Below are positions 1-64,000 of a DNA stretch of 64,000 nucleotides, piece by piece (the first letter of the stretch is position 1; each line of letters begins with the position of its first letter). The notes under the pieces are model-generated. The model searched no databases and was not told the DNA's origin. It saw only the letters and a list, made by a program, of their open reading frames with translations. Made by a program: the position numbers and the translations under genes. The DNA comes from Imperialibacter roseus. Lineage in GTDB: Bacteria; Bacteroidota; Bacteroidia; Cytophagales; Cyclobacteriaceae. The DNA lies in NCBI RefSeq assembly GCF_032999765.1, contig NZ_CP136051.1, positions 620,001-684,000 on the forward strand. Reading direction: 5' to 3'.

Positions 1-817
1 AGTACTTCGGCATTTCATTTCGGTGCTCAAAGAAGCGCAAATACTTTTCAGTGAGATGTGGAAAGTGCTGTGCAATGGCATTCATCACAAGTACCTTGCT
101 ATCAGCAGTATTATGGCCAAACAGCGTCAGGCTGGCTGGCATCACGTACCGGGCACCCGCCCTTTGAAAGGCAGTCATCATTTCATGAAGGTGTTCGCCG
201 GTATCGGACAGATGGGGTAGTAGCGGCATCAGGCTCACTCCCGCATGAAACTGCCGGGTCAGGCAGTCGCTGAGAGTGACGAGCCTTTTCGACGGTGGTG
301 TTGCGCCAGGCTCAAAAACATGAGCAAGCTGGTCATCAACTGTCGAGAATGAAAAGGTAATCAGCAAGCCCGAGGGAGCTTTGTCTTTGAGGTCATCAGG
401 CAAAATGGCCTTGCTTTTTATTTCCTCCAGCAAATCAAAATCTCTGGAGATAAGATCCGACTTGGTGATCATGTGCAGGGGGAACCTGTACTTTAAGATT
501 ACTTCAAGCAGGCTTCTGGTCAATTTAAAGGTCTTTTCTGCTTGTAAATAAGGGTCGGTTGCAGAGGAAAGCACTATGTAGCCGTACTGTCCTTTTCGGG
601 CCCGCAGCGCCAGGGCCTTGTCAAGCAGTGCCGGTGCATTTTCCTTTACGGCCAGCTTTTCCTCCATATGCGTACCGTATTTACTACCTCTGATATAGCA
701 GTAAAGGCAGTTGAAAGAGCAGCCGCTGTAGGGATTGACAGTGTAGTCGTCCAGAAACCAGGGGTCACGCCTTTTGGTTTTGTTGAGGATGGTTTTTGCC
801 TGGATAAGCTGTGGCAT
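1..817 (-). CDS. Radical SAM protein, spore photoproduct lyase (SPL)-like, 3' end cut by window edge
   Basis: The minus-strand frame opens at the ATG at 817-815 (MPQLIQAKTIL) and stays open to base 1, so about 272 residues are present and the C-terminus is missing. Around residue 30 lies NPYSGCSFNCLYC, the CX3CX2C cluster that binds the [4Fe-4S] centre of radical SAM enzymes, followed by an SSATDPYLQAE motif typical of the SplB / Rv2578c-like DNA-repair-photolyase-related group. The family uses S-adenosylmethionine radicals. Most members of this subgroup are uncharacterised, so DNA repair is a family-level guess. An 88-bp gap separates it from ftsE, which reads the same way, so co-transcription is possible. 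Confidence 0.85.
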   Translation of the reverse strand, partial: MPQLIQAKTILNKTKRRDPWFLDDYTVNPYSGCSFNCLYCYIRGSKYGTHMEEKLAVKENAPALLDKALALRARKGQYGYIVLSSATDPYLQAEKTFKLTRSLLEVILKYRFPLHMITKSDLISRDFDLLEEIKSKAILPDDLKDKAPSGLLITFSFSTVDDQLAHVFEPGATPPSKRLVTLSDCLTRQFHAGVSLMPLLPHLSDTGEHLHEMMTAFQRAGARYVMPASLTLFGHNTADSKVLVMNAIAQHFPHLTEKYLRFFEHRNEMPKY

Positions 818-905
818 GAGCCTTGGGATACATAGATTACTTCTTCTGTCCCCAACTATTTGGAAGCAGAAAACTAACTACTAAAAGTAAGCAATTCAGG
901 CTTGT

Positions 906-1619
906 CTAGAAGTCTTCTGTGGAGAGGCTGAAGCTGTCTTTTTTGGAATCGAGCAAGCGCCCGGCCTCACATTTAAGCACCCGGCCCGGATATTTTTTCA
1001 GAAAGGCGTGGTTGTGAGTCGCCATCAGAATGGCCGTACCGCTGTTGTTGATTTCCAGAAAGAGTTTGAAAATGCCATCAGAAACGTCCGGGTCAAGGTT
1101 ACCCGTAGGCTCGTCGGCCAGCAGTATAGCAGGCTCATTGATCAGCGCCCGGGCAATTACTACCCGCTGCTGTTCGCCACCCGAAAGCTGATGAGGCATT
1201 TTGTTGCCAACTGAGCCTAGCCCTACTTTCATCAGCACTTCCGACTCACGGGCCTTCATTTTGGACCGGTCAGTCCACCCGGTGGCCTTCATCACGAAGT
1301 TGAGGTTTTCGGAGACGGTTCTGTCGCTGAAAAGCTGAAAGTCCTGAAATACGATGCCTATTTTCCTGCGAAGGTAGGGTACTTTTGAGCTTTTGATGTT
1401 TCGGATTGAGTGACTTGCCACTGTGGCGTCGCCAAGTCTTAAAGCAAGGTCGGCGTAGAGGGTTTTAAGCAAAGATGACTTTCCGCTTCCTGTTCTTCCA
1501 ATCAGGTAAACAAACTCGCCTTTTTCAATCTCAAACGTAATGTCATTTAGCACCGTGCTGTTTTCCTGAAACACAGTAGCATTACTTATCGCAACAACGG
1601 GTTCAGAACTAAATGACAT
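906..1619 (-). CDS. ftsE: Cell-division ABC ATPase FtsE
   Basis: This 237-residue single-domain ABC ATPase has a Walker A (GRTGSGKSS, about residues 41-49), signature LSGGEQQR and Walker B ILLADEPTGNLD, with the H-loop in MATHNHAF. Length and the MSFSSEPVVAISNATVF start fit the Bacteroidota FtsE type, which pairs with FtsX to control peptidoglycan hydrolysis at the septum. FtsX is not in this window; in this phylum ftsE and ftsX are often separated. It is the last gene of a tight minus-strand run: fsa, 3-bp gap, an 81-residue protein, 2-bp gap, ftsE. It lies about 11.6 kb from the orphan permease array and nothing ties it to those permeases. A LolD/MacB-like role cannot be fully excluded by sequence alone. 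Confidence 0.85.
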   Translation of the reverse strand: MSFSSEPVVAISNATVFQENSTVLNDITFEIEKGEFVYLIGRTGSGKSSLLKTLYADLALRLGDATVASHSIRNIKSSKVPYLRRKIGIVFQDFQLFSDRTVSENLNFVMKATGWTDRSKMKARESEVLMKVGLGSVGNKMPHQLSGGEQQRVVIARALINEPAILLADEPTGNLDPDVSDGIFKLFLEINNSGTAILMATHNHAFLKKYPGRVLKCEAGRLLDSKKDSFSLSTEDF

Positions 1620-1621
1620 TT

Positions 1622-1867
1622 TCAGAGGCTTAGCTTTTGGAGCTTGCCAAAAGGCAGCTCAGTGATCAATTTTTGAAGTGCTTCTTCCTTCCCCTCCAAT
1701 CCGTACTTTTCAATATTTTTCAAAGGCCTGTCAGCCCTGAAATAGGCAATAAGCACAAAATTATCATCCCTCAGCTGGATGTAGTCTGGAATTTTGGCCT
1801 TGCCTTTCACTTTGATAATATACATATCTTCAATGGTAGATGAAGATACAACTGCTGAGACACTCAT
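1622..1867 (-). CDS. Small conserved protein between fsa and ftsE
   Basis: This 81-residue protein (MSVSAVVSSSTIEDMYIIKV...) has no signal peptide, membrane segment or motif I recognise. Its mixed beta/alpha pattern, ending in a charged helix (EGKEEALQKLITELPFG), suggests a small soluble cytoplasmic protein. It is packed 3 bp after fsa and 2 bp before ftsE, so the three are almost certainly one transcript, and the tight spacing supports it being a real gene. The function is unknown. Confidence 0.75.
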   Translation of the reverse strand: MSVSAVVSSSTIEDMYIIKVKGKAKIPDYIQLRDDNFVLIAYFRADRPLKNIEKYGLEGKEEALQKLITELPFGKLQKLSL

Positions 1868-1870
1868 TTG

Positions 1871-2527
1871 TTAGGAGTTGCCTTTTTTGTAGTCGGCCAG
1901 AAATTTCTCCAGACCGCTGTCAGTCAACGGGTGCTTCAGCAGCGCTGTTATAACATTCAGCGGGCAGGTAACCACGTCGGCGCCTATTTCAGCACATTTG
2001 ATCAGGTGCATGGTGTGGCGAACCGATGCAGCCAGGATCTGCGTTTCAAAAGCATAGTTGGTGTAAATCTGCACCATTTGCTCAATCAGGTCAAGCCCGT
2101 CATGAGAGATGTCATCGAGTCTTCCGATGAAAGGAGACACATAGCTGGCTCCAGCCTTCGCCGCCAGAATAGCCTGGCCTGAGCTAAATACCAATGTGCA
2201 GTTGGTTCTGATGCCCTCAGCAGAGAAAGCTTTGATGGCTTTCACGCCGTCACGGATCATCGGCACTTTTACAACAATTTTATCATCAATTTTGGCAAGC
2301 TCTTTTCCTTCCTTCATCATGCCTTCGAAGTCGGTAGAGATAACTTCGGCACTTACGTTGTCATCCACAATCTTGCAAATGGCTTTGTAATGAGCCAGAA
2401 TATTTTCTTTGCCTGTAATGCCTTCTTTGGCCATCAGGCTTGGGTTGGTGGTTACACCATCCAACACGCCCAGGTCGTTGGCTTCTTTAATCTCGCTAAG
2501 GTTCGCTGTATCGATGAAAAATTGCAT
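1871..2527 (-). CDS. fsa: Fructose-6-phosphate aldolase / small transaldolase
   Basis: This 218-residue protein has the length of the FSA/TalC subfamily of class I aldolases and its typical start, [31 protein letters not shown]. The Schiff-base lysine is in [17 protein letters not shown], and SPFIGRLDD is the phosphate-binding stretch. Such enzymes split fructose 6-phosphate into dihydroxyacetone and glyceraldehyde 3-phosphate, or act as a transaldolase in the pentose-phosphate pathway; sequence alone does not separate the two. It is the first gene of the operon that ends in ftsE. Confidence 0.92.
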
Positions 2528-2601
2528 AGTATGAGGGGGTTTTAAGAATGCTTACAAAGCTAGTTAATCTCTGCTAAATTGTAAGGAGGGAAATAAAAAA
2601 T

Positions 2602-2692
2602 GGCAAACCGAATATCGCACCGCTACAACCGCTTACCCTTGCTTCCTTCCGGACCTGGGGGATTCAGCAGGAGCTGGTCGTACCGATTTGCC
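2602..2692 (-). ncRNA. ffs: Signal recognition particle RNA, small bacterial (4.5S-like) type
   Basis: Read on the minus strand, the segment contains the invariant core CAGGTCCGGAAGGAAGCA, the tetraloop and asymmetric loop bound by Ffh. The ends pair: GGCAAATCG at the 5' end with CGGTTTGCC at the 3' end, with one G-U pair. A T-rich run (plus-strand aaataaaaaa, 2591-2600) follows directly and serves as terminator. At about 91 nt this is the short form without the Alu domain. The RNA works with Ffh and FtsY in co-translational membrane targeting. The exact ends are inferred from the closing helix. Confidence 0.93.
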
Positions 2693-2756
2693 GCTGCAAA
2701 GTTATGGAATTATTAATGGTAAAATCAAATAGAAAGCAAACTTTGATCGGATTGCC

Positions 2757-2990
2757 TTATTCCACCAGGCCTTTGAGGTACAGATTAAATTCGAGAGGGC
2801 TTCCTTCTTTGAATTCATCCGCCGCCAGGTCTTCGAAAATATCTTTGTCGAATACCCTTTTGGTTTTTTCTATCTGCCCATTGGCATGGACAATTAGTTC
2901 TGTGCCCCTAAAGCTCTCCGGGTTGACCTGAACCAGTATTTTGAAGCCCTCTAGCTCCTTTTTATAATATTGATGAATGATGTCTTTCAT
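2757..2990 (-). CDS. Small conserved protein, unknown function
   Basis: This 77-residue soluble protein (MKDIIHQYYKKELEGFK...) has no motif I recognise. Charged amphipathic ends flank a beta-rich middle (ILVQVNPESFRGTELIVHANGQIEKTKRVFDKDIF). It follows the 55-residue acidic protein at 3018-3185 by 27 bp on the same strand, so the two are probably co-transcribed. The SRP RNA, on the same strand, begins 65 bp downstream. Confidence 0.65.
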   Translation of the reverse strand: MKDIIHQYYKKELEGFKILVQVNPESFRGTELIVHANGQIEKTKRVFDKDIFEDLAADEFKEGSPLEFNLYLKGLVE

Positions 2991-3017
2991 ACCTGGGGTA
3001 AAGGTATGAAATGGAAA

Positions 3018-3185
3018 CTACAGATCGTCTATTCTTCTGTAACTGCTCTCTCTGCTAACCGACACATCGTAAAATGTGTCGTCGTCATCATCGTCTGTGT
3101 CTTCGCTGGTTACAACCACCGTCTTTTCGTATGTGTTGTCCCACAGGTCAAAGTATAAATCGTCGAGTTCTCTTTCTGCTTCCAT
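3018..3185 (-). CDS. Very acidic 55-residue protein
   Basis: The minus-strand frame from the ATG at 3185-3183 to TAG at 3020-3018 encodes MEAERELDDLYFDLW..., with a run of six aspartates in the middle (TSEDTDDDDDDTFYDV) and a basic SSYRRIDDL end. There is no signal peptide or membrane segment. It is placed 27 bp upstream of the 77-residue gene and fills an otherwise empty stretch. Low-complexity Asp runs can arise by chance, so expression is not certain. The function is unknown. Confidence 0.5.
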   Translation of the reverse strand: MEAERELDDLYFDLWDNTYEKTVVVTSEDTDDDDDDTFYDVSVSRESSYRRIDDL

Positions 3186-3269
3186 ATCCTGTTGTTTGGA
3201 AGCAAGGTATGGTTGGTGGTTTACAACTATCGAAATTATTTTTTAATCTTAAGTGAAATATTGGTAACA

Positions 3270-3821
3270 ATGACCACACCTAAAGTGAAGGAACAGTTTG
3301 AGACAGAAAGACTTAAAATAAGAAAGATTGTGCCCACTGACACGCCCCACGTGTTCGATACTTATGCATCGGTTAAAAAATCGACCAGATACATATCGTG
3401 GCCTACTCACAAGTCCGTAGAAAAAGATACGCTGCCTTTTGTGGACTACGCCCTACAAGCTTGGAATGCAGGCACTGACTTCACTTACCTGATTTTCGAC
3501 CTGAGTGGCATCCCTGTTGGCTCAATTGGTTTTATCAATGAAAAAGGCAGAGTGTCCTTTGGCTATATTCTTGGGCCGGCTTTTTGGGGCAAGGGCTTTA
3601 TTGTGGAGGTGCTGAACGAAATGCTGCCCTGGTTTGCCGCCCAGGTTTGGGTGTATCGCTTGTGGGCGTGCTGCGACGTGGACAACACCGCCTCGAAGCG
3701 GGTGCTGGAAAAGGCTGGGCTTCAATTTGAAGGGCGAATTGCCGACTGGGCGATTTTTCCCAATCAAAAATTCAAGAGCAAAGACTGTTTCTTTTTTCAC
3801 TATCCTTTAAAGAAGAGGTAG
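3270..3821 (+). CDS. GNAT family N-acetyltransferase (RimJ/RimL type)
   Basis: This is a 183-residue protein if translation begins at the ATG at 3270 (MTTPKVKEQFETERLKIRKI). An in-frame ATG at 3192 would add 26 hydrophobic residues that do not belong to the family, so it was not used. FETERLKIRKI opens the Acetyltransf_3 fold, FGYILGPAFWGKGFIVEVLNEM is the acetyl-CoA pyrophosphate-binding motif A region, and VDNTASKRVLEKAGLQFEG is the usual C-terminal signature. Members acetylate N-termini of ribosomal proteins or small molecules; the substrate cannot be told here. Its last 15 bp overlap the convergent gene at 3807-4283. Confidence 0.85.
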   Translation: MTTPKVKEQFETERLKIRKIVPTDTPHVFDTYASVKKSTRYISWPTHKSVEKDTLPFVDYALQAWNAGTDFTYLIFDLSGIPVGSIGFINEKGRVSFGYILGPAFWGKGFIVEVLNEMLPWFAAQVWVYRLWACCDVDNTASKRVLEKAGLQFEGRIADWAIFPNQKFKSKDCFFFHYPLKKR

Positions 3822-4283
3822 CTTTTGCAGCGAGGGCTGAGTAGCATCGGAAATATTCACTTTGTCGAGTAGTTCATCCTCCAAAGCTGATGCCCATGTT
3901 GACAGGTACTTCACCACATCGTCTCTGTGGTTGTGGCGGAGGTTCCGATCCGTCAGGGGAAGCTTGCCAAGCACTTCCTGGTCAGAAAGCCTTTCCAGAT
4001 GCACAAGATCTTCCCTGTCAAGTCCTGCACTCAGCATTTCGCTAATGAGCAAGTCCATTGGCATGCCGCTGGTGGGACAGAAGTCGTTGATTTGATCCGA
4101 CCAGTCGCCATGGCCTCTCATCGCATAGGCATGGATATCGGCCCTGGTCAGCTGAGTGATTTCCTGGGCCAGATTGCCGCAGTTGCAGCTTCCCATATGG
4201 CCCCACATATAGTCGTTGCCCTTTTTTAGTTTTTCGGCCGTCCGACGAATCGCCTGAATCAGGGCCGCATTTGCTTTAGCCAT
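3807..4283 (-). CDS. Conserved hypothetical protein, cysteine-containing, soluble
   Basis: This 158-residue protein (MAKANAALIQAIRRTAEKL) is helical and has a HMGSCNCGNLAQEIT segment with two close cysteines, then FCPTSGMPM, which could together bind a metal; that is inference. No signal peptide or membrane segment is seen and I do not recognise the family. It is convergent with the acetyltransferase and overlaps it by 15 bp. The next minus-strand gene upstream (PepSY protein) ends 50 bp away. Confidence 0.7.
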   Translation of the reverse strand: MAKANAALIQAIRRTAEKLKKGNDYMWGHMGSCNCGNLAQEITQLTRADIHAYAMRGHGDWSDQINDFCPTSGMPMDLLISEMLSAGLDREDLVHLERLSDQEVLGKLPLTDRNLRHNHRDDVVKYLSTWASALEDELLDKVNISDATQPSLQKLPLL

Positions 4284-4333
4284 CCTTCTCTTTTTTGATG
4301 GAAAATTTAATCATCTGCTCGATATTTTGCTAA

Positions 4334-4927
4334 CTATGCGTGCACCTTATTTGTTTGCTTTCTCATGGCTTTCGGCCCATACCAGAGCCAAAAACCGGTG
4401 ATTGTAAACACTAGGAGAGCCAGGCCAATGACTGTGGTGTATGAAAGCTTAAAAAGGCCTTTCTGCCATCCAAAAGCATCGTCGACAATAGAACCGTCGT
4501 GGATGTGCTCGATCAAATCTGATAATCTGGTTTCGGTATGCAGCACCTCCCCCGTGGTGCAGTCGATCTGAAGGCTTTGATAATGATCAGTAAACAAGAT
4601 TTTCACTATCCCCTTGTCGGGCCGGATGTCAAGCCTGTCAATTGTAGGGGAAAGCGAGGCGTCTATGGAGTCGTGAAGGTATGTTTGGGCAATTGTCATT
4701 ATTTCACTCATTGGTTTCCATTCCTGCTGGTTCTCTGACTGCCCGGTTCGGGTTTTGGCCAGGATCAAGTCGCCCGAATGTTTTTTCCACCCGAGCAGCA
4801 GGCCTGATATGGAAACAAAGAAGAAGAATACGAAGAGGAATGCGCCAGTTAGGCGATGCACCTTTCGGAAAACTCTCAACACTTTTGCTTGCGCCTTGCG
4901 GGATGCGTTGGCTTCGGAGTTGCTCAT
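4334..4927 (-). CDS. PepSY-associated transmembrane helix protein
   Basis: This 197-residue protein has a basic N-terminus, a first membrane helix after RKVHRLTGAFLFVFFFFVSISGLLLGW (about residues 25-48), an extracytoplasmic PepSY-like domain (about 50-155, with DRLDIRPDKGIVKILF and LQIDCTTGEVL) and a second helix (TTVIGLALLVFTITGFWLWYG, about 165-187). This is the short PepSY_TM layout found near iron and copper uptake or in ferric-reductase-like proteins of Bacteroidota. No reductase or TonB receptor lies beside it, so the role stays open. Confidence 0.8.
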   Translation of the reverse strand: MSNSEANASRKAQAKVLRVFRKVHRLTGAFLFVFFFFVSISGLLLGWKKHSGDLILAKTRTGQSENQQEWKPMSEIMTIAQTYLHDSIDASLSPTIDRLDIRPDKGIVKILFTDHYQSLQIDCTTGEVLHTETRLSDLIEHIHDGSIVDDAFGWQKGLFKLSYTTVIGLALLVFTITGFWLWYGPKAMRKQTNKVHA

Positions 4928-5079
4928 TTTAATTTCCTTGCTGTTTCTGCGAAACTATCCGATACAGGAATTTATTCCCTTCCGGCTATGGAAATTGTGA
5001 AAGGAAGTTGCGGGTTCATGGCCGGAAACCGGTAATGGTAGAGGGCAATGGTACATTCGTCGTGAAGGAACCACTAAAA

Positions 5080-5110
5080 TTTGCTAATATTGCACTTCAA
5101 CTTAAATTTG
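5080..5110 (+). promoter_or_regulatory. Bacteroidota-type sigma-70 promoter of the THX gene
   Basis: TTTG (5080-5083), a 19-bp spacer and TAAATTTG (5103-5110) match the -33 TTTG / -7 TAnnTTTG consensus of this phylum exactly. A start site near 5117 leaves a leader of roughly 15 nt before the THX ATG at 5131. Confidence 0.7.
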
Positions 5111-5130
5111 CACCGCAAAACATAATTACA

Positions 5131-5250
5131 ATGGGAAGAGGAGATAAAAAGACGAGAAAAGGAAAAATTACAATTGCTTCTCACGGCAATTCCAGGCCAG
5201 CTAAAGAGAAGAATGAGAAAACCAAAATCCAGAGCCCAAAGGAGTCATAA
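5131..5250 (+). CDS. 30S ribosomal protein THX
   Basis: This is a 39-residue, strongly basic protein beginning MGRGDKKTRKGKITIASHGNSRP, the signature of the THX peptide that sits in the head of the 30S subunit in Thermus and is widespread in Bacteroidota. Most family members end soon after the SRP motif; here a lysine/glutamate-rich tail of about 15 residues follows. The start at 5131 is the only one that gives the family N-terminus; a longer in-frame extension upstream is spurious. A consensus promoter lies at 5080-5110. Confidence 0.88.
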   Translation: MGRGDKKTRKGKITIASHGNSRPAKEKNEKTKIQSPKES

Positions 5251-5340
5251 ACTCTTTACAGGTTTTTGGTACGTATGAATGTCTCATGGGAAAGACAATA
5301 AATCTTGCCTTTGAGACATTTTAATTTAAAAGGAATCCAA

Positions 5341-6069
5341 ATGAGGTTTTTTCGGATTTTGATCTTCATTGCGGCTTGCCTGTCCGGGGTTTCTGTATCG
5401 GGCCAGGAAATTGATGAAACGGCTACAGCGCCCACCGGCAGCAGTAAAGGAGGCGCATGGGGCTATTTTGGCTTGCGTGGAGGTGCGCATTTCAGTGAAG
5501 TGCTTTTCAGCGACACGTTCAGGCCTGTGATTATGCAAACTAGTTTTGTTTACGGTAAACAATATGGTGCCGTAGGAAAACTCTTTCTGGCGGAACATGC
5601 GGGCATTCAAATGGAAGTGAACTACATCGAGAAGGGCTACAAACAACTCCTCGACTCTGGTTTTTACACCACCAAAATGAATTATTTGGAGATCCCCTTG
5701 CTGATGAATGCCTATCTCGGAAAGCAAAAGACTCAATTTTTTGTGAACATGGGTCCCTATCTGGAGATATTCCTCAATCAGAAGGACGAACTGCAGGGCG
5801 TAGTAAAAGATGGTGAAGAGTTTTATCGGTTTGACCCGAATGTTGATCGAACCATTGGCTATGGGCTCAGAGCATCGGGAGGGCTCAATAGACTTTTCAG
5901 CTTCGGGCTGCTACAACTGGAGGGAGGCCTTGAGGTCACCATCAGCGATATGATTTTTTCAAACAGGCTCATTTCTACTATCCCCGACGGCTCCAAGCAC
6001 CTGGTAGGCTTTGTGTCTTTGGCCTACATGATTCCCATGGGCAAAAAACCAGAAGCTCGAGGGAAATAA
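5341..6069 (+). CDS. PorT-family outer-membrane beta-barrel protein
   Basis: This is a 242-residue protein from the ATG at 5341, chosen because it opens a clean signal peptide (MRFFRILIFIAACLSGVSVSGQ). An ATG 36 bp upstream only adds a non-signal stretch. The mature part shows alternating barrel strands: FGLRGGAHFSEV, AGIQMEVNYIEKGY, MNYLEIPLLMNAYLG and FFVNMGPYLEIFL, the last two being the usual outer_membrane_beta-barrel (PF13568) hallmarks. PorT itself is part of type IX secretion, but most relatives are uncharacterised barrels, so only the fold is claimed. Confidence 0.82.
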   Translation: MRFFRILIFIAACLSGVSVSGQEIDETATAPTGSSKGGAWGYFGLRGGAHFSEVLFSDTFRPVIMQTSFVYGKQYGAVGKLFLAEHAGIQMEVNYIEKGYKQLLDSGFYTTKMNYLEIPLLMNAYLGKQKTQFFVNMGPYLEIFLNQKDELQGVVKDGEEFYRFDPNVDRTIGYGLRASGGLNRLFSFGLLQLEGGLEVTISDMIFSNRLISTIPDGSKHLVGFVSLAYMIPMGKKPEARGK

Positions 6070-6107
6070 TATCTTCGCTTTTTTCCAATTTATTCTGTTT
6101 GATTCAA

Positions 6108-6125
6108 GCACACTTGCAAGTGTGC
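6108..6125. promoter_or_regulatory. Perfect 18-bp palindrome
   Basis: GCACACTTGCAAGTGTGC reads identically on both strands. It lies 39 bp after the PorT-like gene and about 150 bp before the next promoter. It may be an operator or a protein-binding site; it has no T-run, so it is not an intrinsic terminator by itself. The rest of 6126-6270 shows nothing I can name. Confidence 0.4.
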
Positions 6126-6270
6126 AAATAGTGCTGTTCTCTTTTCTGTTACGTGCTTGTTTCGAAGCAATGTGTCGAAGAGTGGCGACGCCGGGAAATG
6201 ACGAATCGCCTGACAAATGCCGCCGAAATCGTTTGTTTAATTAAGTCATTGTTAATATTGCTCGCATTTC

Positions 6271-6303
6271 TTTGCATTTCATCTAACGAAGTGATTAATT
6301 TTG
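6271..6303 (+). promoter_or_regulatory. Bacteroidota-type promoter of the 86-residue protein gene
   Basis: TTTG (6271-6274), 21 bp, then TAATTTTG (6296-6303) match the TTTG / TAnnTTTG pair. It would give a leader of about 40 nt before the ATG at 6350. Confidence 0.6.
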
Positions 6304-6349
6304 TGCATAATTATTAAAGATATTATTACTCCATTAAGCATTACAAATT

Positions 6350-6610
6350 ATGGCTACTTCAGCTAATGAGAAAATTGAGATGGCTTGCGTTGAGGCACGT
6401 GAGAAGCTCGCACAACTTGGGATTGAAGAGAAAATTCAAGCGGAGTTGGACTGGGTACTTGGAAGTTTCAGGAATGACCAAAACTCGTCTGGATTGTATG
6501 AGATAGGAGCAAAGGCTTTGAAGGCACTTGTGAAATATAAAAAAGACAAACCCAAAGCCGTTACTAAGAAAATGATTGACGAGCTTGAAAAGGCACTGAA
6601 AACGAAGTAA
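6350..6610 (+). CDS. Small conserved helical protein, unknown function
   Basis: This is an 86-residue, mostly helical, lysine-rich protein (MATSANEKIEMACVEAREKLAQLG...). It has no signal peptide, no cysteine pair and no motif I recognise. A WVLGSFRNDQN centre and a basic C-terminal helix (KAVTKKMIDELEKALKTK) are its visible features. A consensus promoter 47 bp upstream of the start and a monocistronic setting suggest a well-expressed soluble protein. Confidence 0.7.
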   Translation: MATSANEKIEMACVEAREKLAQLGIEEKIQAELDWVLGSFRNDQNSSGLYEIGAKALKALVKYKKDKPKAVTKKMIDELEKALKTK

Positions 6611-6630
6611 TTTTTTTGGTACTACAACAG

Positions 6631-6747
6631 AGCTGTTTCAATAGGCAGTTGCGAATTTGGTAGTAGACCAAATGTCGATATATTGAGAGTGCGCCTTTCT
6701 TTCAATCAGGTTGGTCGGGTAACTACCTTTGAAACAGCTTTTTCTTC
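6631..6747 (+). ncRNA. Candidate structured RNA: long closing stem with two inner hairpins and a U-run
   Basis: AGCTGTTTCAA (6631-6641) pairs perfectly with TTGAAACAGCT (6729-6739). The helix can continue inward through AGGCAGTT and AACTACCT with one bulge and one mismatch. Inside lie ATTTGGT/ACCAAAT (6655-6673) and ATTGA/TCAAT hairpins. TTTTTCTTC follows the right arm. The shape and U-run suggest a small RNA of about 115 nt, or an elaborate terminator for the upstream 86-residue protein gene. It is not a known family to me; the 240-bp gap holds nothing else. Confidence 0.4.
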
Positions 6748-6854
6748 ACTTCCCATCCCAAGATTTCACAAACCTTTAATCACAGTTCTGCTCCGTGCTG
6801 GATCATAATTGCTATTTTTGTTCCGTCAGCGATTTTAGGCGCACCCATGGTTCA

Positions 6855-8777
6855 ATGAAAGGAAGGAAGATACTTTTTATACTACTGTTCTTAATGAGCG
6901 GGTCGGTGCCCCCCTTGTTCGGGAGACATTTTTACCAGGAACCGGCGAAACCATCTCACGATCACGTCTCGCTTGTCGACAGCATTAACCATCTTGCCGG
7001 CGTTTTCCTTAGAACGGAGCCTGATTCCGCTCAGGCATTAATCACCGAATCACTGGAAGTTTCCCGACAGTACGACTACACTGCAGGCGTTGCGAGGGCT
7101 TTATTTCTACAGGGTAACTATTACCAGAACAGAGGCCAGCTTGAGCTTGCCTACAGGACTTTTTACGAGTCGCTTCAACTTCATGAATCTGAGAAGGACA
7201 AAAAAAGCGTAGCGGAATGTTATAATAGCATCGGCGATGTTTTCAGAAGGCAAAAGAACTACAAGGAAGCAAGCAGAAACTATGATTTGTCCTTTGCTTT
7301 GGCCAACGAAATAGGAGATTCAGCACTAGTCTCGGAGAATATCAACAATTTTGGCGACGTTTTCAGAGATCAAAAAGACTACGATGCGGCTATTCTTCGG
7401 TACAATGAGGCACTCGAAATTGATCTGAAAATAAACAATGGATACGGCGTAACCGATGGCTATAATAACCTGGGCGATGTGTATCTCTACCTGGCAGACT
7501 ACGACCAGGCCATATCGTACTACAATCGTGCCCTGAGGCTGGCAGAGTCAATGAATAATCAGCTGGAGGTGGCAGACAACCTCAATAAACTGGGCCGGGC
7601 TTATGCTGCAAAAGACGACCTGGAAACTGCTTTGTTTTACTCGAAGCTGGCAGCCACGGTAAGCGGCAGAATCAGGCTAACTGAGGAGCTTATGGAAGCC
7701 TACTACAGCCTGGCGGAGGTGTACCAACGGGTGGGCAGGTATGACAAGGCACTTGAGAGCCATATGCTGTATTCCAAGTTTCAGGACTCACTGCTTGACG
7801 TTAGGTCCGTTCGCAAAATATCGGAACTACAGTTTTTGTTTGAATCAGAGAAGAAGGACAGTGAAATTCTATTGAAAGAAGCAGAACTTGAAACACAGTC
7901 CGTTCAGCTCAAATGGCTGATTACGGCGGTTATACTGCTGATCATTTTGGCACTGGTGTTTTATCGAAACTACATTTCAAAGCAAAGGGTAAACAACAAG
8001 TTGATTGCTCAGCAGGAGGAAATCAAACGCCAGACCGAAAGACTGGAAGAAAAGAACCGACAGCTGAAAATTATCAATGAAGAAAAAAATGAAATCATTG
8101 GCATGGTAGCGCACGATTTGAGAGCACCGATCAACCAGGTCATGTCGGTGGTTAACCTTATGCACTACGAAAAGGAATCATTTTCCGACGATATGGTTTC
8201 CTATCTGAGCATTATGGAACGGGCTACTACGAGAATGAAATTCATGGTGAGCGAGATTCTTGATGCGGAAGCGATAGAAAACTCGACTTTCAATATGGAT
8301 ATTGAAAATGTCGACCTGTGCGAAATTATTGAGGAGGAGAAGAAGAATTACCGGTTATATGCCGACAAGAAAAAGTTAAAACTGACTACTGAACTGGTGG
8401 GAAACCCAGCTTGCGCCAGGGTTGATAAAAATATCTACCGGAATATAATAGAGAACCTGCTTTCCAATGCGCTGAAGTACTCTCCAGAAGGAAAAGAGAT
8501 CAAGTTGATTCTCCGGTTTGAGGCTGACAGGGTTGTCACTTCGGTGAAGGACGAAGGGCCTGGGTTGAGTGACGAAGATATGAAAAGGGTTTTCGGAAAA
8601 TACCAGAGACTAAGTGCTCAGCCAACGGGAGGTGAGGAAAGCATCGGGCTTGGGTTGTCGCTGGTGAAAAAATTCACTGAAGCCATGAACGGAGAGGTGT
8701 GGTGTGAAAGCACAGAAGGAAATGGCGCCGAATTTTTTGTGTCATTTGAAAAAGTAACTTCCAATTCAAACAAATAA
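6855..8777 (+). CDS. Sensor histidine kinase with extracytoplasmic TPR domain
   Basis: This is a 640-residue protein from the ATG at 6855, which opens a signal sequence (MKGRKILFILLFLMSGSVPPLFG); an ATG 60 bp upstream gives no signal and was rejected. About six TPR motifs (residues 30-330, with repeated YNxxGDVYxxxxDYxxA) are followed by one membrane helix (LKWLITAVILLIILALVFY, about 352-372), a coiled linker (QQEEIKRQTERLEEKNRQLK), the H-box VAHDLRAP with the phosphorylated His near 420, and a HATPase domain with N box (NLLSNALKYS) and G boxes (DEGPGLS, GLGLSLVKKF). It lacks a receiver domain and no regulator is adjacent. The following phosphatase gene begins 6 bp later, so they may be co-transcribed. 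Confidence 0.92.
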   Translation: MKGRKILFILLFLMSGSVPPLFGRHFYQEPAKPSHDHVSLVDSINHLAGVFLRTEPDSAQALITESLEVSRQYDYTAGVARALFLQGNYYQNRGQLELAYRTFYESLQLHESEKDKKSVAECYNSIGDVFRRQKNYKEASRNYDLSFALANEIGDSALVSENINNFGDVFRDQKDYDAAILRYNEALEIDLKINNGYGVTDGYNNLGDVYLYLADYDQAISYYNRALRLAESMNNQLEVADNLNKLGRAYAAKDDLETALFYSKLAATVSGRIRLTEELMEAYYSLAEVYQRVGRYDKALESHMLYSKFQDSLLDVRSVRKISELQFLFESEKKDSEILLKEAELETQSVQLKWLITAVILLIILALVFYRNYISKQRVNNKLIAQQEEIKRQTERLEEKNRQLKIINEEKNEIIGMVAHDLRAPINQVMSVVNLMHYEKESFSDDMVSYLSIMERATTRMKFMVSEILDAEAIENSTFNMDIENVDLCEIIEEEKKNYRLYADKKKLKLTTELVGNPACARVDKNIYRNIIENLLSNALKYSPEGKEIKLILRFEADRVVTSVKDEGPGLSDEDMKRVFGKYQRLSAQPTGGEESIGLGLSLVKKFTEAMNGEVWCESTEGNGAEFFVSFEKVTSNSNK

Positions 8778-8783
8778 ACATCA

Positions 8784-9869
8784 ATGTATCTAGCTAAAAG
8801 AATTCTTATGCTGCTGTTAGTAATAGTGGCATCCTGCAATCCTCCAAAGGAGGTTTCTACTCAACCTGAGAAAAAGGCGGTGAAGAATGTGATCTTCATG
8901 GTAGGTGATGGCATGGGGCTTACACAAGCCACCGCAGGCTTGGTTGCCAATGATTTCAAGCTTAATCTTGAGAGGGTGCAATATGTTGGGTTAAGCAAAA
9001 CTTTTTCCAGCGATGCATTGATAACCGACTCAGCGGCTGGCGCAACTGCTTTTTCCATTGGAGAGAAAAGCTACAACGGAGCCATTGGTGTTATGCCCGA
9101 TTCAACTTCGAGAGAAACGATTCTGGAGACAGCCGGAGCTAAGGGACTTGCTACAGGTCTTGTTGTCGTATGCACCATTACCCATGCTACCCCGGGTTCC
9201 TTTTATGCTCATCAGCCATCGAGAAACATGCATGAGGAAATTGCTTCCGACATGATCGATTCGCCTCTCAACTATTTTGTTGGAGGGGGAAGAAAGTACT
9301 TCGCCACTCGCAAAGACAGCAGCAGCATATTGCCTGCTTTGGAGGAAAAAGGCTTCAGTTTTGTAGAAAGCCTGGAGGCATTCAAAAGTAGTGCATCGGA
9401 GAAAATTGGCTATTTCATAGCTGATGGGGAGCCTGCTCCCGTGGCAGAAGGCAGAGGGCCGATCTTGAGCGATGCGGTAGAAGCGATGCTTCCAAAATTA
9501 GCCAGCGACCCAGAGGGCTTCTTTTTGGTCGTAGAAGGTTCTCAGATTGACTGGGGTGGGCACTCCAACGACTCTGACTATATCACCTCTGAGATGATCG
9601 ACTTTGACAACGCTATAGGCAAAGTGCTCGACTTCGCTGCTAAAGATGGTAATACGCTGGTGGTGATTACTGCTGACCATGAAACGGGCGGGTATTCGCT
9701 CACCGAATCAGAAGATCCGTGGAAGTTTGAGCCCAAGTTCACTACTGGGCATCACACCGCTACCATGGTTCCGGTGTATGCTTTCGGAGCCGGTTCGGAA
9801 GCGTTTGCTGGCATCTACCACAACACGGAAATTTACCACAAGATGATGAAGGCCTACGGCTGGAAATAG
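8784..9869 (+). CDS. Alkaline phosphatase, lipoprotein
   Basis: This 361-residue member of the classical alkaline phosphatase family (PF00245) hydrolyses phosphomonoesters. A lipoprotein signal (LLLVIVASC, Cys18) anchors it to the membrane. VIFMVGDGMG carries the first metal ligand, TDSAAGATA the nucleophilic serine (DSA), EGSQIDWGGH, TADHETGG and TTGHHTATMVP the remaining zinc/magnesium ligands. It is shorter than the E. coli enzyme (about 450 residues) but all key residues are visible. It starts 6 bp after the histidine kinase, suggesting a shared transcript. Confidence 0.93.
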   Translation: MYLAKRILMLLLVIVASCNPPKEVSTQPEKKAVKNVIFMVGDGMGLTQATAGLVANDFKLNLERVQYVGLSKTFSSDALITDSAAGATAFSIGEKSYNGAIGVMPDSTSRETILETAGAKGLATGLVVVCTITHATPGSFYAHQPSRNMHEEIASDMIDSPLNYFVGGGRKYFATRKDSSSILPALEEKGFSFVESLEAFKSSASEKIGYFIADGEPAPVAEGRGPILSDAVEAMLPKLASDPEGFFLVVEGSQIDWGGHSNDSDYITSEMIDFDNAIGKVLDFAAKDGNTLVVITADHETGGYSLTESEDPWKFEPKFTTGHHTATMVPVYAFGAGSEAFAGIYHNTEIYHKMMKAYGWK

Positions 9870-9878
9870 CTTGCCATG

Positions 9879-9920
9879 TGTTTTGAGCTTCTGGCACCTG
9901 CTCGCTGGAAGCTCAAAACA
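9879..9920. terminator. Bidirectional hairpin between convergent genes
   Basis: TGTTTTGAGCTTC (9879-9891) and GAAGCTCAAAACA (9908-9920) form a perfect 13-bp stem with a 16-nt loop. It lies between the ends of the phosphatase (plus) and the CHU_C protein (minus). T-runs inside and after the arms are short on both strands. Confidence 0.65.
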
Positions 9921-9935
9921 TTTGGTTTAAAATTC

Positions 9936-10778
9936 TTACCTGATAATACTCACTTCGCCTTTCCAGGTCTTATCTTTTATCGAATTGGTAAGCGTATAAA
10001 AGTAGACGCCTGACGGCCAGTTTCCGCCAGCCCAGTCATTTTGATAGTCTTCGGTTTCAAAGGCCATGTCGCCATCTCTGCTCACTACCTTAAGAGACGA
10101 TGAAGGCTTGATTCCTTTGATAAAAAACTGATCATTGAATCCGTCCCCGTTAGGTGTGAAAGCCGTGGGAATAATCAGTGGTTCCTCAATCAGGTCGAAA
10201 TTATCTATAAGAATATTGCCATTGGTTGCACGATTGCCTTCAGGGGTTGCCACAAAAACCAGGTACCTCAAGTTGTCCATTTCAGGCCGGATTACTTCCT
10301 CAAAATGTATCCAATCTGTGTTATCAATTAATGGAGACTCCCATAAAAGTTCTTCCATAAGGCAACTTTCGGTTCCTCCGTAAATTGTCAGCTTAATTGG
10401 CCGATTGACCCATACGAAAGTGCTATTATCATCGTATCCCATGTCATCGGCATGAGCCAGGCTTACGCTGATCACGTAAGGAAAGCCCGCAATCATTGGG
10501 AGGTTGAGTCTGGTTTCCATGTCCTCCCGCACTTCGAACGGTTCGACAGGAAGGCTCCGGGTAACGATGCCCATATAGGTTTTGCCATCATCGGCTGGTA
10601 AAGTCACACCATAAGAAAAAGGTTGGGTGTCCGGTGTGCTTTCGGATGAACACGGGTACCAAAACGCCGGTGGTCTGTTGGGGCGGTTGGCTCCTTCGAA
10701 TGATTTGTTGTTGACCAGCTGAGCCCAGCCAGAGTGTTGAAACATGTAAGCAAATAATAACAATACCAGGTTCTTCAT
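9936..10778 (-). CDS. Secreted protein with gliding-motility/T9SS type B C-terminal sorting domain
   Basis: This 280-residue protein has a signal peptide (MKNLVLLLFAYMFQHSGWAQ). The middle (about 25-200) is a carbohydrate-binding-like jelly-roll region (IDNTDWIHFEEVIRPE, ILIDNFDLIEE). The C-terminal 80 residues, from IIPTAFTPNGDGFNDQF to GVYFYTL and KTWKGEVSIIR, are the CHU_C / type B sorting domain (TIGR04131 family) used for export by the type IX secretion system and attachment to the surface. It is monocistronic and convergent with the phosphatase gene. Confidence 0.88.
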   Translation of the reverse strand: MKNLVLLLFAYMFQHSGWAQLVNNKSFEGANRPNRPPAFWYPCSSESTPDTQPFSYGVTLPADDGKTYMGIVTRSLPVEPFEVREDMETRLNLPMIAGFPYVISVSLAHADDMGYDDNSTFVWVNRPIKLTIYGGTESCLMEELLWESPLIDNTDWIHFEEVIRPEMDNLRYLVFVATPEGNRATNGNILIDNFDLIEEPLIIPTAFTPNGDGFNDQFFIKGIKPSSSLKVVSRDGDMAFETEDYQNDWAGGNWPSGVYFYTLTNSIKDKTWKGEVSIIR

Positions 10779-10867
10779 TCAGTTAAATATGGCCTGTTGC
10801 TTTTTATTCAATGACAATGAAAATTTCTGGCTCTACACAATCACCTAAAGGTAAACAGAATTTGGGC

Positions 10868-12148
10868 TTATTTTGAAACTATCTTGGTCAAAGCTTCCAC
10901 CAGCTTGTCGAGCTCTTTAATGGTGGTATACAAATGCGGAGCAATTCTGGCACCCTGTATGTCATCGTTGTCGATAGCCACAGTGAATATCTTGTATTCG
11001 GAATAAAGAGTATCTACCAGTTCATTCGGAGACATTCCTTCAACACCCAGATTGCAAATGGCGTAGGACTGGCCTTCTCCCAATGGCGTGTTAATTTTTA
11101 TTTTGGGAAAGCTTTTTACCTTACTCACCCAGTAGTGTTTGAGGTAGTTCAGCCGGGATGCCTTCAGGCTACTGCCTATACTCTCGTGGAACCGGATGGC
11201 AGCAGCTATCGACAGTTGATTGGCGCATGGTTGCGTGCCAAAGTGCTCCAATTTCTTGATGTTATCTTCAGCAAAGTCAGTGTCGCCAAAAAGTGGCCAT
11301 ATTTTGCTTGCCTTCCCTTTTTTTACATAGAGCAGGCCGTTGCCCAAAGGAGCGCAGAGCCATTTGTGCAGGCTGCACGCAAAATAGTCACAGTCTAGAT
11401 CCGAGATTTTGAACGGCACATGGGCAAATGCATGGGCTCCGTCTACGATCACTTCAATGCCCTTTTTGTGTGCCAGGGCACAAATTTCCTTGACTGGCAG
11501 CACCTGGCCTGTCAGGTAGGTCATGAACGATACCAGTATCACTTTCGTCTTACTGGTAACAGCTTTCTCTATAAGCTGCACGATTTGCTCTTGCAAATCG
11601 GGAACCAACGGAAGTGGGACCACCTTTACCGGCGTGCCAAATCTCTTTTGTCGCTGATCCAAAGCCTGAATCATGCTTGGGTACTCTCGATTGGTGCGGA
11701 GAATCTCCTCGCCCTCTTTCAACGTTAGCCCCTGAATGATGATGTTAAGCGATTCAGTAGTGTTTCTGGTCATGATGAGTTCATCGGTGCCACAGCCGGC
11801 AAAGTCTGCGAGCTGCTGCCGCAAGGCGTCTCTTTCTTCAAACTGCTTCCGTCTCATGTAGAAGCTTGGTGACTCATTGATCATGCGCACATTGTCGATC
11901 TGGTCTTCCAGGGTCACATTGGCAGCGGGGCTAAAATACCCAGCCTCCAGGTTGATGAAATGCGGGTTCTGTACGTAGCATTGCTGCACCTGATACCAGA
12001 ACGATTCATCGGTTATCAGCTCAGCATCAGACTTATCAAGAGGCTTTTTCAATTGGGGCAGGCTCTTTTCGGTGCTTGTTAATGGAAGAAATGTAGCACC
12101 AAGTGCAGCTTCGCTTGTTTTTGTTAAGAATGATCGCCTGTCAATCAT
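10868..12148 (-). CDS. Tat-exported class V aminotransferase-fold PLP enzyme (isopenicillin N epimerase-like)
   Basis: This is a 426-residue protein from the ATG at 12148-12146. That start places a twin-arginine signal (MIDRRSFLTKTSEAALGATF) at the N-terminus; an upstream in-frame ATG would bury it. The core is a fold-type I PLP domain: TRNTTESLNIIIQGL binds the cofactor phosphate, VIVDGAHAFAHV carries the aspartate for the pyridine nitrogen, and CSLHKWLCAPLGNG contains the Schiff-base lysine. Relatives include cysteine desulfurases, isopenicillin N epimerases and periplasmic ergothioneine-desulfurase-like enzymes; the substrate is unknown. Confidence 0.85.
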   Translation of the reverse strand: MIDRRSFLTKTSEAALGATFLPLTSTEKSLPQLKKPLDKSDAELITDESFWYQVQQCYVQNPHFINLEAGYFSPAANVTLEDQIDNVRMINESPSFYMRRKQFEERDALRQQLADFAGCGTDELIMTRNTTESLNIIIQGLTLKEGEEILRTNREYPSMIQALDQRQKRFGTPVKVVPLPLVPDLQEQIVQLIEKAVTSKTKVILVSFMTYLTGQVLPVKEICALAHKKGIEVIVDGAHAFAHVPFKISDLDCDYFACSLHKWLCAPLGNGLLYVKKGKASKIWPLFGDTDFAEDNIKKLEHFGTQPCANQLSIAAAIRFHESIGSSLKASRLNYLKHYWVSKVKSFPKIKINTPLGEGQSYAICNLGVEGMSPNELVDTLYSEYKIFTVAIDNDDIQGARIAPHLYTTIKELDKLVEALTKIVSK

Positions 12149-12240
12149 GGAAGTTTTTTTATTCAATAAAGCAAATTCTGCTGAGGGTAGCACGGTTGTT
12201 TAGGGGTATGTTATCAAAAGTTTGTCTTATAGTTACTTTC

Positions 12241-12308
12241 CAAGAAATACATAGGTTTCTTGTTTTCTGTATAAATACCACCCATGCATTAGCGGGTGGT
12301 ATTTTTTA
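12241..12308 (+). ncRNA. Two tandem hairpins, the second terminator-like, between divergent genes
   Basis: CAAGAAA (12241-12247) pairs with TTTCTTG (12256-12262), followed by TTTTCT. AATACCACCC (12274-12283) pairs with GGGTGGTATT (12294-12303), followed by TTTT. Both flanking genes start and point away from here (12148 minus, 12396 plus), so a terminator-like hairpin ends neither. It could close a short independent RNA or act in the leader of the 12396 gene. Confidence 0.4.
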
Positions 12309-12395
12309 TGCCCTATAGCTTCCGCAAAGAGGTATCTTTCTTACCTTATATAGTGTTATATTTCAAAATTCTTTTCCCGTTTGAACTCCAAAATT

Positions 12396-13079
12396 ATGAA
12401 TGTCAACAAGCTGCTTTTTACCGTGCTCCTGGCTTTTCTTTTTTCTCCGGCTTTTTCGCAGTCTTTTAATGGACGAAACCTTGCCGATCATATGCTGATC
12501 AAGATCATGGATAAGAGTCTTTACAAACAAGAATATCCTGTTGATGGCTCTCCTTACTTAAACCCAGAGTTTGTAGAAGGTGAGGTGTACACCAGCAAGG
12601 GAAACTATACCGAGGTGCCTTTGCGATACAATATTGATACAGATGTGATTGAATTCAGCCAGAACGAAGCGGTGTATGCACTTGATCCGGAGCCAAGGAT
12701 AAAGAAGGTGGTGATAGGGGAGAATGTGTTTGTGGTCGACAAAGGAGAAATAGTGGGTAAAATGAATAATAGCTTTTATCTGCGGCTTGACAGCGGTAAG
12801 GCTCAGTTGCTGATGAAAAAAACAGTGTCGTTCAGAGAAGCTCAGGCAGCGCAGGCCATGCAGGCGGCGTCCACCCCGGCCAGATATCAGAAGATGCCAG
12901 ATCAGTACTTTTGCAAAATAGGGGACGGCGGGGTAATGAAAATCGGCAGTATCAAGAAATTGATCGAAGAGTTTCCTGACAAACAGGAAGAGCTCAGTGC
13001 TTTCGCCAAAAAGGAAAAGATATCTCCTAAAAATGAGAAAGAGCTGGTCAGCTTTTTTCAGTATTACAATTCCCTATAA
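12396..13079 (+). CDS. Secreted hypothetical protein
   Basis: This is a 227-residue protein from the ATG at 12396, which opens a signal peptide (MNVNKLLFTVLLAFLFSPAFSQ); an ATG 15 bp upstream only lengthens the n-region. The mature part is rich in beta strands (GNYTEVPLRYNIDTDVIEFSQNEA, KKVVIGENVFVVD), then has an alanine/glutamine helix (EAQAAQAMQAA) and a lysine-rich C-terminus with IKKLIEEFPDKQEELSAFAKK. This is a common layout of small periplasmic proteins in the phylum but I cannot assign a family. It stands immediately before the permease array. Confidence 0.75.
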   Translation: MNVNKLLFTVLLAFLFSPAFSQSFNGRNLADHMLIKIMDKSLYKQEYPVDGSPYLNPEFVEGEVYTSKGNYTEVPLRYNIDTDVIEFSQNEAVYALDPEPRIKKVVIGENVFVVDKGEIVGKMNNSFYLRLDSGKAQLLMKKTVSFREAQAAQAMQAASTPARYQKMPDQYFCKIGDGGVMKIGSIKKLIEEFPDKQEELSAFAKKEKISPKNEKELVSFFQYYNSL

Positions 13080-13098
13080 CCCCGGTGCCAATCGGGGT
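13079..13098 (+). terminator. Weak hairpin after the secreted-protein gene
   Basis: ACCCCG (13079-13084) and CGGGGT (13093-13098) form a 6-bp GC stem right at the stop codon. No T-run follows, so termination here is uncertain. Confidence 0.3.
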
Positions 13099-13186
13099 AA
13101 TCGCATGGCTTGAGCCGGTAAGTAAGTTTTAGTTTGCTTTCAATCATCATTTCCTTTGCAAACAGGAAATAAATAATTTCTATATC

Positions 13187-13236
13187 ATTTGGTTTTAGGA
13201 ATCAAATCTGCTTACATTAGATTTGGTTTTAGGAAT
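13187..13236. promoter_or_regulatory. Candidate operator of PadR 1: 16-bp direct repeat
   Basis: ATTTGGTTTTAGGAAT occurs at 13187-13202 and again at 13221-13236, 34 bp apart. Between and overlapping them lies an inverted repeat, CAAATCT (13203-13209) / AGATTTG (13219-13225). The block ends 14 bp before the PadR 1 start, where autoregulatory PadR sites are usually found. Confidence 0.5.
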
Positions 13237-13250
13237 ATAATACGTAGACT

Positions 13251-13574
13251 ATGAAGCTAGGAGCATTTGAAGAATTGGTATTACTGGCAGTAGGTTCGCT
13301 TGGTGAGGAGGCCTATGGGGTTACCGTAAAGGAAACACTTCAGCAGAAAATGGGTAAGAGCCCCAGCATTGGTGCCCTGCACTCCGCTCTTTACCGGTTG
13401 GAGGATAAGGGCTGTGTAACGTCTGAGGAGGGCGGTGCAACAACAGAACGGGGTGGTCGCAGGAAGAAATTTTATAAGCTGACGGCCTATGGCATTACCA
13501 TGCTGGAAGAAGCCAATCAATTGCGAATGGAGTTTGCCCGTCAGGTGCCAGGGCTAAACTTAAGCACGGAGTAA
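13251..13574 (+). CDS. PadR-family transcriptional regulator 1
   Basis: This 107-residue winged-helix protein has the PadR pattern: LGAFEELVLLAVGSLGEEAYGVTV at the N-terminus, recognition-helix region SIGALHSALYRLEDKGCV and wing GGATTERGGRRKKFYKLTAYG. PadR proteins repress nearby genes and are released by small molecules or phenolic/antibiotic ligands; the ligand here is unknown. It lacks the long C-terminal dimer helix domain of PadR-s2, as is usual for the short type. A repeat pair lies just upstream and a permease gene 79 bp downstream. Confidence 0.9.
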   Translation: MKLGAFEELVLLAVGSLGEEAYGVTVKETLQQKMGKSPSIGALHSALYRLEDKGCVTSEEGGATTERGGRRKKFYKLTAYGITMLEEANQLRMEFARQVPGLNLSTE

Positions 13575-13653
13575 GTCGTGCCCACAGCGACACATCAGAT
13601 TTTATCGCTGTCAGTTCAGTGAGAAGCTGGCGGCACGATTTATAGAAAGAGCC

Positions 13654-16221
13654 ATGTCAAATAGAAAAATACACCCTCCCCGCCTTGCCGACCGCTTCCT
13701 CCGGTGGTTCTGCTCCGATGAAGTGCTTGAAACCCTTCAGGGGGATTTGTATGAGCTGTATGAAAAGCGGAGGGAGAAGAAGGGGGAGTTCCTTGCGGAC
13801 ATTTACTATGCGTTCGATGTGCTAAGTGCACTTCGGCCATTTGCACTTGAAAAGAAAAGGTCAAACTCAAATTATACAACGATGTTTCATCATTACTTAA
13901 CCATTTCGTGGCGGAATCTCCGGGTTAACCGCCTATACTCACTTCTCAATATTTCCGGGCTGGCCGTTGGGTTGGCTTGTGGTATACTGATCCTGTTATG
14001 GATTTCGCATGAACTGAGTTACGATACTTTCCACAGAAACCAGGCAAATATCTACCAGTTGATGCGCCATGAGGTAATGAGCGGTGAATACTTCACAGGC
14101 GATGTTACCCCTGCGCCATTGGGGCCGAGCCTGAAGAGTGGCATGCCCGAAGTACTTTATGCGACCCGGACGCTTGGGGCTGGCAAACAGCTGGTGAACG
14201 CAGGGCATGAAAACACCTATGAAGCGGTGCTTTATGCTGACCCTGATTTTTTTAATATTATGACCTTCCCGTCTGTTACCGGGAATGCTATAGAAGCATT
14301 AAATTCTCCTGGGAGTGTGGTCATTACCGAGCGTACTGCCAAAAAGCTATTTGAGCATGCAGACCCAATAGGAAAGGCGATCACTGTTAATAATACCGAC
14401 GAATTTTTGGTAGCAGCCGTTATTCGGGACGTCCCAACCAATAGCTCGATCCGATTTGATATCGTTATTCCTTTCAGCACCTATGAGCAAAACAGACATC
14501 TTAAATGGGACAATAATTCCTTCCAGACATGGATACTGCTTGCTCCGGCCACGAATTTGCTTGCTTTTAATGAAAAAATAGATGGCATGGTTGAAGAGCA
14601 TTTGGACAACGAAGAGGTTCATTTGTTTGCTTTTCCCCTCGAACGCCTGCACCTCTACAACCACTTTGCCAACGGAAGACCCGATGGCGGCAAAATAGAC
14701 TTCGTGTACCTGGTCGGTGCGCTTGGTGTGTTTATTTTGCTCCTTGCCTGTGTGAACTTTATGAACCTGGCCACGGCACGTTCTGAACGCCGGGCAAAGG
14801 AAGTGGGGATCAGGAAGGTGATAGGGGCACAGCGAAGAATCATTGTGGGGCAATTTTTGACCGAGGCAATGATGATCACTTTTTTTGGTCTTTTTCTCAG
14901 TGTTATTGCAGTCAAGCTTGTGCTACCCTCGTTTAATGAACTGACAGGAAAAGACCTTTCGATGTCGCTGGCCAACTGGCGACTATGGTCATCAGTGCTG
15001 TTGCTCGGCTGGACTACAGGTATGCTGGCGGGAAGTTATCCGGCATTTTTCCTAAGTGGCTTTAAACCGGTGCAGGCTATAGCTGGTCTGGGTAATACAG
15101 TAAAAGGCGCTTCTATTTTTCGTCGTGTGCTTGTAACCTTTCAGTTTTTTGTCTCCATTTTCCTGATTATATCAACGATTGTCATTTACGTGCAGCTGGA
15201 GCACATCCAAGGCAGGCCTTTGGGTTATGATCAGGAGACCCTGATCGAACTGCCGATGCGTGGAGACATGGGCAAAGCATTTGAAGTTTTCAAGAATGAC
15301 CTGCTTCAGTTGCAAGGAGTGACAGGCGTGTCGGCAGGTGGTGACAACCTGATCAAGGTAGGAGGGGGCGTCACCGGCTTTCAATGGCCTGGCAAAGGTC
15401 CCGACGAAGATTTCCCGGTCAATATTACCTCAGTGCATTACGACTGGATAAAGACGACAGGTCTGACGATGGCCGAGGGCAGGGACTTCAGCCCCGAATA
15501 TGGCACCGATTCGCTGGCTTGTTTGATCAACGAAACTGCAGTGAGGCGCATGAGGTTGGAGCAGCCAGTGGGCACTCATCTGGGAGAGAAAAGTTATATT
15601 GTGGGAGTGGTGAAGGACTTTGTATTTAATGACCCCACAAGTGACCCGGAGCCCCTTGTTATTTACCTGGGCACAAACCAGATCAGGCACATTTTTATCC
15701 GCTTTGAGAACGACCATGACTGGCAGCAGAGACTTGGTCAGATAGAGCAAATATTCGAAGGTTATTTCCCTGCCTATCCCTTCGAGGTGCATTTTACCAA
15801 AGACGAGTATCAAAAGCGCTTTGAAGTGATACGATCAATGAGAGGAATAGCCATACTTTTCAGTGGATTAGCCATCTTTATCGCTTGTCTGGGTCTTATC
15901 GGCTTGTCCGCCTACGTTGCTGAACGTCGCAAAAAGGAAGTAGGTATTCGTAAGGTGCTGGGAGCCACCATTTCAAATATCAGCATTGCCCTTTCTTTGG
16001 ACTTCCTAAAACCGGTGTTTTTATCCTTTCTCCTCGCAGCTCCCCTTGCAGGATGGCTATTAGACACCGGATTAGACAATATTGACTATAGGATAGAACT
16101 TTCGTGGTGGATATTTGCCCTGGCTGGCGGGGTGGCATTCACATTGGCCTGTCTAATGGTGAGCTATCACGCTATCAAAGCTTCAACCGCCAATCCTGTG
16201 GAATCGCTGAGAAGAGAATAG
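13654..16221 (+). CDS. Orphan FtsX/MacB-type permease with N-terminal prefix (block 1)
   Basis: This 855-residue protein has a cytoplasmic prefix at residues 1-76 (PPRLADRFLRWFCSDEVLETLQGDLYELYEKR) resembling permease prefix domain 2. The body begins at Met77: TM1 about 97-118, a MacB-like periplasmic domain to about 345, TM2-4 about 350-470, TM5 about 490-515, a second periplasmic domain, TM6-8 about 730-845. The two cytoplasmic coupling loops read RRAKEVGIRKVIGA and RRKKEVGIRKVLGA. It ends NPVESLRRE. No ATPase lies beside it, although this fold normally works with one. It is the only permease under PadR 1; transport or mechanotransmission substrate unknown. Confidence 0.88.
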   Translation: MSNRKIHPPRLADRFLRWFCSDEVLETLQGDLYELYEKRREKKGEFLADIYYAFDVLSALRPFALEKKRSNSNYTTMFHHYLTISWRNLRVNRLYSLLNISGLAVGLACGILILLWISHELSYDTFHRNQANIYQLMRHEVMSGEYFTGDVTPAPLGPSLKSGMPEVLYATRTLGAGKQLVNAGHENTYEAVLYADPDFFNIMTFPSVTGNAIEALNSPGSVVITERTAKKLFEHADPIGKAITVNNTDEFLVAAVIRDVPTNSSIRFDIVIPFSTYEQNRHLKWDNNSFQTWILLAPATNLLAFNEKIDGMVEEHLDNEEVHLFAFPLERLHLYNHFANGRPDGGKIDFVYLVGALGVFILLLACVNFMNLATARSERRAKEVGIRKVIGAQRRIIVGQFLTEAMMITFFGLFLSVIAVKLVLPSFNELTGKDLSMSLANWRLWSSVLLLGWTTGMLAGSYPAFFLSGFKPVQAIAGLGNTVKGASIFRRVLVTFQFFVSIFLIISTIVIYVQLEHIQGRPLGYDQETLIELPMRGDMGKAFEVFKNDLLQLQGVTGVSAGGDNLIKVGGGVTGFQWPGKGPDEDFPVNITSVHYDWIKTTGLTMAEGRDFSPEYGTDSLACLINETAVRRMRLEQPVGTHLGEKSYIVGVVKDFVFNDPTSDPEPLVIYLGTNQIRHIFIRFENDHDWQQRLGQIEQIFEGYFPAYPFEVHFTKDEYQKRFEVIRSMRGIAILFSGLAIFIACLGLIGLSAYVAERRKKEVGIRKVLGATISNISIALSLDFLKPVFLSFLLAAPLAGWLLDTGLDNIDYRIELSWWIFALAGGVAFTLACLMVSYHAIKASTANPVESLRRE

Positions 16222-16268
16222 GCTACTACACTATTTTCGTTCCCGCCACGCAGGTATAACAGACATAT

Positions 16269-16327
16269 GTTATACTTTATATAACATATCTCAATTCTTT
16301 CCGTATATTTGTTATACTATATATAAC
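16269..16327. promoter_or_regulatory. Candidate operator of PadR 2: two near-identical palindromes
   Basis: GTTATACTTTATATAAC (16269-16285) and GTTATACTATATATAAC (16311-16327) are both GTTATA-N5-TATAAC palindromes, differing at one position and 42 bp (four helical turns) apart. The second ends 9 bp before the PadR 2 start codon. Confidence 0.6.
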
Positions 16328-16336
16328 TAATGGCAA

Positions 16337-16672
16337 ATGGAAAAAGAATACATTGGTGAATTGGAAGAGTTGGTGCTGCTCCTGATAGTGATGCTCAAAG
16401 AAGATGCTTATGGGCTGGCTATCAGAAAGGCTTTGAAGGAGCAAGCGAGCCGCACGGTAACCATCGGCGCAGTACATGGCACGGTAAACCGCCTGGAGAG
16501 CAAAGGCTTTATCGAATCGAGGCTTGGTGGGGCTACCGAAGAAAGAGGAGGCAGGCACAAAAGGATTTTCAGTCTTACAGCCTCTGGTAAAAAGGTGCTG
16601 GAAAGAAGCCGGGACGTGAAGGTCAACCTTTGGATGCAGATTCCCGAACTGGCCATCAACAAGCTAGGCTAA
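16337..16672 (+). CDS. PadR-family transcriptional regulator 2
   Basis: This 111-residue winged-helix regulator has GELEELVLLLIVMLKEDAYGLAI, TIGAVHGTVNRLESKGFIESR and the wing GGATEERGGRHKRIFSLTASG. The leader carries an out-of-frame ATG in AATGGCAAATG, a feature shared with PadR 3, which points to common ancestry of the two leaders. The permease start follows 6 bp after the stop, so the two genes form one transcript. The palindrome pair upstream suggests autoregulation. Confidence 0.9.
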   Translation: MEKEYIGELEELVLLLIVMLKEDAYGLAIRKALKEQASRTVTIGAVHGTVNRLESKGFIESRLGGATEERGGRHKRIFSLTASGKKVLERSRDVKVNLWMQIPELAINKLG

Positions 16673-16678
16673 TTTCGC

Positions 16679-19279
16679 ATGGCTGCATTCAAAAATCCAC
16701 GGCCGTCAAAATTGGCAGAAAAGCTCCTTAGCTGGTTCGTCAAAGATGACCTACTGGACGAAATCCTCGGCGATCTCTATGAATACCACCAGGAGCTTGC
16801 TCACAAGCCTAGCTGGAAAAGGAGGCTTTTCTACTGGTTCCATGTGCTCAATTTTCTGCGGCCCTGGGCATTAAAAAGATTAACAAGGACTAACTCAAAT
16901 TATACAACCATGTTCAAGCACTATTTCAAAATTTCCTGGAGGAACCTTCTCAGGAACAAAGGCTACTCTCTTATCAACATCGGTGGATTGGCGGCTGGGA
17001 TGACGGTAGCCATCCTCATCAGTCTGTGGATCTACGACGAACTCTCTTTTAATAAGTATCACAAAAACTACGATACTATCGCCAAAGTCTACCGTACCAA
17101 TAAGTTTGACAGTTTCGCCAGTACAGTTCATGCGCCGGGGCTTGCCTCTGTACTCAAGACCGACTATGGCGATTTTTTTGAGGAAGTGGCACTTGTGAGA
17201 GGCAGGCTGGAGGAACGGGTTATTGCTGTTGGAGAAAAGAAGTTTTCACAAAGCGGCTACTTTATGCAGGACGGCGGGCCGCAAATCCTTACTCTGAATA
17301 TGAAGTACGGCAGCCAGGGCGGTCTGAAAGAAATGAACTCCATTATGTTATCGTCCTCACTTGCTGGCAAGCTTTTCGGCGAGGCAGACCCTGTTGGGGA
17401 GATGGTGACCATGGATGCCACCACCAACCTACAAGTGACTGGTGTGTATGAAGACCTTCCGAAAAACACTGAATTCAGTGAAGCGTCCTACCTGGCACCT
17501 GCCGAGCTATATGTAAATGGCTGGACAACACTCAATGTATGGGATAATTACTTTACCTACATCTATCTCCAAATCAAACCAGAGCATTCGTTTGATGAGA
17601 TATCAGCTACCATCGCCGAAGCCATGATGCCTCATGTTGACGAGGAAACAGCTGAGTCAGAGCCGAGAATATTTCTTCAGCCAATGAACCAATGGCATCT
17701 TTATTCGGAATTTGATAACGGCACGCCAGTGACAAGCCAGAGGCTGAAAGCCGTTTGGTACAATGGCATCATTGGTGCATTCGTGTTGTTGCTGGCATGC
17801 ATCAATTTTATGAACCTCAGCACAGCCAGATCCGAAAAGCGTGCCAAGGAAGTCGGGATACTCAAAGCGCTTGGTTCGCACCGCAGTCAGCTAATACAGC
17901 AGTTTTTTGGTGAGTCTATGCTGGTAACATTGCTTGCTTCCGTGGTGGCCATTTTCTTAGTGGTGCTGACACTGCCCTGGTTCAATGAGGTGGCAGCCAA
18001 GGCCATGGTATTCCCATGGGCAAGCCCCCTCTTCTGGCTGGCCGTTTTATCGATTGTCGGGATAACCGGAGTGCTGGCAGGCAGTTATCCGGCTCTTTTC
18101 CTTTCCTCGCTCGATGCGGTAAAGGTGCTGAAGGGCACATTCAAGGCCGGACGTTTGGCATCGTTGCCACGGAAAGTGCTGGTTGTTGTCCAATTTACAG
18201 TATCGATCAGCCTGATCATTGGCACGCTGGTAGTGTATCAGCAGCTGGAATACGCCAAGAGCCGGCCCGTTGGCTACTCCAGGGATGGTTTGATCTCGCT
18301 GAGGAGTGCTTCGAAGGAGTTCAAAGGAAAGTACCTGGTGCTAAGAAATGAACTGAAGCAAACAGGCATGGTGGAGGAAATTGCCGAAGCCAACTATTCG
18401 GTGACAGACACTCGTGGCTGGAATGGTGGATTTGCCTGGCATGGAGAAAAATATGAGCAGACATTCAACACTATTTTTGTGACGTATGAGTACGGCAAAA
18501 CCGTCGGTTTACAATTCGTTGATGGCAGAGATTTCTCCAGAGACATAACAAGCGATAAAAGTGGCATCATCATCAACGAGTCAGCCGCTAAGCTATTTGC
18601 GCTGGAAAACCCTGTCGGAGAAGAATTAACCTGGCAAGACAGGGGTTCATACACCATTCTCGGCGTAGTAAAAGACATGGTAAAGGGTTCTCCTTACGAA
18701 CCCACCGATCCGTCGGTCATTTTCTTAGGGGAGTTTGATATGCCCTGGTTGTACATCCGACTTAACCCTGATGTAAGCACGCATGATGCGCTTCCAAAAA
18801 TTCAGGAAGTGTTTGCAAGACTCACCCCATCTACACCCTTCGACTACGCTTTTGCTGATGAAGCATACGCTCTAAAATTTGAGGAAGAAGAGCGAATAGG
18901 TAAACTGGGGTTTGTGTTTGCCGGTTTGGCCATTCTAATCAGTTGCCTGGGATTATTGGGGTTGTCGGCTTTTGTGGCCGAGCAGCGCATTAGGGAAATC
19001 GGCATTCGAAAGGTGCTGGGAGCATCGGTGGCTGGCTTATGGCAAATGCTGTCCAAAGACTTCATCGTGCTTGTTGTTATTTCTTGTGTTATCGCCATGC
19101 CGCTGGCCTGGTATTTTATGGATAGCTGGCTGGATAGCTTTGTGTATCGGTCCGCCATTAGCTGGTTGGTTTTTGCCATTACCGGTGCCATTGCCCTGCT
19201 GATCACAATGGCTACTGTAAGCTTTCAAGCTTTGAAGGCTGCGACTGCTAACCCGGTGAAGTCGTTGAGGACAGAGTAG
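16679..19279 (+). CDS. Orphan FtsX/MacB-type permease with N-terminal prefix (block 2)
   Basis: An 866-residue protein. Its prefix (1-77; RPSKLAEKLLSWFVKDDLLDEILGDLYEY) has lost the cysteine of the usual W-F/Y-C motif, reading WFV. The body starts at Met78 (16910), right after the NSNYTT linker, with TM1 about 97-120, TM2 from about 360, TM5 about 498, TM6 about 742. Coupling loops: KRAKEVGILKALGS and QRIREIGIRKVLGAS. It ends NPVKSLRTE. The body is a close paralogue of the one at 35545-38166 (shared KGYSxINIxGLxAGM, SARSEKRAKEVGI, LASLPRKVLVVxQFTVS), although their prefixes belong to different types. No ATPase adjoins it. Confidence 0.88.
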   Translation: MAAFKNPRPSKLAEKLLSWFVKDDLLDEILGDLYEYHQELAHKPSWKRRLFYWFHVLNFLRPWALKRLTRTNSNYTTMFKHYFKISWRNLLRNKGYSLINIGGLAAGMTVAILISLWIYDELSFNKYHKNYDTIAKVYRTNKFDSFASTVHAPGLASVLKTDYGDFFEEVALVRGRLEERVIAVGEKKFSQSGYFMQDGGPQILTLNMKYGSQGGLKEMNSIMLSSSLAGKLFGEADPVGEMVTMDATTNLQVTGVYEDLPKNTEFSEASYLAPAELYVNGWTTLNVWDNYFTYIYLQIKPEHSFDEISATIAEAMMPHVDEETAESEPRIFLQPMNQWHLYSEFDNGTPVTSQRLKAVWYNGIIGAFVLLLACINFMNLSTARSEKRAKEVGILKALGSHRSQLIQQFFGESMLVTLLASVVAIFLVVLTLPWFNEVAAKAMVFPWASPLFWLAVLSIVGITGVLAGSYPALFLSSLDAVKVLKGTFKAGRLASLPRKVLVVVQFTVSISLIIGTLVVYQQLEYAKSRPVGYSRDGLISLRSASKEFKGKYLVLRNELKQTGMVEEIAEANYSVTDTRGWNGGFAWHGEKYEQTFNTIFVTYEYGKTVGLQFVDGRDFSRDITSDKSGIIINESAAKLFALENPVGEELTWQDRGSYTILGVVKDMVKGSPYEPTDPSVIFLGEFDMPWLYIRLNPDVSTHDALPKIQEVFARLTPSTPFDYAFADEAYALKFEEEERIGKLGFVFAGLAILISCLGLLGLSAFVAEQRIREIGIRKVLGASVAGLWQMLSKDFIVLVVISCVIAMPLAWYFMDSWLDSFVYRSAISWLVFAITGAIALLITMATVSFQALKAATANPVKSLRTE

Positions 19280-19338
19280 GTGATTGTTTACCGAAGGCGA
19301 AAGTTTTGTATATTTAATTAACAAACTGATTTTGTGCC

Positions 19339-19893
19339 ATGGCTACAGAAGTAATGAAGCGGTTGATTAATGTGGACGAGTACTACAAAATGGCTGAGGT
19401 GGGCATACTCAAGCCTGGTGATCGTGTGGAATTAATCAACGGAGAAATATATGAGATGAGTCCGATAGGAAGCAAACATGGAAGTGTTGTCAAAAAGCTG
19501 GCAATGATCTTGAACGAAATTTTAAAGGGTCAGGTAGTGATAGGAATCCAGGATCCTGTAAGACTTGATGAAAGCAACGAGCCAGAACCTGATATTTCCA
19601 TTTTGAAATATAGAGCTGATTTTTATTCTCAGGCTCATCCCGGCCCGCTGGATCTGTTAGCCATCATTGAGGTGGCCGACTCTTCGCTACGTCATGACAG
19701 ACAAGTTAAATTGCCACTCTATGCATTTTATGGAGTCCCAGAATATTGGATCATCGATATTACGACGAAGCAGATAACAGTACATCTTGGCCCTGTTGGA
19801 AACGGCTATTCAAGTCAAAGGAAATTCGGAATGGGAGACGAGATCAACCTGCTGGGCAAAACCATTGTAGTGAGCGATTTGCTCAAATTCTGA
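19339..19893 (+). CDS. Uma2-family (DUF820) putative restriction-endonuclease-fold protein
   Basis: This is a 184-residue protein with the Uma2 layout: PGDRVELINGEIYEMSPIGSKHG near the N-terminus, then EPEPDISIL and LAIIEVADSS, which supply the PD-(D/E)XK acidic residues, and VPEYWIIDITTKQITV. Members are abundant in cyanobacteria and some Bacteroidota; their real substrate is unknown and many accompany mobile or repeated genes. It sits 59 bp after the block-2 permease and ends in a clear terminator at 19941-19970. Confidence 0.85.
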   Translation: MATEVMKRLINVDEYYKMAEVGILKPGDRVELINGEIYEMSPIGSKHGSVVKKLAMILNEILKGQVVIGIQDPVRLDESNEPEPDISILKYRADFYSQAHPGPLDLLAIIEVADSSLRHDRQVKLPLYAFYGVPEYWIIDITTKQITVHLGPVGNGYSSQRKFGMGDEINLLGKTIVVSDLLKF

Positions 19894-19940
19894 CGATTCT
19901 CAAACCTTATTTTGCCACTACTCTTTCCCGGAAGTGATCC

Positions 19941-19970
19941 ATAGCCTCAAATAGAGGCTATTATTTTTTT
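19941..19970 (+). terminator. Rho-independent terminator after the Uma2 gene
   Basis: ATAGCCTC (19941-19948) pairs with GAGGCTAT (19954-19961), then TATTTTTTT. It separates block 2 and the Uma2 gene from block 3. Confidence 0.85.
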
Positions 19971-19977
19971 ACACATA

Positions 19978-20029
19978 TTTACTTAACAAAATTGAAACTA
20001 ATATATTATCTTCACGTTTGTTAAGTAAA
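19978..20029. promoter_or_regulatory. Candidate operator of PadR 3: 13-bp inverted repeat
   Basis: TTTACTTAACAAA (19978-19990) and TTTGTTAAGTAAA (20017-20029) are perfect inverted copies with centres 39 bp apart. The second ends 11 bp before the PadR 3 start. Confidence 0.6.
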
Positions 20030-20040
20030 TAAAATGGCAA

Positions 20041-20367
20041 ATGAAGGAACAATCATTAGGCGAATTTGAAGAGCTGGTGCTGCTGATGGTAGCAGCCCTG
20101 CACGACGAAGCATACGGGGTCACTATCCTCGAAAACCTTGAAGAAAAGCAGAATAAGAAAGTCAACATAAGTGCGATTCACGTAACGCTGAAGCGACTGG
20201 AAGACAAAGGCTTTGTCATTTCCAGGTATGGTGGCATCACTGGTGAGCGAGGCGGTCGCAGAAAGAAGTTCTATGTGATTACGGCTCTGGGTAAAAAGAC
20301 CTTGGATAGCCAATACTCGTTGCGTACGGCGTTGTACCAGCAAATTCCTAAAATCTCCTTTGGGTAA
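20041..20367 (+). CDS. PadR-family transcriptional regulator 3
   Basis: This 108-residue winged-helix regulator (LGEFEELVLLMVAALHDEAYGVTI; NISAIHVTLKRLEDKGFV; wing GGITGERGGRRKKFYVITALG). Its TAA stop overlaps the ATG of the next permease by one base (TAATG), so the two are translationally coupled. It heads block 3, a run of five permease genes to 33516, and is the only regulator in that run. Confidence 0.9.
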   Translation: MKEQSLGEFEELVLLMVAALHDEAYGVTILENLEEKQNKKVNISAIHVTLKRLEDKGFVISRYGGITGERGGRRKKFYVITALGKKTLDSQYSLRTALYQQIPKISFG

Positions 20368-23051
20368 TGAATGCGCAGCCTCCAAAATACCCCCTCCGCT
20401 TCCTCCGCTGGTTTTGCAGGGAAGACTACCTCGACGAGATAGAAGGAGACCTTATTGAGCTTTTTGAAAAACAGGCTGAGAAGTCACCAGAGAGAGCTAA
20501 AAGGAGGTTTGTTTGGGACGTGGTGAAGTCGTTTCGGTTAAGAAATATTAGATCTTTTAAAAGAAGTCAAAACTCAAACAATTATGGTATGTATAAAAGC
20601 TATTTTAGAATTGGCTGGAGGAATCTTTGGAGGAACAAACTTTACAGTGCCCTCAACATATGCGGACTAACATTTGGTATCGCTTGTTTTCTGGTGATCG
20701 GGCTCTATGTATTCGATGAGCTGACTTTTGATTTGCAGCACGGTCATGCAGATAGAATTTACCGGGTAATAGAACAGAAATCTGTGAAAGGTGAGGCGAC
20801 AACTATAGCAGCGGGAAGCTACAAACTTGCAGAGGAGTCAAGGAGCTCAATCCCGGAAGTAGAAAATACTACACGGATGATGAGGCAGGGGCGGGCTAAT
20901 CTGGTTGACCCCGAAAACCCTGTCCCCTTTCAGGAAACAGTAACTGTGGCGGATGAGCATTTCCTGGAGGTATTTGATTTCCCTCTGAGCGCAGGCGATG
21001 AGCGCACGGCACTGAAGGAACCAAACTCCATCATCATCAATGAGGATTTGGCCAGGAGAATTTTTAATAGCACGGATGTCTTGGGCAGGAATTTGCAATT
21101 CAGCCATCGGTCATCCCCTTTGAAAATCACAGGCATTTTTAAGAAACACCCCACCAATTCGAGTTTCACGTTTAACAATGTGATGTCTGAGTCAAGCTTT
21201 TATAATGCCGATTTTTTCAAGCAGACAATGGCATACGATTGGGCCTCAACCAGCTTCTCAGTATATGCTTTGCTCAACCCTGATGCAGACCCCGGATCAG
21301 TTTCAGAGAAAATGACAAGGCTGGTTTTGTCGAACGCCACGCTGGAAGAGGGGACGAAGCTCTCATACAGCCTTCAGGCGCTGAAAGACATGCATCTCTA
21401 TTCTGAGGGGATCGTTGATGGCGCCCGAAACACAAATGTGGAGAGCATCGCACAGGGTAATCCTTTGTATATAAAGATATTTTCCTTTGCCGCCCTTTTC
21501 TCTCTGCTGATTGCCGGGATCAATTATACGAACCTGACAACCGCAAGGGCCTCCAGCCGCACAAAAGAAGTGGGTGTGCGGAAAACAGTCGGTGCCATGC
21601 GAAGTCACCTGATTACGCAGTTTCTCATCGAATCACTGTTGATGACATCCATATCTTTCGCCCTGGCTATTCTTATTGTCAACCTGCTCCTTCCTTCCTT
21701 CAACCATTTTGTCGGCAAGCAACTTTCTCTCGGAATTTCCACCGACTACTGGTTTTGGTTAACTACTATTTCTCTTGTCACTACAATAGGACTAGCGTCA
21801 GGCACTTATGGGGCACTACTGCTTTCTCATTTTAAGCCGGTTTCCTTATTACGGAAATTGAGTCTCCAGCGCAAAGGTGATCTCTCGTTAAGAAAGGGGC
21901 TGGTCATTTTTCAATTCACTATTTCGATAGTGATGGTTATCGGAACCATTGTTCTCCTGCTACAAGTAGGCTATCTGAATGAAACGAACCTGGGTTTTAA
22001 CAAAGACCTCCTGGTGGTGATCGACGTAAATACTGGTCAGGCACGGTCGAATTTTGAGACTGTAAAAAATGAAATGGCCAAAGTGCCGTCAGTAAGGGAC
22101 GTGTCGGTCAGCTCCAGGGTTCCCGGCGAGTGGAAAACGTTTCGAACGATCAAAATAAAAAATCAGGGGAGCACTGATGATCCTCTCGTTTCTTATATGA
22201 TCGGCGCAGATAAGGATTTTTTGAGAACCTTTGAAATTGAATTAGCAGACGGCAGAAATTTCGACACACCTCTGGACTCCTCCAGCATTATCGTTAATGA
22301 AACTGCTGCTAAGATGCTTAATATCACGGAGGCCTATGGCCAGGTGGTGGACATTCCCGAAGTGTCCAGAGACGGGGCATTTGGGCCTATTAATGACGAG
22401 AATAAGCCTTTTAGTCCAAGAATAATCGGCGTTGTTAAGGATTTTCATTTTCAATCATTGCATGAGAAGATACAACCTCTGATTCTCGCTTATAATCAAA
22501 ACCCAATACACAACATTGATTACTATTCGGTAAGAATCGCTCCGACGGATATACAGGGCACGCTCGACAAGCTGAAAACCATAATGGTTAGCAATGCTGC
22601 GCATGACCCTTTCGAGTACCATTTTCTAGCTGAGCAGCTGGCGTTATTTTACGTGGAGGATGAGCGCAGACAAGCCCTGCTTGGATGGGTAGCGTTGGCA
22701 ACCATCTTTATCGCTTGCCTGGGGTTATTTGGATTGGCAACGTTCGCCACTCAGCAGCGGGTGAAAGAAATCGGTGTCAGGAAGGTGCTGGGAGCAACCG
22801 TTCTAAACCTTGTATCATTATTATCCAGAGAATTTATAAAGCTGGTTTTAATTGCAAATGTCATTGCCTTACCTATTGCGTGGTGGGCAGTCAATACCTG
22901 GCTGCAAGAATATGCTTATCATCTTGAATTGAAATGGTGGATGTTTGGTCTGGCCACCGCCTCAACAATAATAATTGCAGTTATTACCATTAGTCAACAG
23001 GCCATCCGGACGGCTGTGACTAATCCCGTAAAATCGTTGAGAACAGAATAA
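20367..23051 (+). CDS. Orphan FtsX/MacB-type permease with N-terminal prefix (block 3, gene 1)
   Basis: At 894 residues this is the longest permease of the array. Prefix 1-71 (PPKYPLRFLRWFCREDYLDE...) is the block-3 type and at DNA level is 96% identical to that of the fifth gene of the block. The linker SQNSNNYG leads to the body at MYKSYFRIGWRNL. TM2 begins about 366, TM5 about 509, TM6 about 771; the second periplasmic domain is longer than in its neighbours (insert around INDENKPFSPRI). Coupling loops: SRTKEVGVRKTVGAM and QRVKEIGVRKVLGAT. It ends NPVKSLRTE. Its start overlaps the PadR 3 stop. No ATPase adjoins it. Confidence 0.88.
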   Translation: MNAQPPKYPLRFLRWFCREDYLDEIEGDLIELFEKQAEKSPERAKRRFVWDVVKSFRLRNIRSFKRSQNSNNYGMYKSYFRIGWRNLWRNKLYSALNICGLTFGIACFLVIGLYVFDELTFDLQHGHADRIYRVIEQKSVKGEATTIAAGSYKLAEESRSSIPEVENTTRMMRQGRANLVDPENPVPFQETVTVADEHFLEVFDFPLSAGDERTALKEPNSIIINEDLARRIFNSTDVLGRNLQFSHRSSPLKITGIFKKHPTNSSFTFNNVMSESSFYNADFFKQTMAYDWASTSFSVYALLNPDADPGSVSEKMTRLVLSNATLEEGTKLSYSLQALKDMHLYSEGIVDGARNTNVESIAQGNPLYIKIFSFAALFSLLIAGINYTNLTTARASSRTKEVGVRKTVGAMRSHLITQFLIESLLMTSISFALAILIVNLLLPSFNHFVGKQLSLGISTDYWFWLTTISLVTTIGLASGTYGALLLSHFKPVSLLRKLSLQRKGDLSLRKGLVIFQFTISIVMVIGTIVLLLQVGYLNETNLGFNKDLLVVIDVNTGQARSNFETVKNEMAKVPSVRDVSVSSRVPGEWKTFRTIKIKNQGSTDDPLVSYMIGADKDFLRTFEIELADGRNFDTPLDSSSIIVNETAAKMLNITEAYGQVVDIPEVSRDGAFGPINDENKPFSPRIIGVVKDFHFQSLHEKIQPLILAYNQNPIHNIDYYSVRIAPTDIQGTLDKLKTIMVSNAAHDPFEYHFLAEQLALFYVEDERRQALLGWVALATIFIACLGLFGLATFATQQRVKEIGVRKVLGATVLNLVSLLSREFIKLVLIANVIALPIAWWAVNTWLQEYAYHLELKWWMFGLATASTIIIAVITISQQAIRTAVTNPVKSLRTE
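20385..20578 (+). repeat. Prefix-coding DNA repeat, copy in block 3 gene 1
   Basis: These 194 nt match 30952-31145 at 186 positions without a gap. Similarity stops abruptly at the linker/internal ATG, after which the two genes share only scattered residues. This is the pattern expected from recent gene conversion or duplication of the prefix alone. Confidence 0.8.
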
Positions 23052-23071
23052 ACGCTTTCAATCTACGCCGT

Positions 23072-25666
23072 ATGAAGTTGTCTCCCCCCAAATACCCCCT
23101 TCACCTCCTTCGCTGGTTTTGCCGGGAAGACTATCTCGATGAGATAGAAGGTGACCTGTTGGAGTTGTTTGAAAAGCGGGCCGAAAAATCACCAGGACGA
23201 GCGAAGTGGAGGTTTTGGTGGGATGTGGTGAAGTCGTTGAGGTTAAGGAATATGAAGCAGCCGGGCTTTTTAAGGCATAGGGCAATGTTTGTATATAACC
23301 CAAGGCAAACCGTTAGAATGCTGACCATTCACAGTGCGCATACCGTGAGTAATATAACTGGACTTACTGTCGGGCTGCTGGCTACCTTTTTTCTTTTCTT
23401 CTATGTTCTAGATGAAACAAATACAGACTCCTTTCATAAGGACGGCGACAGGATATTCAGGGTTATCGGAGCGTCATTTTTAAATGGCGACTCTTACTGC
23501 TCAGCTGCAACACCCGGACCACTGGCACAAGCGTTGACTTCGGACTTTTCTCAGACAGTAAGCGCCTCATGCCGTGTGATGTACGACGATATCCTCCTCA
23601 GCTACGGTGACAAGAAATTCATCGAAAGAAAGGTAATTTTTGCCGATCCGTATTTCTTCAACTTCTTCTCTTTCCCGTTATCGGAGGGACTGCCCGACGA
23701 GGTGTTAAAACAGCCAAATGCTATTGTGCTTTCCAAAGAAGCTGCAGTCAAATACTTTGGCGACGAAAATCCGGTGGGAAAAACGATGCTTGTATCCAAC
23801 AGGCAATCTTTTGTTGTTTCTGGCATTTTAGCTGATCCCGCTGGGCGGTCACACCTTGACTTTGATATTGTGTTGCCAATCAGTTTTTATGGTTCCAGCA
23901 AATGGATGACAGACTGGCATTTCAATGGCCTTTTTACCTATGTCAAGCTGGAATCACCTGAAGCGTCATCTTATGTTTCGAGCCGCCTGGATCAATTCAC
24001 AAGCAAGTACTTTGGTGATCGAAGCAGCGAGGGACCATCGCAATTTGAGCTGGTTCTGGAGCCGCTTTCTGCCGTATATTACAATAGCCAGACCCGCTTT
24101 GATCAGGCAAAACACGGAGACATCAAAACAGTCCTGTTTCTGGGTGCAGTTGGAATAGGCATTTTTTTCATTGTGGGCTTCAACTATGTGAACCTGTCGA
24201 TAGCCCAGTCTATGAAAAGAGCAAAGGAGTTGAGCATCAGGCGAATACTCGGGGGCGATAAGTTGAGGTTGGTGCTGCAGTTCCTCGGTGAATCCTTTAT
24301 TACAACTTTTGTTTCGGTTTCGCTGACGATTGCTTTGGCTGTTTTGACGCTTCCCTGGCTAAATGACATCTCAGGACTGGACATCCGTATGCTGTGGGGG
24401 CACCCTTCGGTTTACTGGTTTGCAACCGGGGTATTCCTTTTTTTGCTGCTGATTTCGTGCATATCTCCTGCCCTTCTGCCAAATGTAACGAGTACCATAA
24501 GAGGTGTATCAGGCAGTCCTATTCGCAAGTCGATGGCCTGGCAGCTGAGAAAGGGCCTGGTAGCCGCTCAGTTCGTTATCTCGATAAGTGTGATATCTCT
24601 GACGATGGTTGTGTACTGGCAAATAAGGTATGTATCTGAGAAAGACCTTGGGTTTTTCAGAGATGCTGTTGTGTTGCTCGATACCAACAGGGAGTTGGGA
24701 CCAAACAAAAGCGGATTTGTAAACCAGCTGGCAGGCAGCACCTCGATTGAAGCCATTTCCTATTCATCGGGCGAACCCGGAAGAGCCCATGAGGTCACCA
24801 GCCTCGAAATTGGAGGGCTGAACCGTGGCTTGAGAGTAAGAAGCGTTATTGTGGACGCAAGCTATCTTGATGTTTTTGGGATTAATCTGATAGCAGGGAG
24901 ATCATTTTCCCGGGCATTTGGTTCAGAGGAAGAAAAGGGAGTGATTCTAAACGAAGAGGCTCTTGAGCAGCTCGGCTTGAGAGCGGAGGAGGCCCTCGGG
25001 AAATTGGTGACACTGCCTGAACGTGGTGACCTGAAACGAAGGATTATAGGCATCGTGAGCAATTATCATTTCGCTTCGCTGCGGGATTCCATCGAACCTT
25101 TGGCTCTGGTACAAGGTGAGGCAAACTGGAGAATTGCCATCAAAGTGAAACCCGATAGGTTGCATGAAGGGATGAGTGCCATTGTAAGTGCTTTCGATCA
25201 ATATTCTCCCGGCTACCCGATTGCCTACAGGTTTTTAGATGAAAGTTTGGATATGCTCTATGCCAGGGAGCAACAGGAAAGCAGGCTATTCATTGGCTTT
25301 GCCGGCGTGTCGATATTTCTTGCGTGCCTGGGTATCCTTGGTCTGGTAGTTTCGGCAGTTCAGGAGCGCAGCAAGGAATTTGCCATACGAAAGGTGGTGG
25401 GTGCATCGGTCGGAAGTATTCTGAAGCTTGTTTCCCGGGATTTTATGCTACTGATCGCCATAGCATTTGCCATCGCCTTACCGCTTTCCTGGCATTTTGC
25501 GAGCGGGTGGCTGGATGGGTTTACGTACCGGATTCAGCAAGTGGAGGAGGTATCCCTCATTTTAGCCAGCGGAATTCTGACGGCAACAATAGTGCTGGCT
25601 GCAATTCTTTCCGTAGCCTATAAAGTGACTGCATCAAATCCTATTAAAAGCCTCAGGTATGAGTAG
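23072..25666 (+). CDS. Orphan FtsX/MacB-type permease with N-terminal prefix (block 3, gene 2)
   Basis: An 864-residue protein, and the most divergent member of block 3. Prefix PPKYPLHLLRWFCREDYLDE is kept, but the usual NSNY linker is replaced by KQPGFLRHRAMFVYNPRQT, and the first body segment lacks the WRNL motif. TM1 is about 90-112 (NITGLTVGLLATFFLFFYVL), TM2 about 351, TM6 about 737. Coupling loops are KRAKELSIRRILGGD and ERSKEFAIRKVVGAS, further from consensus than in the others. It ends NPIKSLRYE. It begins 20 bp after gene 1, and its stop overlaps the next start by 8 bp (ATGAGTAG). Confidence 0.87.
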   Translation: MKLSPPKYPLHLLRWFCREDYLDEIEGDLLELFEKRAEKSPGRAKWRFWWDVVKSLRLRNMKQPGFLRHRAMFVYNPRQTVRMLTIHSAHTVSNITGLTVGLLATFFLFFYVLDETNTDSFHKDGDRIFRVIGASFLNGDSYCSAATPGPLAQALTSDFSQTVSASCRVMYDDILLSYGDKKFIERKVIFADPYFFNFFSFPLSEGLPDEVLKQPNAIVLSKEAAVKYFGDENPVGKTMLVSNRQSFVVSGILADPAGRSHLDFDIVLPISFYGSSKWMTDWHFNGLFTYVKLESPEASSYVSSRLDQFTSKYFGDRSSEGPSQFELVLEPLSAVYYNSQTRFDQAKHGDIKTVLFLGAVGIGIFFIVGFNYVNLSIAQSMKRAKELSIRRILGGDKLRLVLQFLGESFITTFVSVSLTIALAVLTLPWLNDISGLDIRMLWGHPSVYWFATGVFLFLLLISCISPALLPNVTSTIRGVSGSPIRKSMAWQLRKGLVAAQFVISISVISLTMVVYWQIRYVSEKDLGFFRDAVVLLDTNRELGPNKSGFVNQLAGSTSIEAISYSSGEPGRAHEVTSLEIGGLNRGLRVRSVIVDASYLDVFGINLIAGRSFSRAFGSEEEKGVILNEEALEQLGLRAEEALGKLVTLPERGDLKRRIIGIVSNYHFASLRDSIEPLALVQGEANWRIAIKVKPDRLHEGMSAIVSAFDQYSPGYPIAYRFLDESLDMLYAREQQESRLFIGFAGVSIFLACLGILGLVVSAVQERSKEFAIRKVVGASVGSILKLVSRDFMLLIAIAFAIALPLSWHFASGWLDGFTYRIQQVEEVSLILASGILTATIVLAAILSVAYKVTASNPIKSLRYE

Positions 25667-28307
25667 CAGCCCCCCCAAATACCCCCTCCGCTTCCTTCGC
25701 TGGTTTTGCCGGGAAGACTACCTCGATGAGATAGAAGGAGATCTCGTTGAGCTGTTCGAAAAACGGGCAGAAGGATCACCAGAGAAGGCTAAAAGGAGAT
25801 TTGTGTGGGATGTGGTGAAGTCGTTCCGGCTGAGGAATATCAAGACTTTTAAAAGGAATCAAAACTCAAATTATTCTGCAATGCTGGAAAATTATCTCAA
25901 AGTGGCCTGGAGAAGCATGCTCCGCCAAAAAATGTACTCGGCCGTGAAAGTCGGTGGATTTGCCATCGGGATCGCCGCTTGCGTGCTCATTTCATTATTT
26001 ATCAGGGATGAACTGAGCTACGATCTTCAATATCCTGATAATGAACGGATTTACAGGGTGATTGGCGAATACAACGAAACAGGTATCCCGGACAGACAGA
26101 GTTTTCTGCAGCCTCCGCTTGCTAAGGCTTTGAAAGAAGATTTTCCTGAGGTGGAAGAGGCGGGCAGGTTTTTGTCGAGCAACCTTTTTGGCGCCGGAAG
26201 TAGCGAGGTTCGCCCTGTTGGCCGTGCACAGAATACCTACGAAGAAGGTTTTATTTTCGCTGACCCGGAATTTTTCCAAATCCTTGGTCTTCCTCTCATT
26301 TTTGGTGACCCAGCCAGTGTGCTGACCGAGCCGAACACTCTACTGATTTCTAAAAGCAAAGCCGAAAAGTATTTTCCTGGTGAGAACCCCGTGGGCAAAG
26401 CCATTATTTTGAACAACAATACAGGGAATCCATATAAGATAGATGGCGTTTTTGAAGACTTTCCGAAAAACTCTCACCTGCAGTACGACTTTATCAGAAC
26501 ACTGCGTGGAATAGAGTTTAGAAAGGGCGAACAAAACTCTTGGGGATCAAACAATTACCACACCTACATAAAAATTCGCCCCGGGTCGGACGCTTCCAGC
26601 CTCGAAAGCAAACTTCCAACAATAGTCGACAAGTATATTTTACCGGCCATGAAAGCGGGTGGGCTTACAAACGCCGAAGAAGAAGCAGGCCGCATTGGGT
26701 TTAAGCTGCAGCCTTTGGCAGATATCCACCTGAGATCTGGAGACATAAAGGATCGCCTTTCACATGGTGATATCAGGTTTGTGTGGATATTCGGTGCGGT
26801 GGCGGCATTTGTTTTGCTTCTGGCGGCGATTAATTTCATCAATCTGTCGACGGCCAAGTCAGCTAACAGGGCGAAGGAAGTTGGGCTTCGGAAAACACTC
26901 GGTTCTCAGAGCGGTAGCCTCATCAGCCAATTCCTGACAGAATCGCTGCTATTTAGTTTTTTTTCGTTCGTGATAGGAGCTTTTTTGGCCACCGTTCTTC
27001 TTCCTTATTTCAACGAGTTATCTGGTAAGGCCCTGACAATGCCCTGGGCTGATTGGGAGTTTGTTCCCCTGCTGCTGGCAGCGGCGGTAGTGGTAGGGTT
27101 GCTGGCAGGCATATATCCCGCCTTCTATCTGTCGGCCTTTAAACCGGCAGCTGTTTTAAAAGGAAGTGTGAGCCGGGGTACCAGGAGTTCTCACTTGAGG
27201 AGTGGTCTGGTTATTTTTCAATTCGCTACATCCATTGTTCTCATCGCCGGTACTTTCATCATTTACCGGCAGATGGAGTTTATTCTTAACCAGAAAATAG
27301 GCTTCGACAAAGAACAGGTATTGCTCATTCAGGGATCGAATTCATTAGGTGACGATGCTGCGACTTTCAAAAATGAACTGCTGCGGTTGCCTGATGTGAA
27401 AAGTGCCACCGTCAGCGACTATCTACCGGTGTCAGGCACCAAAAGAAACTCCAATGGATTTTACGAGGAGGGAAAAACGTCGGAAGGTGAGGCCGTCTAC
27501 GGCCAGATATGGCGAGTCGACGCCGATTACGTTCGAACGATGGGGATGAAGATGGCTGAAGGAAGAGACTTTTTTGATCAAATGCCATCCGAATCTCAGT
27601 CGGTCATTATCAATCAAACCATGGCCAAACAGTTTGGATTTGACGAGCCGCTGGGTGAACGCATCACAAACGGTGGTGGCACCTGGAACGTGGTTGGGGT
27701 GCTGGAAGACTTTCATTATGAATCAATGAAGGAAGAAATACAGCCCCTTTGCCTCGTACTGGGAAATAGTCCGCAGACCATTGCTGTGAAGGTAACGTCT
27801 TCAGACATGGCCAGTACAACGAAGGCGGTTACGGCCCTTTGGGACGAATTTGTGCCGCAGCAGCCTATCAGGTATTCATTTCTCGACGAGAGTTACGCCC
27901 GCATGTACGACGACCTTCAGCGGACGGGCAGCGTCTTTACCACCTTTGCCATTTTAGCCATTTTGGTAGCCTGCCTTGGATTATTTGGACTATCAGCTTT
28001 TGTGGTTGAACAGCGGGGCAAGGAGATAAGCATCAGAAAAGTGCTGGGCGCTGGCCTGGGAAGTATCTTCCGGCTGGTGTCGGTAGATTTCCTGAAGCTG
28101 GTGGTCGTTGCTTTCATAATTGCTACTCCCATTTCATGGTATTTCATGGAACGCTGGCTTGAGGACTATATCTACCGGATTGACATTACCTGGGATGTGT
28201 TTGCCCTGGCAGGTTTTTTGTCGGTGGCGATTGCCCTGATTACTATCAGTTCAGAGTCAATCAAAGCAGCCTTCATCAACCCTGTAAAGAAACTTAGGTC
28301 AGAGTAA
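25659..28307 (+). CDS. Orphan FtsX/MacB-type permease with N-terminal prefix (block 3, gene 3)
   Basis: An 882-residue protein. The prefix is PPKYPLRFLRWFCREDYLDE, the linker NQNSNYSA and the body starts at MLENYLKVAWRSMLRQKMYS. TM2 about 373, TM6 about 757. Coupling loops: NRAKEVGLRKTLGSQ and QRGKEISIRKVLGAG. It ends NPVKKLRSE. The body is a near relative of that at 38608-41277 in block 4 (shared RQKMY, IAACxLI, QNTYEEGFxxAD, KEQVxLIQG, PVSGTKR), much closer than to its operon neighbours, yet the prefix is of block-3 type. The start overlaps gene 2 by 8 bp. No ATPase adjoins it. Confidence 0.88.
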   Translation: MSSSPPKYPLRFLRWFCREDYLDEIEGDLVELFEKRAEGSPEKAKRRFVWDVVKSFRLRNIKTFKRNQNSNYSAMLENYLKVAWRSMLRQKMYSAVKVGGFAIGIAACVLISLFIRDELSYDLQYPDNERIYRVIGEYNETGIPDRQSFLQPPLAKALKEDFPEVEEAGRFLSSNLFGAGSSEVRPVGRAQNTYEEGFIFADPEFFQILGLPLIFGDPASVLTEPNTLLISKSKAEKYFPGENPVGKAIILNNNTGNPYKIDGVFEDFPKNSHLQYDFIRTLRGIEFRKGEQNSWGSNNYHTYIKIRPGSDASSLESKLPTIVDKYILPAMKAGGLTNAEEEAGRIGFKLQPLADIHLRSGDIKDRLSHGDIRFVWIFGAVAAFVLLLAAINFINLSTAKSANRAKEVGLRKTLGSQSGSLISQFLTESLLFSFFSFVIGAFLATVLLPYFNELSGKALTMPWADWEFVPLLLAAAVVVGLLAGIYPAFYLSAFKPAAVLKGSVSRGTRSSHLRSGLVIFQFATSIVLIAGTFIIYRQMEFILNQKIGFDKEQVLLIQGSNSLGDDAATFKNELLRLPDVKSATVSDYLPVSGTKRNSNGFYEEGKTSEGEAVYGQIWRVDADYVRTMGMKMAEGRDFFDQMPSESQSVIINQTMAKQFGFDEPLGERITNGGGTWNVVGVLEDFHYESMKEEIQPLCLVLGNSPQTIAVKVTSSDMASTTKAVTALWDEFVPQQPIRYSFLDESYARMYDDLQRTGSVFTTFAILAILVACLGLFGLSAFVVEQRGKEISIRKVLGAGLGSIFRLVSVDFLKLVVVAFIIATPISWYFMERWLEDYIYRIDITWDVFALAGFLSVAIALITISSESIKAAFINPVKKLRSE

Positions 28308-28322
28308 GCCAAACGCCTGCGA

Positions 28323-30914
28323 ATGAACAGCCCCCCCAAATATCCCCTCCGGTTCCTCCGCTGGTTCTGCCGGGAAGACTATCTCGACGAGATAGAAGGA
28401 GACCTTATAGAGCTTTTTGAAAAGCGAGCGGAAAAGTCGCCAGAGAGAGCCAGGAGGAGGTTTGTTTGGGATGTGGTGAAGTCTTTCCGGTTAAAGAACC
28501 TAAAGCCAATATTGAAAGGTCAAAACTCAAATTATAGCATTATGTTTCAGCATTATTTTAAAGTTTCGTGGAGGAGCATCTGGAAAAACAAAGGCTATTC
28601 GAGCCTGAATGTTCTTGGCTTAACGCTTGGTATCTCATGCGCTATAGTCATTGCTCTTTATGTGGAGGGTGAATTTCTATTTGATCGCCTGCATCACCAG
28701 CCCGAGAATGTTGTGAGAGTTGTAAAGGACTTTGTTAATGAAGATGGTTCCAGACTTCCGGATGCGACTACCCCCCCGGCACTGGCCCATGTGATTCGGA
28801 ACGAGTTACCCGAAGTTGAGCAGGTCACAAGGTTTTTTCCTAATTGGGACAGACGGAACCTCATTGGCTATGGCGATAAGAAATTTTATGAAATGAACCT
28901 GTTACGGGTCGATGAGTACTTTTTCGATGTGTTTGACTTCCCTTTTATTTCTGGAGACAGATCGAGGCCTTTTGATGGTATTCACTCCATGATCATCACG
29001 GAAACAATAGCGAAAAAATATTTTGGAGACGAAAACCCTGTTGGGAAGATTGTTAGCACTAACATCAACAATGACAAGCCTTTTGTAGTGTCCGGAGTAA
29101 TCAAAGATGTTCCTTATCATTCGCATTTCTCATTTGATTTTCTGATACCTTTTGAAAGCACAAGAAGCCCAGACGACAACTGGAACTGGTCAAGCTTTTA
29201 CACCTATGTCAGACTAAAGCCCGCTACAAGCTTTGATACCCTGGCTTCTCATGTTCAGGAGCTTGTCAGGAAATATAGACCTCAGAGTCTGGATGATTAT
29301 TATTTACAACCACTGACTGATATTCATTTAAAATCGAGCCTTAAATGGGAGCTGGCGACGAATGGTGATATCAATTACGTAACTATTCTGATTGCGATAG
29401 GATTGTTCGTTCTGGTGATTGCTGGGGTAAACTATGTGAACCTCGTTACTGCCCAGGCTGCTAAGCGTGCTAAGGAAGTTGGTGTAAGACAGGCTGTGGG
29501 CGCACGCAAAAATTCTCTTATCGGCCAATTTTTGGTGGAGTCGGTTCTGGTAATTTCAATTGCAATAGCCCTGTCTTTTGGGGTTGTGGTATTTTCTCTA
29601 CCGTCTCTTCAGAAATTAGTGGGATACGATCTGTCGATTGTTTTGTGGACCCACCCTGTGTTTTTTATCGCCTTGCCTGCGTCCGTTTTACTTTTCGGAA
29701 TAATTACCGGCATTTACCCGGCCCTTTATCTTTCTTCGATGAATCCTTTGAGAATGCTGCGTGGCAAATATCTCAGTTCCCAAAGAGGGCTAAGGTTGAG
29801 AAGTGGACTGGTGATATTTCAATTTGTCATGTCCGTTAGTCTGATTTCTGGATCGTTAATTATCAGTCGCCAGCTAAATTTTCTTCATGAGAAAAAGCTG
29901 GGCTTCAACCCGGAGAATGTGGTGATACTGCCAAATGTCAGAGGGCGTGCTGGAGGGCAAGGGGATTTGGTCGGGGAGATGAAAAAGATTCCGGCTGTAG
30001 TGAATGTAGCAAGGGCCGACGGAAGGCTTGGTCTTAATAACTTTGTTGCTGGGGTTGAGAGCAAAACTACCACTAATCGTGTGGCCCTGAACTTCATGCG
30101 GGTAGACTATGAGTTTCTGCCAACGATGCAACTAATTATTTCGGAAGGAAGAAATTTTGACCCCTCATTCCGCTCTGATTCAACAGGCATTATTCTGAAT
30201 GAAACAGCTGCTAAACAACTTGGGCTTCAAAAGCCGTATGTAGGTCAAAAATTGAAGTGGGATGACAGCGGAATGACATCCCACGAAGTAAGCATAATTG
30301 CAGTTGTGGAGGACTTTCACTTCACTTCGTTCCATGAAGTAATAAAGCCTTTCGGATTTATACTGGAGGCGAATAATGGCAGTAATTTTCTCGTCAGAGT
30401 ACACTCAAATGATCTGCGCAAAACGATCGCTGAAATAGAAACAGTGTGGAACCGAACAAAACCAGATGCACCCTTCGAGTATGGCCTGCAGGACAAGCAA
30501 TTTGAAAAACTATATGCGTCTGACGAACAGTTCCAGAATCTGTTCTCTTTGTTCACAACGCTGGCTATTTGCATAGCCTGCCTGGGATTGGTGGGCCTAA
30601 TAATAGCGCTGGCAGAAACAAAAACGAAAGAGATTGGCGTGAGAAAGGTGCTCGGTTCATCGGTTGTAGGGATCATTTTGCTCCTTTCACGCCAATTTGT
30701 TGCGCTGGTTGCGGTTGGATTTCTGATAGCTGTACCCATTGCGTGGTCTTGGGCTGATTATTGGTTAAATGGATTTCCTTATCGCATACAGCCAGGCATT
30801 GTTGATTTTGCTATATCAGGCTTGGTTGCGATTTTAATGGCTTTTGGATCAATCGGCATTCAGGCATTTAAGGCAGCTACAGCGAACCCTGTCAAATCCC
30901 TTAGAACAGAATAG
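28323..30914 (+). CDS. Orphan FtsX/MacB-type permease with N-terminal prefix (block 3, gene 4)
   Basis: An 863-residue protein. The prefix is PPKYPLRFLRWFCREDYLDE, the linker GQNSNYSI, and the body starts at MFQHYFKVSWRSIWKNKGYSS. TM1 about 97-118, TM2 about 352, TM6 about 740. Coupling loops KRAKEVGVRQAVGAR and TKTKEIGVRKVLGSS; the first has RQ in place of RK. It ends NPVKSLRTE. The first periplasmic domain resembles that of the block-5 gene 44849-47470 (DATTPPALA / EATTPPGLA, SSFYTYVRL / RSFYTYVKL). It starts 15 bp after gene 3. Confidence 0.88.
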   Translation: MNSPPKYPLRFLRWFCREDYLDEIEGDLIELFEKRAEKSPERARRRFVWDVVKSFRLKNLKPILKGQNSNYSIMFQHYFKVSWRSIWKNKGYSSLNVLGLTLGISCAIVIALYVEGEFLFDRLHHQPENVVRVVKDFVNEDGSRLPDATTPPALAHVIRNELPEVEQVTRFFPNWDRRNLIGYGDKKFYEMNLLRVDEYFFDVFDFPFISGDRSRPFDGIHSMIITETIAKKYFGDENPVGKIVSTNINNDKPFVVSGVIKDVPYHSHFSFDFLIPFESTRSPDDNWNWSSFYTYVRLKPATSFDTLASHVQELVRKYRPQSLDDYYLQPLTDIHLKSSLKWELATNGDINYVTILIAIGLFVLVIAGVNYVNLVTAQAAKRAKEVGVRQAVGARKNSLIGQFLVESVLVISIAIALSFGVVVFSLPSLQKLVGYDLSIVLWTHPVFFIALPASVLLFGIITGIYPALYLSSMNPLRMLRGKYLSSQRGLRLRSGLVIFQFVMSVSLISGSLIISRQLNFLHEKKLGFNPENVVILPNVRGRAGGQGDLVGEMKKIPAVVNVARADGRLGLNNFVAGVESKTTTNRVALNFMRVDYEFLPTMQLIISEGRNFDPSFRSDSTGIILNETAAKQLGLQKPYVGQKLKWDDSGMTSHEVSIIAVVEDFHFTSFHEVIKPFGFILEANNGSNFLVRVHSNDLRKTIAEIETVWNRTKPDAPFEYGLQDKQFEKLYASDEQFQNLFSLFTTLAICIACLGLVGLIIALAETKTKEIGVRKVLGSSVVGIILLLSRQFVALVAVGFLIAVPIAWSWADYWLNGFPYRIQPGIVDFAISGLVAILMAFGSIGIQAFKAATANPVKSLRTE

Positions 30915-30933
30915 CCTCCAAACACCAGGACGA

Positions 30934-33516
30934 ATGAGAGCTTTACCCCCCAAATATCCCCTCCGCTTCCTCCGCTGGTTTTGCCGGGAAGACTACCTCG
31001 ACGAGATAGAAGGAGACCTTATTGAGCTTTTTGAAAAACGGGCTGAGAAGTCACCAGAGAGAGCTAAAAGGAGGTTTATGTGGGACGTGGTGAAGTCGTT
31101 TCGATTGAGGAATATTAGATCTTTTAAAAGAAGTCAAAACTCAAATTATACGGCCATGTTAAAACACACCATTATTTTGTCTTTCCGCAGCTTCAGGAAG
31201 TACAAAACCACGTTTCTTATCAACCTTGCCGGGCTTACCTCAGGTTTGACCTGCGTGCTGCTCATTTATCTTTGGGTGAATCATGAGCTGAGTGTCGACA
31301 AGTTTTACAAACATGCCGATCGCCTTTATCAGGTTTTCGAAAACAGGGAGCAATCGTACGGAATATGGACGGCTGAAACCAACTCGGGGCCCATGGCTGC
31401 CGACATGCAGGCCGATTTTCCTGAGGTTGAATACGTGACTGGAGTGGCTTCAAGAGGCAAAGCCACGCTGACGGTAGGGGAGAAAAACATCAAGAGTGAT
31501 TACATATATGCGGGAAAGGATTTTTTCAAAGTCTTTTCCGTCACGCTGCTGGAAGGTCAGGCTGATCATGTGCTGGCAGATAAAAGCTCCATCATAATAT
31601 CGGCCGATATGGCTGAAAGATTATTCGGCGACGCCAGCAACGTTGTCGGTAAAACTATTCGCTTCGAGCACGAACAGGATTTTGCGGTGTCTGGTGTTTT
31701 CGAAACAGCACCGCTCACCTCTTCATTTCAGCATCATATCATCATTTCTATTGATCTGATAAAAGACCAGTACGCAAGTGTCTGGAACTACAACAACACA
31801 TTTGTGAAAACATACCTGCTCCTTAAGCCCGGAACTGACGCAGACGGACTCAATAAAAAGCTCGAAGGATATATTGCCAGCAAGGTCAACGGAGAAACCA
31901 ACCGGACGGCATTTGTGGCACTGTATCCGGACTATTACCTGCATGGAAAGTATGAGAATGGACAGATGGTGGGAGGGAGAATTACCTATGTAAAGCTGTT
32001 TTCCATCATCGCTGGGTTTATTCTCCTGATCGCCTGCATCAACTTCACCAATCTAAGTACCGCCAGGGCGTCACGAAGGATGAAAGAGGTGGGTATTAAA
32101 AAAGCTATGGGCTCGGGTCGTACGGCACTGATTTATCAGTACCTGGGCGAGTCAATTTTGGTTGCCATAATTTCTCTGATGCTTGCTTTGCTGACGGCCT
32201 ATCTCCTTTTACCTCAGTTCAATGTCATCACGGGCAAACAAATGGTCATCGATTTTGACTTAAAAATGGTCGCCGGGGCATTGCTCATAGCCGTTGTTAC
32301 AGGCTTTTTGGCTGGCAGCTACCCTGCCTTTTACCTGTCCGGATTCAATCCGTCGACGGTGCTGAAGGGGCAGCTGCATCGCTCGATTGGTGAACTATGG
32401 GCACGGAGGGGTTTGGTCATCTTTCAGTTTGCGATTACCATAGTGCTCATTACCTCTGTGCTAGTGGTGTACAAACAAATGGACATGCTTCAATCAAAAG
32501 ACCTTGGCTACAACAACGACCAGGTGCTCATCTTCCCAAGGGAAGGAAAGCTTGAGAGTATTTCGGCGACGACTACCTTCCTGGCTGAAGTGAAAAACAT
32601 ACCCGGAGTTATCAATGGCTCCAGCACGGACCACGACATGACAGGCCATAACAGTGGAACTTCAGGGATTTACTGGGAAGGAAAAGATCCGAACGATAGG
32701 TCTGAGTTTGAAAACCTGCCCGTCAATTATGACCTGATGGAAACGCTTGGAATAGAGCTCAGAGAAGGCCGTACCTTCGACAGAGCTTTTGGTGCCGACA
32801 GCTCCAAAATTATTTTCAATGAAACCGCCATCCGCTACATGGGCCTTGAAAACCCCCTGGGAAAGACCATCAAGCTTTGGGGTGAAGACCGGCAGATAAT
32901 TGGCGTGGTAAAAGACTTTCATTTCGAATCTCTTCACTCAGAAATAAAGCCGGTTTTCTTTATACTCACAGGCGAGGATGGTGAAAGCTTTATGGTCAAA
33001 ATTACGGCAGGCAGAGAAAAGGAGGTAGTAGGCAGACTCGCCGAGCTTCACACCAGCTTCAACCCCGGTTTCCCATTTGAGCCCCGGTTCCTTGATCAGG
33101 ACTATCAGGGGCAGTATCAAGCTGAGAAAAGGGTGAGCACTTTGTCGGGGTATTTCGCCAGCCTGGCCATCATCATTTCATGCATGGGGTTGTTTGGGCT
33201 TGCAGCGTTTGCGGCCGAGCGAAGGCTGAAGGAGATCGGGATCAGGAGAATATTGGGCTCCAGTATTGGACAGATTGTCTACATGCTCTCTGCCAGCTTT
33301 AGTAAGATGATTTTGGTGGCGATCGTTATCGCCATTCCTTTCAGCTACTACATAGCCAGCAGCTGGCTGGAGGGTTTCGCTTATCGGATTGACCTGGAGT
33401 GGTGGTATTTTGGCGTGTCGGGATTATTGGCGCTGGCTATTGCCTGGGCCATCGTGGGCTGGCAAACATTCAAAGTGGCGTCAGTAAATCCCACAAAATG
33501 TCTTCGGGATGAATAA
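30934..33516 (+). CDS. Orphan FtsX/MacB-type permease with N-terminal prefix (block 3, gene 5)
   Basis: An 860-residue protein from the ATG at 30934 (MRALPPKYPLRF). An in-frame ATG at 30844 lies inside the preceding gene and would add 30 unrelated residues, so it was rejected. The prefix DNA matches gene 1 of the block almost exactly, but the body (MLKHTIILSFRSFRKYKTTF) is quite different. TM2 about 351, TM6 about 737. Coupling loops RRMKEVGIKKAMGSG and RRLKEIGIRRILGSS. It ends NPTKCLRDE. It starts 19 bp after gene 4, and a strong terminator 23 bp after the stop ends the block-3 operon. Confidence 0.88.
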   Translation: MRALPPKYPLRFLRWFCREDYLDEIEGDLIELFEKRAEKSPERAKRRFMWDVVKSFRLRNIRSFKRSQNSNYTAMLKHTIILSFRSFRKYKTTFLINLAGLTSGLTCVLLIYLWVNHELSVDKFYKHADRLYQVFENREQSYGIWTAETNSGPMAADMQADFPEVEYVTGVASRGKATLTVGEKNIKSDYIYAGKDFFKVFSVTLLEGQADHVLADKSSIIISADMAERLFGDASNVVGKTIRFEHEQDFAVSGVFETAPLTSSFQHHIIISIDLIKDQYASVWNYNNTFVKTYLLLKPGTDADGLNKKLEGYIASKVNGETNRTAFVALYPDYYLHGKYENGQMVGGRITYVKLFSIIAGFILLIACINFTNLSTARASRRMKEVGIKKAMGSGRTALIYQYLGESILVAIISLMLALLTAYLLLPQFNVITGKQMVIDFDLKMVAGALLIAVVTGFLAGSYPAFYLSGFNPSTVLKGQLHRSIGELWARRGLVIFQFAITIVLITSVLVVYKQMDMLQSKDLGYNNDQVLIFPREGKLESISATTTFLAEVKNIPGVINGSSTDHDMTGHNSGTSGIYWEGKDPNDRSEFENLPVNYDLMETLGIELREGRTFDRAFGADSSKIIFNETAIRYMGLENPLGKTIKLWGEDRQIIGVVKDFHFESLHSEIKPVFFILTGEDGESFMVKITAGREKEVVGRLAELHTSFNPGFPFEPRFLDQDYQGQYQAEKRVSTLSGYFASLAIIISCMGLFGLAAFAAERRLKEIGIRRILGSSIGQIVYMLSASFSKMILVAIVIAIPFSYYIASSWLEGFAYRIDLEWWYFGVSGLLALAIAWAIVGWQTFKVASVNPTKCLRDE
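30952..31145 (+). repeat. Prefix-coding DNA repeat, copy in block 3 gene 5
   Basis: This is the partner of 20385-20578, same length with 8 mismatches. It ends at the shared AACTCAAA leader-like sequence just before the internal ATG of the body. Confidence 0.8.
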
Positions 33517-33539
33517 GCCTTGAGTAAACCTAAGTTTTC

Positions 33540-33565
33540 AAAGCCGTGTTTTCACGGCTTTTTTG
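33540..33565 (+). terminator. Rho-independent terminator of the block-3 operon
   Basis: AAAGCCGTG (33540-33548), loop TTTT, CACGGCTTT (33553-33561), then TTT. Together with the PadR 3 operator it bounds a transcript of about 13.5 kb. Confidence 0.88.
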
Positions 33566-33595
33566 TTAGCGACTCTTGTATGTGCTTAGCCTATC

Positions 33596-33651
33596 TTGCA
33601 CAAACTTGAACAGCGTTTGAACGGAAAAATGATCTTCATTTTCATTACTTG
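33596..33651 (+). promoter_or_regulatory. Phased TTGAAC-box promoter, copy 1
   Basis: Boxes TTGCAC (33596), TTGAAC (33606) and TTGAAC (33617) are spaced 10 and 11 bp. TACTTG, a -7-like element, begins at 33646, 29 bp after the last box, and the ATG of the secreted protein follows at 33679. The same layout, with the same 29-bp distance, precedes the genes at 41491 and 42745. No TTTG -33 element is present, which fits an activator-dependent promoter. Confidence 0.6.
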
Positions 33652-33678
33652 AGGAAAATAGGTTCAAACAAAACTCAA

Positions 33679-34455
33679 ATGAAAATGAAGAATCAAAGAA
33701 ACACGGCTAAAGCAAAATTCAGTTATTGGAAGGCGGCCTTAGCGGCATTGGTGATGCTCATATCGGCTGACCACTTGATGGCACAGTCAGCCAAATACAC
33801 CCTGCTTGTGGACGTTGCTCACGGCCAGAAGTTCTACAACAATCCCAGTAAAATGAACGCTTCGGCCGGGAGCGATGGGCCCAGAGTGGAGTACCTTATC
33901 GGGGAACTAAGCAAAAATGCCAGTAGTCTTGGTGCTCAGGTTGGATTTCTAAATGAAGCCATCACGCCTGCGCAATTGGCAAAATGCGACTTGCTGTTCA
34001 TTCATATTCCATCCAGCACTTACAGCGCCAACGAAGTGAAAGCCATTACCGAGTACGTTGCCAAAGGAGGTTCGTTATTCCTCGTGATGGAAGAGGATTA
34101 CTGGTCAACACTGAAGCAAACCAATACCAATGATTTGATACGACCATTTGGCATTCAGTTTGGTGAAAATAGTACAGACTCATTGTCTGGCGGCTTTACG
34201 AAACCCACGCCGGTGGTGAAAAGCCCTTTGAAGATCACCTATCACGGAGGTCGGGTCGTCACAGGAGGCACGCCGTTTTGCTTCAACAGCCAGACTAAAG
34301 CGCCTTTTGGAGTTTTTGCGACACTTAACAACGGTGGAAAAGTGATAGCGATGGGTGATGGCATGACTCCGCTTTACATGACCAGCTGGAATGGCGTCAC
34401 CGATTACCAGTGCAGCGAATTCATGGGTGCAGTGCTTGGGTGGTTGTTGGAGTGA
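33679..34455 (+). CDS. Secreted protein with glutamine-amidotransferase-like fold (DUF4350/GldG-like)
   Basis: This is a 258-residue protein from the ATG at 33679; an upstream TTG-initiated frame extends into the promoter and was rejected. A signal peptide ends at about residue 37 (VMLISADHLMAQ|SAK). The mature part (YTLLVDVAHGQKF, VEYLIGELSKNASSLGAQVGFL, CDLLFIHIPSSTYSANEVKAITEYVAKGGSLFLVME, GKVIAMGDGM) matches the alpha/beta fold seen in DUF4350 and in the auxiliary component of gliding ABC transporters. No catalytic triad is evident. The promoter belongs to the phased TTGAAC group. Confidence 0.72.
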   Translation: MKMKNQRNTAKAKFSYWKAALAALVMLISADHLMAQSAKYTLLVDVAHGQKFYNNPSKMNASAGSDGPRVEYLIGELSKNASSLGAQVGFLNEAITPAQLAKCDLLFIHIPSSTYSANEVKAITEYVAKGGSLFLVMEEDYWSTLKQTNTNDLIRPFGIQFGENSTDSLSGGFTKPTPVVKSPLKITYHGGRVVTGGTPFCFNSQTKAPFGVFATLNNGGKVIAMGDGMTPLYMTSWNGVTDYQCSEFMGAVLGWLLE

Positions 34456-34707
34456 TGAGCCTCAAAAACAATATGGCACAGGTTTCATTGTCTTTGGGCA
34501 GTGGACCTGCTTCTTCGATTTCTCAGATGCTGTTCTATTTGTTTTTCGGAAGGACGTGAGTCAAAGCACTTCAATTTTTTCAAAGAAGCGCTAATGCGCA
34601 CTTTCTTTCTGTCAAACACACTTAAAGGGTCTAAATGTTTCATGCGAAAAGGAACTTTAAGATCCAGTTTTGTAGCAAATTAGTTTGCTTCAGGATTTTC
34701 ACAGTCG
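34456..34707. other. Intergenic stretch with one weak hairpin
   Basis: These 252 bp hold no convincing gene. AAAGAAGCGC (34582-34591) can pair with GCGCACTTTC (34596-34605), followed by TTTCT, which may end the transcript of the preceding secreted-protein gene. Short open frames here lack a start context and any recognisable product. Confidence 0.3.
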
Positions 34708-35097
34708 CTAGGCATGCGACAAGATAAACTCTGCGTCAATTTTTAATTTGTCGTGAATAGCCTTTAAAAAAGCCACATCAGGCTCACGTTTACCAGAAAG
34801 AATTTGAGAAAGTTTAGGAGCAGCAATTCCCAATGCTTTCGCCAGCTTGGCTTGCGTTAATTTCTGTTCAACCATTTTTAATTCTACTGCTTCCCGCAAA
34901 TTACCTGGCCGGATAGGCATTATTTCCATCACCTTGTCTTCATAAGTTTCAGCCAGTTTTGAAAGGGTGTTTAATAAATCGCTCTCTTCTTTTGCTAGTT
35001 TATGAAATCCCCCCTTTTCTGTGGCTTCCTTCAAGAGCTCCTCAATGGTTTTCATCACCATCTGGTATTCTTTCTCAGTCCTTATTTTGGTTATCAT
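34708..35097 (-). CDS. higA: HigA-type antitoxin with HTH (XRE) domain
   Basis: This is a 129-residue protein from the ATG at 35097-35095 (MITKIRTEKEYQMVMKTIEELL); an upstream in-frame ATG lies inside the toxin gene and adds a non-family extension. The C-terminal HTH (KLTQAKLAKALGIAAPKLSQILSGKREPDVAFLKAI) binds DNA and represses the operon. The N-terminal helical part neutralises the toxin. It follows higB by 10 bp, the toxin-first order typical of higBA. Confidence 0.88.
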   Translation of the reverse strand: MITKIRTEKEYQMVMKTIEELLKEATEKGGFHKLAKEESDLLNTLSKLAETYEDKVMEIMPIRPGNLREAVELKMVEQKLTQAKLAKALGIAAPKLSQILSGKREPDVAFLKAIHDKLKIDAEFILSHA

Positions 35098-35107
35098 TTT
35101 GAAGCCG

Positions 35108-35401
35108 CTAAATTTTAGTACAATCAATTTTGTCGTAATTGGTGTGCGTGCCAACATAACGGATATAAATAGTTCTTATATCAAAGAATATCATGGCAAC
35201 CAGTCTGTATTTGTTCCCCTTAATATTGAACACATACCTGTCATTGCCCACATAATCGACCGAATTAAATGTGGTCTTTATGTCTTGAAGCGTAGCCCAA
35301 TCGGCTTTTCTGGTTTTAGCCCACCAATCGTTAAGCGGTTCAATAGCATCGGCGTGGCTTTTACCAAATTCCTGCAATATTGTTTTCGCTATAACAACCA
35401 C
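35108..35401 (-). CDS. higB: HigB-type mRNA interferase toxin
   Basis: This 97-residue RelE-superfamily toxin of the HigB_toxin type (MVVIAKTILQEFGKSHADAIEPLNDWW; TFNSVDYVGNDRYVFNIKGNKYRLVAMI; IRYVGTHTNYDKID). Such toxins cut translated mRNA on the ribosome. The closing THTNYDKID motif is characteristic of this subgroup. An AT-rich inverted repeat lies directly upstream. The gene pair stands between permease blocks 3 and 4 in opposite orientation. Confidence 0.9.
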   Translation of the reverse strand: MVVIAKTILQEFGKSHADAIEPLNDWWAKTRKADWATLQDIKTTFNSVDYVGNDRYVFNIKGNKYRLVAMIFFDIRTIYIRYVGTHTNYDKIDCTKI

Positions 35402-35414
35402 GTTGATCGATTAA

Positions 35415-35460
35415 TTTCAATAGTATAAATAATATTTCATTTTTTGAAATATTATTGAAA
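35415..35460. promoter_or_regulatory. Nested inverted repeats upstream of higB, probable autoregulatory operator
   Basis: AATAATATTTCA (35428-35439) and TGAAATATTATT (35445-35456) are perfect 12-bp arms with a 5-nt loop. TTTCAATA (35415-35422) and TATTGAAA (35453-35460) form an outer pair. The site lies 14-59 bp upstream of the higB start codon. It overlaps the false upstream start of the block-4 permease. Confidence 0.6.
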
Positions 35461-35512
35461 TTACTCCAGGCCAGTATTTTTTTCTCCTTTTCTGCAACCT
35501 TTCATTTTTTGC

Positions 35513-35542
35513 CAGGTACCTTAGACAAAGGTGAAACTAATA
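35513..35542. promoter_or_regulatory. Shared 30-bp element before the PadR-less block-4 permease
   Basis: This 30-bp stretch, containing CAGGTACCTTAGACAAAGGT, is 27/30 identical to 38238-38267 in front of PadR 4. The core ACCTT-N5-AAGGT is an imperfect palindrome. The element ends just before the chosen ATG at 35545, so the upstream in-frame ATG at 35455 would make the element coding and is unlikely to be used. Confidence 0.6.
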
Positions 35543-35544
35543 CC

Positions 35545-38166
35545 ATGCCGCAGAGCCAAAACCAGATCGACACAAAGCTGACTCCTCCAAAATGGATGAC
35601 GAGGTTTTTTACCTGGTACTGCAATGATCACCTGTCTGACGCTGTGTTGGGCGACCTGCTCGAATTGTACGAAAGGAGGCACGCACAGCTGGGCAGGCAC
35701 AGGGCCAACTGGTTTTTCTTCTGGAATGCGCTTCAGTTTATCCAGCCCTTTGCCGTGAAACGAAACTCAAAGAAAAGGTCAAATCAAATAAATAGTTACA
35801 CCATGCTAAAACACTACTTCAAGGTTTCCTGGAGAAACCTTTTCAGAAACAAGGGTTACTCCTTCATCAACATCGCTGGCTTGTCGGCAGGCATGGTAGT
35901 AGCCATGCTCATTGGTTTGTGGATATGGGACGAATTCTCGTTTGATACAAATTTTGACAACCGCTCCAGGCTGGCCGAGGTAATGGCGCATCAGTCAGCC
36001 GGAGACATCTCCTACACTGGAACGACTGTGGCGATGGCGCCTGGTATTGCCCTTAAGGAGCAGTATGGCGACAATTTCGACGGTGTGTCGCTGGCATCGA
36101 AGAATGGTGACCATGTACTTAGCTATGGAGACAAATTGATGTCCGGAAAGGGCATGTGGGTACAAAAGGATTTTCCGGAAATGTTTACCGTGGAGATGCT
36201 GCAGGGCAGTCGGGGCGTTTTAGTGGATCCATCAACCCTGCTAATTTCATCGTCGCTGGCGAGAGCAGTGTTTGGCGACGCCGATCCTATGGGCAAAACC
36301 ATCCTGCTCGATGCTACCACCAACTTTGCGGTCGGGGGTGTGTATGAGGACTTTCCCCACAACTCAACACTTTACGACACCAGGCTTCTGCTGCCATGGG
36401 AAAGCAAACAGAACTGGATGAATTCACCAGATGTGTTATCGAGCTGGACGAATCACTGTGGCGTGGCTTATGTGCTTTTAACCGAGCAGGCAGACATTTC
36501 TCAAATCAATGAACAAATCAGGGAATTGCCGAAACCCTTCATCACCGGATGGAAAGAGGAGTTGCTGATTTATCCGCTTGCAAAGTTACATCTCTACAAC
36601 GAGTTTATCGATGGCCAGGGTGCCGGAGGCCGAATCCAATATGTTTGGCTGGTAGGCATCATTGGGGTTTTCGTGCTGCTTTTAGCTTGTATCAACTTTA
36701 TGAACTTGTCCACCGCCCGCAGCGAAAAGCGTGCGAAGGAAGTAGGCATTCGCAAAGCCATTGGCTCAGTACGCACGCAGTTGATCCTGCAATTCCTCAG
36801 TGAGTCGCTCACTATTACCCTTCTTGCCTTCGTGTTGGCGATGATCGTTACACAGTTTGCCTTACCCTTTTTTAATGACCTGGCCGATAAGCAAGTGGCT
36901 ATTCCGTGGAGCAACCCAATATTCTGGCTTGTGTCGCTAAGCTTTGTTGTTTTCACGGGAGTCGTGTCGGGCAGCTATCCGGCTTTTTACCTTTCCAGTT
37001 TTCAGCCAGTGAAAGTGCTAAAAGGAGTGATGAGGGGCGGGAGGTTCGCTTCGCTCCCCCGCAAGGTGCTGGTTGTCATTCAGTTTACGGTATCTGTCGG
37101 CCTCATAGTAGGCACGATCATTGTCTTCCAGCAGATCCAATACGCTAAAAACAGACCCGTTGGGTACAGCCGCAATGCGCTTGTATCAGTTCAAATGAAT
37201 ACAACCGACAAGCCGGGATTGTTTGCTGCACTAAAAAACGAGCTGCTCCAGACAGGTGCTGTCGAACAGGTGGCCAGGTCATCGCAGTCTCCGGCCCACT
37301 TCAATAACAACAACAGTTTGGACTGGAGAGGGAAAAATGTGGAGTCAGAAATATTCTTCCGAAATGTGAATGTATCGCCGGATTTCGGCAAAACCATTGG
37401 CTGGAGCATCGTGGAGGGCAGAGACTTTTCCAACGAGCTGGCCTCCGACTCCGCTGCCGCTTTGTTGAACGAGGAATCTGTCAAGATCATGGGATTCGAA
37501 AACCCCGTAGGTGAAGTGATTAAGTTTTGGGACAAGAACTATACAGTAATCGGCGTGGTGAAGGACATGCTCACGCAATCACCGTATGACCCCATGCAGC
37601 CGGCGGTCTTTCTGGGAGATGGCTGGCAGGGCTTGATCACCATGCGACTGAATCCAAATCTTCCCATTAGAGAAGCATTGGCAGCCATCGAGCCTGTGTT
37701 CAAACAATACAACCCCACGGCTCCGTTCGAAGCGCAGTTTGTGGACGAAGAATTCAATAAAAAGTTCGCTGACGAGGAGCGGGTGGGTAGTTTGGCAGCA
37801 TTCTTTGCTATCCTTGCCATCTTCATCTCCTGCCTCGGGCTGTTCGGGCTGGCGTCCTACGTGGCTGAGCAGCGTTCCAAAGAGATCAGCATTCGCAAAG
37901 TGCTGGGCGCTTCGGTAGCTATGCTGTGGAAAATGCTTTCCAGAGACTTTGTGATTCTCGTCACCATCTCTTGTTTCATTGCTATGCCGCTGGCTTATTT
38001 CTTTATGAGCGACTGGCTGCAAAGTTATCAGTACCATACCTCTATCGCCTGGTACATTTTCGCTCTATCGGCGCTGGGGGCTTTTGCAGTCACCTTGCTC
38101 ACAGTAAGTTTTCAGGCAATAAGGGCGGCGGTGGCTAACCCGGTGAAGTCTTTACGGGCGGAATGA
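35545..38166 (+). CDS. Orphan FtsX/MacB-type permease with N-terminal prefix (block 4, gene 1)
   Basis: An 873-residue protein from the ATG at 35545 (MPQSQNQIDTKLTPPKW). Prefix: PPKWMTRFFTWYCNDHLSDAVLGDLLELYERR, the block-4 type; linker SNQINSYT; body from MLKHYFKVSWRNLFRNKGYSF. TM2 about 365, TM6 about 751. Coupling loops KRAKEVGIRKAIGSV and QRSKEISIRKVLGAS; it ends NPVKSLRAE. It has no PadR of its own: the higBA pair occupies the upstream position, but the 30-bp element before it is shared with PadR 4, so that regulator may control both. The body is closest to the block-2 permease. Confidence 0.88.
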   Translation: MPQSQNQIDTKLTPPKWMTRFFTWYCNDHLSDAVLGDLLELYERRHAQLGRHRANWFFFWNALQFIQPFAVKRNSKKRSNQINSYTMLKHYFKVSWRNLFRNKGYSFINIAGLSAGMVVAMLIGLWIWDEFSFDTNFDNRSRLAEVMAHQSAGDISYTGTTVAMAPGIALKEQYGDNFDGVSLASKNGDHVLSYGDKLMSGKGMWVQKDFPEMFTVEMLQGSRGVLVDPSTLLISSSLARAVFGDADPMGKTILLDATTNFAVGGVYEDFPHNSTLYDTRLLLPWESKQNWMNSPDVLSSWTNHCGVAYVLLTEQADISQINEQIRELPKPFITGWKEELLIYPLAKLHLYNEFIDGQGAGGRIQYVWLVGIIGVFVLLLACINFMNLSTARSEKRAKEVGIRKAIGSVRTQLILQFLSESLTITLLAFVLAMIVTQFALPFFNDLADKQVAIPWSNPIFWLVSLSFVVFTGVVSGSYPAFYLSSFQPVKVLKGVMRGGRFASLPRKVLVVIQFTVSVGLIVGTIIVFQQIQYAKNRPVGYSRNALVSVQMNTTDKPGLFAALKNELLQTGAVEQVARSSQSPAHFNNNNSLDWRGKNVESEIFFRNVNVSPDFGKTIGWSIVEGRDFSNELASDSAAALLNEESVKIMGFENPVGEVIKFWDKNYTVIGVVKDMLTQSPYDPMQPAVFLGDGWQGLITMRLNPNLPIREALAAIEPVFKQYNPTAPFEAQFVDEEFNKKFADEERVGSLAAFFAILAIFISCLGLFGLASYVAEQRSKEISIRKVLGASVAMLWKMLSRDFVILVTISCFIAMPLAYFFMSDWLQSYQYHTSIAWYIFALSALGAFAVTLLTVSFQAIRAAVANPVKSLRAE

Positions 38167-38237
38167 AGGCAAAGACAGCACTTTTATCAATTATCGGGAA
38201 ATAAATTTCATAATGCCTGAAACCTTTTAGTTCCATG

Positions 38238-38267
38238 CAGGTACTTTAGGCAAAGGTGAAACAAATA
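38238..38267. promoter_or_regulatory. Shared 30-bp element before PadR 4
   Basis: Second copy of the element at 35513-35542, with three differences in 30 bp. It ends 5 bp before the PadR 4 start codon and is the best candidate for the site that this PadR binds. Confidence 0.6.
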
Positions 38268-38272
38268 AACGC

Positions 38273-38611
38273 ATGAAGGGAACATACCTGGGTGAATTCG
38301 AAGAGCTTGTACTGCTAACGGTCGGTATTCTGTACGACGATGCTTACGGTTTGGCCATTGTAGATGAGCTGGAAAAGCAAACAGGCCGCAATGTCATGAT
38401 CAGCTCGGCGCACAAGGCTTTAGTGAGGCTGGAAGACAAAGGCTACCTGAAGTCGAAAATGGGGGGAGCTACTGAGCAAAGAGGTGGAAGAGAAAAGCGA
38501 CTTTACGAGCTGACCCATGCCGGTGCTAAAGTCTTAGAGCAGTCCAAAGAGCTGCGAAACTCTATGTGGAGCAAGGTGCCCAAAATAGTATGGGAAGGAA
38601 ACAACCTATGA
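38273..38611 (+). CDS. PadR-family transcriptional regulator 4
   Basis: This 112-residue winged-helix regulator (LGEFEELVLLTVGILYDDAYGLAI; MISSAHKALVRLEDKGYLKS; wing GGATEQRGGREKRLYELTHAG). Its stop overlaps the next permease start by four bases (ATGA), giving translational coupling. Unlike the other regulators it lies between two permease genes; the 30-bp element upstream of both suggests that it regulates both. Confidence 0.9.
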   Translation: MKGTYLGEFEELVLLTVGILYDDAYGLAIVDELEKQTGRNVMISSAHKALVRLEDKGYLKSKMGGATEQRGGREKRLYELTHAGAKVLEQSKELRNSMWSKVPKIVWEGNNL

Positions 38612-41277
38612 AGTCCCCGATGCCCCAGAATGCAGGGCCGCCCAAATGGGCCATCCGCCTCTTTCGCAGGTTCTGCAACGACCACCTGTGCGATGCGGTA
38701 TTGGGCGATATGCTGGAGCTCTACGACCGGCGGTTCATCAAAGTAGGCAAGCGGAAAGCCGATTGGCTGTTCGTTTGGAATGTTGTTCAGTTTCTTCAGC
38801 CATTTGCCTTGAAAAAAACAAAGAAGTCACAAAACTCAAATAACGCAGCCATGTTCAAAAGTTACCTGAAAGTCGCCTGGAGAAGTATGGCCAGGCAAAA
38901 AATGTACACTTCGATTAAAATCGGAGGCTTCGCACTAGGCATTGCCGCCTGCATTCTCATCACGCTGTTTATAAAGCAGGAGCTTAGCTATGATAAGTTC
39001 TACAAAGACGGCGAGAATATTTATAGAGTTTACAATGAATTCGGGAGAGAAAGCGGAGCCAACAAGTGGACCTCCTTTCCTGCGCCAACCGCCGGTATCT
39101 TCAAAGCAGAATTTCCTGAAGTTGAAAAGTCAGGGAGGCTGATTCCATATGCCGGTTGGTTCAATGCGGGCAGCAACTTGTTTCGGGCGGAAGGTCAGGA
39201 GCAAAATACCTACGAGGAAGGTTTCGTATACGCCGATCAGGCTCTGCTTGACATTCTTCAAGTACCGATGGTGTATGGCCAAACAGAAAATGCGTTGGCC
39301 GACCCGTATTCGATAGTGATCTCCAAAACGGTTGCTGATAAATACTTCCCTAACGACGACCCGGTGGGAAAAGTAGTTTTCTTAAACGATGACCAAAACA
39401 AGCCCTACAAGATTGGTGGGGTTATGCAGGACTTTCCTGACAACACCCACCTTCAGTTTGATTTTCTCATCACGTTAACTGGCGTCGAATTTTGGGGTGG
39501 AGAACAAACAAGCTGGTGCTGCTGGAACTACAATATTTACTTTGAACTGCAGCCTGGCACTGATCCAAAAGAGCTGGAAGCCAAGCTGCTATCTGTTCGG
39601 GACACACACTATGTAGGTCACCTTGAAAAAGAAGGGAATCAGTCAGTAGACGAGGTGCGCAAAAATCACTTCTTCAAGCTACAACCAGTGGCCGATATTT
39701 ATCTCTACTCCGACGGTATACATGCCATGGTGGAGCAAGGCGATATTCGGTTTGTTTGGCTTTTTGGAGGTGTCGCATTTTTTGTTCTTCTGCTGGCGTG
39801 CATCAACTTCATCAATCTTTCCACCGCCAAATCGGCTAACCGAGCCAAGGAAGTGGGAATGAGAAAGGTGGTAGGATCAGTGAGAGCTCACCTTGTTAGG
39901 CAGTTTCTTACTGAGTCGGTTCTCTATAGTGTGGTGTCGTTTGTGGTAGGCATTTTGCTGGCCTGGATAAGTATGCCATTCTTTAATGAGCTGGCTGATA
40001 AATCACTGAAAATACCCTGGCTTGAGTGGTGGTTTATCCCAACCCTCGGAGGGGCGGCAACGCTTGTTGGTGTACTTGCCGGCCTTTATCCTGCCTTTTA
40101 CCTGTCAGGGTTCAAACCGATAGACGTTTTGAAGGGCAGCCTAAGCAGAGGAAGCAAAAGCTCAAGAATGCGAAGTGTGATGGTGATATTTCAGTTCACG
40201 ACATCCGTTGTGTTGATCATAGGCACCTTCATTATTTACCGCCAAATGCAGTATATCCTCAACAAAAAGATTGGCTTCAACAAAGAGCAGGTTGTGTTGA
40301 TTCAGGGTGCAAACACACTTGGCGATAAGATAAAAACACTGAAGGCCGAATTGGCCAACCTTTCGGGCGTTCAAAATGCAGCAATAAGCGGCTACCTTCC
40401 TATCTCTGGCACCAAACGTGATGGTAACCCTTTTTGGAGAGAAGGCAAGTCCAAAGAAGACAAAGCCGTTGGTGCACAGCGATGGTATGTGGACAGTGAC
40501 TATATAGGCACCCTCGGAATGCACCTGGTGGATGGTAGAAACTTTGTGCAGGGCATGGCCTCCGACTCCTCTTCAATTATTGTCAACCAGGCTTTTGTGA
40601 AAGAGTTTGGTTTTGAAAACCCAGTAGGAGAGAGAATACAAAACTGGAAGCCTTATACTATCATTGGTGTGGTGGAAGATTTTCACTTCGAATCACTAAA
40701 GGGGAAAATCGAACCCCTTACAATGGTATATGGAGAATGGGGCGATGTTGTTTCGGTAAAAGTCAGCTCGCCAGAAATGAAGGAAGTCCTTGCTTCGATC
40801 AAAGAAGTTTGGGACGACTTTGCTCCCAACCAACCCATGAGGTATTCGTTTCTCGACGAAAGCTACGCCAGGATGTACGAAGACGTGCAGACAATGGGCC
40901 GGGTGTTCACCACTTTTGCTGTGCTCGCCATTATTGTGGCTTGCTTAGGGCTCTTTGCCTTGTCCGCCTACATGGTAGAGCAACGTGGCAAAGAGATCAG
41001 TATCCGGATCGTGCTGGGAGCCTCCGGCAGGGTTATCTTCAGCCTGCTGACATTCAACTTCATCAAGCTAGTCCTAATCTCTCTTTTGCTGGCCATGCCG
41101 CTGGGCTGGTACCTGATGAAAAGCTGGCTGGACGACTACACCTACCGCACCGATATCACCTGGGAAGTCTTCGCCATTTCTGGACTGATGGCATTGGGTA
41201 TTGCGGTGCTAACTATCAGCTTTGAGTCGATCAAGGCATCAAGAATGAACCCTATCAAGAGTCTGAGGTCAGAATAG
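38608..41277 (+). CDS. Orphan FtsX/MacB-type permease with N-terminal prefix (block 4, gene 2)
   Basis: An 889-residue protein from the ATG at 38608, which overlaps the PadR 4 stop (ATGA); a start 42 bp upstream would lie inside the PadR gene. Prefix PPKWAIRLFRRFCNDHLCDAVLGDMLELYDRR; linker KSQNSNNAA; body from MFKSYLKVAWRSMARQKMYT. TM2 about 381, TM6 about 767. Coupling loops NRAKEVGMRKVVGSV and QRGKEISIRIVLGAS, the second with RI instead of RK. It ends NPIKSLRSE. The body pairs with that of block-3 gene 3, not with its own operon neighbour. A terminator follows. Confidence 0.88.
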   Translation: MKSPMPQNAGPPKWAIRLFRRFCNDHLCDAVLGDMLELYDRRFIKVGKRKADWLFVWNVVQFLQPFALKKTKKSQNSNNAAMFKSYLKVAWRSMARQKMYTSIKIGGFALGIAACILITLFIKQELSYDKFYKDGENIYRVYNEFGRESGANKWTSFPAPTAGIFKAEFPEVEKSGRLIPYAGWFNAGSNLFRAEGQEQNTYEEGFVYADQALLDILQVPMVYGQTENALADPYSIVISKTVADKYFPNDDPVGKVVFLNDDQNKPYKIGGVMQDFPDNTHLQFDFLITLTGVEFWGGEQTSWCCWNYNIYFELQPGTDPKELEAKLLSVRDTHYVGHLEKEGNQSVDEVRKNHFFKLQPVADIYLYSDGIHAMVEQGDIRFVWLFGGVAFFVLLLACINFINLSTAKSANRAKEVGMRKVVGSVRAHLVRQFLTESVLYSVVSFVVGILLAWISMPFFNELADKSLKIPWLEWWFIPTLGGAATLVGVLAGLYPAFYLSGFKPIDVLKGSLSRGSKSSRMRSVMVIFQFTTSVVLIIGTFIIYRQMQYILNKKIGFNKEQVVLIQGANTLGDKIKTLKAELANLSGVQNAAISGYLPISGTKRDGNPFWREGKSKEDKAVGAQRWYVDSDYIGTLGMHLVDGRNFVQGMASDSSSIIVNQAFVKEFGFENPVGERIQNWKPYTIIGVVEDFHFESLKGKIEPLTMVYGEWGDVVSVKVSSPEMKEVLASIKEVWDDFAPNQPMRYSFLDESYARMYEDVQTMGRVFTTFAVLAIIVACLGLFALSAYMVEQRGKEISIRIVLGASGRVIFSLLTFNFIKLVLISLLLAMPLGWYLMKSWLDDYTYRTDITWEVFAISGLMALGIAVLTISFESIKASRMNPIKSLRSE

Positions 41278-41309
41278 CATGAATGATAAACTAATAAATG
41301 GGTAAGGAA

Positions 41310-41339
41310 AAGGCTCCGGAAATTCTGGGGCTTTTTTTG
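41310..41339 (+). terminator. Rho-independent terminator of block 4
   Basis: GGCTCC (41312-41317) pairs with GGGGC (41327-41331) with an inner GAAATTC, followed by seven T. It lies about 35 bp after the permease stop. Confidence 0.75.
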
Positions 41340-41398
41340 TGCCTGAATCGAAATAGGTTGGATAGCTTGGGTGAACATATCGACACCCTCTTAACAAC

Positions 41399-41455
41399 TT
41401 GAACAGTCTTGAACGGTGTTTGAACAGGTTTTCGACAACCCACCGACTTAATTTG
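41399..41455 (+). promoter_or_regulatory. Phased TTGAAC-box promoter, copy 2
   Basis: TTGAAC occurs at 41399, 41409 and 41420 (spacing 10 and 11 bp). TAATTTG begins at 41449, again 29 bp after the last box. The ATG of the next gene is at 41491. Confidence 0.62.
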
Positions 41456-41490
41456 AGCCGGTAGTTGATCAAATTAAATTATTTAAACTA

Positions 41491-42171
41491 ATGAATCTTA
41501 CTATGAAAGTGTACCTGATTTTTGGTTGTTTATTTTTCTCGTGGTGTAGTATCCTGGCCCAGACAAAAGTAATTGAGTTAACCGGCAACAAAGAGCTTTT
41601 GCCTGTTAATGTAAATATTGCTGAGGTAGACTATGAGAAAAAAAAATCAGTAAAAGTGACTGCTATTAAGGGGAATGAGACGGCGCTGGTAAAAATAAAC
41701 GACGTTGATTTTACCAATGGCATTATTGAGCTCGATCTGGCTGGGAAGCGGCAGGAAGATTCACATCCAATGAACAGGGGTTTCGTGGGGGTAGCATTTA
41801 GAATCACAGACGACAATGTAAAGTTTGAGCAATTTTACCTGAGGGCGGCAAATGGGAGAGCTGATGATCAGGTTCAGAGGAATCATACGGCCCAATACTC
41901 TTCTTACCCGGATTATCATTTTGATGTCCTGAGAAAAGAATCCCCGGAAAAGTATGAGGCATATGTGGATATGGTTCCTGGAGAATGGACACATGTGAAA
42001 ATTGAAGTTGAGGGAGGTAAAGCCAAACTCTATGTTCATGGTAATTCTCAGCCAACGCTGATTGTAAACGACTTAAAGCTTGGAGCGAATGCCCGTGGAG
42101 CTATTGGCCTTTGGGTGGGTGGTGGTACCGATGCTCATTTTGCCAACTTGAAGGTAACGCAAAGGGAATAG
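41491..42171 (+). CDS. Secreted concanavalin-A-like / DUF1080-type protein
   Basis: This 226-residue protein has a signal peptide (MKVYLIFGCLFFSWCSILAQ; Met1 or Met5 could be the start). The mature part is a beta sandwich: NGIIELDLAGKR, RGFVGVAFRITDDNVKFEQFYLR, PGEWTHVKIEVEGGKAKLYVHG and GAIGLWVGGGTDAHFANLKVT, the pattern of LamG / 3-keto-disaccharide hydrolase (DUF1080) domains. Catalytic residues cannot be assigned, so a sugar-binding or hydrolase role is inference. Its promoter belongs to the phased TTGAAC group and it has its own terminator. Confidence 0.78.
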   Translation: MNLTMKVYLIFGCLFFSWCSILAQTKVIELTGNKELLPVNVNIAEVDYEKKKSVKVTAIKGNETALVKINDVDFTNGIIELDLAGKRQEDSHPMNRGFVGVAFRITDDNVKFEQFYLRAANGRADDQVQRNHTAQYSSYPDYHFDVLRKESPEKYEAYVDMVPGEWTHVKIEVEGGKAKLYVHGNSQPTLIVNDLKLGANARGAIGLWVGGGTDAHFANLKVTQRE

Positions 42172-42191
42172 AAGCTAATTTGTCGATAAGT

Positions 42192-42219
42192 AAAAGGCCT
42201 CGAAAGTTTCGGAGCCTTT
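42192..42219 (+). terminator. Rho-independent terminator
   Basis: AAAGGC and CGAAA pair with TTTCG and GCCTTT across a two-base mismatch, followed by CTTATTT. It ends the transcript of the DUF1080-like gene. Confidence 0.75.
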
Positions 42220-42343
42220 CTTATTTAACCATGTCGGTAAATACCAATTCGATGGCTTGGGGACAGAATAGCTCTTACAAATTGCAAGACAAGTTTTCAT
42301 TTTTGGCCATAATTGATGTACTTTCTTTTAAAACTGCCACAAC

Positions 42344-42538
42344 ATGGATCGCACAGAATTTAAGCAGGAACTCGAACGGCACAAAAATCAAATAGATGCC
42401 AGCATTAAGTTTTTGCAACAGGGCTTTGAAGATTTGAATAAGCACAACTACGAGTTTTACGGGTTCATCGAGTCTAACTACTACGATTTGGAGGAAAGAC
42501 TCTCCGCTCCGGAAAGAAAAGTGAAAGAAATTTCCTGA
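42344..42538 (+). CDS. Small charged helical protein
   Basis: This 64-residue, highly charged protein (MDRTEFKQELERHKNQIDAS...) with heptad-like hydrophobic spacing is likely helical or coiled coil. There is no signal peptide or membrane segment. It is a plausible gene because it has an isolated start, is followed by a good terminator 43 bp later and fills a gap between two terminators. I do not recognise a family. Confidence 0.5.
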   Translation: MDRTEFKQELERHKNQIDASIKFLQQGFEDLNKHNYEFYGFIESNYYDLEERLSAPERKVKEIS

Positions 42539-42580
42539 CGGGAAATTTTGCGGTTAATAATAGCTTTTGATTGAATGCAG

Positions 42581-42606
42581 GCCTTGAATTTACTCAAGGC
42601 TTTTTC
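42581..42606 (+). terminator. Rho-independent terminator
   Basis: GCCTTGA (42581-42587) pairs with TCAAGGC (42594-42600), then TTTTTCTTTG. It ends the small charged protein gene. Confidence 0.85.
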
Positions 42607-42628
42607 TTTGTCAAGGCATGGGTCTGGC

Positions 42629-42715
42629 TTGAGCAGCTTTGAACAGGATTGTGACACGCTTGCAGGAACTTGAACAGCGCTTGAATGGCGAACTGGAAAT
42701 CGCAACTACTACTTG
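42629..42715 (+). promoter_or_regulatory. Phased TTGAAC-box promoter, copy 3, with six boxes
   Basis: Boxes start at 42629 (TTGAGC), 42639 (TTGAAC), 42649 (TTGTGA), 42660 (TTGCAG), 42670 (TTGAAC) and 42681 (TTGAAT): spacings 10, 10, 11, 10, 11 bp, the pitch of B-DNA. TACTTG begins at 42710, 29 bp after the last box. The beta-helix protein starts at 42745. In-frame upstream ATGs fall inside this array and are unlikely to be used. Confidence 0.65.
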
Positions 42716-42744
42716 CATCGCAAAAAAACCAAAATCAAAAAGCG

Positions 42745-43803
42745 ATGAAAAAATTACTCTTCACCCTTTCTCTCTTTCTACTCTTCAAAGCGAGTACAGC
42801 ATTGGCACAGACAATTTATGTTAACCCTGACTCAGGCAGTGATATGGCTGACGGCTCTGAGAGCACACCCTATGCTACGCTCGAAAAAGCGGTTGCGATA
42901 GCCAATGAACTTACTGGGAGTGGCTCCATCACTATCAAGCTTTTTCCGGGTTTGTACTCCCTTAAGGATAAGGTGGCCATCCACCCCTTGCGGATGCTCA
43001 ACGACACCACACGGTTCACGGTAGAAGCGGTGGTGCTGCCTGACGACGAAGACTGGCTCCCGACAAAAATGCCGGCGATACAGTCAATATCCGGCAATAA
43101 TTCAAAGACGCAGTTTGTTCATTCCACAGGTCTGCTGGTGGCAACAAGCCATGTCACCATTCGTGGCTTGAAGTTTCTGGGAAGCGCCCACCCTGATGTG
43201 ACTTACTATTACCCCATTTCAAAAGAGGATGAGTCTTTAGGTGATATGGAAGTGTCACAATGTTATTTTGTATCTGAAGTGCACAGCTCGCAGATTCAGG
43301 GCGCTATTTGGGCCCAGGGGCCAAAGACCCAGATCGACCATTGTGTGTTCTACAACTGCCGCAATGCCATTCTGCTTTTCCGTTCGGTTGAAGACTTCTC
43401 AGTGACAAATAGTATCATTTACGGGGCCAATGAAAGTGCAGTATGGATGGGGCCTGTTGCGAATTTTACTTTTAAAAACAATGTAATTGCAGGCGGCAAT
43501 TATGTGTGGGTTCGGCCCGGTGACTCCAGCCCCGCTTATAAGTTCACCGATTGTGTTATGGTAGATAACCAACACTATATGGGCTACTACGGCAGCAATG
43601 GGCTGGTAGAAACAACCAACAATAAAAATTTCGTGGAAACCAATGTGGTGAAAAAGGGGAAGGTGGAACTTGTTACCCGGAAGGAGCCAGCCTATCCCAC
43701 CAACTACCTGCACCTTACACCTGGGTCTGTTGGATATGAACTGAATGCCGGGATTTTCAAATCGCCCAAACAACCCAACCCAGTCAAGAAAAAAGGAATG
43801 TAA
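42745..43803 (+). CDS. Secreted right-handed beta-helix protein (DUF1565-like)
   Basis: This is a 352-residue protein from the ATG at 42745, which opens a signal peptide (MKKLLFTLSLFLLFKASTALAQ). The mature start TIYVNPDSGSDMADGSESTPYATLEKAVAIAN is the DUF1565 / pectate-lyase-like entry, followed by helix rungs (HVTIRGLKFLG, TQIDHCVFYNCRNAILLF, FSVTNSIIYGANESAVWM, FTFKNNVIAGG). Such proteins often bind or cleave polysaccharides; no catalytic residues can be named. It ends 3 bp before the convergent toxin gene. The promoter belongs to the phased TTGAAC group. Confidence 0.85.
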   Translation: MKKLLFTLSLFLLFKASTALAQTIYVNPDSGSDMADGSESTPYATLEKAVAIANELTGSGSITIKLFPGLYSLKDKVAIHPLRMLNDTTRFTVEAVVLPDDEDWLPTKMPAIQSISGNNSKTQFVHSTGLLVATSHVTIRGLKFLGSAHPDVTYYYPISKEDESLGDMEVSQCYFVSEVHSSQIQGAIWAQGPKTQIDHCVFYNCRNAILLFRSVEDFSVTNSIIYGANESAVWMGPVANFTFKNNVIAGGNYVWVRPGDSSPAYKFTDCVMVDNQHYMGYYGSNGLVETTNNKNFVETNVVKKGKVELVTRKEPAYPTNYLHLTPGSVGYELNAGIFKSPKQPNPVKKKGM

Positions 43804-43806
43804 TGG

Positions 43807-44139
43807 TCAGTACTTCAAAATATCGTTGAGAGTTTTAACTGATTCCTGAACAGTAGATTGATCAATCTCTCCGAGTTTTTCAATAAGTCGGTCTTTTGAA
43901 ATCGATCTGATATGAAAGATCAGCATTTCTGAGATCGACTTTAATCCATTTTTGTCATCGGGTACTAATATCGGGTTTCCTTTATAGCTTTTGATTTTTG
44001 AGGTGAGGGGAATCACAATAGCGATTGGAAGATGAGTATTTAGTAGATTACCGCTTATTATTACTACCGGACGGTAGCCTGCCTGTTCACTCCCTTTCAC
44101 GGGATCCAGATTGGCATTCCAGATTTCACCTTGTCTCAT
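43807..44139 (-). CDS. MazF/PemK-family endoribonuclease toxin
   Basis: This 110-residue protein (MRQGEIWNANLDPVKGSEQAGYRPVVIISGN; IAIVIPLTSKIKSYKGNPILV; GLKSISEMLIFHIRSISKDRL) has the full PemK/MazF beta barrel with the conserved RPVVIIS and PLTS segments. Such toxins cut mRNA at short sequences. Its start overlaps the antitoxin stop by four bases (44136-44139), so synthesis is coupled. Confidence 0.92.
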   Translation of the reverse strand: MRQGEIWNANLDPVKGSEQAGYRPVVIISGNLLNTHLPIAIVIPLTSKIKSYKGNPILVPDDKNGLKSISEMLIFHIRSISKDRLIEKLGEIDQSTVQESVKTLNDILKY

Positions 44140-44369
44140 TTCTCCAGTTCTCTTAAGTAGTCAGCCATTCCTTCTTCGGCAATAGAGAGTATCTCATCGT
44201 CTGTTGCTGCCTGTTTGTACGACTTGATGTATTCTGCTTTTTCAAGATGTTCGAGGTACAACCTAAGTGCATTCTCAATCAGTCGGTTCTTAGGCTGTGA
44301 CAGTGCTTTGGCCTTTTCCGCTAGTATTTTTAATAGTTCATCTGGAAGTGTACTGGTGAATGTTGCCAT
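44136..44369 (-). CDS. Ribbon-helix-helix antitoxin partner of the MazF-like toxin
   Basis: This 77-residue protein begins MATFTSTLPDELLKILAEKAKALSQPKNRLIENALRLYLEHLEK, a CopG/MetJ-type ribbon-helix-helix that binds DNA as a dimer. The acidic C-terminal tail (TDDEILSIAEEGMADYLRELEK) would wrap the toxin. It precedes and overlaps the toxin gene. A 10-bp inverted repeat directly upstream is its probable operator. Confidence 0.9.
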   Translation of the reverse strand: MATFTSTLPDELLKILAEKAKALSQPKNRLIENALRLYLEHLEKAEYIKSYKQAATDDEILSIAEEGMADYLRELEK

Positions 44370-44379
44370 CTTAACTATC

Positions 44380-44408
44380 TTTTATATTTCTATTATACAA
44401 ATATAAAA
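44380..44408. promoter_or_regulatory. Inverted repeat upstream of the antitoxin gene
   Basis: TTTTATATTT (44380-44389) and AAATATAAAA (44399-44408) are perfect 10-bp arms with a 9-bp spacer, 11 bp before the antitoxin start. It is the expected place for toxin-antitoxin autorepression. Confidence 0.6.
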
Positions 44409-44444
44409 CATAAATACAAACAAGGAAATGACCAGCCATTCAAT

Positions 44445-44498
44445 ATTTTACATACAAACAATGAATATATTAAAATCATTTTACATACATTTAATGAA
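44445..44498. promoter_or_regulatory. Candidate operator of PadR 5: 21-bp direct repeat
   Basis: Copies at 44445-44465 and 44478-44498 share ATTTTACATACA and AATGAA and differ at only a few central positions; they are 33 bp apart. The second ends 18 bp before the PadR 5 start. Confidence 0.55.
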
Positions 44499-44516
44499 CA
44501 AATGAAATATTGACAG

Positions 44517-44849
44517 ATGAAGGGTACCAACTTAGGAGAATTTGAAGAACTCGTTTTGCTCACGATAGCGGCCCTGATGGAGGAGGCCTACAGCGTGGCG
44601 GTTTGCGACGAACTTACCAAACACACTGGTAGGGAGGTGAAGCTGGGAGTGGTGCACGCCGTGCTCAACAGGTTGGAAGAAAAGGGCTATGTAAAGAGCG
44701 GCTTGGGCGAAGCTACCAACGTTCGTGGTGGCAGAAGAAAACGCTTCTACACAATTACCAGTGGCGGCAAGGCTACTTTGCTTAAAGCCAGGGAGCAACG
44801 TGACCAGCTTTGGAGCATGATCCCAGACGTTGTATTTAAAGGGATTTAA
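44517..44849 (+). CDS. PadR-family transcriptional regulator 5
   Basis: This 110-residue winged-helix regulator (LGEFEELVLLTIAALMEEAYSVAV; KLGVVHAVLNRLEEKGYVKS; wing GEATNVRGGRRKRFYTITSGG). The usual AYG is AYS and the wing GGAT is GEAT, both unique among the five. Its stop overlaps the next start by one base (TAATG). It heads block 5, four permease genes that all overlap one another to 55403. Confidence 0.9.
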   Translation: MKGTNLGEFEELVLLTIAALMEEAYSVAVCDELTKHTGREVKLGVVHAVLNRLEEKGYVKSGLGEATNVRGGRRKRFYTITSGGKATLLKAREQRDQLWSMIPDVVFKGI

Positions 44850-47470
44850 TGAAAAATATTCTGCCTCCCCGCTGGGCCTCAAAGCTGCTGGAATGGTACT
44901 GCAAGCCTTCGCTTTACGAAGACCTCCAGGGTGATCTGTTTGAGTACTTCGAGCGCAATTTGCACAAACGGGGAACGGGTTATGCAAAGCTTATTTATAT
45001 AATAGACGTGCTGAAGTTTTTCAGGCTGTATACGGTTCGCCGACGACAGCTTTTTGGAACATCAAATCAACTCATCATGATACGTAGTTACCTGAAAATA
45101 GCCCTGCGGTCAATGTCACGAAGCAAGTCCTATACTGCCATTAATATCGCAGGTTTGACACTTGGGCTCACGTGCGCTTTGTTCATCGCCTTTTATGTAG
45201 CGCATGAGATCAGCTACGATCGTTTTCATGCTGACAATGATAGAATATTGAGGATAAGCTCGGAATCTGTGAGTGAAGCTGGCATTTCTACTCTTGAGGC
45301 GACCACCCCTCCCGGCCTGGCCCTTCTTTTGAAAGACAATCTCCCGGAAATACAGCAAATGGTGAGGCTAATGCCTTCCACAGGTGGCCGGAACCTGGTT
45401 CAGGTCGATGGAAAGAGTTTTTACGAGCTGGGAATGTGCCGGGCCGATAGCAGCTTGTTTGATGTGCTAAGTTTCAACTTTATCCATGGCAGCGCAGCGA
45501 CTGCTTTGCACGACCCACATTCGGCAGTCCTCACCGAATCATCAGCCAACAGATACTTTGGCACTACAGATTGTATGGGGAAAACTCTCCAGCTTGAAGA
45601 CAACTGGATGATGGGTATCAAGACGCTGACGGTTTCGGCTGTGGTGGAAGACTTGCCGTCCAACTCGCATTTGCAGTTTACTATGTTCCGACCGATCAGA
45701 GGGACCATGTGGAGTGATTTTGCCAACGATGAGGTTAACAACTGGAGAAACAGAAGTTTCTACACCTATGTAAAGTTGCACAAGGAAGTGTCAGCCGAAG
45801 CATTCGAAGCCAAAATAGAATCTGTGGTCAAAAGTCACCGAAAGGAGCTAAAAGGACATTTTTTTACGCAATCCATAAGCGACATTCATTTGTATTCGTC
45901 GCTGCAGAGCGAAATGGCTGGAAATAGCAGTTACCGGGTTATCTACCTCTTGGGCACAATAGCGCTTATTATTATGGTAGTTGCCTGCATCAACTATGTA
46001 AATATGGCAACAGCCAGAGCGCTGGGAAGGGCCAAAGAAGTTGGCATCAGAAAGGTGAACGGGGCTTCCAAAAGTGAATTAGTCTACCAATTCATTTTCG
46101 AATCGGTGTTGCTGGCTTGCATTTCATTTGCACTGGCAATCGTTTTTGTGTGGCTGTTGATGCCGTCGTTCAATACCCTGGCGGATAAGAATTTTGAAAT
46201 GGCCAGCGTCACGACGATTAACGGCTGGCTTTTCATATTCGCCGGAGTGATCCTCATAGGAGTGTTGGCTGGCATGTACCCTGCTTTCTATTTGAGTAGG
46301 TTCAAGCCTGTTAGCGCATTGAAGGGTGCCGTTGTTTCTGGCAGCAAAAGCAGTGTTAGCTTGCGGCAGGCTCTTGTTGCCATTCAGTTCGTGGTCTCTA
46401 TCGGGCTGGTAATCGCCACAGCTGTTATTCATACCCAAATCACCTACATAAGGAACAAGGATCTGGGTATTTCGAAAAGTCAAGTAATTGTTTTGCCAGA
46501 ATGCAATGATGAAGCCAGGCGAAAGAACCTAAAGCACCTTCTCCTTCAACACCCCTTCGTCGAGGAGGCGGGGAGCTCTTCCGGAAGGCTTGCGGGAAAC
46601 TTTTGGAGTGGCCGCACTACCTCTGCGTCAACGGGACAGGAAATAGGACATAAGCTTGCCTATATCGATGATAGCTACTTCAAAGCAGCCGGCATTGAAG
46701 TGGTCGAACGCTGGGAGCACCCTTCGCTCCCTGATTCTGTGAGTCCTGTGATCATCAACGAAACAGCAGCCAGGTTGCTTGGGCTTCAGCAGCCGATAGG
46801 CGAAACGTTGATTTTGCCTGGCAGCCATACGCTTGACCGTATTGTAGGTGTTGTAAAGGATTTCCATTTCAGTTCGCTTCATGAAGCCATAGAGCCCATC
46901 ATTTTCATGGAGAAGGAGGAATTTCTCCGCAACACGTATGTGCGAATTGCCCCTGGCAGCCAGCCCGAAGAAGCTGTTGCCGGTGTCAGAGCAGCCTGGG
47001 AAGAGGCATTCCCCGGACGGTTGTTTGAGTACTACTTTCTTGACCAGCAGTACGACCAATTATACAAGGCCGATGAGAAATTTGGTAAAATGGTGAGTTT
47101 GATGACCTCCATCGCCATTTTCATCGCTTTGCTGGGACTCCTTGGTCTCACTTCTTATGCAGTAAGGCGAAGGACGAGAGAAATTGGTATCAGGAAGGTG
47201 TTGGGCGCTTCGCCGGTTTCCATACTGGCTCTGATAGCCAGGAGCATTCTTATGATAGTGGCACTCTCGGAAATTGTCGCCTTGCCCCTCAGTGCGGTTT
47301 TCATGAGTAAATGGCTCGACAGCTTTGCTTACCGAATAGCCTTGCTTTCGAACCTTTGGATATTCATTGCGGCAGGAGCGGGAGTGCTCTGTCTGGCGAT
47401 GCTGGCGGTAATGATTCAAACGCTAACTGCGGCACTTAAAAACCCTGTTGAAAGCCTTAGAACAGAATGA
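44849..47470 (+). CDS. Orphan FtsX/MacB-type permease with N-terminal prefix (block 5, gene 1)
   Basis: An 873-residue protein. Prefix PPRWASKLLEWYCKPSLYEDLQGDLFEYFER is the block-5 type; linker GTSNQLI; body from Met77, MIRSYLKIALRSMSRSKSYTA. TM2 about 364, TM6 about 750. Coupling loops GRAKEVGIRKVNGAS and RRTREIGIRKVLGAS; it ends NPVESLRTE. The body differs from the other three genes of block 5 and resembles block-3 gene 4, yet the first 70 or so nt of its prefix are almost identical to those of the next gene. Start and stop both overlap neighbours (1 and 4 bp). Confidence 0.88.
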   Translation: MKNILPPRWASKLLEWYCKPSLYEDLQGDLFEYFERNLHKRGTGYAKLIYIIDVLKFFRLYTVRRRQLFGTSNQLIMIRSYLKIALRSMSRSKSYTAINIAGLTLGLTCALFIAFYVAHEISYDRFHADNDRILRISSESVSEAGISTLEATTPPGLALLLKDNLPEIQQMVRLMPSTGGRNLVQVDGKSFYELGMCRADSSLFDVLSFNFIHGSAATALHDPHSAVLTESSANRYFGTTDCMGKTLQLEDNWMMGIKTLTVSAVVEDLPSNSHLQFTMFRPIRGTMWSDFANDEVNNWRNRSFYTYVKLHKEVSAEAFEAKIESVVKSHRKELKGHFFTQSISDIHLYSSLQSEMAGNSSYRVIYLLGTIALIIMVVACINYVNMATARALGRAKEVGIRKVNGASKSELVYQFIFESVLLACISFALAIVFVWLLMPSFNTLADKNFEMASVTTINGWLFIFAGVILIGVLAGMYPAFYLSRFKPVSALKGAVVSGSKSSVSLRQALVAIQFVVSIGLVIATAVIHTQITYIRNKDLGISKSQVIVLPECNDEARRKNLKHLLLQHPFVEEAGSSSGRLAGNFWSGRTTSASTGQEIGHKLAYIDDSYFKAAGIEVVERWEHPSLPDSVSPVIINETAARLLGLQQPIGETLILPGSHTLDRIVGVVKDFHFSSLHEAIEPIIFMEKEEFLRNTYVRIAPGSQPEEAVAGVRAAWEEAFPGRLFEYYFLDQQYDQLYKADEKFGKMVSLMTSIAIFIALLGLLGLTSYAVRRRTREIGIRKVLGASPVSILALIARSILMIVALSEIVALPLSAVFMSKWLDSFAYRIALLSNLWIFIAAGAGVLCLAMLAVMIQTLTAALKNPVESLRTE

Positions 47471-50124
47471 CAAGCAAGACCAAATCGACACACCGGATCC
47501 GTCCTCCCCGCTGGGCCTCAAAGCTGCTGGAATGGTATTGCAAGCCTTCACTTTACGAAGACCTGCAGGGCGACCTGCTGGAATACTTCGAAAGGAATGT
47601 GGAGAAAAAAGGAATGTTGCGGGCCAAACTCATCTACATCGTCGATGTACTTAAATTTTTCAGAACCTACACAGTTCAAAAACCTCAAATATTTAAAGGA
47701 ATGAATCAGTTTATCCTACTATCCAATTATTTCAAAACATCGGTGCGGAGCATGGCCAGAAGCAAGCTCTTCACTACTATCAACGTTGTGGGGCTGGCCA
47801 TTAGCATGTCGGTAGGCTTGCTACTGATTGCTTTGCTGTACGACATTCAAAAAATAGACGATTTCCACACAAACAAGGATCGGATTTACAGAGTCATTTC
47901 GAAAAGACAGGTCAGCAATGGCGGCGTGAGTAATTTTGCCACGGCCTCCGTATTGGCAGCAGAAAGAGTGAGACAAGAGGTGCCAGGCGTGGAAAAAGTG
48001 GTAGTGCTCAACGGTGGCCTGACAGGAGACCTGAGCCTCGACGAGCGGGCGATTAGTGTTGCCGGTTTTTTTGCCTCGGAGGAATTTTTTGACATTTTCT
48101 CTTTTGATCTGAAACGGGGTAATCCAGGCGCAGTTTTGGCGGCTCCTAATACGGTGGTACTCACTGAAAGCACGGCAAAAAAGCTATTCGGAGATGCCGA
48201 CGCAGTGGGCAAGACGATTTTCTTCGAAAATGCAGGCAGAGGGAATGCAGTTGCCGATAAATCGGAGTATCTCGTAACAGGCATCGTACAGGATGTCCCA
48301 CAGAATTCTCACCTGCGGTTTAATCTGCTAGTTTCTTATGCCACCCTTGAAAAGCCAGGGTCCGATGCCAGCAAGCAGGACTGGCTGAAGGAAATGATGT
48401 CCGACAACGTTTATGTGCTGCTCGACCAGAACAACAGCCGGGAAGTGTTGGATCGCAATCTTGAGCGCATAAGCAGCGAGGAAAATGCGGCCTTTAAAAA
48501 CGCCGGCACCACCGTTACTGCGAGTGCTCAAGCTTTCAACGACATTGTTCCCGGGCCGCACCTGATCAACTGGCGGGGACCTAAACTGGAAGCGAATACG
48601 GTCAACATACTCATTGCCCTGGTGGTTGTGATCATGGTGTCTGCCTGCTTCAACTATACCAACCTGTCCATTGCCAGGTCGCTTACCAGGGCCAAAGAAG
48701 TAGGTATACGCAAAGTGGTGGGTGCAGGGAAAGCACACATAGCCGGTCAGTTTATTGTTGAAGCTATAGTGATCTCGTTGTTATCGCTCTGTTTAGCCAT
48801 CCTTTTATTTTTCCCGATACGGAACGAATTTTTGCAGCTGAATGAATTTGCCAGTGGCATGGTTTCGCTCAGTCCGTCGCCAGCTTTGTTTTTACTTTTT
48901 GGTGTCTTCGCAATTGCGATAGGCATTTTGGCGGGAGTGGTACCTGCCGTTTCGTTTTCAAAAATTAAGTCGCTGCACGTGAGCGGCCGACTGTCGAACC
49001 GGCCGATGAAGGGACTTGGTCTTCGCAGAACCCTCATCGTTTTGCAATATGCTTTTTCCCTGGCGTTCATTACAGTGGCCACTCTTGCCTATAAGCAGTT
49101 TCACTACTCGGTCAACTTCGATTTGGCTTATGATACAAAAAATGTATTGAACATAGATCTGCAGAAAAATAACCCGGACGTAGTTATTGAACAACTTCGC
49201 CAACTCAATGAGGTCGAAGCTGTTGCCCAATCATTTTCGGTCATGAGTACTGGCTATTATTGGTATACGCAGGTCAGGTACCTGGGCGATTCCGCCTACT
49301 TCAATTTCAATTCAATTGATGAGAACTATATCCCCCTCCTTGACCACAAGCTACTGGCCGGAAGCAACTTTCACCACATGGCAGGGGACGTAAAATCAGC
49401 CGGAGTTATTGTCAATGAAAAGTTTATCGAACGATTGGGTATTGGAAGTCCCGAAGAGGCAATCGGTAAAGTTGTGTATTTCAACGGTGTAAAAGAGTCA
49501 GTTTTAGGTGTTGTGGAAGACTTTCACTACGGCATGTTGGACAGCCCTGTGGAGCCCTTTGTGTTTCGCTATACACCGCAAAACTACAAAGTAGTGCATG
49601 TGAAGTTGAGAGACGGAGCGTTGCTGGCTGCAATGGACGAAATTTCAAGAACGTGGGATGAGCTTGATCCAAGTCACCCTTTAAAGGCAGAATTCTATGA
49701 CCAGCATATAGAAGCAGCCTATCAGGAATATCTGACGATGGTGAAAGTGGTGGGATTTTTGGCCATCATTTCCTTGTCAATAGCCTCGTTGGGTTTGCTG
49801 GGGATGGTGGTTTTTACCACAGAATCCAGAATGAAGGAAATCAGCATCCGCAAGGTGTTGGGCGCAACCGAAGGCAGCTTGCTGTACTTGCTGAGCCGTG
49901 GATTTGTTACGCTGCTGTTGATTGCCGGCTTGTTGGCTGTCCCTGTCACCACCTGGGTTTTTGAAAAAAAGGTACTCTCTAATGTAATTTACAAGGCACC
50001 GGTGGGCCCACTAGAGCTTCTCTCAGGAGTAGCTTTTGTGCTGGTGTTGGCGCTCATTGCGATAGGTACACAAACGATAAAAGCTGCCCGAACTAACCCA
50101 TCGCAAATCCTTCGAAATGAATAA
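47467..50124 (+). CDS. Orphan FtsX/MacB-type permease with N-terminal prefix (block 5, gene 2)
   Basis: An 885-residue protein. Prefix PPRWASKLLEWYCKPSLYEDLQGDLLEYFER, linker QKPQIFKG, body from Met79 (NQFILLSNYFKTSVRSMARSK). TM1 reads INVVGLAISMSVGLLLIALL, TM2 about 379, TM6 about 759. Coupling loops TRAKEVGIRKVVGAG and SRMKEISIRKVLGAT; it ends NPSQILRNE rather than NPVKSLRTE. With the next two genes it forms a distinct body subclass (ACFNYTNLSIAR). The start overlaps the previous stop by 4 bp and the stop overlaps the next start by 8 bp. Confidence 0.88.
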   Translation: MTSKTKSTHRIRPPRWASKLLEWYCKPSLYEDLQGDLLEYFERNVEKKGMLRAKLIYIVDVLKFFRTYTVQKPQIFKGMNQFILLSNYFKTSVRSMARSKLFTTINVVGLAISMSVGLLLIALLYDIQKIDDFHTNKDRIYRVISKRQVSNGGVSNFATASVLAAERVRQEVPGVEKVVVLNGGLTGDLSLDERAISVAGFFASEEFFDIFSFDLKRGNPGAVLAAPNTVVLTESTAKKLFGDADAVGKTIFFENAGRGNAVADKSEYLVTGIVQDVPQNSHLRFNLLVSYATLEKPGSDASKQDWLKEMMSDNVYVLLDQNNSREVLDRNLERISSEENAAFKNAGTTVTASAQAFNDIVPGPHLINWRGPKLEANTVNILIALVVVIMVSACFNYTNLSIARSLTRAKEVGIRKVVGAGKAHIAGQFIVEAIVISLLSLCLAILLFFPIRNEFLQLNEFASGMVSLSPSPALFLLFGVFAIAIGILAGVVPAVSFSKIKSLHVSGRLSNRPMKGLGLRRTLIVLQYAFSLAFITVATLAYKQFHYSVNFDLAYDTKNVLNIDLQKNNPDVVIEQLRQLNEVEAVAQSFSVMSTGYYWYTQVRYLGDSAYFNFNSIDENYIPLLDHKLLAGSNFHHMAGDVKSAGVIVNEKFIERLGIGSPEEAIGKVVYFNGVKESVLGVVEDFHYGMLDSPVEPFVFRYTPQNYKVVHVKLRDGALLAAMDEISRTWDELDPSHPLKAEFYDQHIEAAYQEYLTMVKVVGFLAIISLSIASLGLLGMVVFTTESRMKEISIRKVLGATEGSLLYLLSRGFVTLLLIAGLLAVPVTTWVFEKKVLSNVIYKAPVGPLELLSGVAFVLVLALIAIGTQTIKAARTNPSQILRNE

Positions 50125-52762
50125 GCGCAGGCCGATATCGTCACCTGTCCCCCGTAACGACGGACCGCCTCGCTGGGCCAGCCGCCTGCTTGAGTGGTAT
50201 TGCAAGCCTTCGCTTTTTGAAGACTTGCAGGGCGACCTGTTGGAATACTTCGAAAGGAATGTCGAGAGCAAAGGGATGATTCGGGCTAAGCTCATTTATA
50301 TAGTTGATGTATTGAAATTTTTCAGGCTTTACACAGTTCAAAAACCTCAAATATTAAAAAGGATGAATCAGTTTTACATTTTTGGCAACTACGTCAAAAC
50401 GTCGGTGCGGAGCATGGCCCGCAACCGGTTGTTTACCACTATCAATGTGGTGGGGCTGGCAGTCAGTATGTCTGTCGGATTGTTAATCATTGCGTTCGTG
50501 TCGGATCTGTTTTCTTATGATAATTTCCACGAAAACAAGGATCGAACCTACAGGCTTATAGCTAAAGACCTACGCTCGAACGGGTCTGTGATGGAGTTGG
50601 CAACGACATCTGTGAAGGCAGGGGTTAATATCCGGGAGGAAGTGCCTGAGATAGAAAATCTCACCATCATGAGGAGGGGCTTTGACAGAGACGTGCAGGT
50701 AGCGGACAAAGTGATCCAGGTGGGCGGCTTTTGGGCCGACGAGTCATTTATGGATGTGTTTTCATTCAAGCTTTTGAAAGGGAATCCGGGCACTGCGCTG
50801 AAGGAGGTAAATTCCCTCGTTCTCACTGAAACGACCGCAAGAAAACTATTTGATGATACGGACGTCGTGGGGCGAATCGTGAAACTTGACACCGCCAGTT
50901 ATCAGGTGACAGGGGTGTTGGAAGACATCCCGAAGCTTTCGCATATCAGGTTTGAGGCACTGGCTTCATTTGCTACGGTGGCTGCCGAAGAGCCGGACAT
51001 GGATGGCGGCTTCTACAATTGGGAGAACATCTACATGAGCCATACATACATGACCGTTAAAGAAGGAAGCGATTTGGCGGCGATACAAGAAAAGCTTGAT
51101 AAGATAAGCGAGACTGAGAATGCGGCGCTGGAAGGTAGAACAATCGATCTTTTCCTCCAGCCAATCGATGAAATCGCTGTTGGGCATCACTACACCAACG
51201 AAACAGGATCAACCATGAATATCATAGCGCTCTGGATACTGATCGGACTTGGTGCTGTGGTAATTATCTCCGCTTGTTTTAATTACACCAATTTGTCTAT
51301 TGCGAGAGCCCTCCGCCGATCGAAGGAAGTAGGTATCCGGAAGGTGGTGGGAGCCTCGAAAGGCCAGGTTGTGGCCCAATTCCTGACCGAATCGGTTTTG
51401 ATTTCGCTACTGGCCTTAGTGATTTCGTTCGGCCTTTTTCTGGTGCTCAAAAGGCAGTTTCTTTCTCTTCATAGCTTTCTATCGAATTTGGTATCGCTCG
51501 ATCTCTCTTTTAATGTCGTTCTTGCATTTGCGGCATTTGCTATCGTTACGGGAATTGTGGCTGGCTTGCTACCAGCCATTTTCTTTGCAAAAATCCGGTC
51601 ACTGGCCGTATTGAAGGGAGCGTCTGCCATCCTTTCGTCGAAGAGGCTTGGTTTGCGAAGAGGCCTTATTGTGGTTCAGTATGTCTTTTCACTCATTTTT
51701 ATTACCACCACGCTTATCGGGTATGTCCAATACAAGGGAATGCTATCGTACGACCTCGGGTTTTCAACAAGCAATATCGTCAACATCAGGTTGCAAAATA
51801 ATAAGCCTGAAATAGTGGAGGCCCGCATGGCAGCGCTGCCGGAAGTCGAGCAAATATCGAAATCCGCTATGGTCACCTCGCTTGGTTCGACCTGGGGCAC
51901 TCAGGCCAAATACCAGGAAGATTCCGGTTTTGTGTGGCAAAACGGAATCAACGAGCAATACCTGCCATTGCATCGGCACACGCTGCTGGCAGGGAGAAAC
52001 TTTGAAGCGAAGGCCCAAAGTGCTGCGGAAACGGAGGTCATTGTTAATGAAAAGCTGTTGGCTCGCTTTAATATCGCTCAGGATAACGTAGCCGAAGCGG
52101 TGGCTGAAGTGCTGACAATCGAAGGCAAGAGGCTTGCTATTATTGGCGTGGTCAAGGATTTTCACTACGAGACGCTGGAGGATCCTATTGAGCCGACAGT
52201 GCTGCGGTATGAATCCCAACCAGGTGGATATTTGAATGTTAAGGTGAACACAACCGACCTGTCGGCGACAATAGCTTCGCTGGAATTGGCCTGGGATGAA
52301 ATAGATCCGGTTCACCCAATGGATGCGAAGTTTTACGATGAACAGATTGAACAAGCCTACAGCCAGTTTTCAGTGATGCTCAAGGTGATTGGGTTCCTGG
52401 CGTTTCTGGCAGTTTGCATCGCTTCGATGGGCTTGTTTGGCATGGTTGTATTCGCTACTGAAACCCGCCTGAAGGAAATAAGCATTCGAAAAGTGCTGGG
52501 AGCTGGCGAAGGCAGCCTTATTTACCTGCTCGGGCGTGGTTTTTTGTGGCTTCTTGGCATTGCAACGGCCATTGCTCTGCCTGTCACCTATTTGTTTTTT
52601 GACCAGGTAGTGCTGGCCCAATTTGCTTTTCATGCCCCTATCGGGTTCACCGAACTTTTTGGTGGAGTGGCTGTCGTGCTGGTGATAGCCTTTCTTATGA
52701 TAGTTAGCCAGACGATGAAGGCTGCCGGCACTAATCCCGCCCAAATTCTCCGGAATGAGTAA
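50117..52762 (+). CDS. Orphan FtsX/MacB-type permease with N-terminal prefix (block 5, gene 3)
   Basis: An 881-residue protein. Prefix PPRWASRLLEWYCKPSLFEDLQGDLLEYFER, linker QKPQILKR, body from MNQFYIFGNYVKTSVRSMARNR. TM2 about 366, TM6 about 756. Coupling loops RRSKEVGIRKVVGAS and TRLKEISIRKVLGAG; it ends NPAQILRNE. The second periplasmic domain carries KDFHYETLEDPIEP, the KDFHxxxL signature common to the whole array. It is fused by 8-bp overlaps to both neighbours (ATGAATAA and ATGAGTAA), implying tight translational coupling. Confidence 0.88.
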   Translation: MNKRRPISSPVPRNDGPPRWASRLLEWYCKPSLFEDLQGDLLEYFERNVESKGMIRAKLIYIVDVLKFFRLYTVQKPQILKRMNQFYIFGNYVKTSVRSMARNRLFTTINVVGLAVSMSVGLLIIAFVSDLFSYDNFHENKDRTYRLIAKDLRSNGSVMELATTSVKAGVNIREEVPEIENLTIMRRGFDRDVQVADKVIQVGGFWADESFMDVFSFKLLKGNPGTALKEVNSLVLTETTARKLFDDTDVVGRIVKLDTASYQVTGVLEDIPKLSHIRFEALASFATVAAEEPDMDGGFYNWENIYMSHTYMTVKEGSDLAAIQEKLDKISETENAALEGRTIDLFLQPIDEIAVGHHYTNETGSTMNIIALWILIGLGAVVIISACFNYTNLSIARALRRSKEVGIRKVVGASKGQVVAQFLTESVLISLLALVISFGLFLVLKRQFLSLHSFLSNLVSLDLSFNVVLAFAAFAIVTGIVAGLLPAIFFAKIRSLAVLKGASAILSSKRLGLRRGLIVVQYVFSLIFITTTLIGYVQYKGMLSYDLGFSTSNIVNIRLQNNKPEIVEARMAALPEVEQISKSAMVTSLGSTWGTQAKYQEDSGFVWQNGINEQYLPLHRHTLLAGRNFEAKAQSAAETEVIVNEKLLARFNIAQDNVAEAVAEVLTIEGKRLAIIGVVKDFHYETLEDPIEPTVLRYESQPGGYLNVKVNTTDLSATIASLELAWDEIDPVHPMDAKFYDEQIEQAYSQFSVMLKVIGFLAFLAVCIASMGLFGMVVFATETRLKEISIRKVLGAGEGSLIYLLGRGFLWLLGIATAIALPVTYLFFDQVVLAQFAFHAPIGFTELFGGVAVVLVIAFLMIVSQTMKAAGTNPAQILRNE

Positions 52763-55403
52763 ACGTTCCCACATATCACCCCGTATCGACAGACCGCCCC
52801 GCTGGGCCACCCGGTTCCTGGAATGGTACTGCAAGCCTTCGCTTTACGAGGATCTGCAGGGAGACCTGCTGGAGTACTTCGGGCGGAATGTAGCTGCGAA
52901 AGGGCTGACCTACGCCAGGCTCATTTACATCATCGACGTGCTCAAATTCTTCAGACTATACACAGTGCAAAAACCTCAAATATTTAAAGGAATGAATCAG
53001 TTTATCTTACTATCCAACTACTTCAAAACCTCGGTCCGTAGCATGGCCAGGAATAAGCTTTTCAGCACCATCAATGTGGTGGGACTGGCCATCAGTATGT
53101 CAGTCGGGCTGCTCATGATTGCCTTCCTCACCGACATTTACTCATTCGACACTTTCCATGAAAAGTACGATCGCATTTACCGGGTGGGTAACACATACCA
53201 GCGACTGGAGGAGGACGAAAGCAAATTCGCTTCCACCTCTATTCAGGCAGCCAATCGTATCAAAAGTGATGTGCCGGGTATTGAGGAGATGGTGCTGATA
53301 ACGAGAAACTTCCGTGGAGACGCAGCTTACAACAGTAAAGTCATTGCGATAGAGGGGCTTTATGCGCAGGAATCTTTCTTTTCTGTGTTTTCCTTTAAGC
53401 TGAAACAAGGTGATGCAGCCACCGTGCTTAAAGAACCGTATTCCGTAGTGCTGGATGAGACCACGGCAAAAAAGCTTTTCGATGACAAAGACCCGGTTGG
53501 AGAGCTGATCAAGCTCAACGACAAGGATAGCTACACTGTTACCGGAGTGATGGAGGATATGCCTGGAAATTCACATTTGAGGGCACCGGTAGTGGCGTCT
53601 TACTCTACTTATGAAATTAAAGAAAAGGAAAACGAAGAGTCGACCAGGCTCACTCGCTGGAACAACATGTGGTCTAACTACATTTACATTGTTGTCAGAC
53701 CTGATCAGGACATGGAGGCTTTGCAGGCCAGTCTGAATCAGATTAGCGAAGATGAGAATAAAGTTGACGAGCACACGACTATCAACATGTGGCTACAACC
53801 TCTGGCTGCTATCGTGCCAGGAGAAGATCTAAGCAACCAGATCGGACCCAGCTTGGAATTGAAAATTGTCTGGATCATCGTAGCGCTCTCTTTCGTGGTG
53901 CTCGTTTCAGCTTGTTTTAACTATACCAATTTGTCCATTGCCCGCTCGCTCAGGAGGTCAAAAGAAGTGGGTATTCGAAAAACTGTCGGCGCCTCTGCAG
54001 GAAATGTCTTCACTCAGTTTATCCTGGAGGCTGTAGTCATCTCTGGCTTGTCTCTGCTTTTCGCTTTTGTGCTGTATTATCTTATTCTCCGGCCGAGGTT
54101 TTTGGAACTGGGTGAGGAAATCGGGGAGATGGTCACACTCCATCCTTCAGCGTTGACATTCTTATATTTTGGCTTGCTGGCAGTCATCGCAGGTCTTTTT
54201 GCAGGGTTCTTCCCGTCGCTTTTCCTGTCACGGATCAGCGTGCACAAAGTACTAAAGGATGTTTCGTCCCTGAAACTATTCGGCAACATCGCTTTTCGTA
54301 AGGTGCTGATTGTTTTTCAGTACACGCTGTCTCTTGCTTTTATTATAGGTGCTACCATGGCCTACAAGCAATACGACTTCGCAGTCAACTTCGACCTTGG
54401 CTACGAGACGGAAAATATTCTTAATATCGATTTGCTGGGCAATGATGTCGAGAAAGTAAGAACCGCTTTGTCTGAAATTCCAGAAATCACCGCCATGTCG
54501 GCTTCAACGCTTGTCACAAGTGTGGGGAGCTATTGGGGCACTAAGGCCAAATACAAGGACCCGCTGGACTCCACCAATATACATTACAATGGCATTGACG
54601 AAAACTACATTCCTATTCACGGGTTGGAGATCATTGCAGGCCGAAATTTCATTCCGCAGTCGGATAGTTCGGCGGAGAGCCAGATCATCGTGAATGAAAA
54701 GCTTCTTAAGCGATTCAATATTGGAGAGCCATTGGATGCCATTGGGGAGACGCTGAAGGTGGATGACAAGGACGTTAAGATAGTGGGTGTGGTAAAGGAT
54801 TTTCACTACGGTAAAATAGATTCCCCTATAAAGGAATTTGCTTATCGTTATCATGCAGACCAGTACTACGTCATTAATGCTTTGATATCATCGGCCGACA
54901 TTCCTGGCACAATGGAGAAAATTGAAAGTAAATGGGATGAACTGGACGCCATCCATCCTTTCGAGGCGGAGTTTTACGACGACAGGATTCAGAAGTCGTA
55001 CGATGAGTACCTGATCATGGTGAAGATTATCGGGTTTCTTGCATTTTTGGCCATTTCCATCGCCTCACTGGGCTTACTAGGAATGGTGGTGTTTACGACA
55101 GAAACCAGGCTGAAAGAAATAAGTATCCGTAAAGTGCTGGGCGCAACAGAGCGAAACCTTGTGTTGCTGCTGGGCAAAGGATTCATAACACTCCTTATTG
55201 TAGCTACTGCCATCGCAGTGCCTGCTACCTGGTATTTTTTCAATCAAATAGTGTTTAACGACCTGGCCTACAAAGCGACCTTTGGCTTTCTGGAACTGTT
55301 TGGAGGTGTTCTGGTGGTTTTTGGCATTGCTGCGCTCGCTGTGGGCTCTCAAACTGTGAGAGCTGCCCGGACGAACCCGGCGGACACACTGCGGAACGAG
55401 TAG
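52755..55403 (+). CDS. Orphan FtsX/MacB-type permease with N-terminal prefix (block 5, gene 4)
   Basis: An 882-residue protein. Prefix PPRWATRFLEWYCKPSLYEDLQGDLLEYFGR, linker QKPQIFKG and body start NQFILLSNYFKTSVRSMAR are the same as in block-5 gene 2. TM2 about 368, TM6 about 757. Coupling loops RRSKEVGIRKTVGAS and TRLKEISIRKVLGAT; it ends NPADTLRNE. It is the last permease of the array. A GC-rich hairpin 26 bp after the stop closes the transcript. No ATPase follows; the next gene is a response regulator. Confidence 0.88.
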   Translation: MSKRSHISPRIDRPPRWATRFLEWYCKPSLYEDLQGDLLEYFGRNVAAKGLTYARLIYIIDVLKFFRLYTVQKPQIFKGMNQFILLSNYFKTSVRSMARNKLFSTINVVGLAISMSVGLLMIAFLTDIYSFDTFHEKYDRIYRVGNTYQRLEEDESKFASTSIQAANRIKSDVPGIEEMVLITRNFRGDAAYNSKVIAIEGLYAQESFFSVFSFKLKQGDAATVLKEPYSVVLDETTAKKLFDDKDPVGELIKLNDKDSYTVTGVMEDMPGNSHLRAPVVASYSTYEIKEKENEESTRLTRWNNMWSNYIYIVVRPDQDMEALQASLNQISEDENKVDEHTTINMWLQPLAAIVPGEDLSNQIGPSLELKIVWIIVALSFVVLVSACFNYTNLSIARSLRRSKEVGIRKTVGASAGNVFTQFILEAVVISGLSLLFAFVLYYLILRPRFLELGEEIGEMVTLHPSALTFLYFGLLAVIAGLFAGFFPSLFLSRISVHKVLKDVSSLKLFGNIAFRKVLIVFQYTLSLAFIIGATMAYKQYDFAVNFDLGYETENILNIDLLGNDVEKVRTALSEIPEITAMSASTLVTSVGSYWGTKAKYKDPLDSTNIHYNGIDENYIPIHGLEIIAGRNFIPQSDSSAESQIIVNEKLLKRFNIGEPLDAIGETLKVDDKDVKIVGVVKDFHYGKIDSPIKEFAYRYHADQYYVINALISSADIPGTMEKIESKWDELDAIHPFEAEFYDDRIQKSYDEYLIMVKIIGFLAFLAISIASLGLLGMVVFTTETRLKEISIRKVLGATERNLVLLLGKGFITLLIVATAIAVPATWYFFNQIVFNDLAYKATFGFLELFGGVLVVFGIAALAVGSQTVRAARTNPADTLRNE

Positions 55404-55428
55404 CGCCCATGTGATTAGATCTTAACAC

Positions 55429-55451
55429 CAGGGGGACTAAAAATCCCCCTG
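55429..55451 (+). terminator. Hairpin ending the block-5 operon
   Basis: CAGGGGGA (55429-55436) pairs with TCCCCCTG (55444-55451) around a 7-nt loop. Only a short T-run (TTT) follows, so termination may be partial. Confidence 0.65.
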
Positions 55452-55580
55452 TTTACGGTAGAGGGTCAGGCAACTCTAAGCTGTTACCAAGCGTAAGTAA
55501 GGTCATACTCCAACCGTATTTTATGGCCGTGATCGATTTGCTTGATATAGCTGCTTTCCAGTTAGCCTAATTTTTATTGT

Positions 55581-56225
55581 ATGTGGTCAAACACTATGAC
55601 AACCATTCCTACCAAGATTTGTATCGTTGAAGATAACTTTGTTATCAAAGAAGGCTACAAGATTCTGATCGACAGTATTTCTAAATACCATGTCGTGAAT
55701 ACATATACTTCTTGTGAAGAGGCCCTGGATAATATCGAAAGCGACGCACCAGATGTAGTATTGATGGACCTGGAACTGCCGGGCATGAGCGGCATTGAAG
55801 GCATTGGGCGCATTAAGAAGAAGCTTCCGAAGGCCAATATAATAGTGGTTTCGCTGCATACGGACAAAGAATCAGTTTTCCAGTCGTTCAATGCAGGTGC
55901 AGCTGGCTTCATGGCAAAGGCTGTTAGCTACAGCGATCTTCTTGACGGTATTGACGAAGTGCTACAGGGAGGCGCCCCTCTTTCCAAAGAAATATCACGC
56001 ATGGTTATCGAATCTTTTCAACGCAACACAGACTCGCCGCTTTCCAGGAGAGAAACAGAGGTGCTGGAGAAACTGGCAGAGGGAAAGAGCTATTCCCAGA
56101 TCGCTGATGAATTATTTGTTCACAGAGAAACCATCAAGACGCACATCAAAAATATCTACATAAAGCTGGGCGTAAAATCAAAAGCCAACGCCATTGAGAT
56201 TGGCCGCCACAACAAGTACATCTAA
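55581..56225 (+). CDS. LuxR/NarL-type response regulator, orphan
   Basis: This is a 214-residue regulator (Met1 at 55581 or Met6 at 55596 may be the start). The receiver domain (about 11-130) has the acidic pair in IVEDN, the phosphorylated aspartate in VVLMDLELPGMSG, and the conserved lysine in GFMAKAVS. The C-terminal LuxR-type HTH (LSRRETEVLEKLAEGKSYSQIADELFVHRETIKTHIKNIYIKLGVKSKANAI) binds DNA. No histidine kinase is adjacent. It lies 177 bp after the permease array and has its own terminator; a functional link to the array or to the SusC operon is possible but unproven. Confidence 0.92.
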   Translation: MWSNTMTTIPTKICIVEDNFVIKEGYKILIDSISKYHVVNTYTSCEEALDNIESDAPDVVLMDLELPGMSGIEGIGRIKKKLPKANIIVVSLHTDKESVFQSFNAGAAGFMAKAVSYSDLLDGIDEVLQGGAPLSKEISRMVIESFQRNTDSPLSRRETEVLEKLAEGKSYSQIADELFVHRETIKTHIKNIYIKLGVKSKANAIEIGRHNKYI

Positions 56226-56250
56226 GTTTCAACCTGAATATACAATTGGA

Positions 56251-56275
56251 AAAAAGCCTCATTAGAGGCTTTTTT
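56251..56275 (+). terminator. Rho-independent terminator of the response regulator
   Basis: AAAAAGCCTC (56251-56260) pairs with GAGGCTTTTT (56265-56274), a 10-bp stem with a 4-nt loop ending in T residues. Confidence 0.88.
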
Positions 56276-56595
56276 CATTTCCAGCTTGCTCAATTCACCC
56301 TGCAAAGGAATTTCCCCTTGTACACATGCTTTCTCAAGCGGCCTTTCATTATATTATTTTCAATGAAACATGCTTTCTGTTGGAATTATTGAGCGCCCCA
56401 CATTTTAAAATCCCACAAATAGGGGGAATTAATCCCGCAACACTTCGCTGACATTTGAGATTGGATACTTCCGCGAAGGTAGCGGACTCTTTCCGGCAGC
56501 GAAAACCAAGGACAGCGAGGCGACATGCATAACCTGTGTGTATCGAATGGCTTGATAGCCACAATCATTTTTAACTACAATCCAATTATTTTCTT
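56276..56595. other. Long leader/promoter region of the SusC operon
   Basis: These 320 bp contain no gene. I find no exact TTTG / TAnnTTTG pair and no TTGAAC boxes. Such long spacers are usual before susC operons and may hold regulatory RNA structure, but none is clear by eye. Confidence 0.3.
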
Positions 56596-59500
56596 ATGAG
56601 AAAAATTCTACTGATTACAATTTTGTTTACTGCGACAGCATTAACCCATGTTTGGGCGCAGGACCGAACCGTATCCGGTAAGGTAGTCTCAGCCGAAGAC
56701 GGCACAGAGCTACCTGGTGTGAACGTGGTGCTGAAAGGCACCGCAACTGGTACCGTCACTGATATTGACGGTAATTATAAAATCACCGTTCCTTCATCGG
56801 GAGGGACATTGGTTTTTTCATTTATTGGTCTTTTGTCCCAGGAAACTGAAATCGGCTCCCGTTCCGTCATCGACGCTAGCATGGAGTCCGACGTGAAACA
56901 ACTCTCTGAGGTGGTTGTGACAGCAGTTGGTATTGAGCGGGAGAAGAAAGCACTTGGCTATGCTGTAACGGAGCTGAAAAGCGACCAGATAGCTCAAAAA
57001 TCTGAGCCCGATGCTTTGAGAGCCTTGCAGGGTAAAATACCCGGCGTCAACATCATTGGCGCAGGTGGTGCGGCTGGCCAGGGTTCTAACATCACCATCA
57101 GGGGAGCCTCTTCTCTGCTGGGAAACAACCAACCGCTTTGGGTAGTGGATGGTGTGCCTTTTGACAACACCACCTATGCCACTGGCTCATTTACCAGCCA
57201 AACCACTACGTCCAACCGTTCCTTTGATCTTGACCCCAACACCATCGAGTCAATGACAGTGTTGAAGGGTGCTGCAGCTGCGGCGCTCTATGGCTCAAGG
57301 GCTGCGAATGGTGTGATTGTAGTAACAACTAAAGCTGGTAAGAAAGGAACCCGTAAGGGAATGGAAATCAGTGTAAACACTTCCTATTCCACTGAGAAAG
57401 TATCCAATTTGCCTGATTATCAGACCCAGTATACGCAGGGCAATAACTTCCTTTATGTTGATGGTAACTTTGGCACGTGGGGTGCTCCCTTCGATTTGAA
57501 TTCGCCTGCATGGCAAGTGAGAGAGAATGCCACGCTAATCAAAAGCATAGACCCTGCTACTGGGCGCCCCTGGGTGGCTCACCCCTACGACCGGTATAAT
57601 AACCCGAATAATACGCCTTACTTCCCTGAATTTGGTAGCGATTCAGTGCTTCTTGGTACTTACAATACTCCTAAGGATTTTTTCCAGACAGGTGGAGTTC
57701 TTGAAACTGCCGTGAATATTTCAGGAGGCAATGACAAGGCCAATTTCGTGGCCGGCCTTTCCAGAATGAACAATCAGGGAATTGTGATTAACAACGAAGT
57801 GACCAGAACCAGCATGAACTTTGGTGGCAACACCACGCTGGACAATGGCATTTTCATTGGCGGTAGCATGACCTATGTGAATACTGATCTTACCTCGCCT
57901 CCGTCAACTGGTTTGTTCTCTGGCGGGCCATCTGTAACACAGCGTTTGCTTTTCACTCCACCAAACGTCAATGTGAAAGGGCTACCTTATCAGGATGCCA
58001 ATGGCAATCAGGCTTTCTATCGCCCTGACAACGACAACCCTTACTTTCTGGCCTACCATGCGCCACATACCAGCGATGTGGACAGGTACTTCGGAAATTT
58101 CAATATCGGCTACGACGTTTTCGAGTGGTTGAACGTGACGTACAAAGTTGGTTTTAACGGCTTTACAGACCGCAAACTAGAGGTGCTTCCAAGAAGCAAT
58201 ACAGCATTTCCCACAGGCCGGATCATCAAAGATGACCTGAGAAGGATGGAGCTGGATGGTAACTTGCTTGTGACTGTTTCAAGAGATTTGTCTGAACACA
58301 TAGGGCTAAAGGCCATCGTTGGTCACAACGCTAACCTTCGTACCGTGGATCGCCAGGCATTTCAGGGAGTGGGTATCATCGTTGATGGTATCAACGACCT
58401 CGACAACACGCAAAGCGTGACGCCTTTTGGAGGGAATAAATCTGAAAGAGCCTACCAGGCCTTCCTTGCTGACCTTTCTTTCTCGTACAAGGACTATCTT
58501 TTCCTTAACCTAACAGGTCGGAATGATTTAACCTCGGCACTGCCTAAAGACAAGAGGAGCTATTTCTACGGAGGCGCAAGCTCATCTTTCATTTTCACTG
58601 ATGCCCTGAATATTTCTAACGACATCCTGAATAGCGGAAAAATTAGGGTAGGCGTTGCCAAGGTGGGTAGTGACCCATCGCCATACCTCACACAGTCAGT
58701 GTTGTTCAATACCAACCCATCCGGGCCAGGCTTTGGTAACAATATTGCCTTTGTTGATTTTCCTTTCATTGGAACCAACGGACAAACTGTTTCCGGCGGT
58801 TTGGGCAATGGGCTGTTAACGCCTGAATTTACTACTGAATATGAAATCGGTACCGATCTGAGGTTGTTCAAAAACAAGGTCGGAATAGACTTTACTTATT
58901 ATAACCGAAACACTACTGACCAGATAGTGGCGATTACTGTGCCGTCTACTTCCGGCTTCAACAGTGCCGTGTCTAATATCGGTAAAGTGAGTAACAAGGG
59001 AATCGAAGTTGGCCTGGATCTCACGCCAGTATCGCTGGCCAATGGGTTCAACTGGAATATTTTTGCTTCGTTTACCCGCAACCGCAATGTGGTTGAAGAG
59101 CTGACAGAAGGCCTGGATGAAGTGTTTATCAATGGCTTCGGCAATAGCGTAAGGGTGGTTCATGCTGTGGGCTTGCCATACGGTCAGATCAAAGGCTCCG
59201 TAGCTGCCAGATCCGAAGACGGCCAACTATTGGTAGATCCTGCCACAGGAAAGCTCATTCAATCGTCTGAGGAGCAAATTATAGGCGACCCTAACCCTAA
59301 TTACATTCTGGGTGTCACCAACAGCTTCACCTACAAAGGCATAACTCTGAATGTGCTCTTCGATTATCGTGATGGTGGCGATATGTGGTCAGGCACCTAC
59401 AATCAGGTATATGGCCGTGGTTTAACCACAGGTACCGTGCCAGAGGGCCCAAGAGGTCGTGAAGTAACGGTTGTCATCCCCGGCGTGGTTGGTGATCCAA

Positions 59501-59916
59501 ACACACAAAGTGCAAAGCTGGATGACAATGGAAATACCATTCCTAACACAACTTCGCTGACTGTCAACGACTGGTACTTTATCAACACATTCGGAAGTTC
59601 AGGGCCGGAAGAGTTCTCTGTGTTTGACGCAAGCACCATCCGCTTGAGGGAGATTTCTCTTGGCTATTCGTTGCCAAAGAACCTCCTGAGCAAGACACCT
59701 TTTGGTTCTGCTAACATCTCATTATCAGGCAGGAATTTATGGTTCAAAGCGCTCAATTTCCCTGATGATCTCAATTTTGACCCAGAGACAAACTCCCTGG
59801 GAACGGGTAATGTGGAAGGCTTGAGTGCATTCCAGAGCGGTAATGCCCAGGGCATTGACCTGGGAATTATCCCAACCACAAGGAGATATGGTGTTAACCT
59901 AAGATTCACTTTTTAA
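56596..59916 (+). CDS. SusC/RagA-family TonB-dependent outer-membrane transporter
   Basis: This 1106-residue protein has a signal peptide (MRKILLITILFTATALTHVWAQ), then a carboxypeptidase-regulatory-like beta domain (VSGKVVSAEDGTELPGVNVVLKGTATGTVTDIDGNYKI), the plug domain (VVVTAVGIEREKKALGYAVTELKSDQI; ALQGKIPGVNI; RGASSLLGNNQPLWVVDGVP; TVLKGAAAAALYGSRAANGVIVVTTKAG) and a 22-strand barrel ending in LRFTF. It imports glycans or peptides with its SusD partner, powered by TonB. No N-terminal STN domain is present, so it does not signal to a FecR-type anti-sigma factor. The substrate is unknown; no glycoside hydrolase adjoins it. Confidence 0.95.
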   Translation: MRKILLITILFTATALTHVWAQDRTVSGKVVSAEDGTELPGVNVVLKGTATGTVTDIDGNYKITVPSSGGTLVFSFIGLLSQETEIGSRSVIDASMESDVKQLSEVVVTAVGIEREKKALGYAVTELKSDQIAQKSEPDALRALQGKIPGVNIIGAGGAAGQGSNITIRGASSLLGNNQPLWVVDGVPFDNTTYATGSFTSQTTTSNRSFDLDPNTIESMTVLKGAAAAALYGSRAANGVIVVTTKAGKKGTRKGMEISVNTSYSTEKVSNLPDYQTQYTQGNNFLYVDGNFGTWGAPFDLNSPAWQVRENATLIKSIDPATGRPWVAHPYDRYNNPNNTPYFPEFGSDSVLLGTYNTPKDFFQTGGVLETAVNISGGNDKANFVAGLSRMNNQGIVINNEVTRTSMNFGGNTTLDNGIFIGGSMTYVNTDLTSPPSTGLFSGGPSVTQRLLFTPPNVNVKGLPYQDANGNQAFYRPDNDNPYFLAYHAPHTSDVDRYFGNFNIGYDVFEWLNVTYKVGFNGFTDRKLEVLPRSNTAFPTGRIIKDDLRRMELDGNLLVTVSRDLSEHIGLKAIVGHNANLRTVDRQAFQGVGIIVDGINDLDNTQSVTPFGGNKSERAYQAFLADLSFSYKDYLFLNLTGRNDLTSALPKDKRSYFYGGASSSFIFTDALNISNDILNSGKIRVGVAKVGSDPSPYLTQSVLFNTNPSGPGFGNNIAFVDFPFIGTNGQTVSGGLGNGLLTPEFTTEYEIGTDLRLFKNKVGIDFTYYNRNTTDQIVAITVPSTSGFNSAVSNIGKVSNKGIEVGLDLTPVSLANGFNWNIFASFTRNRNVVEELTEGLDEVFINGFGNSVRVVHAVGLPYGQIKGSVAARSEDGQLLVDPATGKLIQSSEEQIIGDPNPNYILGVTNSFTYKGITLNVLFDYRDGGDMWSGTYNQVYGRGLTTGTVPEGPRGREVTVVIPGVVGDPNTQSAKLDDNGNTIPNTTSLTVNDWYFINTFGSSGPEEFSVFDASTIRLREISLGYSLPKNLLSKTPFGSANISLSGRNLWFKALNFPDDLNFDPETNSLGTGNVEGLSAFQSGNAQGIDLGIIPTTRRYGVNLRFTF

Positions 59917-59927
59917 TTGAAGAGAAT

Positions 59928-61571
59928 ATGAAGATTTTAAATAATAAACTTTCAAAGGTAGTGATAGTGATGCTGGCGATATTTAGCATGTCGTGTGGCT
60001 CAGACTTCCTTGATGTAAACACTGACCCAAATAACCCGTCTGAAGCCTCATTGAACCTGCTTTTACCAGCAGCGCAGGTGTCGGCTGGTTTTTGGACGAC
60101 CAGGAACGTGCAGGAAAATGCATCTGCATTTATTCAGCACTATACAAGGCTGAACCAGAGCACCTATAATATCACCGGTGCCAACTTCTCCAACGACTTT
60201 AATTCGATGTTTGATCAGGCGCTTAAAGACTTGCAGACAATTGTTAAACAGGGAGAAGAAGCAGGGTTCAAAGGATACTCTGGTATTGCTAAAGTAATGA
60301 AAGCTTACTTGTACATGGTGCTGGTGGATACCTGGGGCGATGTGCCCTACACTGAGGCACTGCAAGGTGAGGAGGTATTGTTTCCGCATTATGAAGACGA
60401 TGCTGCCGTCTACGACCACATCATTGATTTGGTTGATGTTGCGAAGGCTGACCTGAAGGAAGCCATTGAGAACAGCGAGTCGCCAGTTTCAAGTGATTTG
60501 ATTTACGGCGGCAACTACAGCAAGTGGGTGAAAGCGGCCAATACACTTAAACTCCGTTTGCTGCTCAATATTCGTTTGGTCGATGCCGCCAGATCGAAAG
60601 CAGGCATTGAAACGCTGATAACCGAGAACAATTTTATATCGACCAATGCTGACGATTTTCAGTTCACGTTTGGGTCGTCTGTGTCTCCCATGAACCAGCA
60701 CCCCATTTATCAGCAGGAGTACATCCCTGGCAGCAAAACTCAGTACATGAACAATTACTTCATGTACCATCTGATTGCTAAAAATGACCCCCGCCTGCCA
60801 TTCTACATTTTCAGACAGGGAGAAGACGCTGACCTGGATTTCCAGACCCAGCCATGTTCTCAAAGGAGCGATTGTGTGTATGGATGGCTTGGAGGACAAG
60901 AGCCTTCAAATGGCCTCCCTGCATTGGGTGCTGCGGCCGACGGTTATATTGGCAGAGATCATGGAGATCCGTCAGGTATCCCTGGTGACAACACTATCAG
61001 AGCAACTTTTGGCGTGTATCCGATAGGCGGTTCCTATGATGTTGGCCCCTCTGGGGGGGAGCGCAGGTTCGACAGGGGGCACGGCACGGGTGCTGGTATT
61101 ATGCCCTGGCTGACTAATTTCCATGTATCATTTATGCTGGCAGAAGCGGCCATTACGCTGGGTACACCAGGCGATCCTTTGGCACTTACACTAAAAGGCA
61201 TCAAGGACTCCTTCAGCAAAGTGGAGGCTTTTGGCCTGGCAATTGATCCTAACAATGCGGTAGCAATGGATCAGGCTGATGTTGATGACTACCTTGATGC
61301 CATTTCAGATAGCTATGCAGCTGCCGGAAACAACAGCCAAAGACTGAACATCGTGATGACGGAAAAATTCTATGCCAGCTATGGCAATGGGTTTGAGTCG
61401 TACACTGATTACCGTCGCACAGGCATGCCAAACGATCAGCCGTCGTCTCTTGCGCCGAGCGGCCCATTCCCTTTGAGGCTTCCATACCCTCCGGGAGAGC
61501 TTTCTTCTAATCCAAACGCCCCCAATCCGGTGCCTTTGGTAAGTGAGCCAATTTTCTGGGATGCTAACTAA
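59928..61571 (+). CDS. SusD/RagB-family (SusD-like 2) nutrient-binding lipoprotein
   Basis: This 547-residue lipoprotein has its signal ending in FSMSC (Cys23). It has the SusD-like 2 layout (SGSDFLDVNTDPNNPSEASLNLLLPAAQV; YLYMVLVDTWGDVPYTEALQG; helical TPR-like segments; FHVSFMLAEAAITLG; FYASYGNGFESYTDYRRTGMP). It caps the SusC barrel on the cell surface and captures the substrate. It lies 11 bp after susC in the same operon. Lack of nearby carbohydrate-active enzymes leaves peptide or oligosaccharide import equally possible. Confidence 0.93.
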   Translation: MKILNNKLSKVVIVMLAIFSMSCGSDFLDVNTDPNNPSEASLNLLLPAAQVSAGFWTTRNVQENASAFIQHYTRLNQSTYNITGANFSNDFNSMFDQALKDLQTIVKQGEEAGFKGYSGIAKVMKAYLYMVLVDTWGDVPYTEALQGEEVLFPHYEDDAAVYDHIIDLVDVAKADLKEAIENSESPVSSDLIYGGNYSKWVKAANTLKLRLLLNIRLVDAARSKAGIETLITENNFISTNADDFQFTFGSSVSPMNQHPIYQQEYIPGSKTQYMNNYFMYHLIAKNDPRLPFYIFRQGEDADLDFQTQPCSQRSDCVYGWLGGQEPSNGLPALGAAADGYIGRDHGDPSGIPGDNTIRATFGVYPIGGSYDVGPSGGERRFDRGHGTGAGIMPWLTNFHVSFMLAEAAITLGTPGDPLALTLKGIKDSFSKVEAFGLAIDPNNAVAMDQADVDDYLDAISDSYAAAGNNSQRLNIVMTEKFYASYGNGFESYTDYRRTGMPNDQPSSLAPSGPFPLRLPYPPGELSSNPNAPNPVPLVSEPIFWDAN

Positions 61572-61589
61572 CCATTAAAGAGAAAGAAC

Positions 61590-62531
61590 ATGAAGAAAAT
61601 AAGCATATTAACTGTAGTATTTGCCTGGCTCATTCTATTGAACGGTTGTCAGGACGAGGACTGGAATCCAGCACCGGATATCAACGACAATATTGGGGCG
61701 GTGACGAAAATTTCGGTGAACCCAAGTAAAAACTTCTTCAATGCCCTGAATCCTTTGGCGTCAGAGGAGGTGGAGTTTACCATTGATGTGGACGGCTTTG
61801 ACGTAACAGAGGTGTCGAGTGTGGATATCATGCTAACGTTTACCGAAAAGGATGGTACCTACAATGAACTGGAGGATGTGTACGTGGATAAAGTGTATGA
61901 TGCAGTGAAGGTCGGTGAGGTTACTTCCTTTCCATCTACATTCAGCCTGACTGCTGCTGCTGCTGCGGAGTCACTGGGCGTTGACATTGATTTTTTTAAG
62001 GTAGGCGATGGTTTTAACCTCACTTTTCCAATCCACTCTACCGATGGAAGAACTTTCACAGTGGCGCTTAACAGCGATTTGTGCCAGCAGCCTGCCCAGC
62101 CATCCTTCGGGGGCTGTAATGTGCGCTGGTCGATTGCCTGTGCGTCCGATCTTGGTGGAAGCTATGACTTTTCTACAACTGTGATCGCAGCTGGTCCTGG
62201 TGGGGCAGCTGGCAATTGCAGCAACCCGGTTACCGGCACAGGTACCCTAACAGCGCTTGGTGGTGGTAGGTATGCCGTCTCCGATGCTACATTTGGTCAG
62301 TATGACTGTGCCTGGGACGATACACCGGCGGTTGGTGTACGGTTGGTGGATGTGTGCAACAAGATTAGCCTTACTGGCTCCGATCAGTATGGCCTTATTT
62401 ACACCTTCGTTATTAAAAACAACGATGGCACTGCCTTAACGATAGACTGGTCCAATGATTACGGAGACGCAGGCACCACTGTTTTGACACGGACAGATAG
62501 CAAAACATGGCCATTGCAACTTTCTAATTGA
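61590..62531 (+). CDS. SusCD-associated lipoprotein, cysteine-containing
   Basis: This 313-residue lipoprotein has its signal ending in LLNGC (Cys20). The N-terminal half (about 40-165) looks like an immunoglobulin-like beta domain (EVEFTIDVDGFDVTEVSSVDIMLTF; GDGFNLTFPIHSTDGRTFTVALN). The C-terminal half has glycine-rich strands and five or six cysteines (CQQPAQ, GGCNVRW, IACASD, GNCSNP, YDCAWD, DVCNK) that could form disulphides. It occupies the third position of a SusC-SusD operon, where surface glycan/peptide-binding lipoproteins (SusE-like) are found; no specific family is claimed. Confidence 0.8.
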   Translation: MKKISILTVVFAWLILLNGCQDEDWNPAPDINDNIGAVTKISVNPSKNFFNALNPLASEEVEFTIDVDGFDVTEVSSVDIMLTFTEKDGTYNELEDVYVDKVYDAVKVGEVTSFPSTFSLTAAAAAESLGVDIDFFKVGDGFNLTFPIHSTDGRTFTVALNSDLCQQPAQPSFGGCNVRWSIACASDLGGSYDFSTTVIAAGPGGAAGNCSNPVTGTGTLTALGGGRYAVSDATFGQYDCAWDDTPAVGVRLVDVCNKISLTGSDQYGLIYTFVIKNNDGTALTIDWSNDYGDAGTTVLTRTDSKTWPLQLSN

Positions 62532-62544
62532 GGTTATTGATGAA

Positions 62545-62578
62545 GAATAAAAAAGAGGCGAAAGCCTCTTTTTTATTC
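62545..62578. terminator. Strong bidirectional terminator
   Basis: GAATAAAAAAGAGGC (62545-62559), loop GAAA, GCCTCTTTTTTATTC (62564-62578): a perfect 15-bp stem with T-runs on both strands. It serves the SusCD operon and the convergent DUF6265-like gene, whose last codons it overlaps. Confidence 0.92.
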
Positions 62579-63043
62579 TTTCTTTACAAATTCAAAGTAC
62601 ATGGCTTGTCCATCCCCGGATATCTGAACCTCAAGCCTGTCTCCCTCTAGCGTGTAGCTAATCTTCTTTGGAAAATCGTGTGTCGGGTTTTCGCAAACAA
62701 AGCCCTGCTTGCTAACCTGGGTGAATTGAAATAGCACAGGCGCTTTATTCTCTGGCACGTCGGCTATGTAGTAGATGCTTCCATTTTCAACTACAATGCT
62801 CAGTTTTTCCAAAAAGGTAGTGTCCTCTCCCTGCATAGAAACCCCGAACCCTATCCACTTTGTTTTGCTGTCCTTTTCCCACCTTTCATGAGCGCTTTTT
62901 CCTGGCTTTACATTTCTGCGCTCCCAGGTGCCTTCCAGCCACGAGAGCTTTTTAAAATTTTTGGCAGAAGCGGCGTTTGCCGACTGTGCATATGACAACG
63001 AGGCTGTCAATAGGAGCAGAGTAATGGTCAGGATTGACTTCAT
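62573..63043 (-). CDS. Secreted DUF6265-like protein
   Basis: This 156-residue protein has a signal peptide (MKSILTITLLLLTASLSYAQ). KKLSWLEGTWERRNVKPGKSAHERWEKDSKTKWIGFGVSM, IYYIADVPENKAPVLFQFTQV and CENPTHDFPKKISYTLEGDRLEVQISG match the lipocalin-like calycin barrel of DUF6265, a family common in Bacteroidota and without known function. It is convergent with the SusCD operon. Confidence 0.82.
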   Translation of the reverse strand: MKSILTITLLLLTASLSYAQSANAASAKNFKKLSWLEGTWERRNVKPGKSAHERWEKDSKTKWIGFGVSMQGEDTTFLEKLSIVVENGSIYYIADVPENKAPVLFQFTQVSKQGFVCENPTHDFPKKISYTLEGDRLEVQISGDGQAMYFEFVKKE

Positions 63044-63100
63044 AGTTTTTTATTCAACATCAGCTAATCGAAAGCATTTTGTATTGTAAAAAGCCGACAC

Positions 63101-63265
63101 CTATTTGTGAAGGAAGAAATTGGCCATGTTTTCTTCGTTGAAAAGGAAGCCTGTGGGTTCTTCCCCGGTAAATGCTTTGAAGTTCCTGATAAAATGAGAC
63201 TGGTCGAAATGGACGGAATCTAGTGGCAGTTGCACCCACGCCGGACCTCGCTTCTCGTATATCAT
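63101..63265 (-). pseudogene. Remnant of an AraC-family regulator (C-terminal HTH only)
   Basis: The 54-codon minus-strand frame from 63265 to the TAG at 63103-63101 encodes MIYEKRGPAWVQLPLDSVHF then DQSHFIRNFKAFTGEEPTGFL, which is the end of the second HTH of AraC/XylS regulators. The rest of the roughly 250-residue protein is absent; upstream sequence to 63350 shows no matching frame. It is best read as a decayed gene fragment. Confidence 0.6.
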
Positions 63266-63350
63266 GAATTAATAAAGCTACCTGGTTTAAATATAACGCA
63301 ATGGCAGCTTTATTGAACCATCATTGTTGATTTATGATTGTCAGAGTCAA

Positions 63351-63935
63351 TTAGAAATCAACGATCGCAAATTCTTCAATTTTTTTCCTCTTCCTCGGCG
63401 CCAGCTCTCTCTGCTGCAGGTCTTCAGGCAGACTCTCATGGCTGTCCCGATAGCCAACGGCAATCATTACTACTGGTTGCAGATTTTCACGGAGGTTGAA
63501 TGATTCTCTGGCCATCGTTCTGTCAAATCCACCCATTTGATGGAGCGAAAGCCCGAGGTGAGTAGCCTCAACACTTAAGTTGCCAACGGCCAAACCCAGG
63601 TCATACAGCGCAGAATGATTTGGGGCGCCATTGCTGTACGTAGTGCGTGCCATCACCAGCAGCAACACGGGGGCATCTGGCGCCCAGGGTTGGTTACCCG
63701 GGGCAAGTGTCTTCGCCAGCGTGTCATGGCTTTTCGTACCTTTTTGTGCCGCCAGTACCTCCCAGGGCTGTTCGTTCATGGCAGAGGGCGCCCAACGCAT
63801 GGCTTCAAGAAGTTGGTTGACGGCGCTACGGCTCACCTTTTTTGGTGAGAAGGATCTTGGACTCCACCTTTCTTTAATGAGCGGATGTATATCGAAGTCG
63901 GTGGGGGTTTCCTTTTGTATTAATGTGGATGTCAT
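63351..63935 (-). CDS. Nitroreductase family protein
   Basis: This is a 194-residue FMN-dependent oxidoreductase from the ATG at 63935-63933 (MTSTLIQKETPTDFDIHPLIKERWSPRSF). A longer in-frame start at 63995 adds an unrelated N-terminus. RWSPRSFSPKKVS holds the FMN-phosphate arginines, EAMRWAPSAMNEQPWEVLAAQ and LGLAVGNLSVEATHLGLSLHQMGGFD are the usual cofactor and dimer motifs, and VMIAVGYRD is the closing flavin strand. Members reduce nitro compounds, quinones or related substrates with NAD(P)H. A small palindrome lies just upstream. Confidence 0.9.
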   Translation of the reverse strand: MTSTLIQKETPTDFDIHPLIKERWSPRSFSPKKVSRSAVNQLLEAMRWAPSAMNEQPWEVLAAQKGTKSHDTLAKTLAPGNQPWAPDAPVLLLVMARTTYSNGAPNHSALYDLGLAVGNLSVEATHLGLSLHQMGGFDRTMARESFNLRENLQPVVMIAVGYRDSHESLPEDLQQRELAPRKRKKIEEFAIVDF

Positions 63936-63952
63936 GGAGGTATCAATATTTA

Positions 63953-63964
63953 ATGTATATACAT
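63953..63964. promoter_or_regulatory. 12-bp palindrome upstream of the nitroreductase gene
   Basis: ATGTATATACAT is a perfect palindrome 18-29 bp before the nitroreductase start. It could be an operator for a MarR/HxlR-type repressor, or chance in AT-rich sequence. Confidence 0.3.
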
Positions 63965-64000
63965 ATAAATACGATAATCTCCATGAAAGTTCCACAATGC

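Follow-up and report, generated by a model that had tools for sequence, protein, structure and literature searches.

What ties together three genes for unrelated secreted proteins in Imperialibacter roseus, each of which is preceded by a row of TTGAAC-type hexamers spaced at 10 or 11 bp? The window analysed here is a stretch of 64,000 nucleotides (contig NZ_CP136051.1, positions 620,001 to 684,000), and a first-pass annotation had reported these boxes at coordinates that we could confirm (Table 1). We consider it highly probable that one-component activators of a single membrane-tethered family use the tandem boxes as their operator and control the window genes, where physical binding and activation are what we infer from sequence.

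Table 1. Box rows, -7-like elements and downstream genes at the three sites, in window positions
Feature	Position	Strand	Description
Site 1 boxes	33596..33622	+	TTGCAC 33596, TTGAAC 33606, TTGAAC 33617; spacing 10, 11 bp
Site 1 -7-like element, around TACTTG	33647..33652	+	CTTG 31 bp past last box start; putative promoter element
Gene 1	33679..34455	+	signal-peptide-like start; GIFT-like domain (PF23355, 4.4e-9)
Site 2 boxes	41399..41425	+	TTGAAC at 41399, 41409, 41420, all exact; spacing 10, 11 bp
Site 2 -7-like element, TAATTTG	41449..41455	+	TTTG 32 bp past last box start; putative promoter element
Gene 2	41491..42171	+	3-keto-disaccharide-hydrolase-like (PF06439); signal-peptide-like start
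Site 3 boxes	42629..42686	+	six boxes: TTGAGC 42629, TTGAAC 42639, TGTGAC 42650, TTGCAG 42660, TTGAAC 42670, TTGAAT 42681; spacing 10, 11, 10, 10, 11 bp
Site 3 -7-like element, TACTTG	42710..42715	+	CTTG 31 bp past last box start; putative promoter element
Gene 3	42745..43803	+	right-handed beta-helix protein (PF13229); signal-peptide-like start

Taking as members of the regulon those promoters with at least three TTGAAC-type boxes at 10 or 11 bp and a (C/T)TTG 31–34 bp past the last box start, all three sites belong to it. Two of the six boxes at site 3 (42650 and 42660) are degenerate; at site 1, the first box also departs from the consensus. The start of the (C/T)TTG tetramer keeps its register to the last box (Table 1). 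A distance of 29 bp between the last box and TA(A/C)TT(T)G had been proposed, and this holds to within 1 bp; at site 1, TACTTG lies at 33647 and thus at 30 bp. Reading of the upstream sequences confirmed that none of the three sites has a TTTG at the -33 position. Taken alone this is weak evidence, because not all of the phylum has a -33 element; none is reported to have been identified in F. johnsoniae (PMC7366714). The Bacteroidota -7 element is TAnnTTTG (PMC9723704; PMC7366714). If this element spans -12 to -5, the last box, which starts about 32 bp before TTTG, would lie near -40. A site near -40 is the position of a class II activator, and the placement fits the original suggestion that the bound protein replaces the -33 contact.

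The motif is rare in the genome. A three-box scan of the whole window on both strands (at least 15 of 18 positions) returned sites 1–3 only, with scores of 17, 18 and, for the best trio of site 3, 15. No match of 17 or 18 arose in a 3-Mb dinucleotide-Markov simulation, which has low resolution for such scores, and therefore sites 1 and 2 are individually unexpected. The simulation predicts 54 matches of at least 15 per genome, so that the site 3 trio is unexceptional by itself; despite this ordinary score, site 3 is in register with its promoter and is kept in the sister species. Two boxes alone, at up to two mismatches, showed no clear enrichment in the window, with 12 places found where the two spacings led us to expect 8.0 and 8.6. 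When the promoter was added to the pattern (TTGAAC-N5-TTGAAC-N23-TANTTG), the 6.75-Mb genome held three places at 0–1 mismatch, all of them sites 1–3, and 22 further places at 2–3 mismatches, a total of 25 versus 11 for a reversed-pattern control. Of the other candidates in the same genome, 3964932 was set aside, sitting within a TonB-receptor-like ORF, and 5048151 and 6115649 were considered at the level of the sequence alone.

The boxes are linked to one family of proteins with a predicted HTH and TM helix. An HTH search of the I. roseus genome (47/47 candidates scored) gave two full matches (4.3e-42 and 9.9e-36), and a third match of 15 positions (E 0.69) was taken as chance. The two regulator genes lie at about 4419434-4420735 and 2733259-2734545 of the genome, and each adjoins a divergent gene with boxes lying between them (L028:8804-8830; L068:8204-8229, minus strand). 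In a single collection of genomes, 294 of 331 candidate stretches encode the family. From 116 regulator loci spread over many Bacteroidota genera we retained 75 as non-redundant, 41 having been removed at 70% protein identity or more. In 53 of the 75 a three-box match of at least 15/18 points at the divergent gene and in none toward the regulator, where shuffles predict 0.15; elsewhere in these loci there are 3 such matches in 1,142,632 strand-bases. Alternative spacings of 8/9, 12/13, 13/14 and 14/15 gave no locus, and 9/10, 11/12, 5/6, 15/16 and 20/21 gave 28, 11, 4, 1 and 10 of the 75, respectively. PWM chains, which comprise a minimum of three boxes by construction, scored above 6 in 68/75 loci, with spacings of 10 bp (107 times) and 11 bp (53 times). 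The other seven scored poorly and five of these are without boxes; for L163 and L205, in our reading, the boxes lie beyond the scanned stretch or the start is misplaced. The shared-regulator reading is supported because the same boxes, spacing and TTTG distance occur in the divergent promoters of one HTH-TM family across many genera, and because the I. roseus genome itself encodes two such proteins, each with a boxed divergent promoter. The earlier picture, in which tandem copies of a common regulator sit on one helix face at a fixed distance from the promoters of a small regulon, thus gains comparative support, with the binding itself still predicted.

Response regulators of the PhoB/OmpR winged-helix type likewise use 10–11-bp direct repeats close to -35, and one of them could instead bind the boxes, with the HTH-TM gene as a mere neighbour or another target; the architecture does resemble a Pho box (PMC4832192). 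We regard this as decidedly unlikely, since the boxes follow one protein family across genera (53/75 loci) and are nearly missing elsewhere in those loci. Moreover, a TTGTAC box variant pairs with a variant of the recognition helix: all seven regulators with SHVTLKR, among 116, have TTGTAC-type boxes, although these form one clade and are no independent evidence.

The register of the boxes to the promoter bears on two further alternatives. In 66 loci, TTTG begins 32–34 bp past the last box start in 31 cases and 42–45 bp past it in 13, with 15 others scattered from +6 to +79. The 42–45 bp class lies one turn further than the 32–34 bp class. An alternative sigma factor might itself read the tandem boxes together with the -7 element, given that the window -7 elements are weak and variant and that flavobacteria have alternative sigma motifs with altered -7 boxes (PMC9723704). 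However, a row of three to five boxes repeating every 10.5 bp is unlike a -35/-10 pair, and other genera have the normal TTTG of TAnnTTTG as their downstream element, which makes such a promoter very unlikely. The boxes might also be a repressor operator, where polymerase would be held back by the bound protein, at the divergent promoter and possibly at the regulator's own, until a signal arrives. Autorepression is easily imagined, with the first box at a median of 27 bp (11–147, 66 loci) from the regulator start codon. Against this, the spacing of a repressor need not be fixed, and a fixed last box near -40, with no TTTG beginning 6–9 bp past the last box start (the -33 position), would be better explained by a class II activator. 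Repression is unlikely on these grounds, and we favour activation by the HTH-TM family.

Profile R1 provided a blind match to the genome under study. It was trained on 37 promoters from other genera, Imperialibacter being excluded: the 50 of 66 promoters with an accepted TTTG-like element, less L028 and L068 (own genome), L109 and 10 poorly aligned sequences, a choice that selects the profile for register. With 150 of 2644 candidates scored, R1 gave eight matches in the genome, in which site 1 ranked first, site 2 second, the regulator-1 promoter third and site 3 fifth. Site 1 reached 24.8 bits, the best in window and genome, followed by site 2 with 24.6 and site 3 with 14.4, the third in the window; at all three the alignment covers the boxes and stops short of the -7 element. 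A further point against the operator reading is that the window -7 elements have no A three bases ahead of TTTG, whereas 83% of 48 family promoters do. The regulator-2 site was not among the eight, and the intragenic match at 3342195, within an ORF, scored above site 3 (the same 150/2644 candidates scored). The other matches were 1538096, which is opposite an ORF, and 6163244 and 918070, each with a single box. A genome-wide scan for randomly placed motifs had been proposed as a test of the regulon, and run here with patterns and this profile it brought no refutation. That the three sites arose by chance, or that a single promoter was recently duplicated around permease-like genes, could be imagined from their position within about 9 kb between such genes and from some flanking letters common to sites 1 and 3. 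It is extremely unlikely, given a motif that is rare genome-wide, conserved in the sister species and found elsewhere in the same arrangement, in other genera and next to different genes.

Conservation was followed through the downstream genes. The relative of gene 1 in the same-genus genome G001 (85% identity) has boxes, site 1 being kept there as TTGAAT-N4-TTGAAC-N5-TTGAAC (L015; L032:12132), and the box row of site 3 is kept as well (L101), as is CTACTTG. No three-box match of at least 15 was found in the stretches scanned for gene 1 relatives in G016 (L062, 55%) and G066 (L063, 51%). The gene 2 paralogue in the own genome (L099, 44%) is without boxes, and so are the gene 1 homologue in G016 and homologues of gene 2 or 3 in G016, G022, G028 and G034. 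Of 18 upstream stretches read, boxes are clear in four (L061, L070, L080 and L101), weak in L102 and absent from the other 13. A pattern search at up to two mismatches found three-box matches in 13 of 39 related genomes; individual inspection covered the places in the own genome and one of the three in G001, with a scan of the stretch around a second (L034). G028 and G034 encode family members somewhere and their gene 2/3 homologues lack boxes; regulon membership is therefore not fixed. No HTH-TM gene is present in the window or in the stretches around such homologues (L111–L116, L118 and L119), and the sole Rfam match at gathering scores was an SRP RNA. The divergent partners of the regulators are recurrently 3keto-disac_hyd and DUF2911 proteins, with some beta-helix proteins, so that the families to which genes 2 and 3 belong recur among them. 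PF06439 was found in 25 of 70 proteins, gene 2 counted, a set made up of the three window proteins and 67 ORFs selected as divergent partners, and relatives of gene 3 are divergent partners in L168 (40%), L227 (48%), L158 (44%, an 88-aa ORF) and L110 (48%).

The predicted layout of the family is an N-terminal HTH, a linker, a TM helix and a ConA-like periplasmic domain. The structure predicted for one regulator (mean pLDDT 89.4) has the HTH at residues 2–86, with five helices and no strands, a low-confidence linker at 89–121, a hydrophobic helix at 123–138 preceded by a Lys-rich stretch, and a beta region at 157–432. In the PDB, the whole model best matched sialidase, levanase, lectin and CBM66 folds, with E of about 1e-5 to 1e-4 and low TM-scores. 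Its HTH fold looks weakly XRE-like, the best Foldseek matches being DdrO, an antitoxin, phage repressors and POU domains (E at least 0.77, probability at most 0.60). Among 52 regulators no Pfam HTH model matched at E <= 0.01, including Trans_reg_C (the OmpR-type winged HTH), nor did a receiver domain. NCBIfam gave no HTH match above cut-off in the three regulators tried, and PDB sequence searches matched nothing with the regulator profile and, with the HTH, gave no E below 0.57. Plasmids carry two distant relatives of the HTH, which bear the annotation 'hypothetical protein' and have no such boxes. We found no description of the family or its operator in a literature search whose coverage excludes most subscription journals and all bioRxiv preprints.

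Taken together, these data suggest a mechanism in which each regulator would carry a cytoplasmic N-terminal HTH, probably XRE-like, a flexible linker, one TM helix and a periplasmic ConA/lectin-like sensor, for which a carbohydrate may be the signal. Several HTH domains of an oligomer clustered at the membrane would occupy three to four boxes on one helix face (10.5-bp period), with the last box ending around -35, and the bound protein would touch RNA polymerase at a promoter that has a -7 element only. In most family members examined the putative operator faces the divergent neighbour, for the most part a gene for a secreted protein. I. roseus has two paralogous regulators, each with a neighbour of this kind, and one or both would also act on the three remote genes of the window.

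We lean slightly towards a wider reading, in which this is an undescribed class of membrane-tethered activators found across the Bacteroidota, with lectin-like sensors and one operator grammar (three to four boxes aacTTGAACa at 10.5 bp, the last about 32 bp before TTTG). Box position 4 would be read by the recognition helix, with SHV reading T, and remote genes would be recruited by promoter evolution as in the window. Sensor and target would share a ConA-like fold, so the ligand that is sensed may be processed or presented by the target. A protein family outside every Pfam HTH model (52 regulators, E <= 0.01) now has an operator, a promoter register and target families assigned to it, and the operator explains how genes whose secreted products are unrelated can be linked to one another.

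In PhoB/OmpR-type operators, direct repeats follow one another at intervals of roughly a helical turn close to the -35 region. Here, too, 10–11-bp direct repeats end near -35, a position that rests on the putative -7 element; however, the box is TTGAAC and the linked regulator is predicted to be membrane-tethered, with neither receiver nor Trans_reg_C found. The Pho box has 7-bp direct repeats with a 4-bp spacer and is bound by a cooperative PhoP dimer (PMC4832192). Compared with sigma-A promoters (TAnnTTTG at -7, TTTG at -33), family promoters share the TTTG, 32–34 bp past the last box, and mostly the A three bases earlier, and differ in that the last operator box fills the -33 region. The closest likeness in protein layout is to TTRs such as ToxR, TcpP and CadC, which combine a DNA-binding domain, a TM helix and an extracytoplasmic part in one protein, as predicted here. 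TTRs are reported to be enriched in Bacteroidota, and there is little understanding of how such regulators work at the membrane (PMC10269533); with a repeated operator resolved to single bases, this action can be tested directly. The main text of that census has no occurrence of 'xre', 'hth', 'laminin' or 'concanavalin'. The ToxR/CadC subfamily has the OmpR-type winged HTH (Trans_reg_C), and in CadC, whose membrane-anchored dimer binds two sites, the DNA-binding domain is a winged HTH (PMC5430869), whereas the fold predicted here is weakly XRE-like and lies outside the Pfam HTH models. The family described here would further differ from known TTRs in having three to four phased boxes as its operator and a sensor that looks ConA-like.

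On re-reading, the box positions of the first-pass annotation were borne out at sites 1, 2 and 3, the tandem TTGAAC-type arrays upstream of a GIFT-like gene (gene 1), a 3-keto-disaccharide-hydrolase-like gene (gene 2) and a beta-helix gene (gene 3). Sites 1 and 2 carry three hexamers apiece, spaced 10 and 11 bp, and site 3 carries six, two of them poor (TGTGAC at 42650 and TTGCAG at 42660). Counted from the start of the last box, the distance to a (C/T)TTG tetramer is 31, 32 and 31 bp, respectively. Across both strands of the whole window only these sites reach 15 on the three-box score (matches out of 18 to three TTGAAC hexamers at 10/11 bp); a two-box pattern with up to 2 mismatches showed no clear enrichment in the window. 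The boxes had been proposed to bind a shared activator and so define a small regulon. A scan of the genome (6,747,663 bases) for boxes followed by TANTTG at 0-1 mismatch returned exactly sites 1, 2 and 3. In the same-genus genome G001 the three boxes are kept upstream of the gene 1 relative (85% identity), as are the entire box row and CTACTTG upstream of the gene 3 relative (92%). The top matches to gene 2 in G001 reach just 47% and 30%; the two contigs concerned stop next to this region, and therefore an assembly gap is possible.

The three-box pattern with up to 3 mismatches gave a fourth site in the genome, also present in G001 (Table). In two other genera, a gene 2 relative (L080/L109) and a gene 3 relative (L102/L110) are each preceded by tandem boxes, weaker at the latter, and each faces a divergent gene from the HTH-TM family of predicted membrane-anchored regulators. 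One further family member is encoded in the I. roseus genome (regulator 2), likewise with a divergent gene. An HTH-only search of this genome (47/47 candidates scored) found regulators 1 and 2; its sole other match, over 15 positions at E 0.69, we take as chance.

When a collection of named genomes was scanned, an HTH-TM relative proved to be encoded in 294 of 331 candidate stretches, and the best 80 were kept. To these were added 30 loci from genomes of the same order, where 87/390 had a match at E <= 1e-10, and six earlier loci; reduction of the 116 at 70% protein identity left 75. Within 250 bp upstream of each regulator gene, a score of at least 15 was found in 53/75 loci reading away from the regulator and in 0/75 reading toward it, shuffled sequences predicting 0.15 loci. 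The rest of the same loci held 3 three-box matches in 1,142,632 strand-bases, two of which are, in our reading, regulator promoters of loci counted negative (L163 and L205). Spacings of 8/9, 12/13, 13/14 and 14/15 gave 0/75 loci; 9/10 and 11/12, each of which includes one true spacing, gave 28 and 11, and 5/6, 15/16 and 20/21 gave 4, 1 and 10. Chains of at least three boxes by position weight matrix scored above 6 in 68/75 loci, with the consensus aacTTGAACa(a/g). Their boxes are 10 bp apart in 107 instances and 11 bp apart in 53, so that the period approximates a single turn of the helix.

R1, a sequence-only profile of 37 promoters from other genera without any Imperialibacter sequence, ranked the three sites highest in the window, with 24.8 bits for site 1, 24.6 for site 2, 14.4 for site 3 and 8.9 for the next match; its alignment there lies over the boxes and not over the -7 end. 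Among its 8 genome matches (150/2644 candidates scored), sites 1 and 2 ranked first and second, the regulator-1 promoter third, an intragenic place fourth and site 3 fifth; the regulator-2 site was absent. Taken together, comparative genomics supports the earlier idea of a shared regulator of the boxed genes and identifies the HTH-TM protein as the likely missing one, a putative activator that would bind the boxes.

In 66 loci, the distance from the last box to the start of TTTG is 32 bp in 20 cases, 33 bp in 9 and 34 bp in 2. It lies one turn further, at 42-45 bp, in 13 cases, the last box there presumably being degenerate, and the 15 remaining occurrences show no common distance, falling anywhere between +6 and +79. 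No TTTG starts at the -33 position (6-9 bp past the last box start) in these loci. TAnnTTTG is a known -7 box in the phylum, as given in PMC9723704 and PMC7366714. An A stands three bases before the TTTG-like element in 83% of 48 promoters aligned on it, and therefore we read the element as this -7 box; those of the window sites are weaker than the family consensus. This places the last box near -40 to -35, where class II activators sit.

In the predicted regulator structure (mean pLDDT 89.4), residues 2-86 form a 5-helix HTH domain; a linker modelled with low confidence leads to a hydrophobic helix at 123-138, and residues 157-432 make up a beta region. A Lys-rich stretch preceding the hydrophobic helix suggests an N-in topology. 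The whole model best matched sialidase, levanase, lectin and CBM66 folds in the PDB, with low whole-chain TM-scores, and the HTH domain alone best matched XRE-type repressors, weakly (E 0.77). Pfam HTH models matched none of 52 family members, in which weak matches were to 3keto-disac_hyd (two) and Laminin_G_3 (one); no NCBIfam model exceeded its cut-off in three members tried. All seven of the 116 regulators with SHVTLKR have TTGTAC-type boxes (L184, L189, L223, L176, L186, L197 and L213), a link that is only suggestive since the seven look like one clade. Aspartyl-protease and PDZ models match three divergent partners, judged by sequence probably those of L184, L189 and L223, and the seven loci may form a subclade in specificity and function. 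No such boxes accompany two plasmid-borne genes whose products are distant relatives in the HTH. From the arrangement on one plasmid, L242 (Table), glycan uptake systems may be further targets of the wider HTH family, under an operator of another kind.

The three window proteins were pooled with 67 ORFs taken to be divergent partners; this set of 70 contained Pfam matches to 3keto-disac_hyd (25/70), DUF2911 (11/70), alpha/beta hydrolase (3/70), aspartyl protease (3/70), PQQ (2/70) and beta-helix models (2/70), window proteins counted. The Pfam family of gene 1 had no match among the other 69. Partners at L168 (40%), L227 (48%) and L158 (44%, a short ORF) are related to gene 3; the Q aligned with its residue 22 is nearly invariant, typical of the signal-peptide end here. 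Box-less homologues of genes 2 and 3 exist, even in genomes encoding the regulator family (G028 and G034). The L111 cluster (Table) has no boxes in two upstream stretches inspected and no HTH-TM gene within L111, and thus the families of genes 2 and 3 also have a linkage that does not depend on the regulator.

The three boxed genes are positioned between repeated PadR-like/permease-like blocks, whose large ORFs look like two-part permeases. G+C of the window is 46.6%, and that of the I. roseus P4T genome is given as 46.5% in PMC11237651.

Table. Coordinates of sites, loci and neighbouring features.
Feature	Position	Strand	Remarks
Fourth site	4420803, own genome		Between 3-keto-disaccharide-hydrolase-like gene and the divergent gene of regulator 1 (433 aa; HTH-like N-terminus, hydrophobic helix)
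Regulator-2 boxes, TTGAAC-N4-TTGAGC-N4-TTGAAC	L068:8204-8229	-	Between regulator 2 and divergent gene
Homologues of genes 2 and 3	L111 (G034:C35) 2358-5403		One cluster
Distant HTH-TM relative	L242 (Spirosoma oryzicola plasmid) 577-5293		Divergent from TonB receptor, then SusD-type gene
Repeated blocks	Window 13251-33516, 38273-41277, 44517-55403		Small PadR-like gene and ORFs of ~860-900 aa
PadR-like gene	Window 13251-13574		PF03551; proteins beginning in a similar way at 38273 and 44517
PemK/MazF-like toxin gene	Window 43807-44139	-	Directly after gene 3
Small HTH_3 gene, antitoxin-like	Window 34708-35157	-	After gene 1
Bacteroidales small SRP RNA	Window 2597-2700	-	RF04183, 80 bits

No published description of the HTH-TM family or of the phased operator was found in the literature searched. 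Transmembrane transcription regulators are known as a class, reported in PMC10269533 to be enriched in Bacteroidota, and it is among these that we would place the HTH-TM family, as a candidate variant form.
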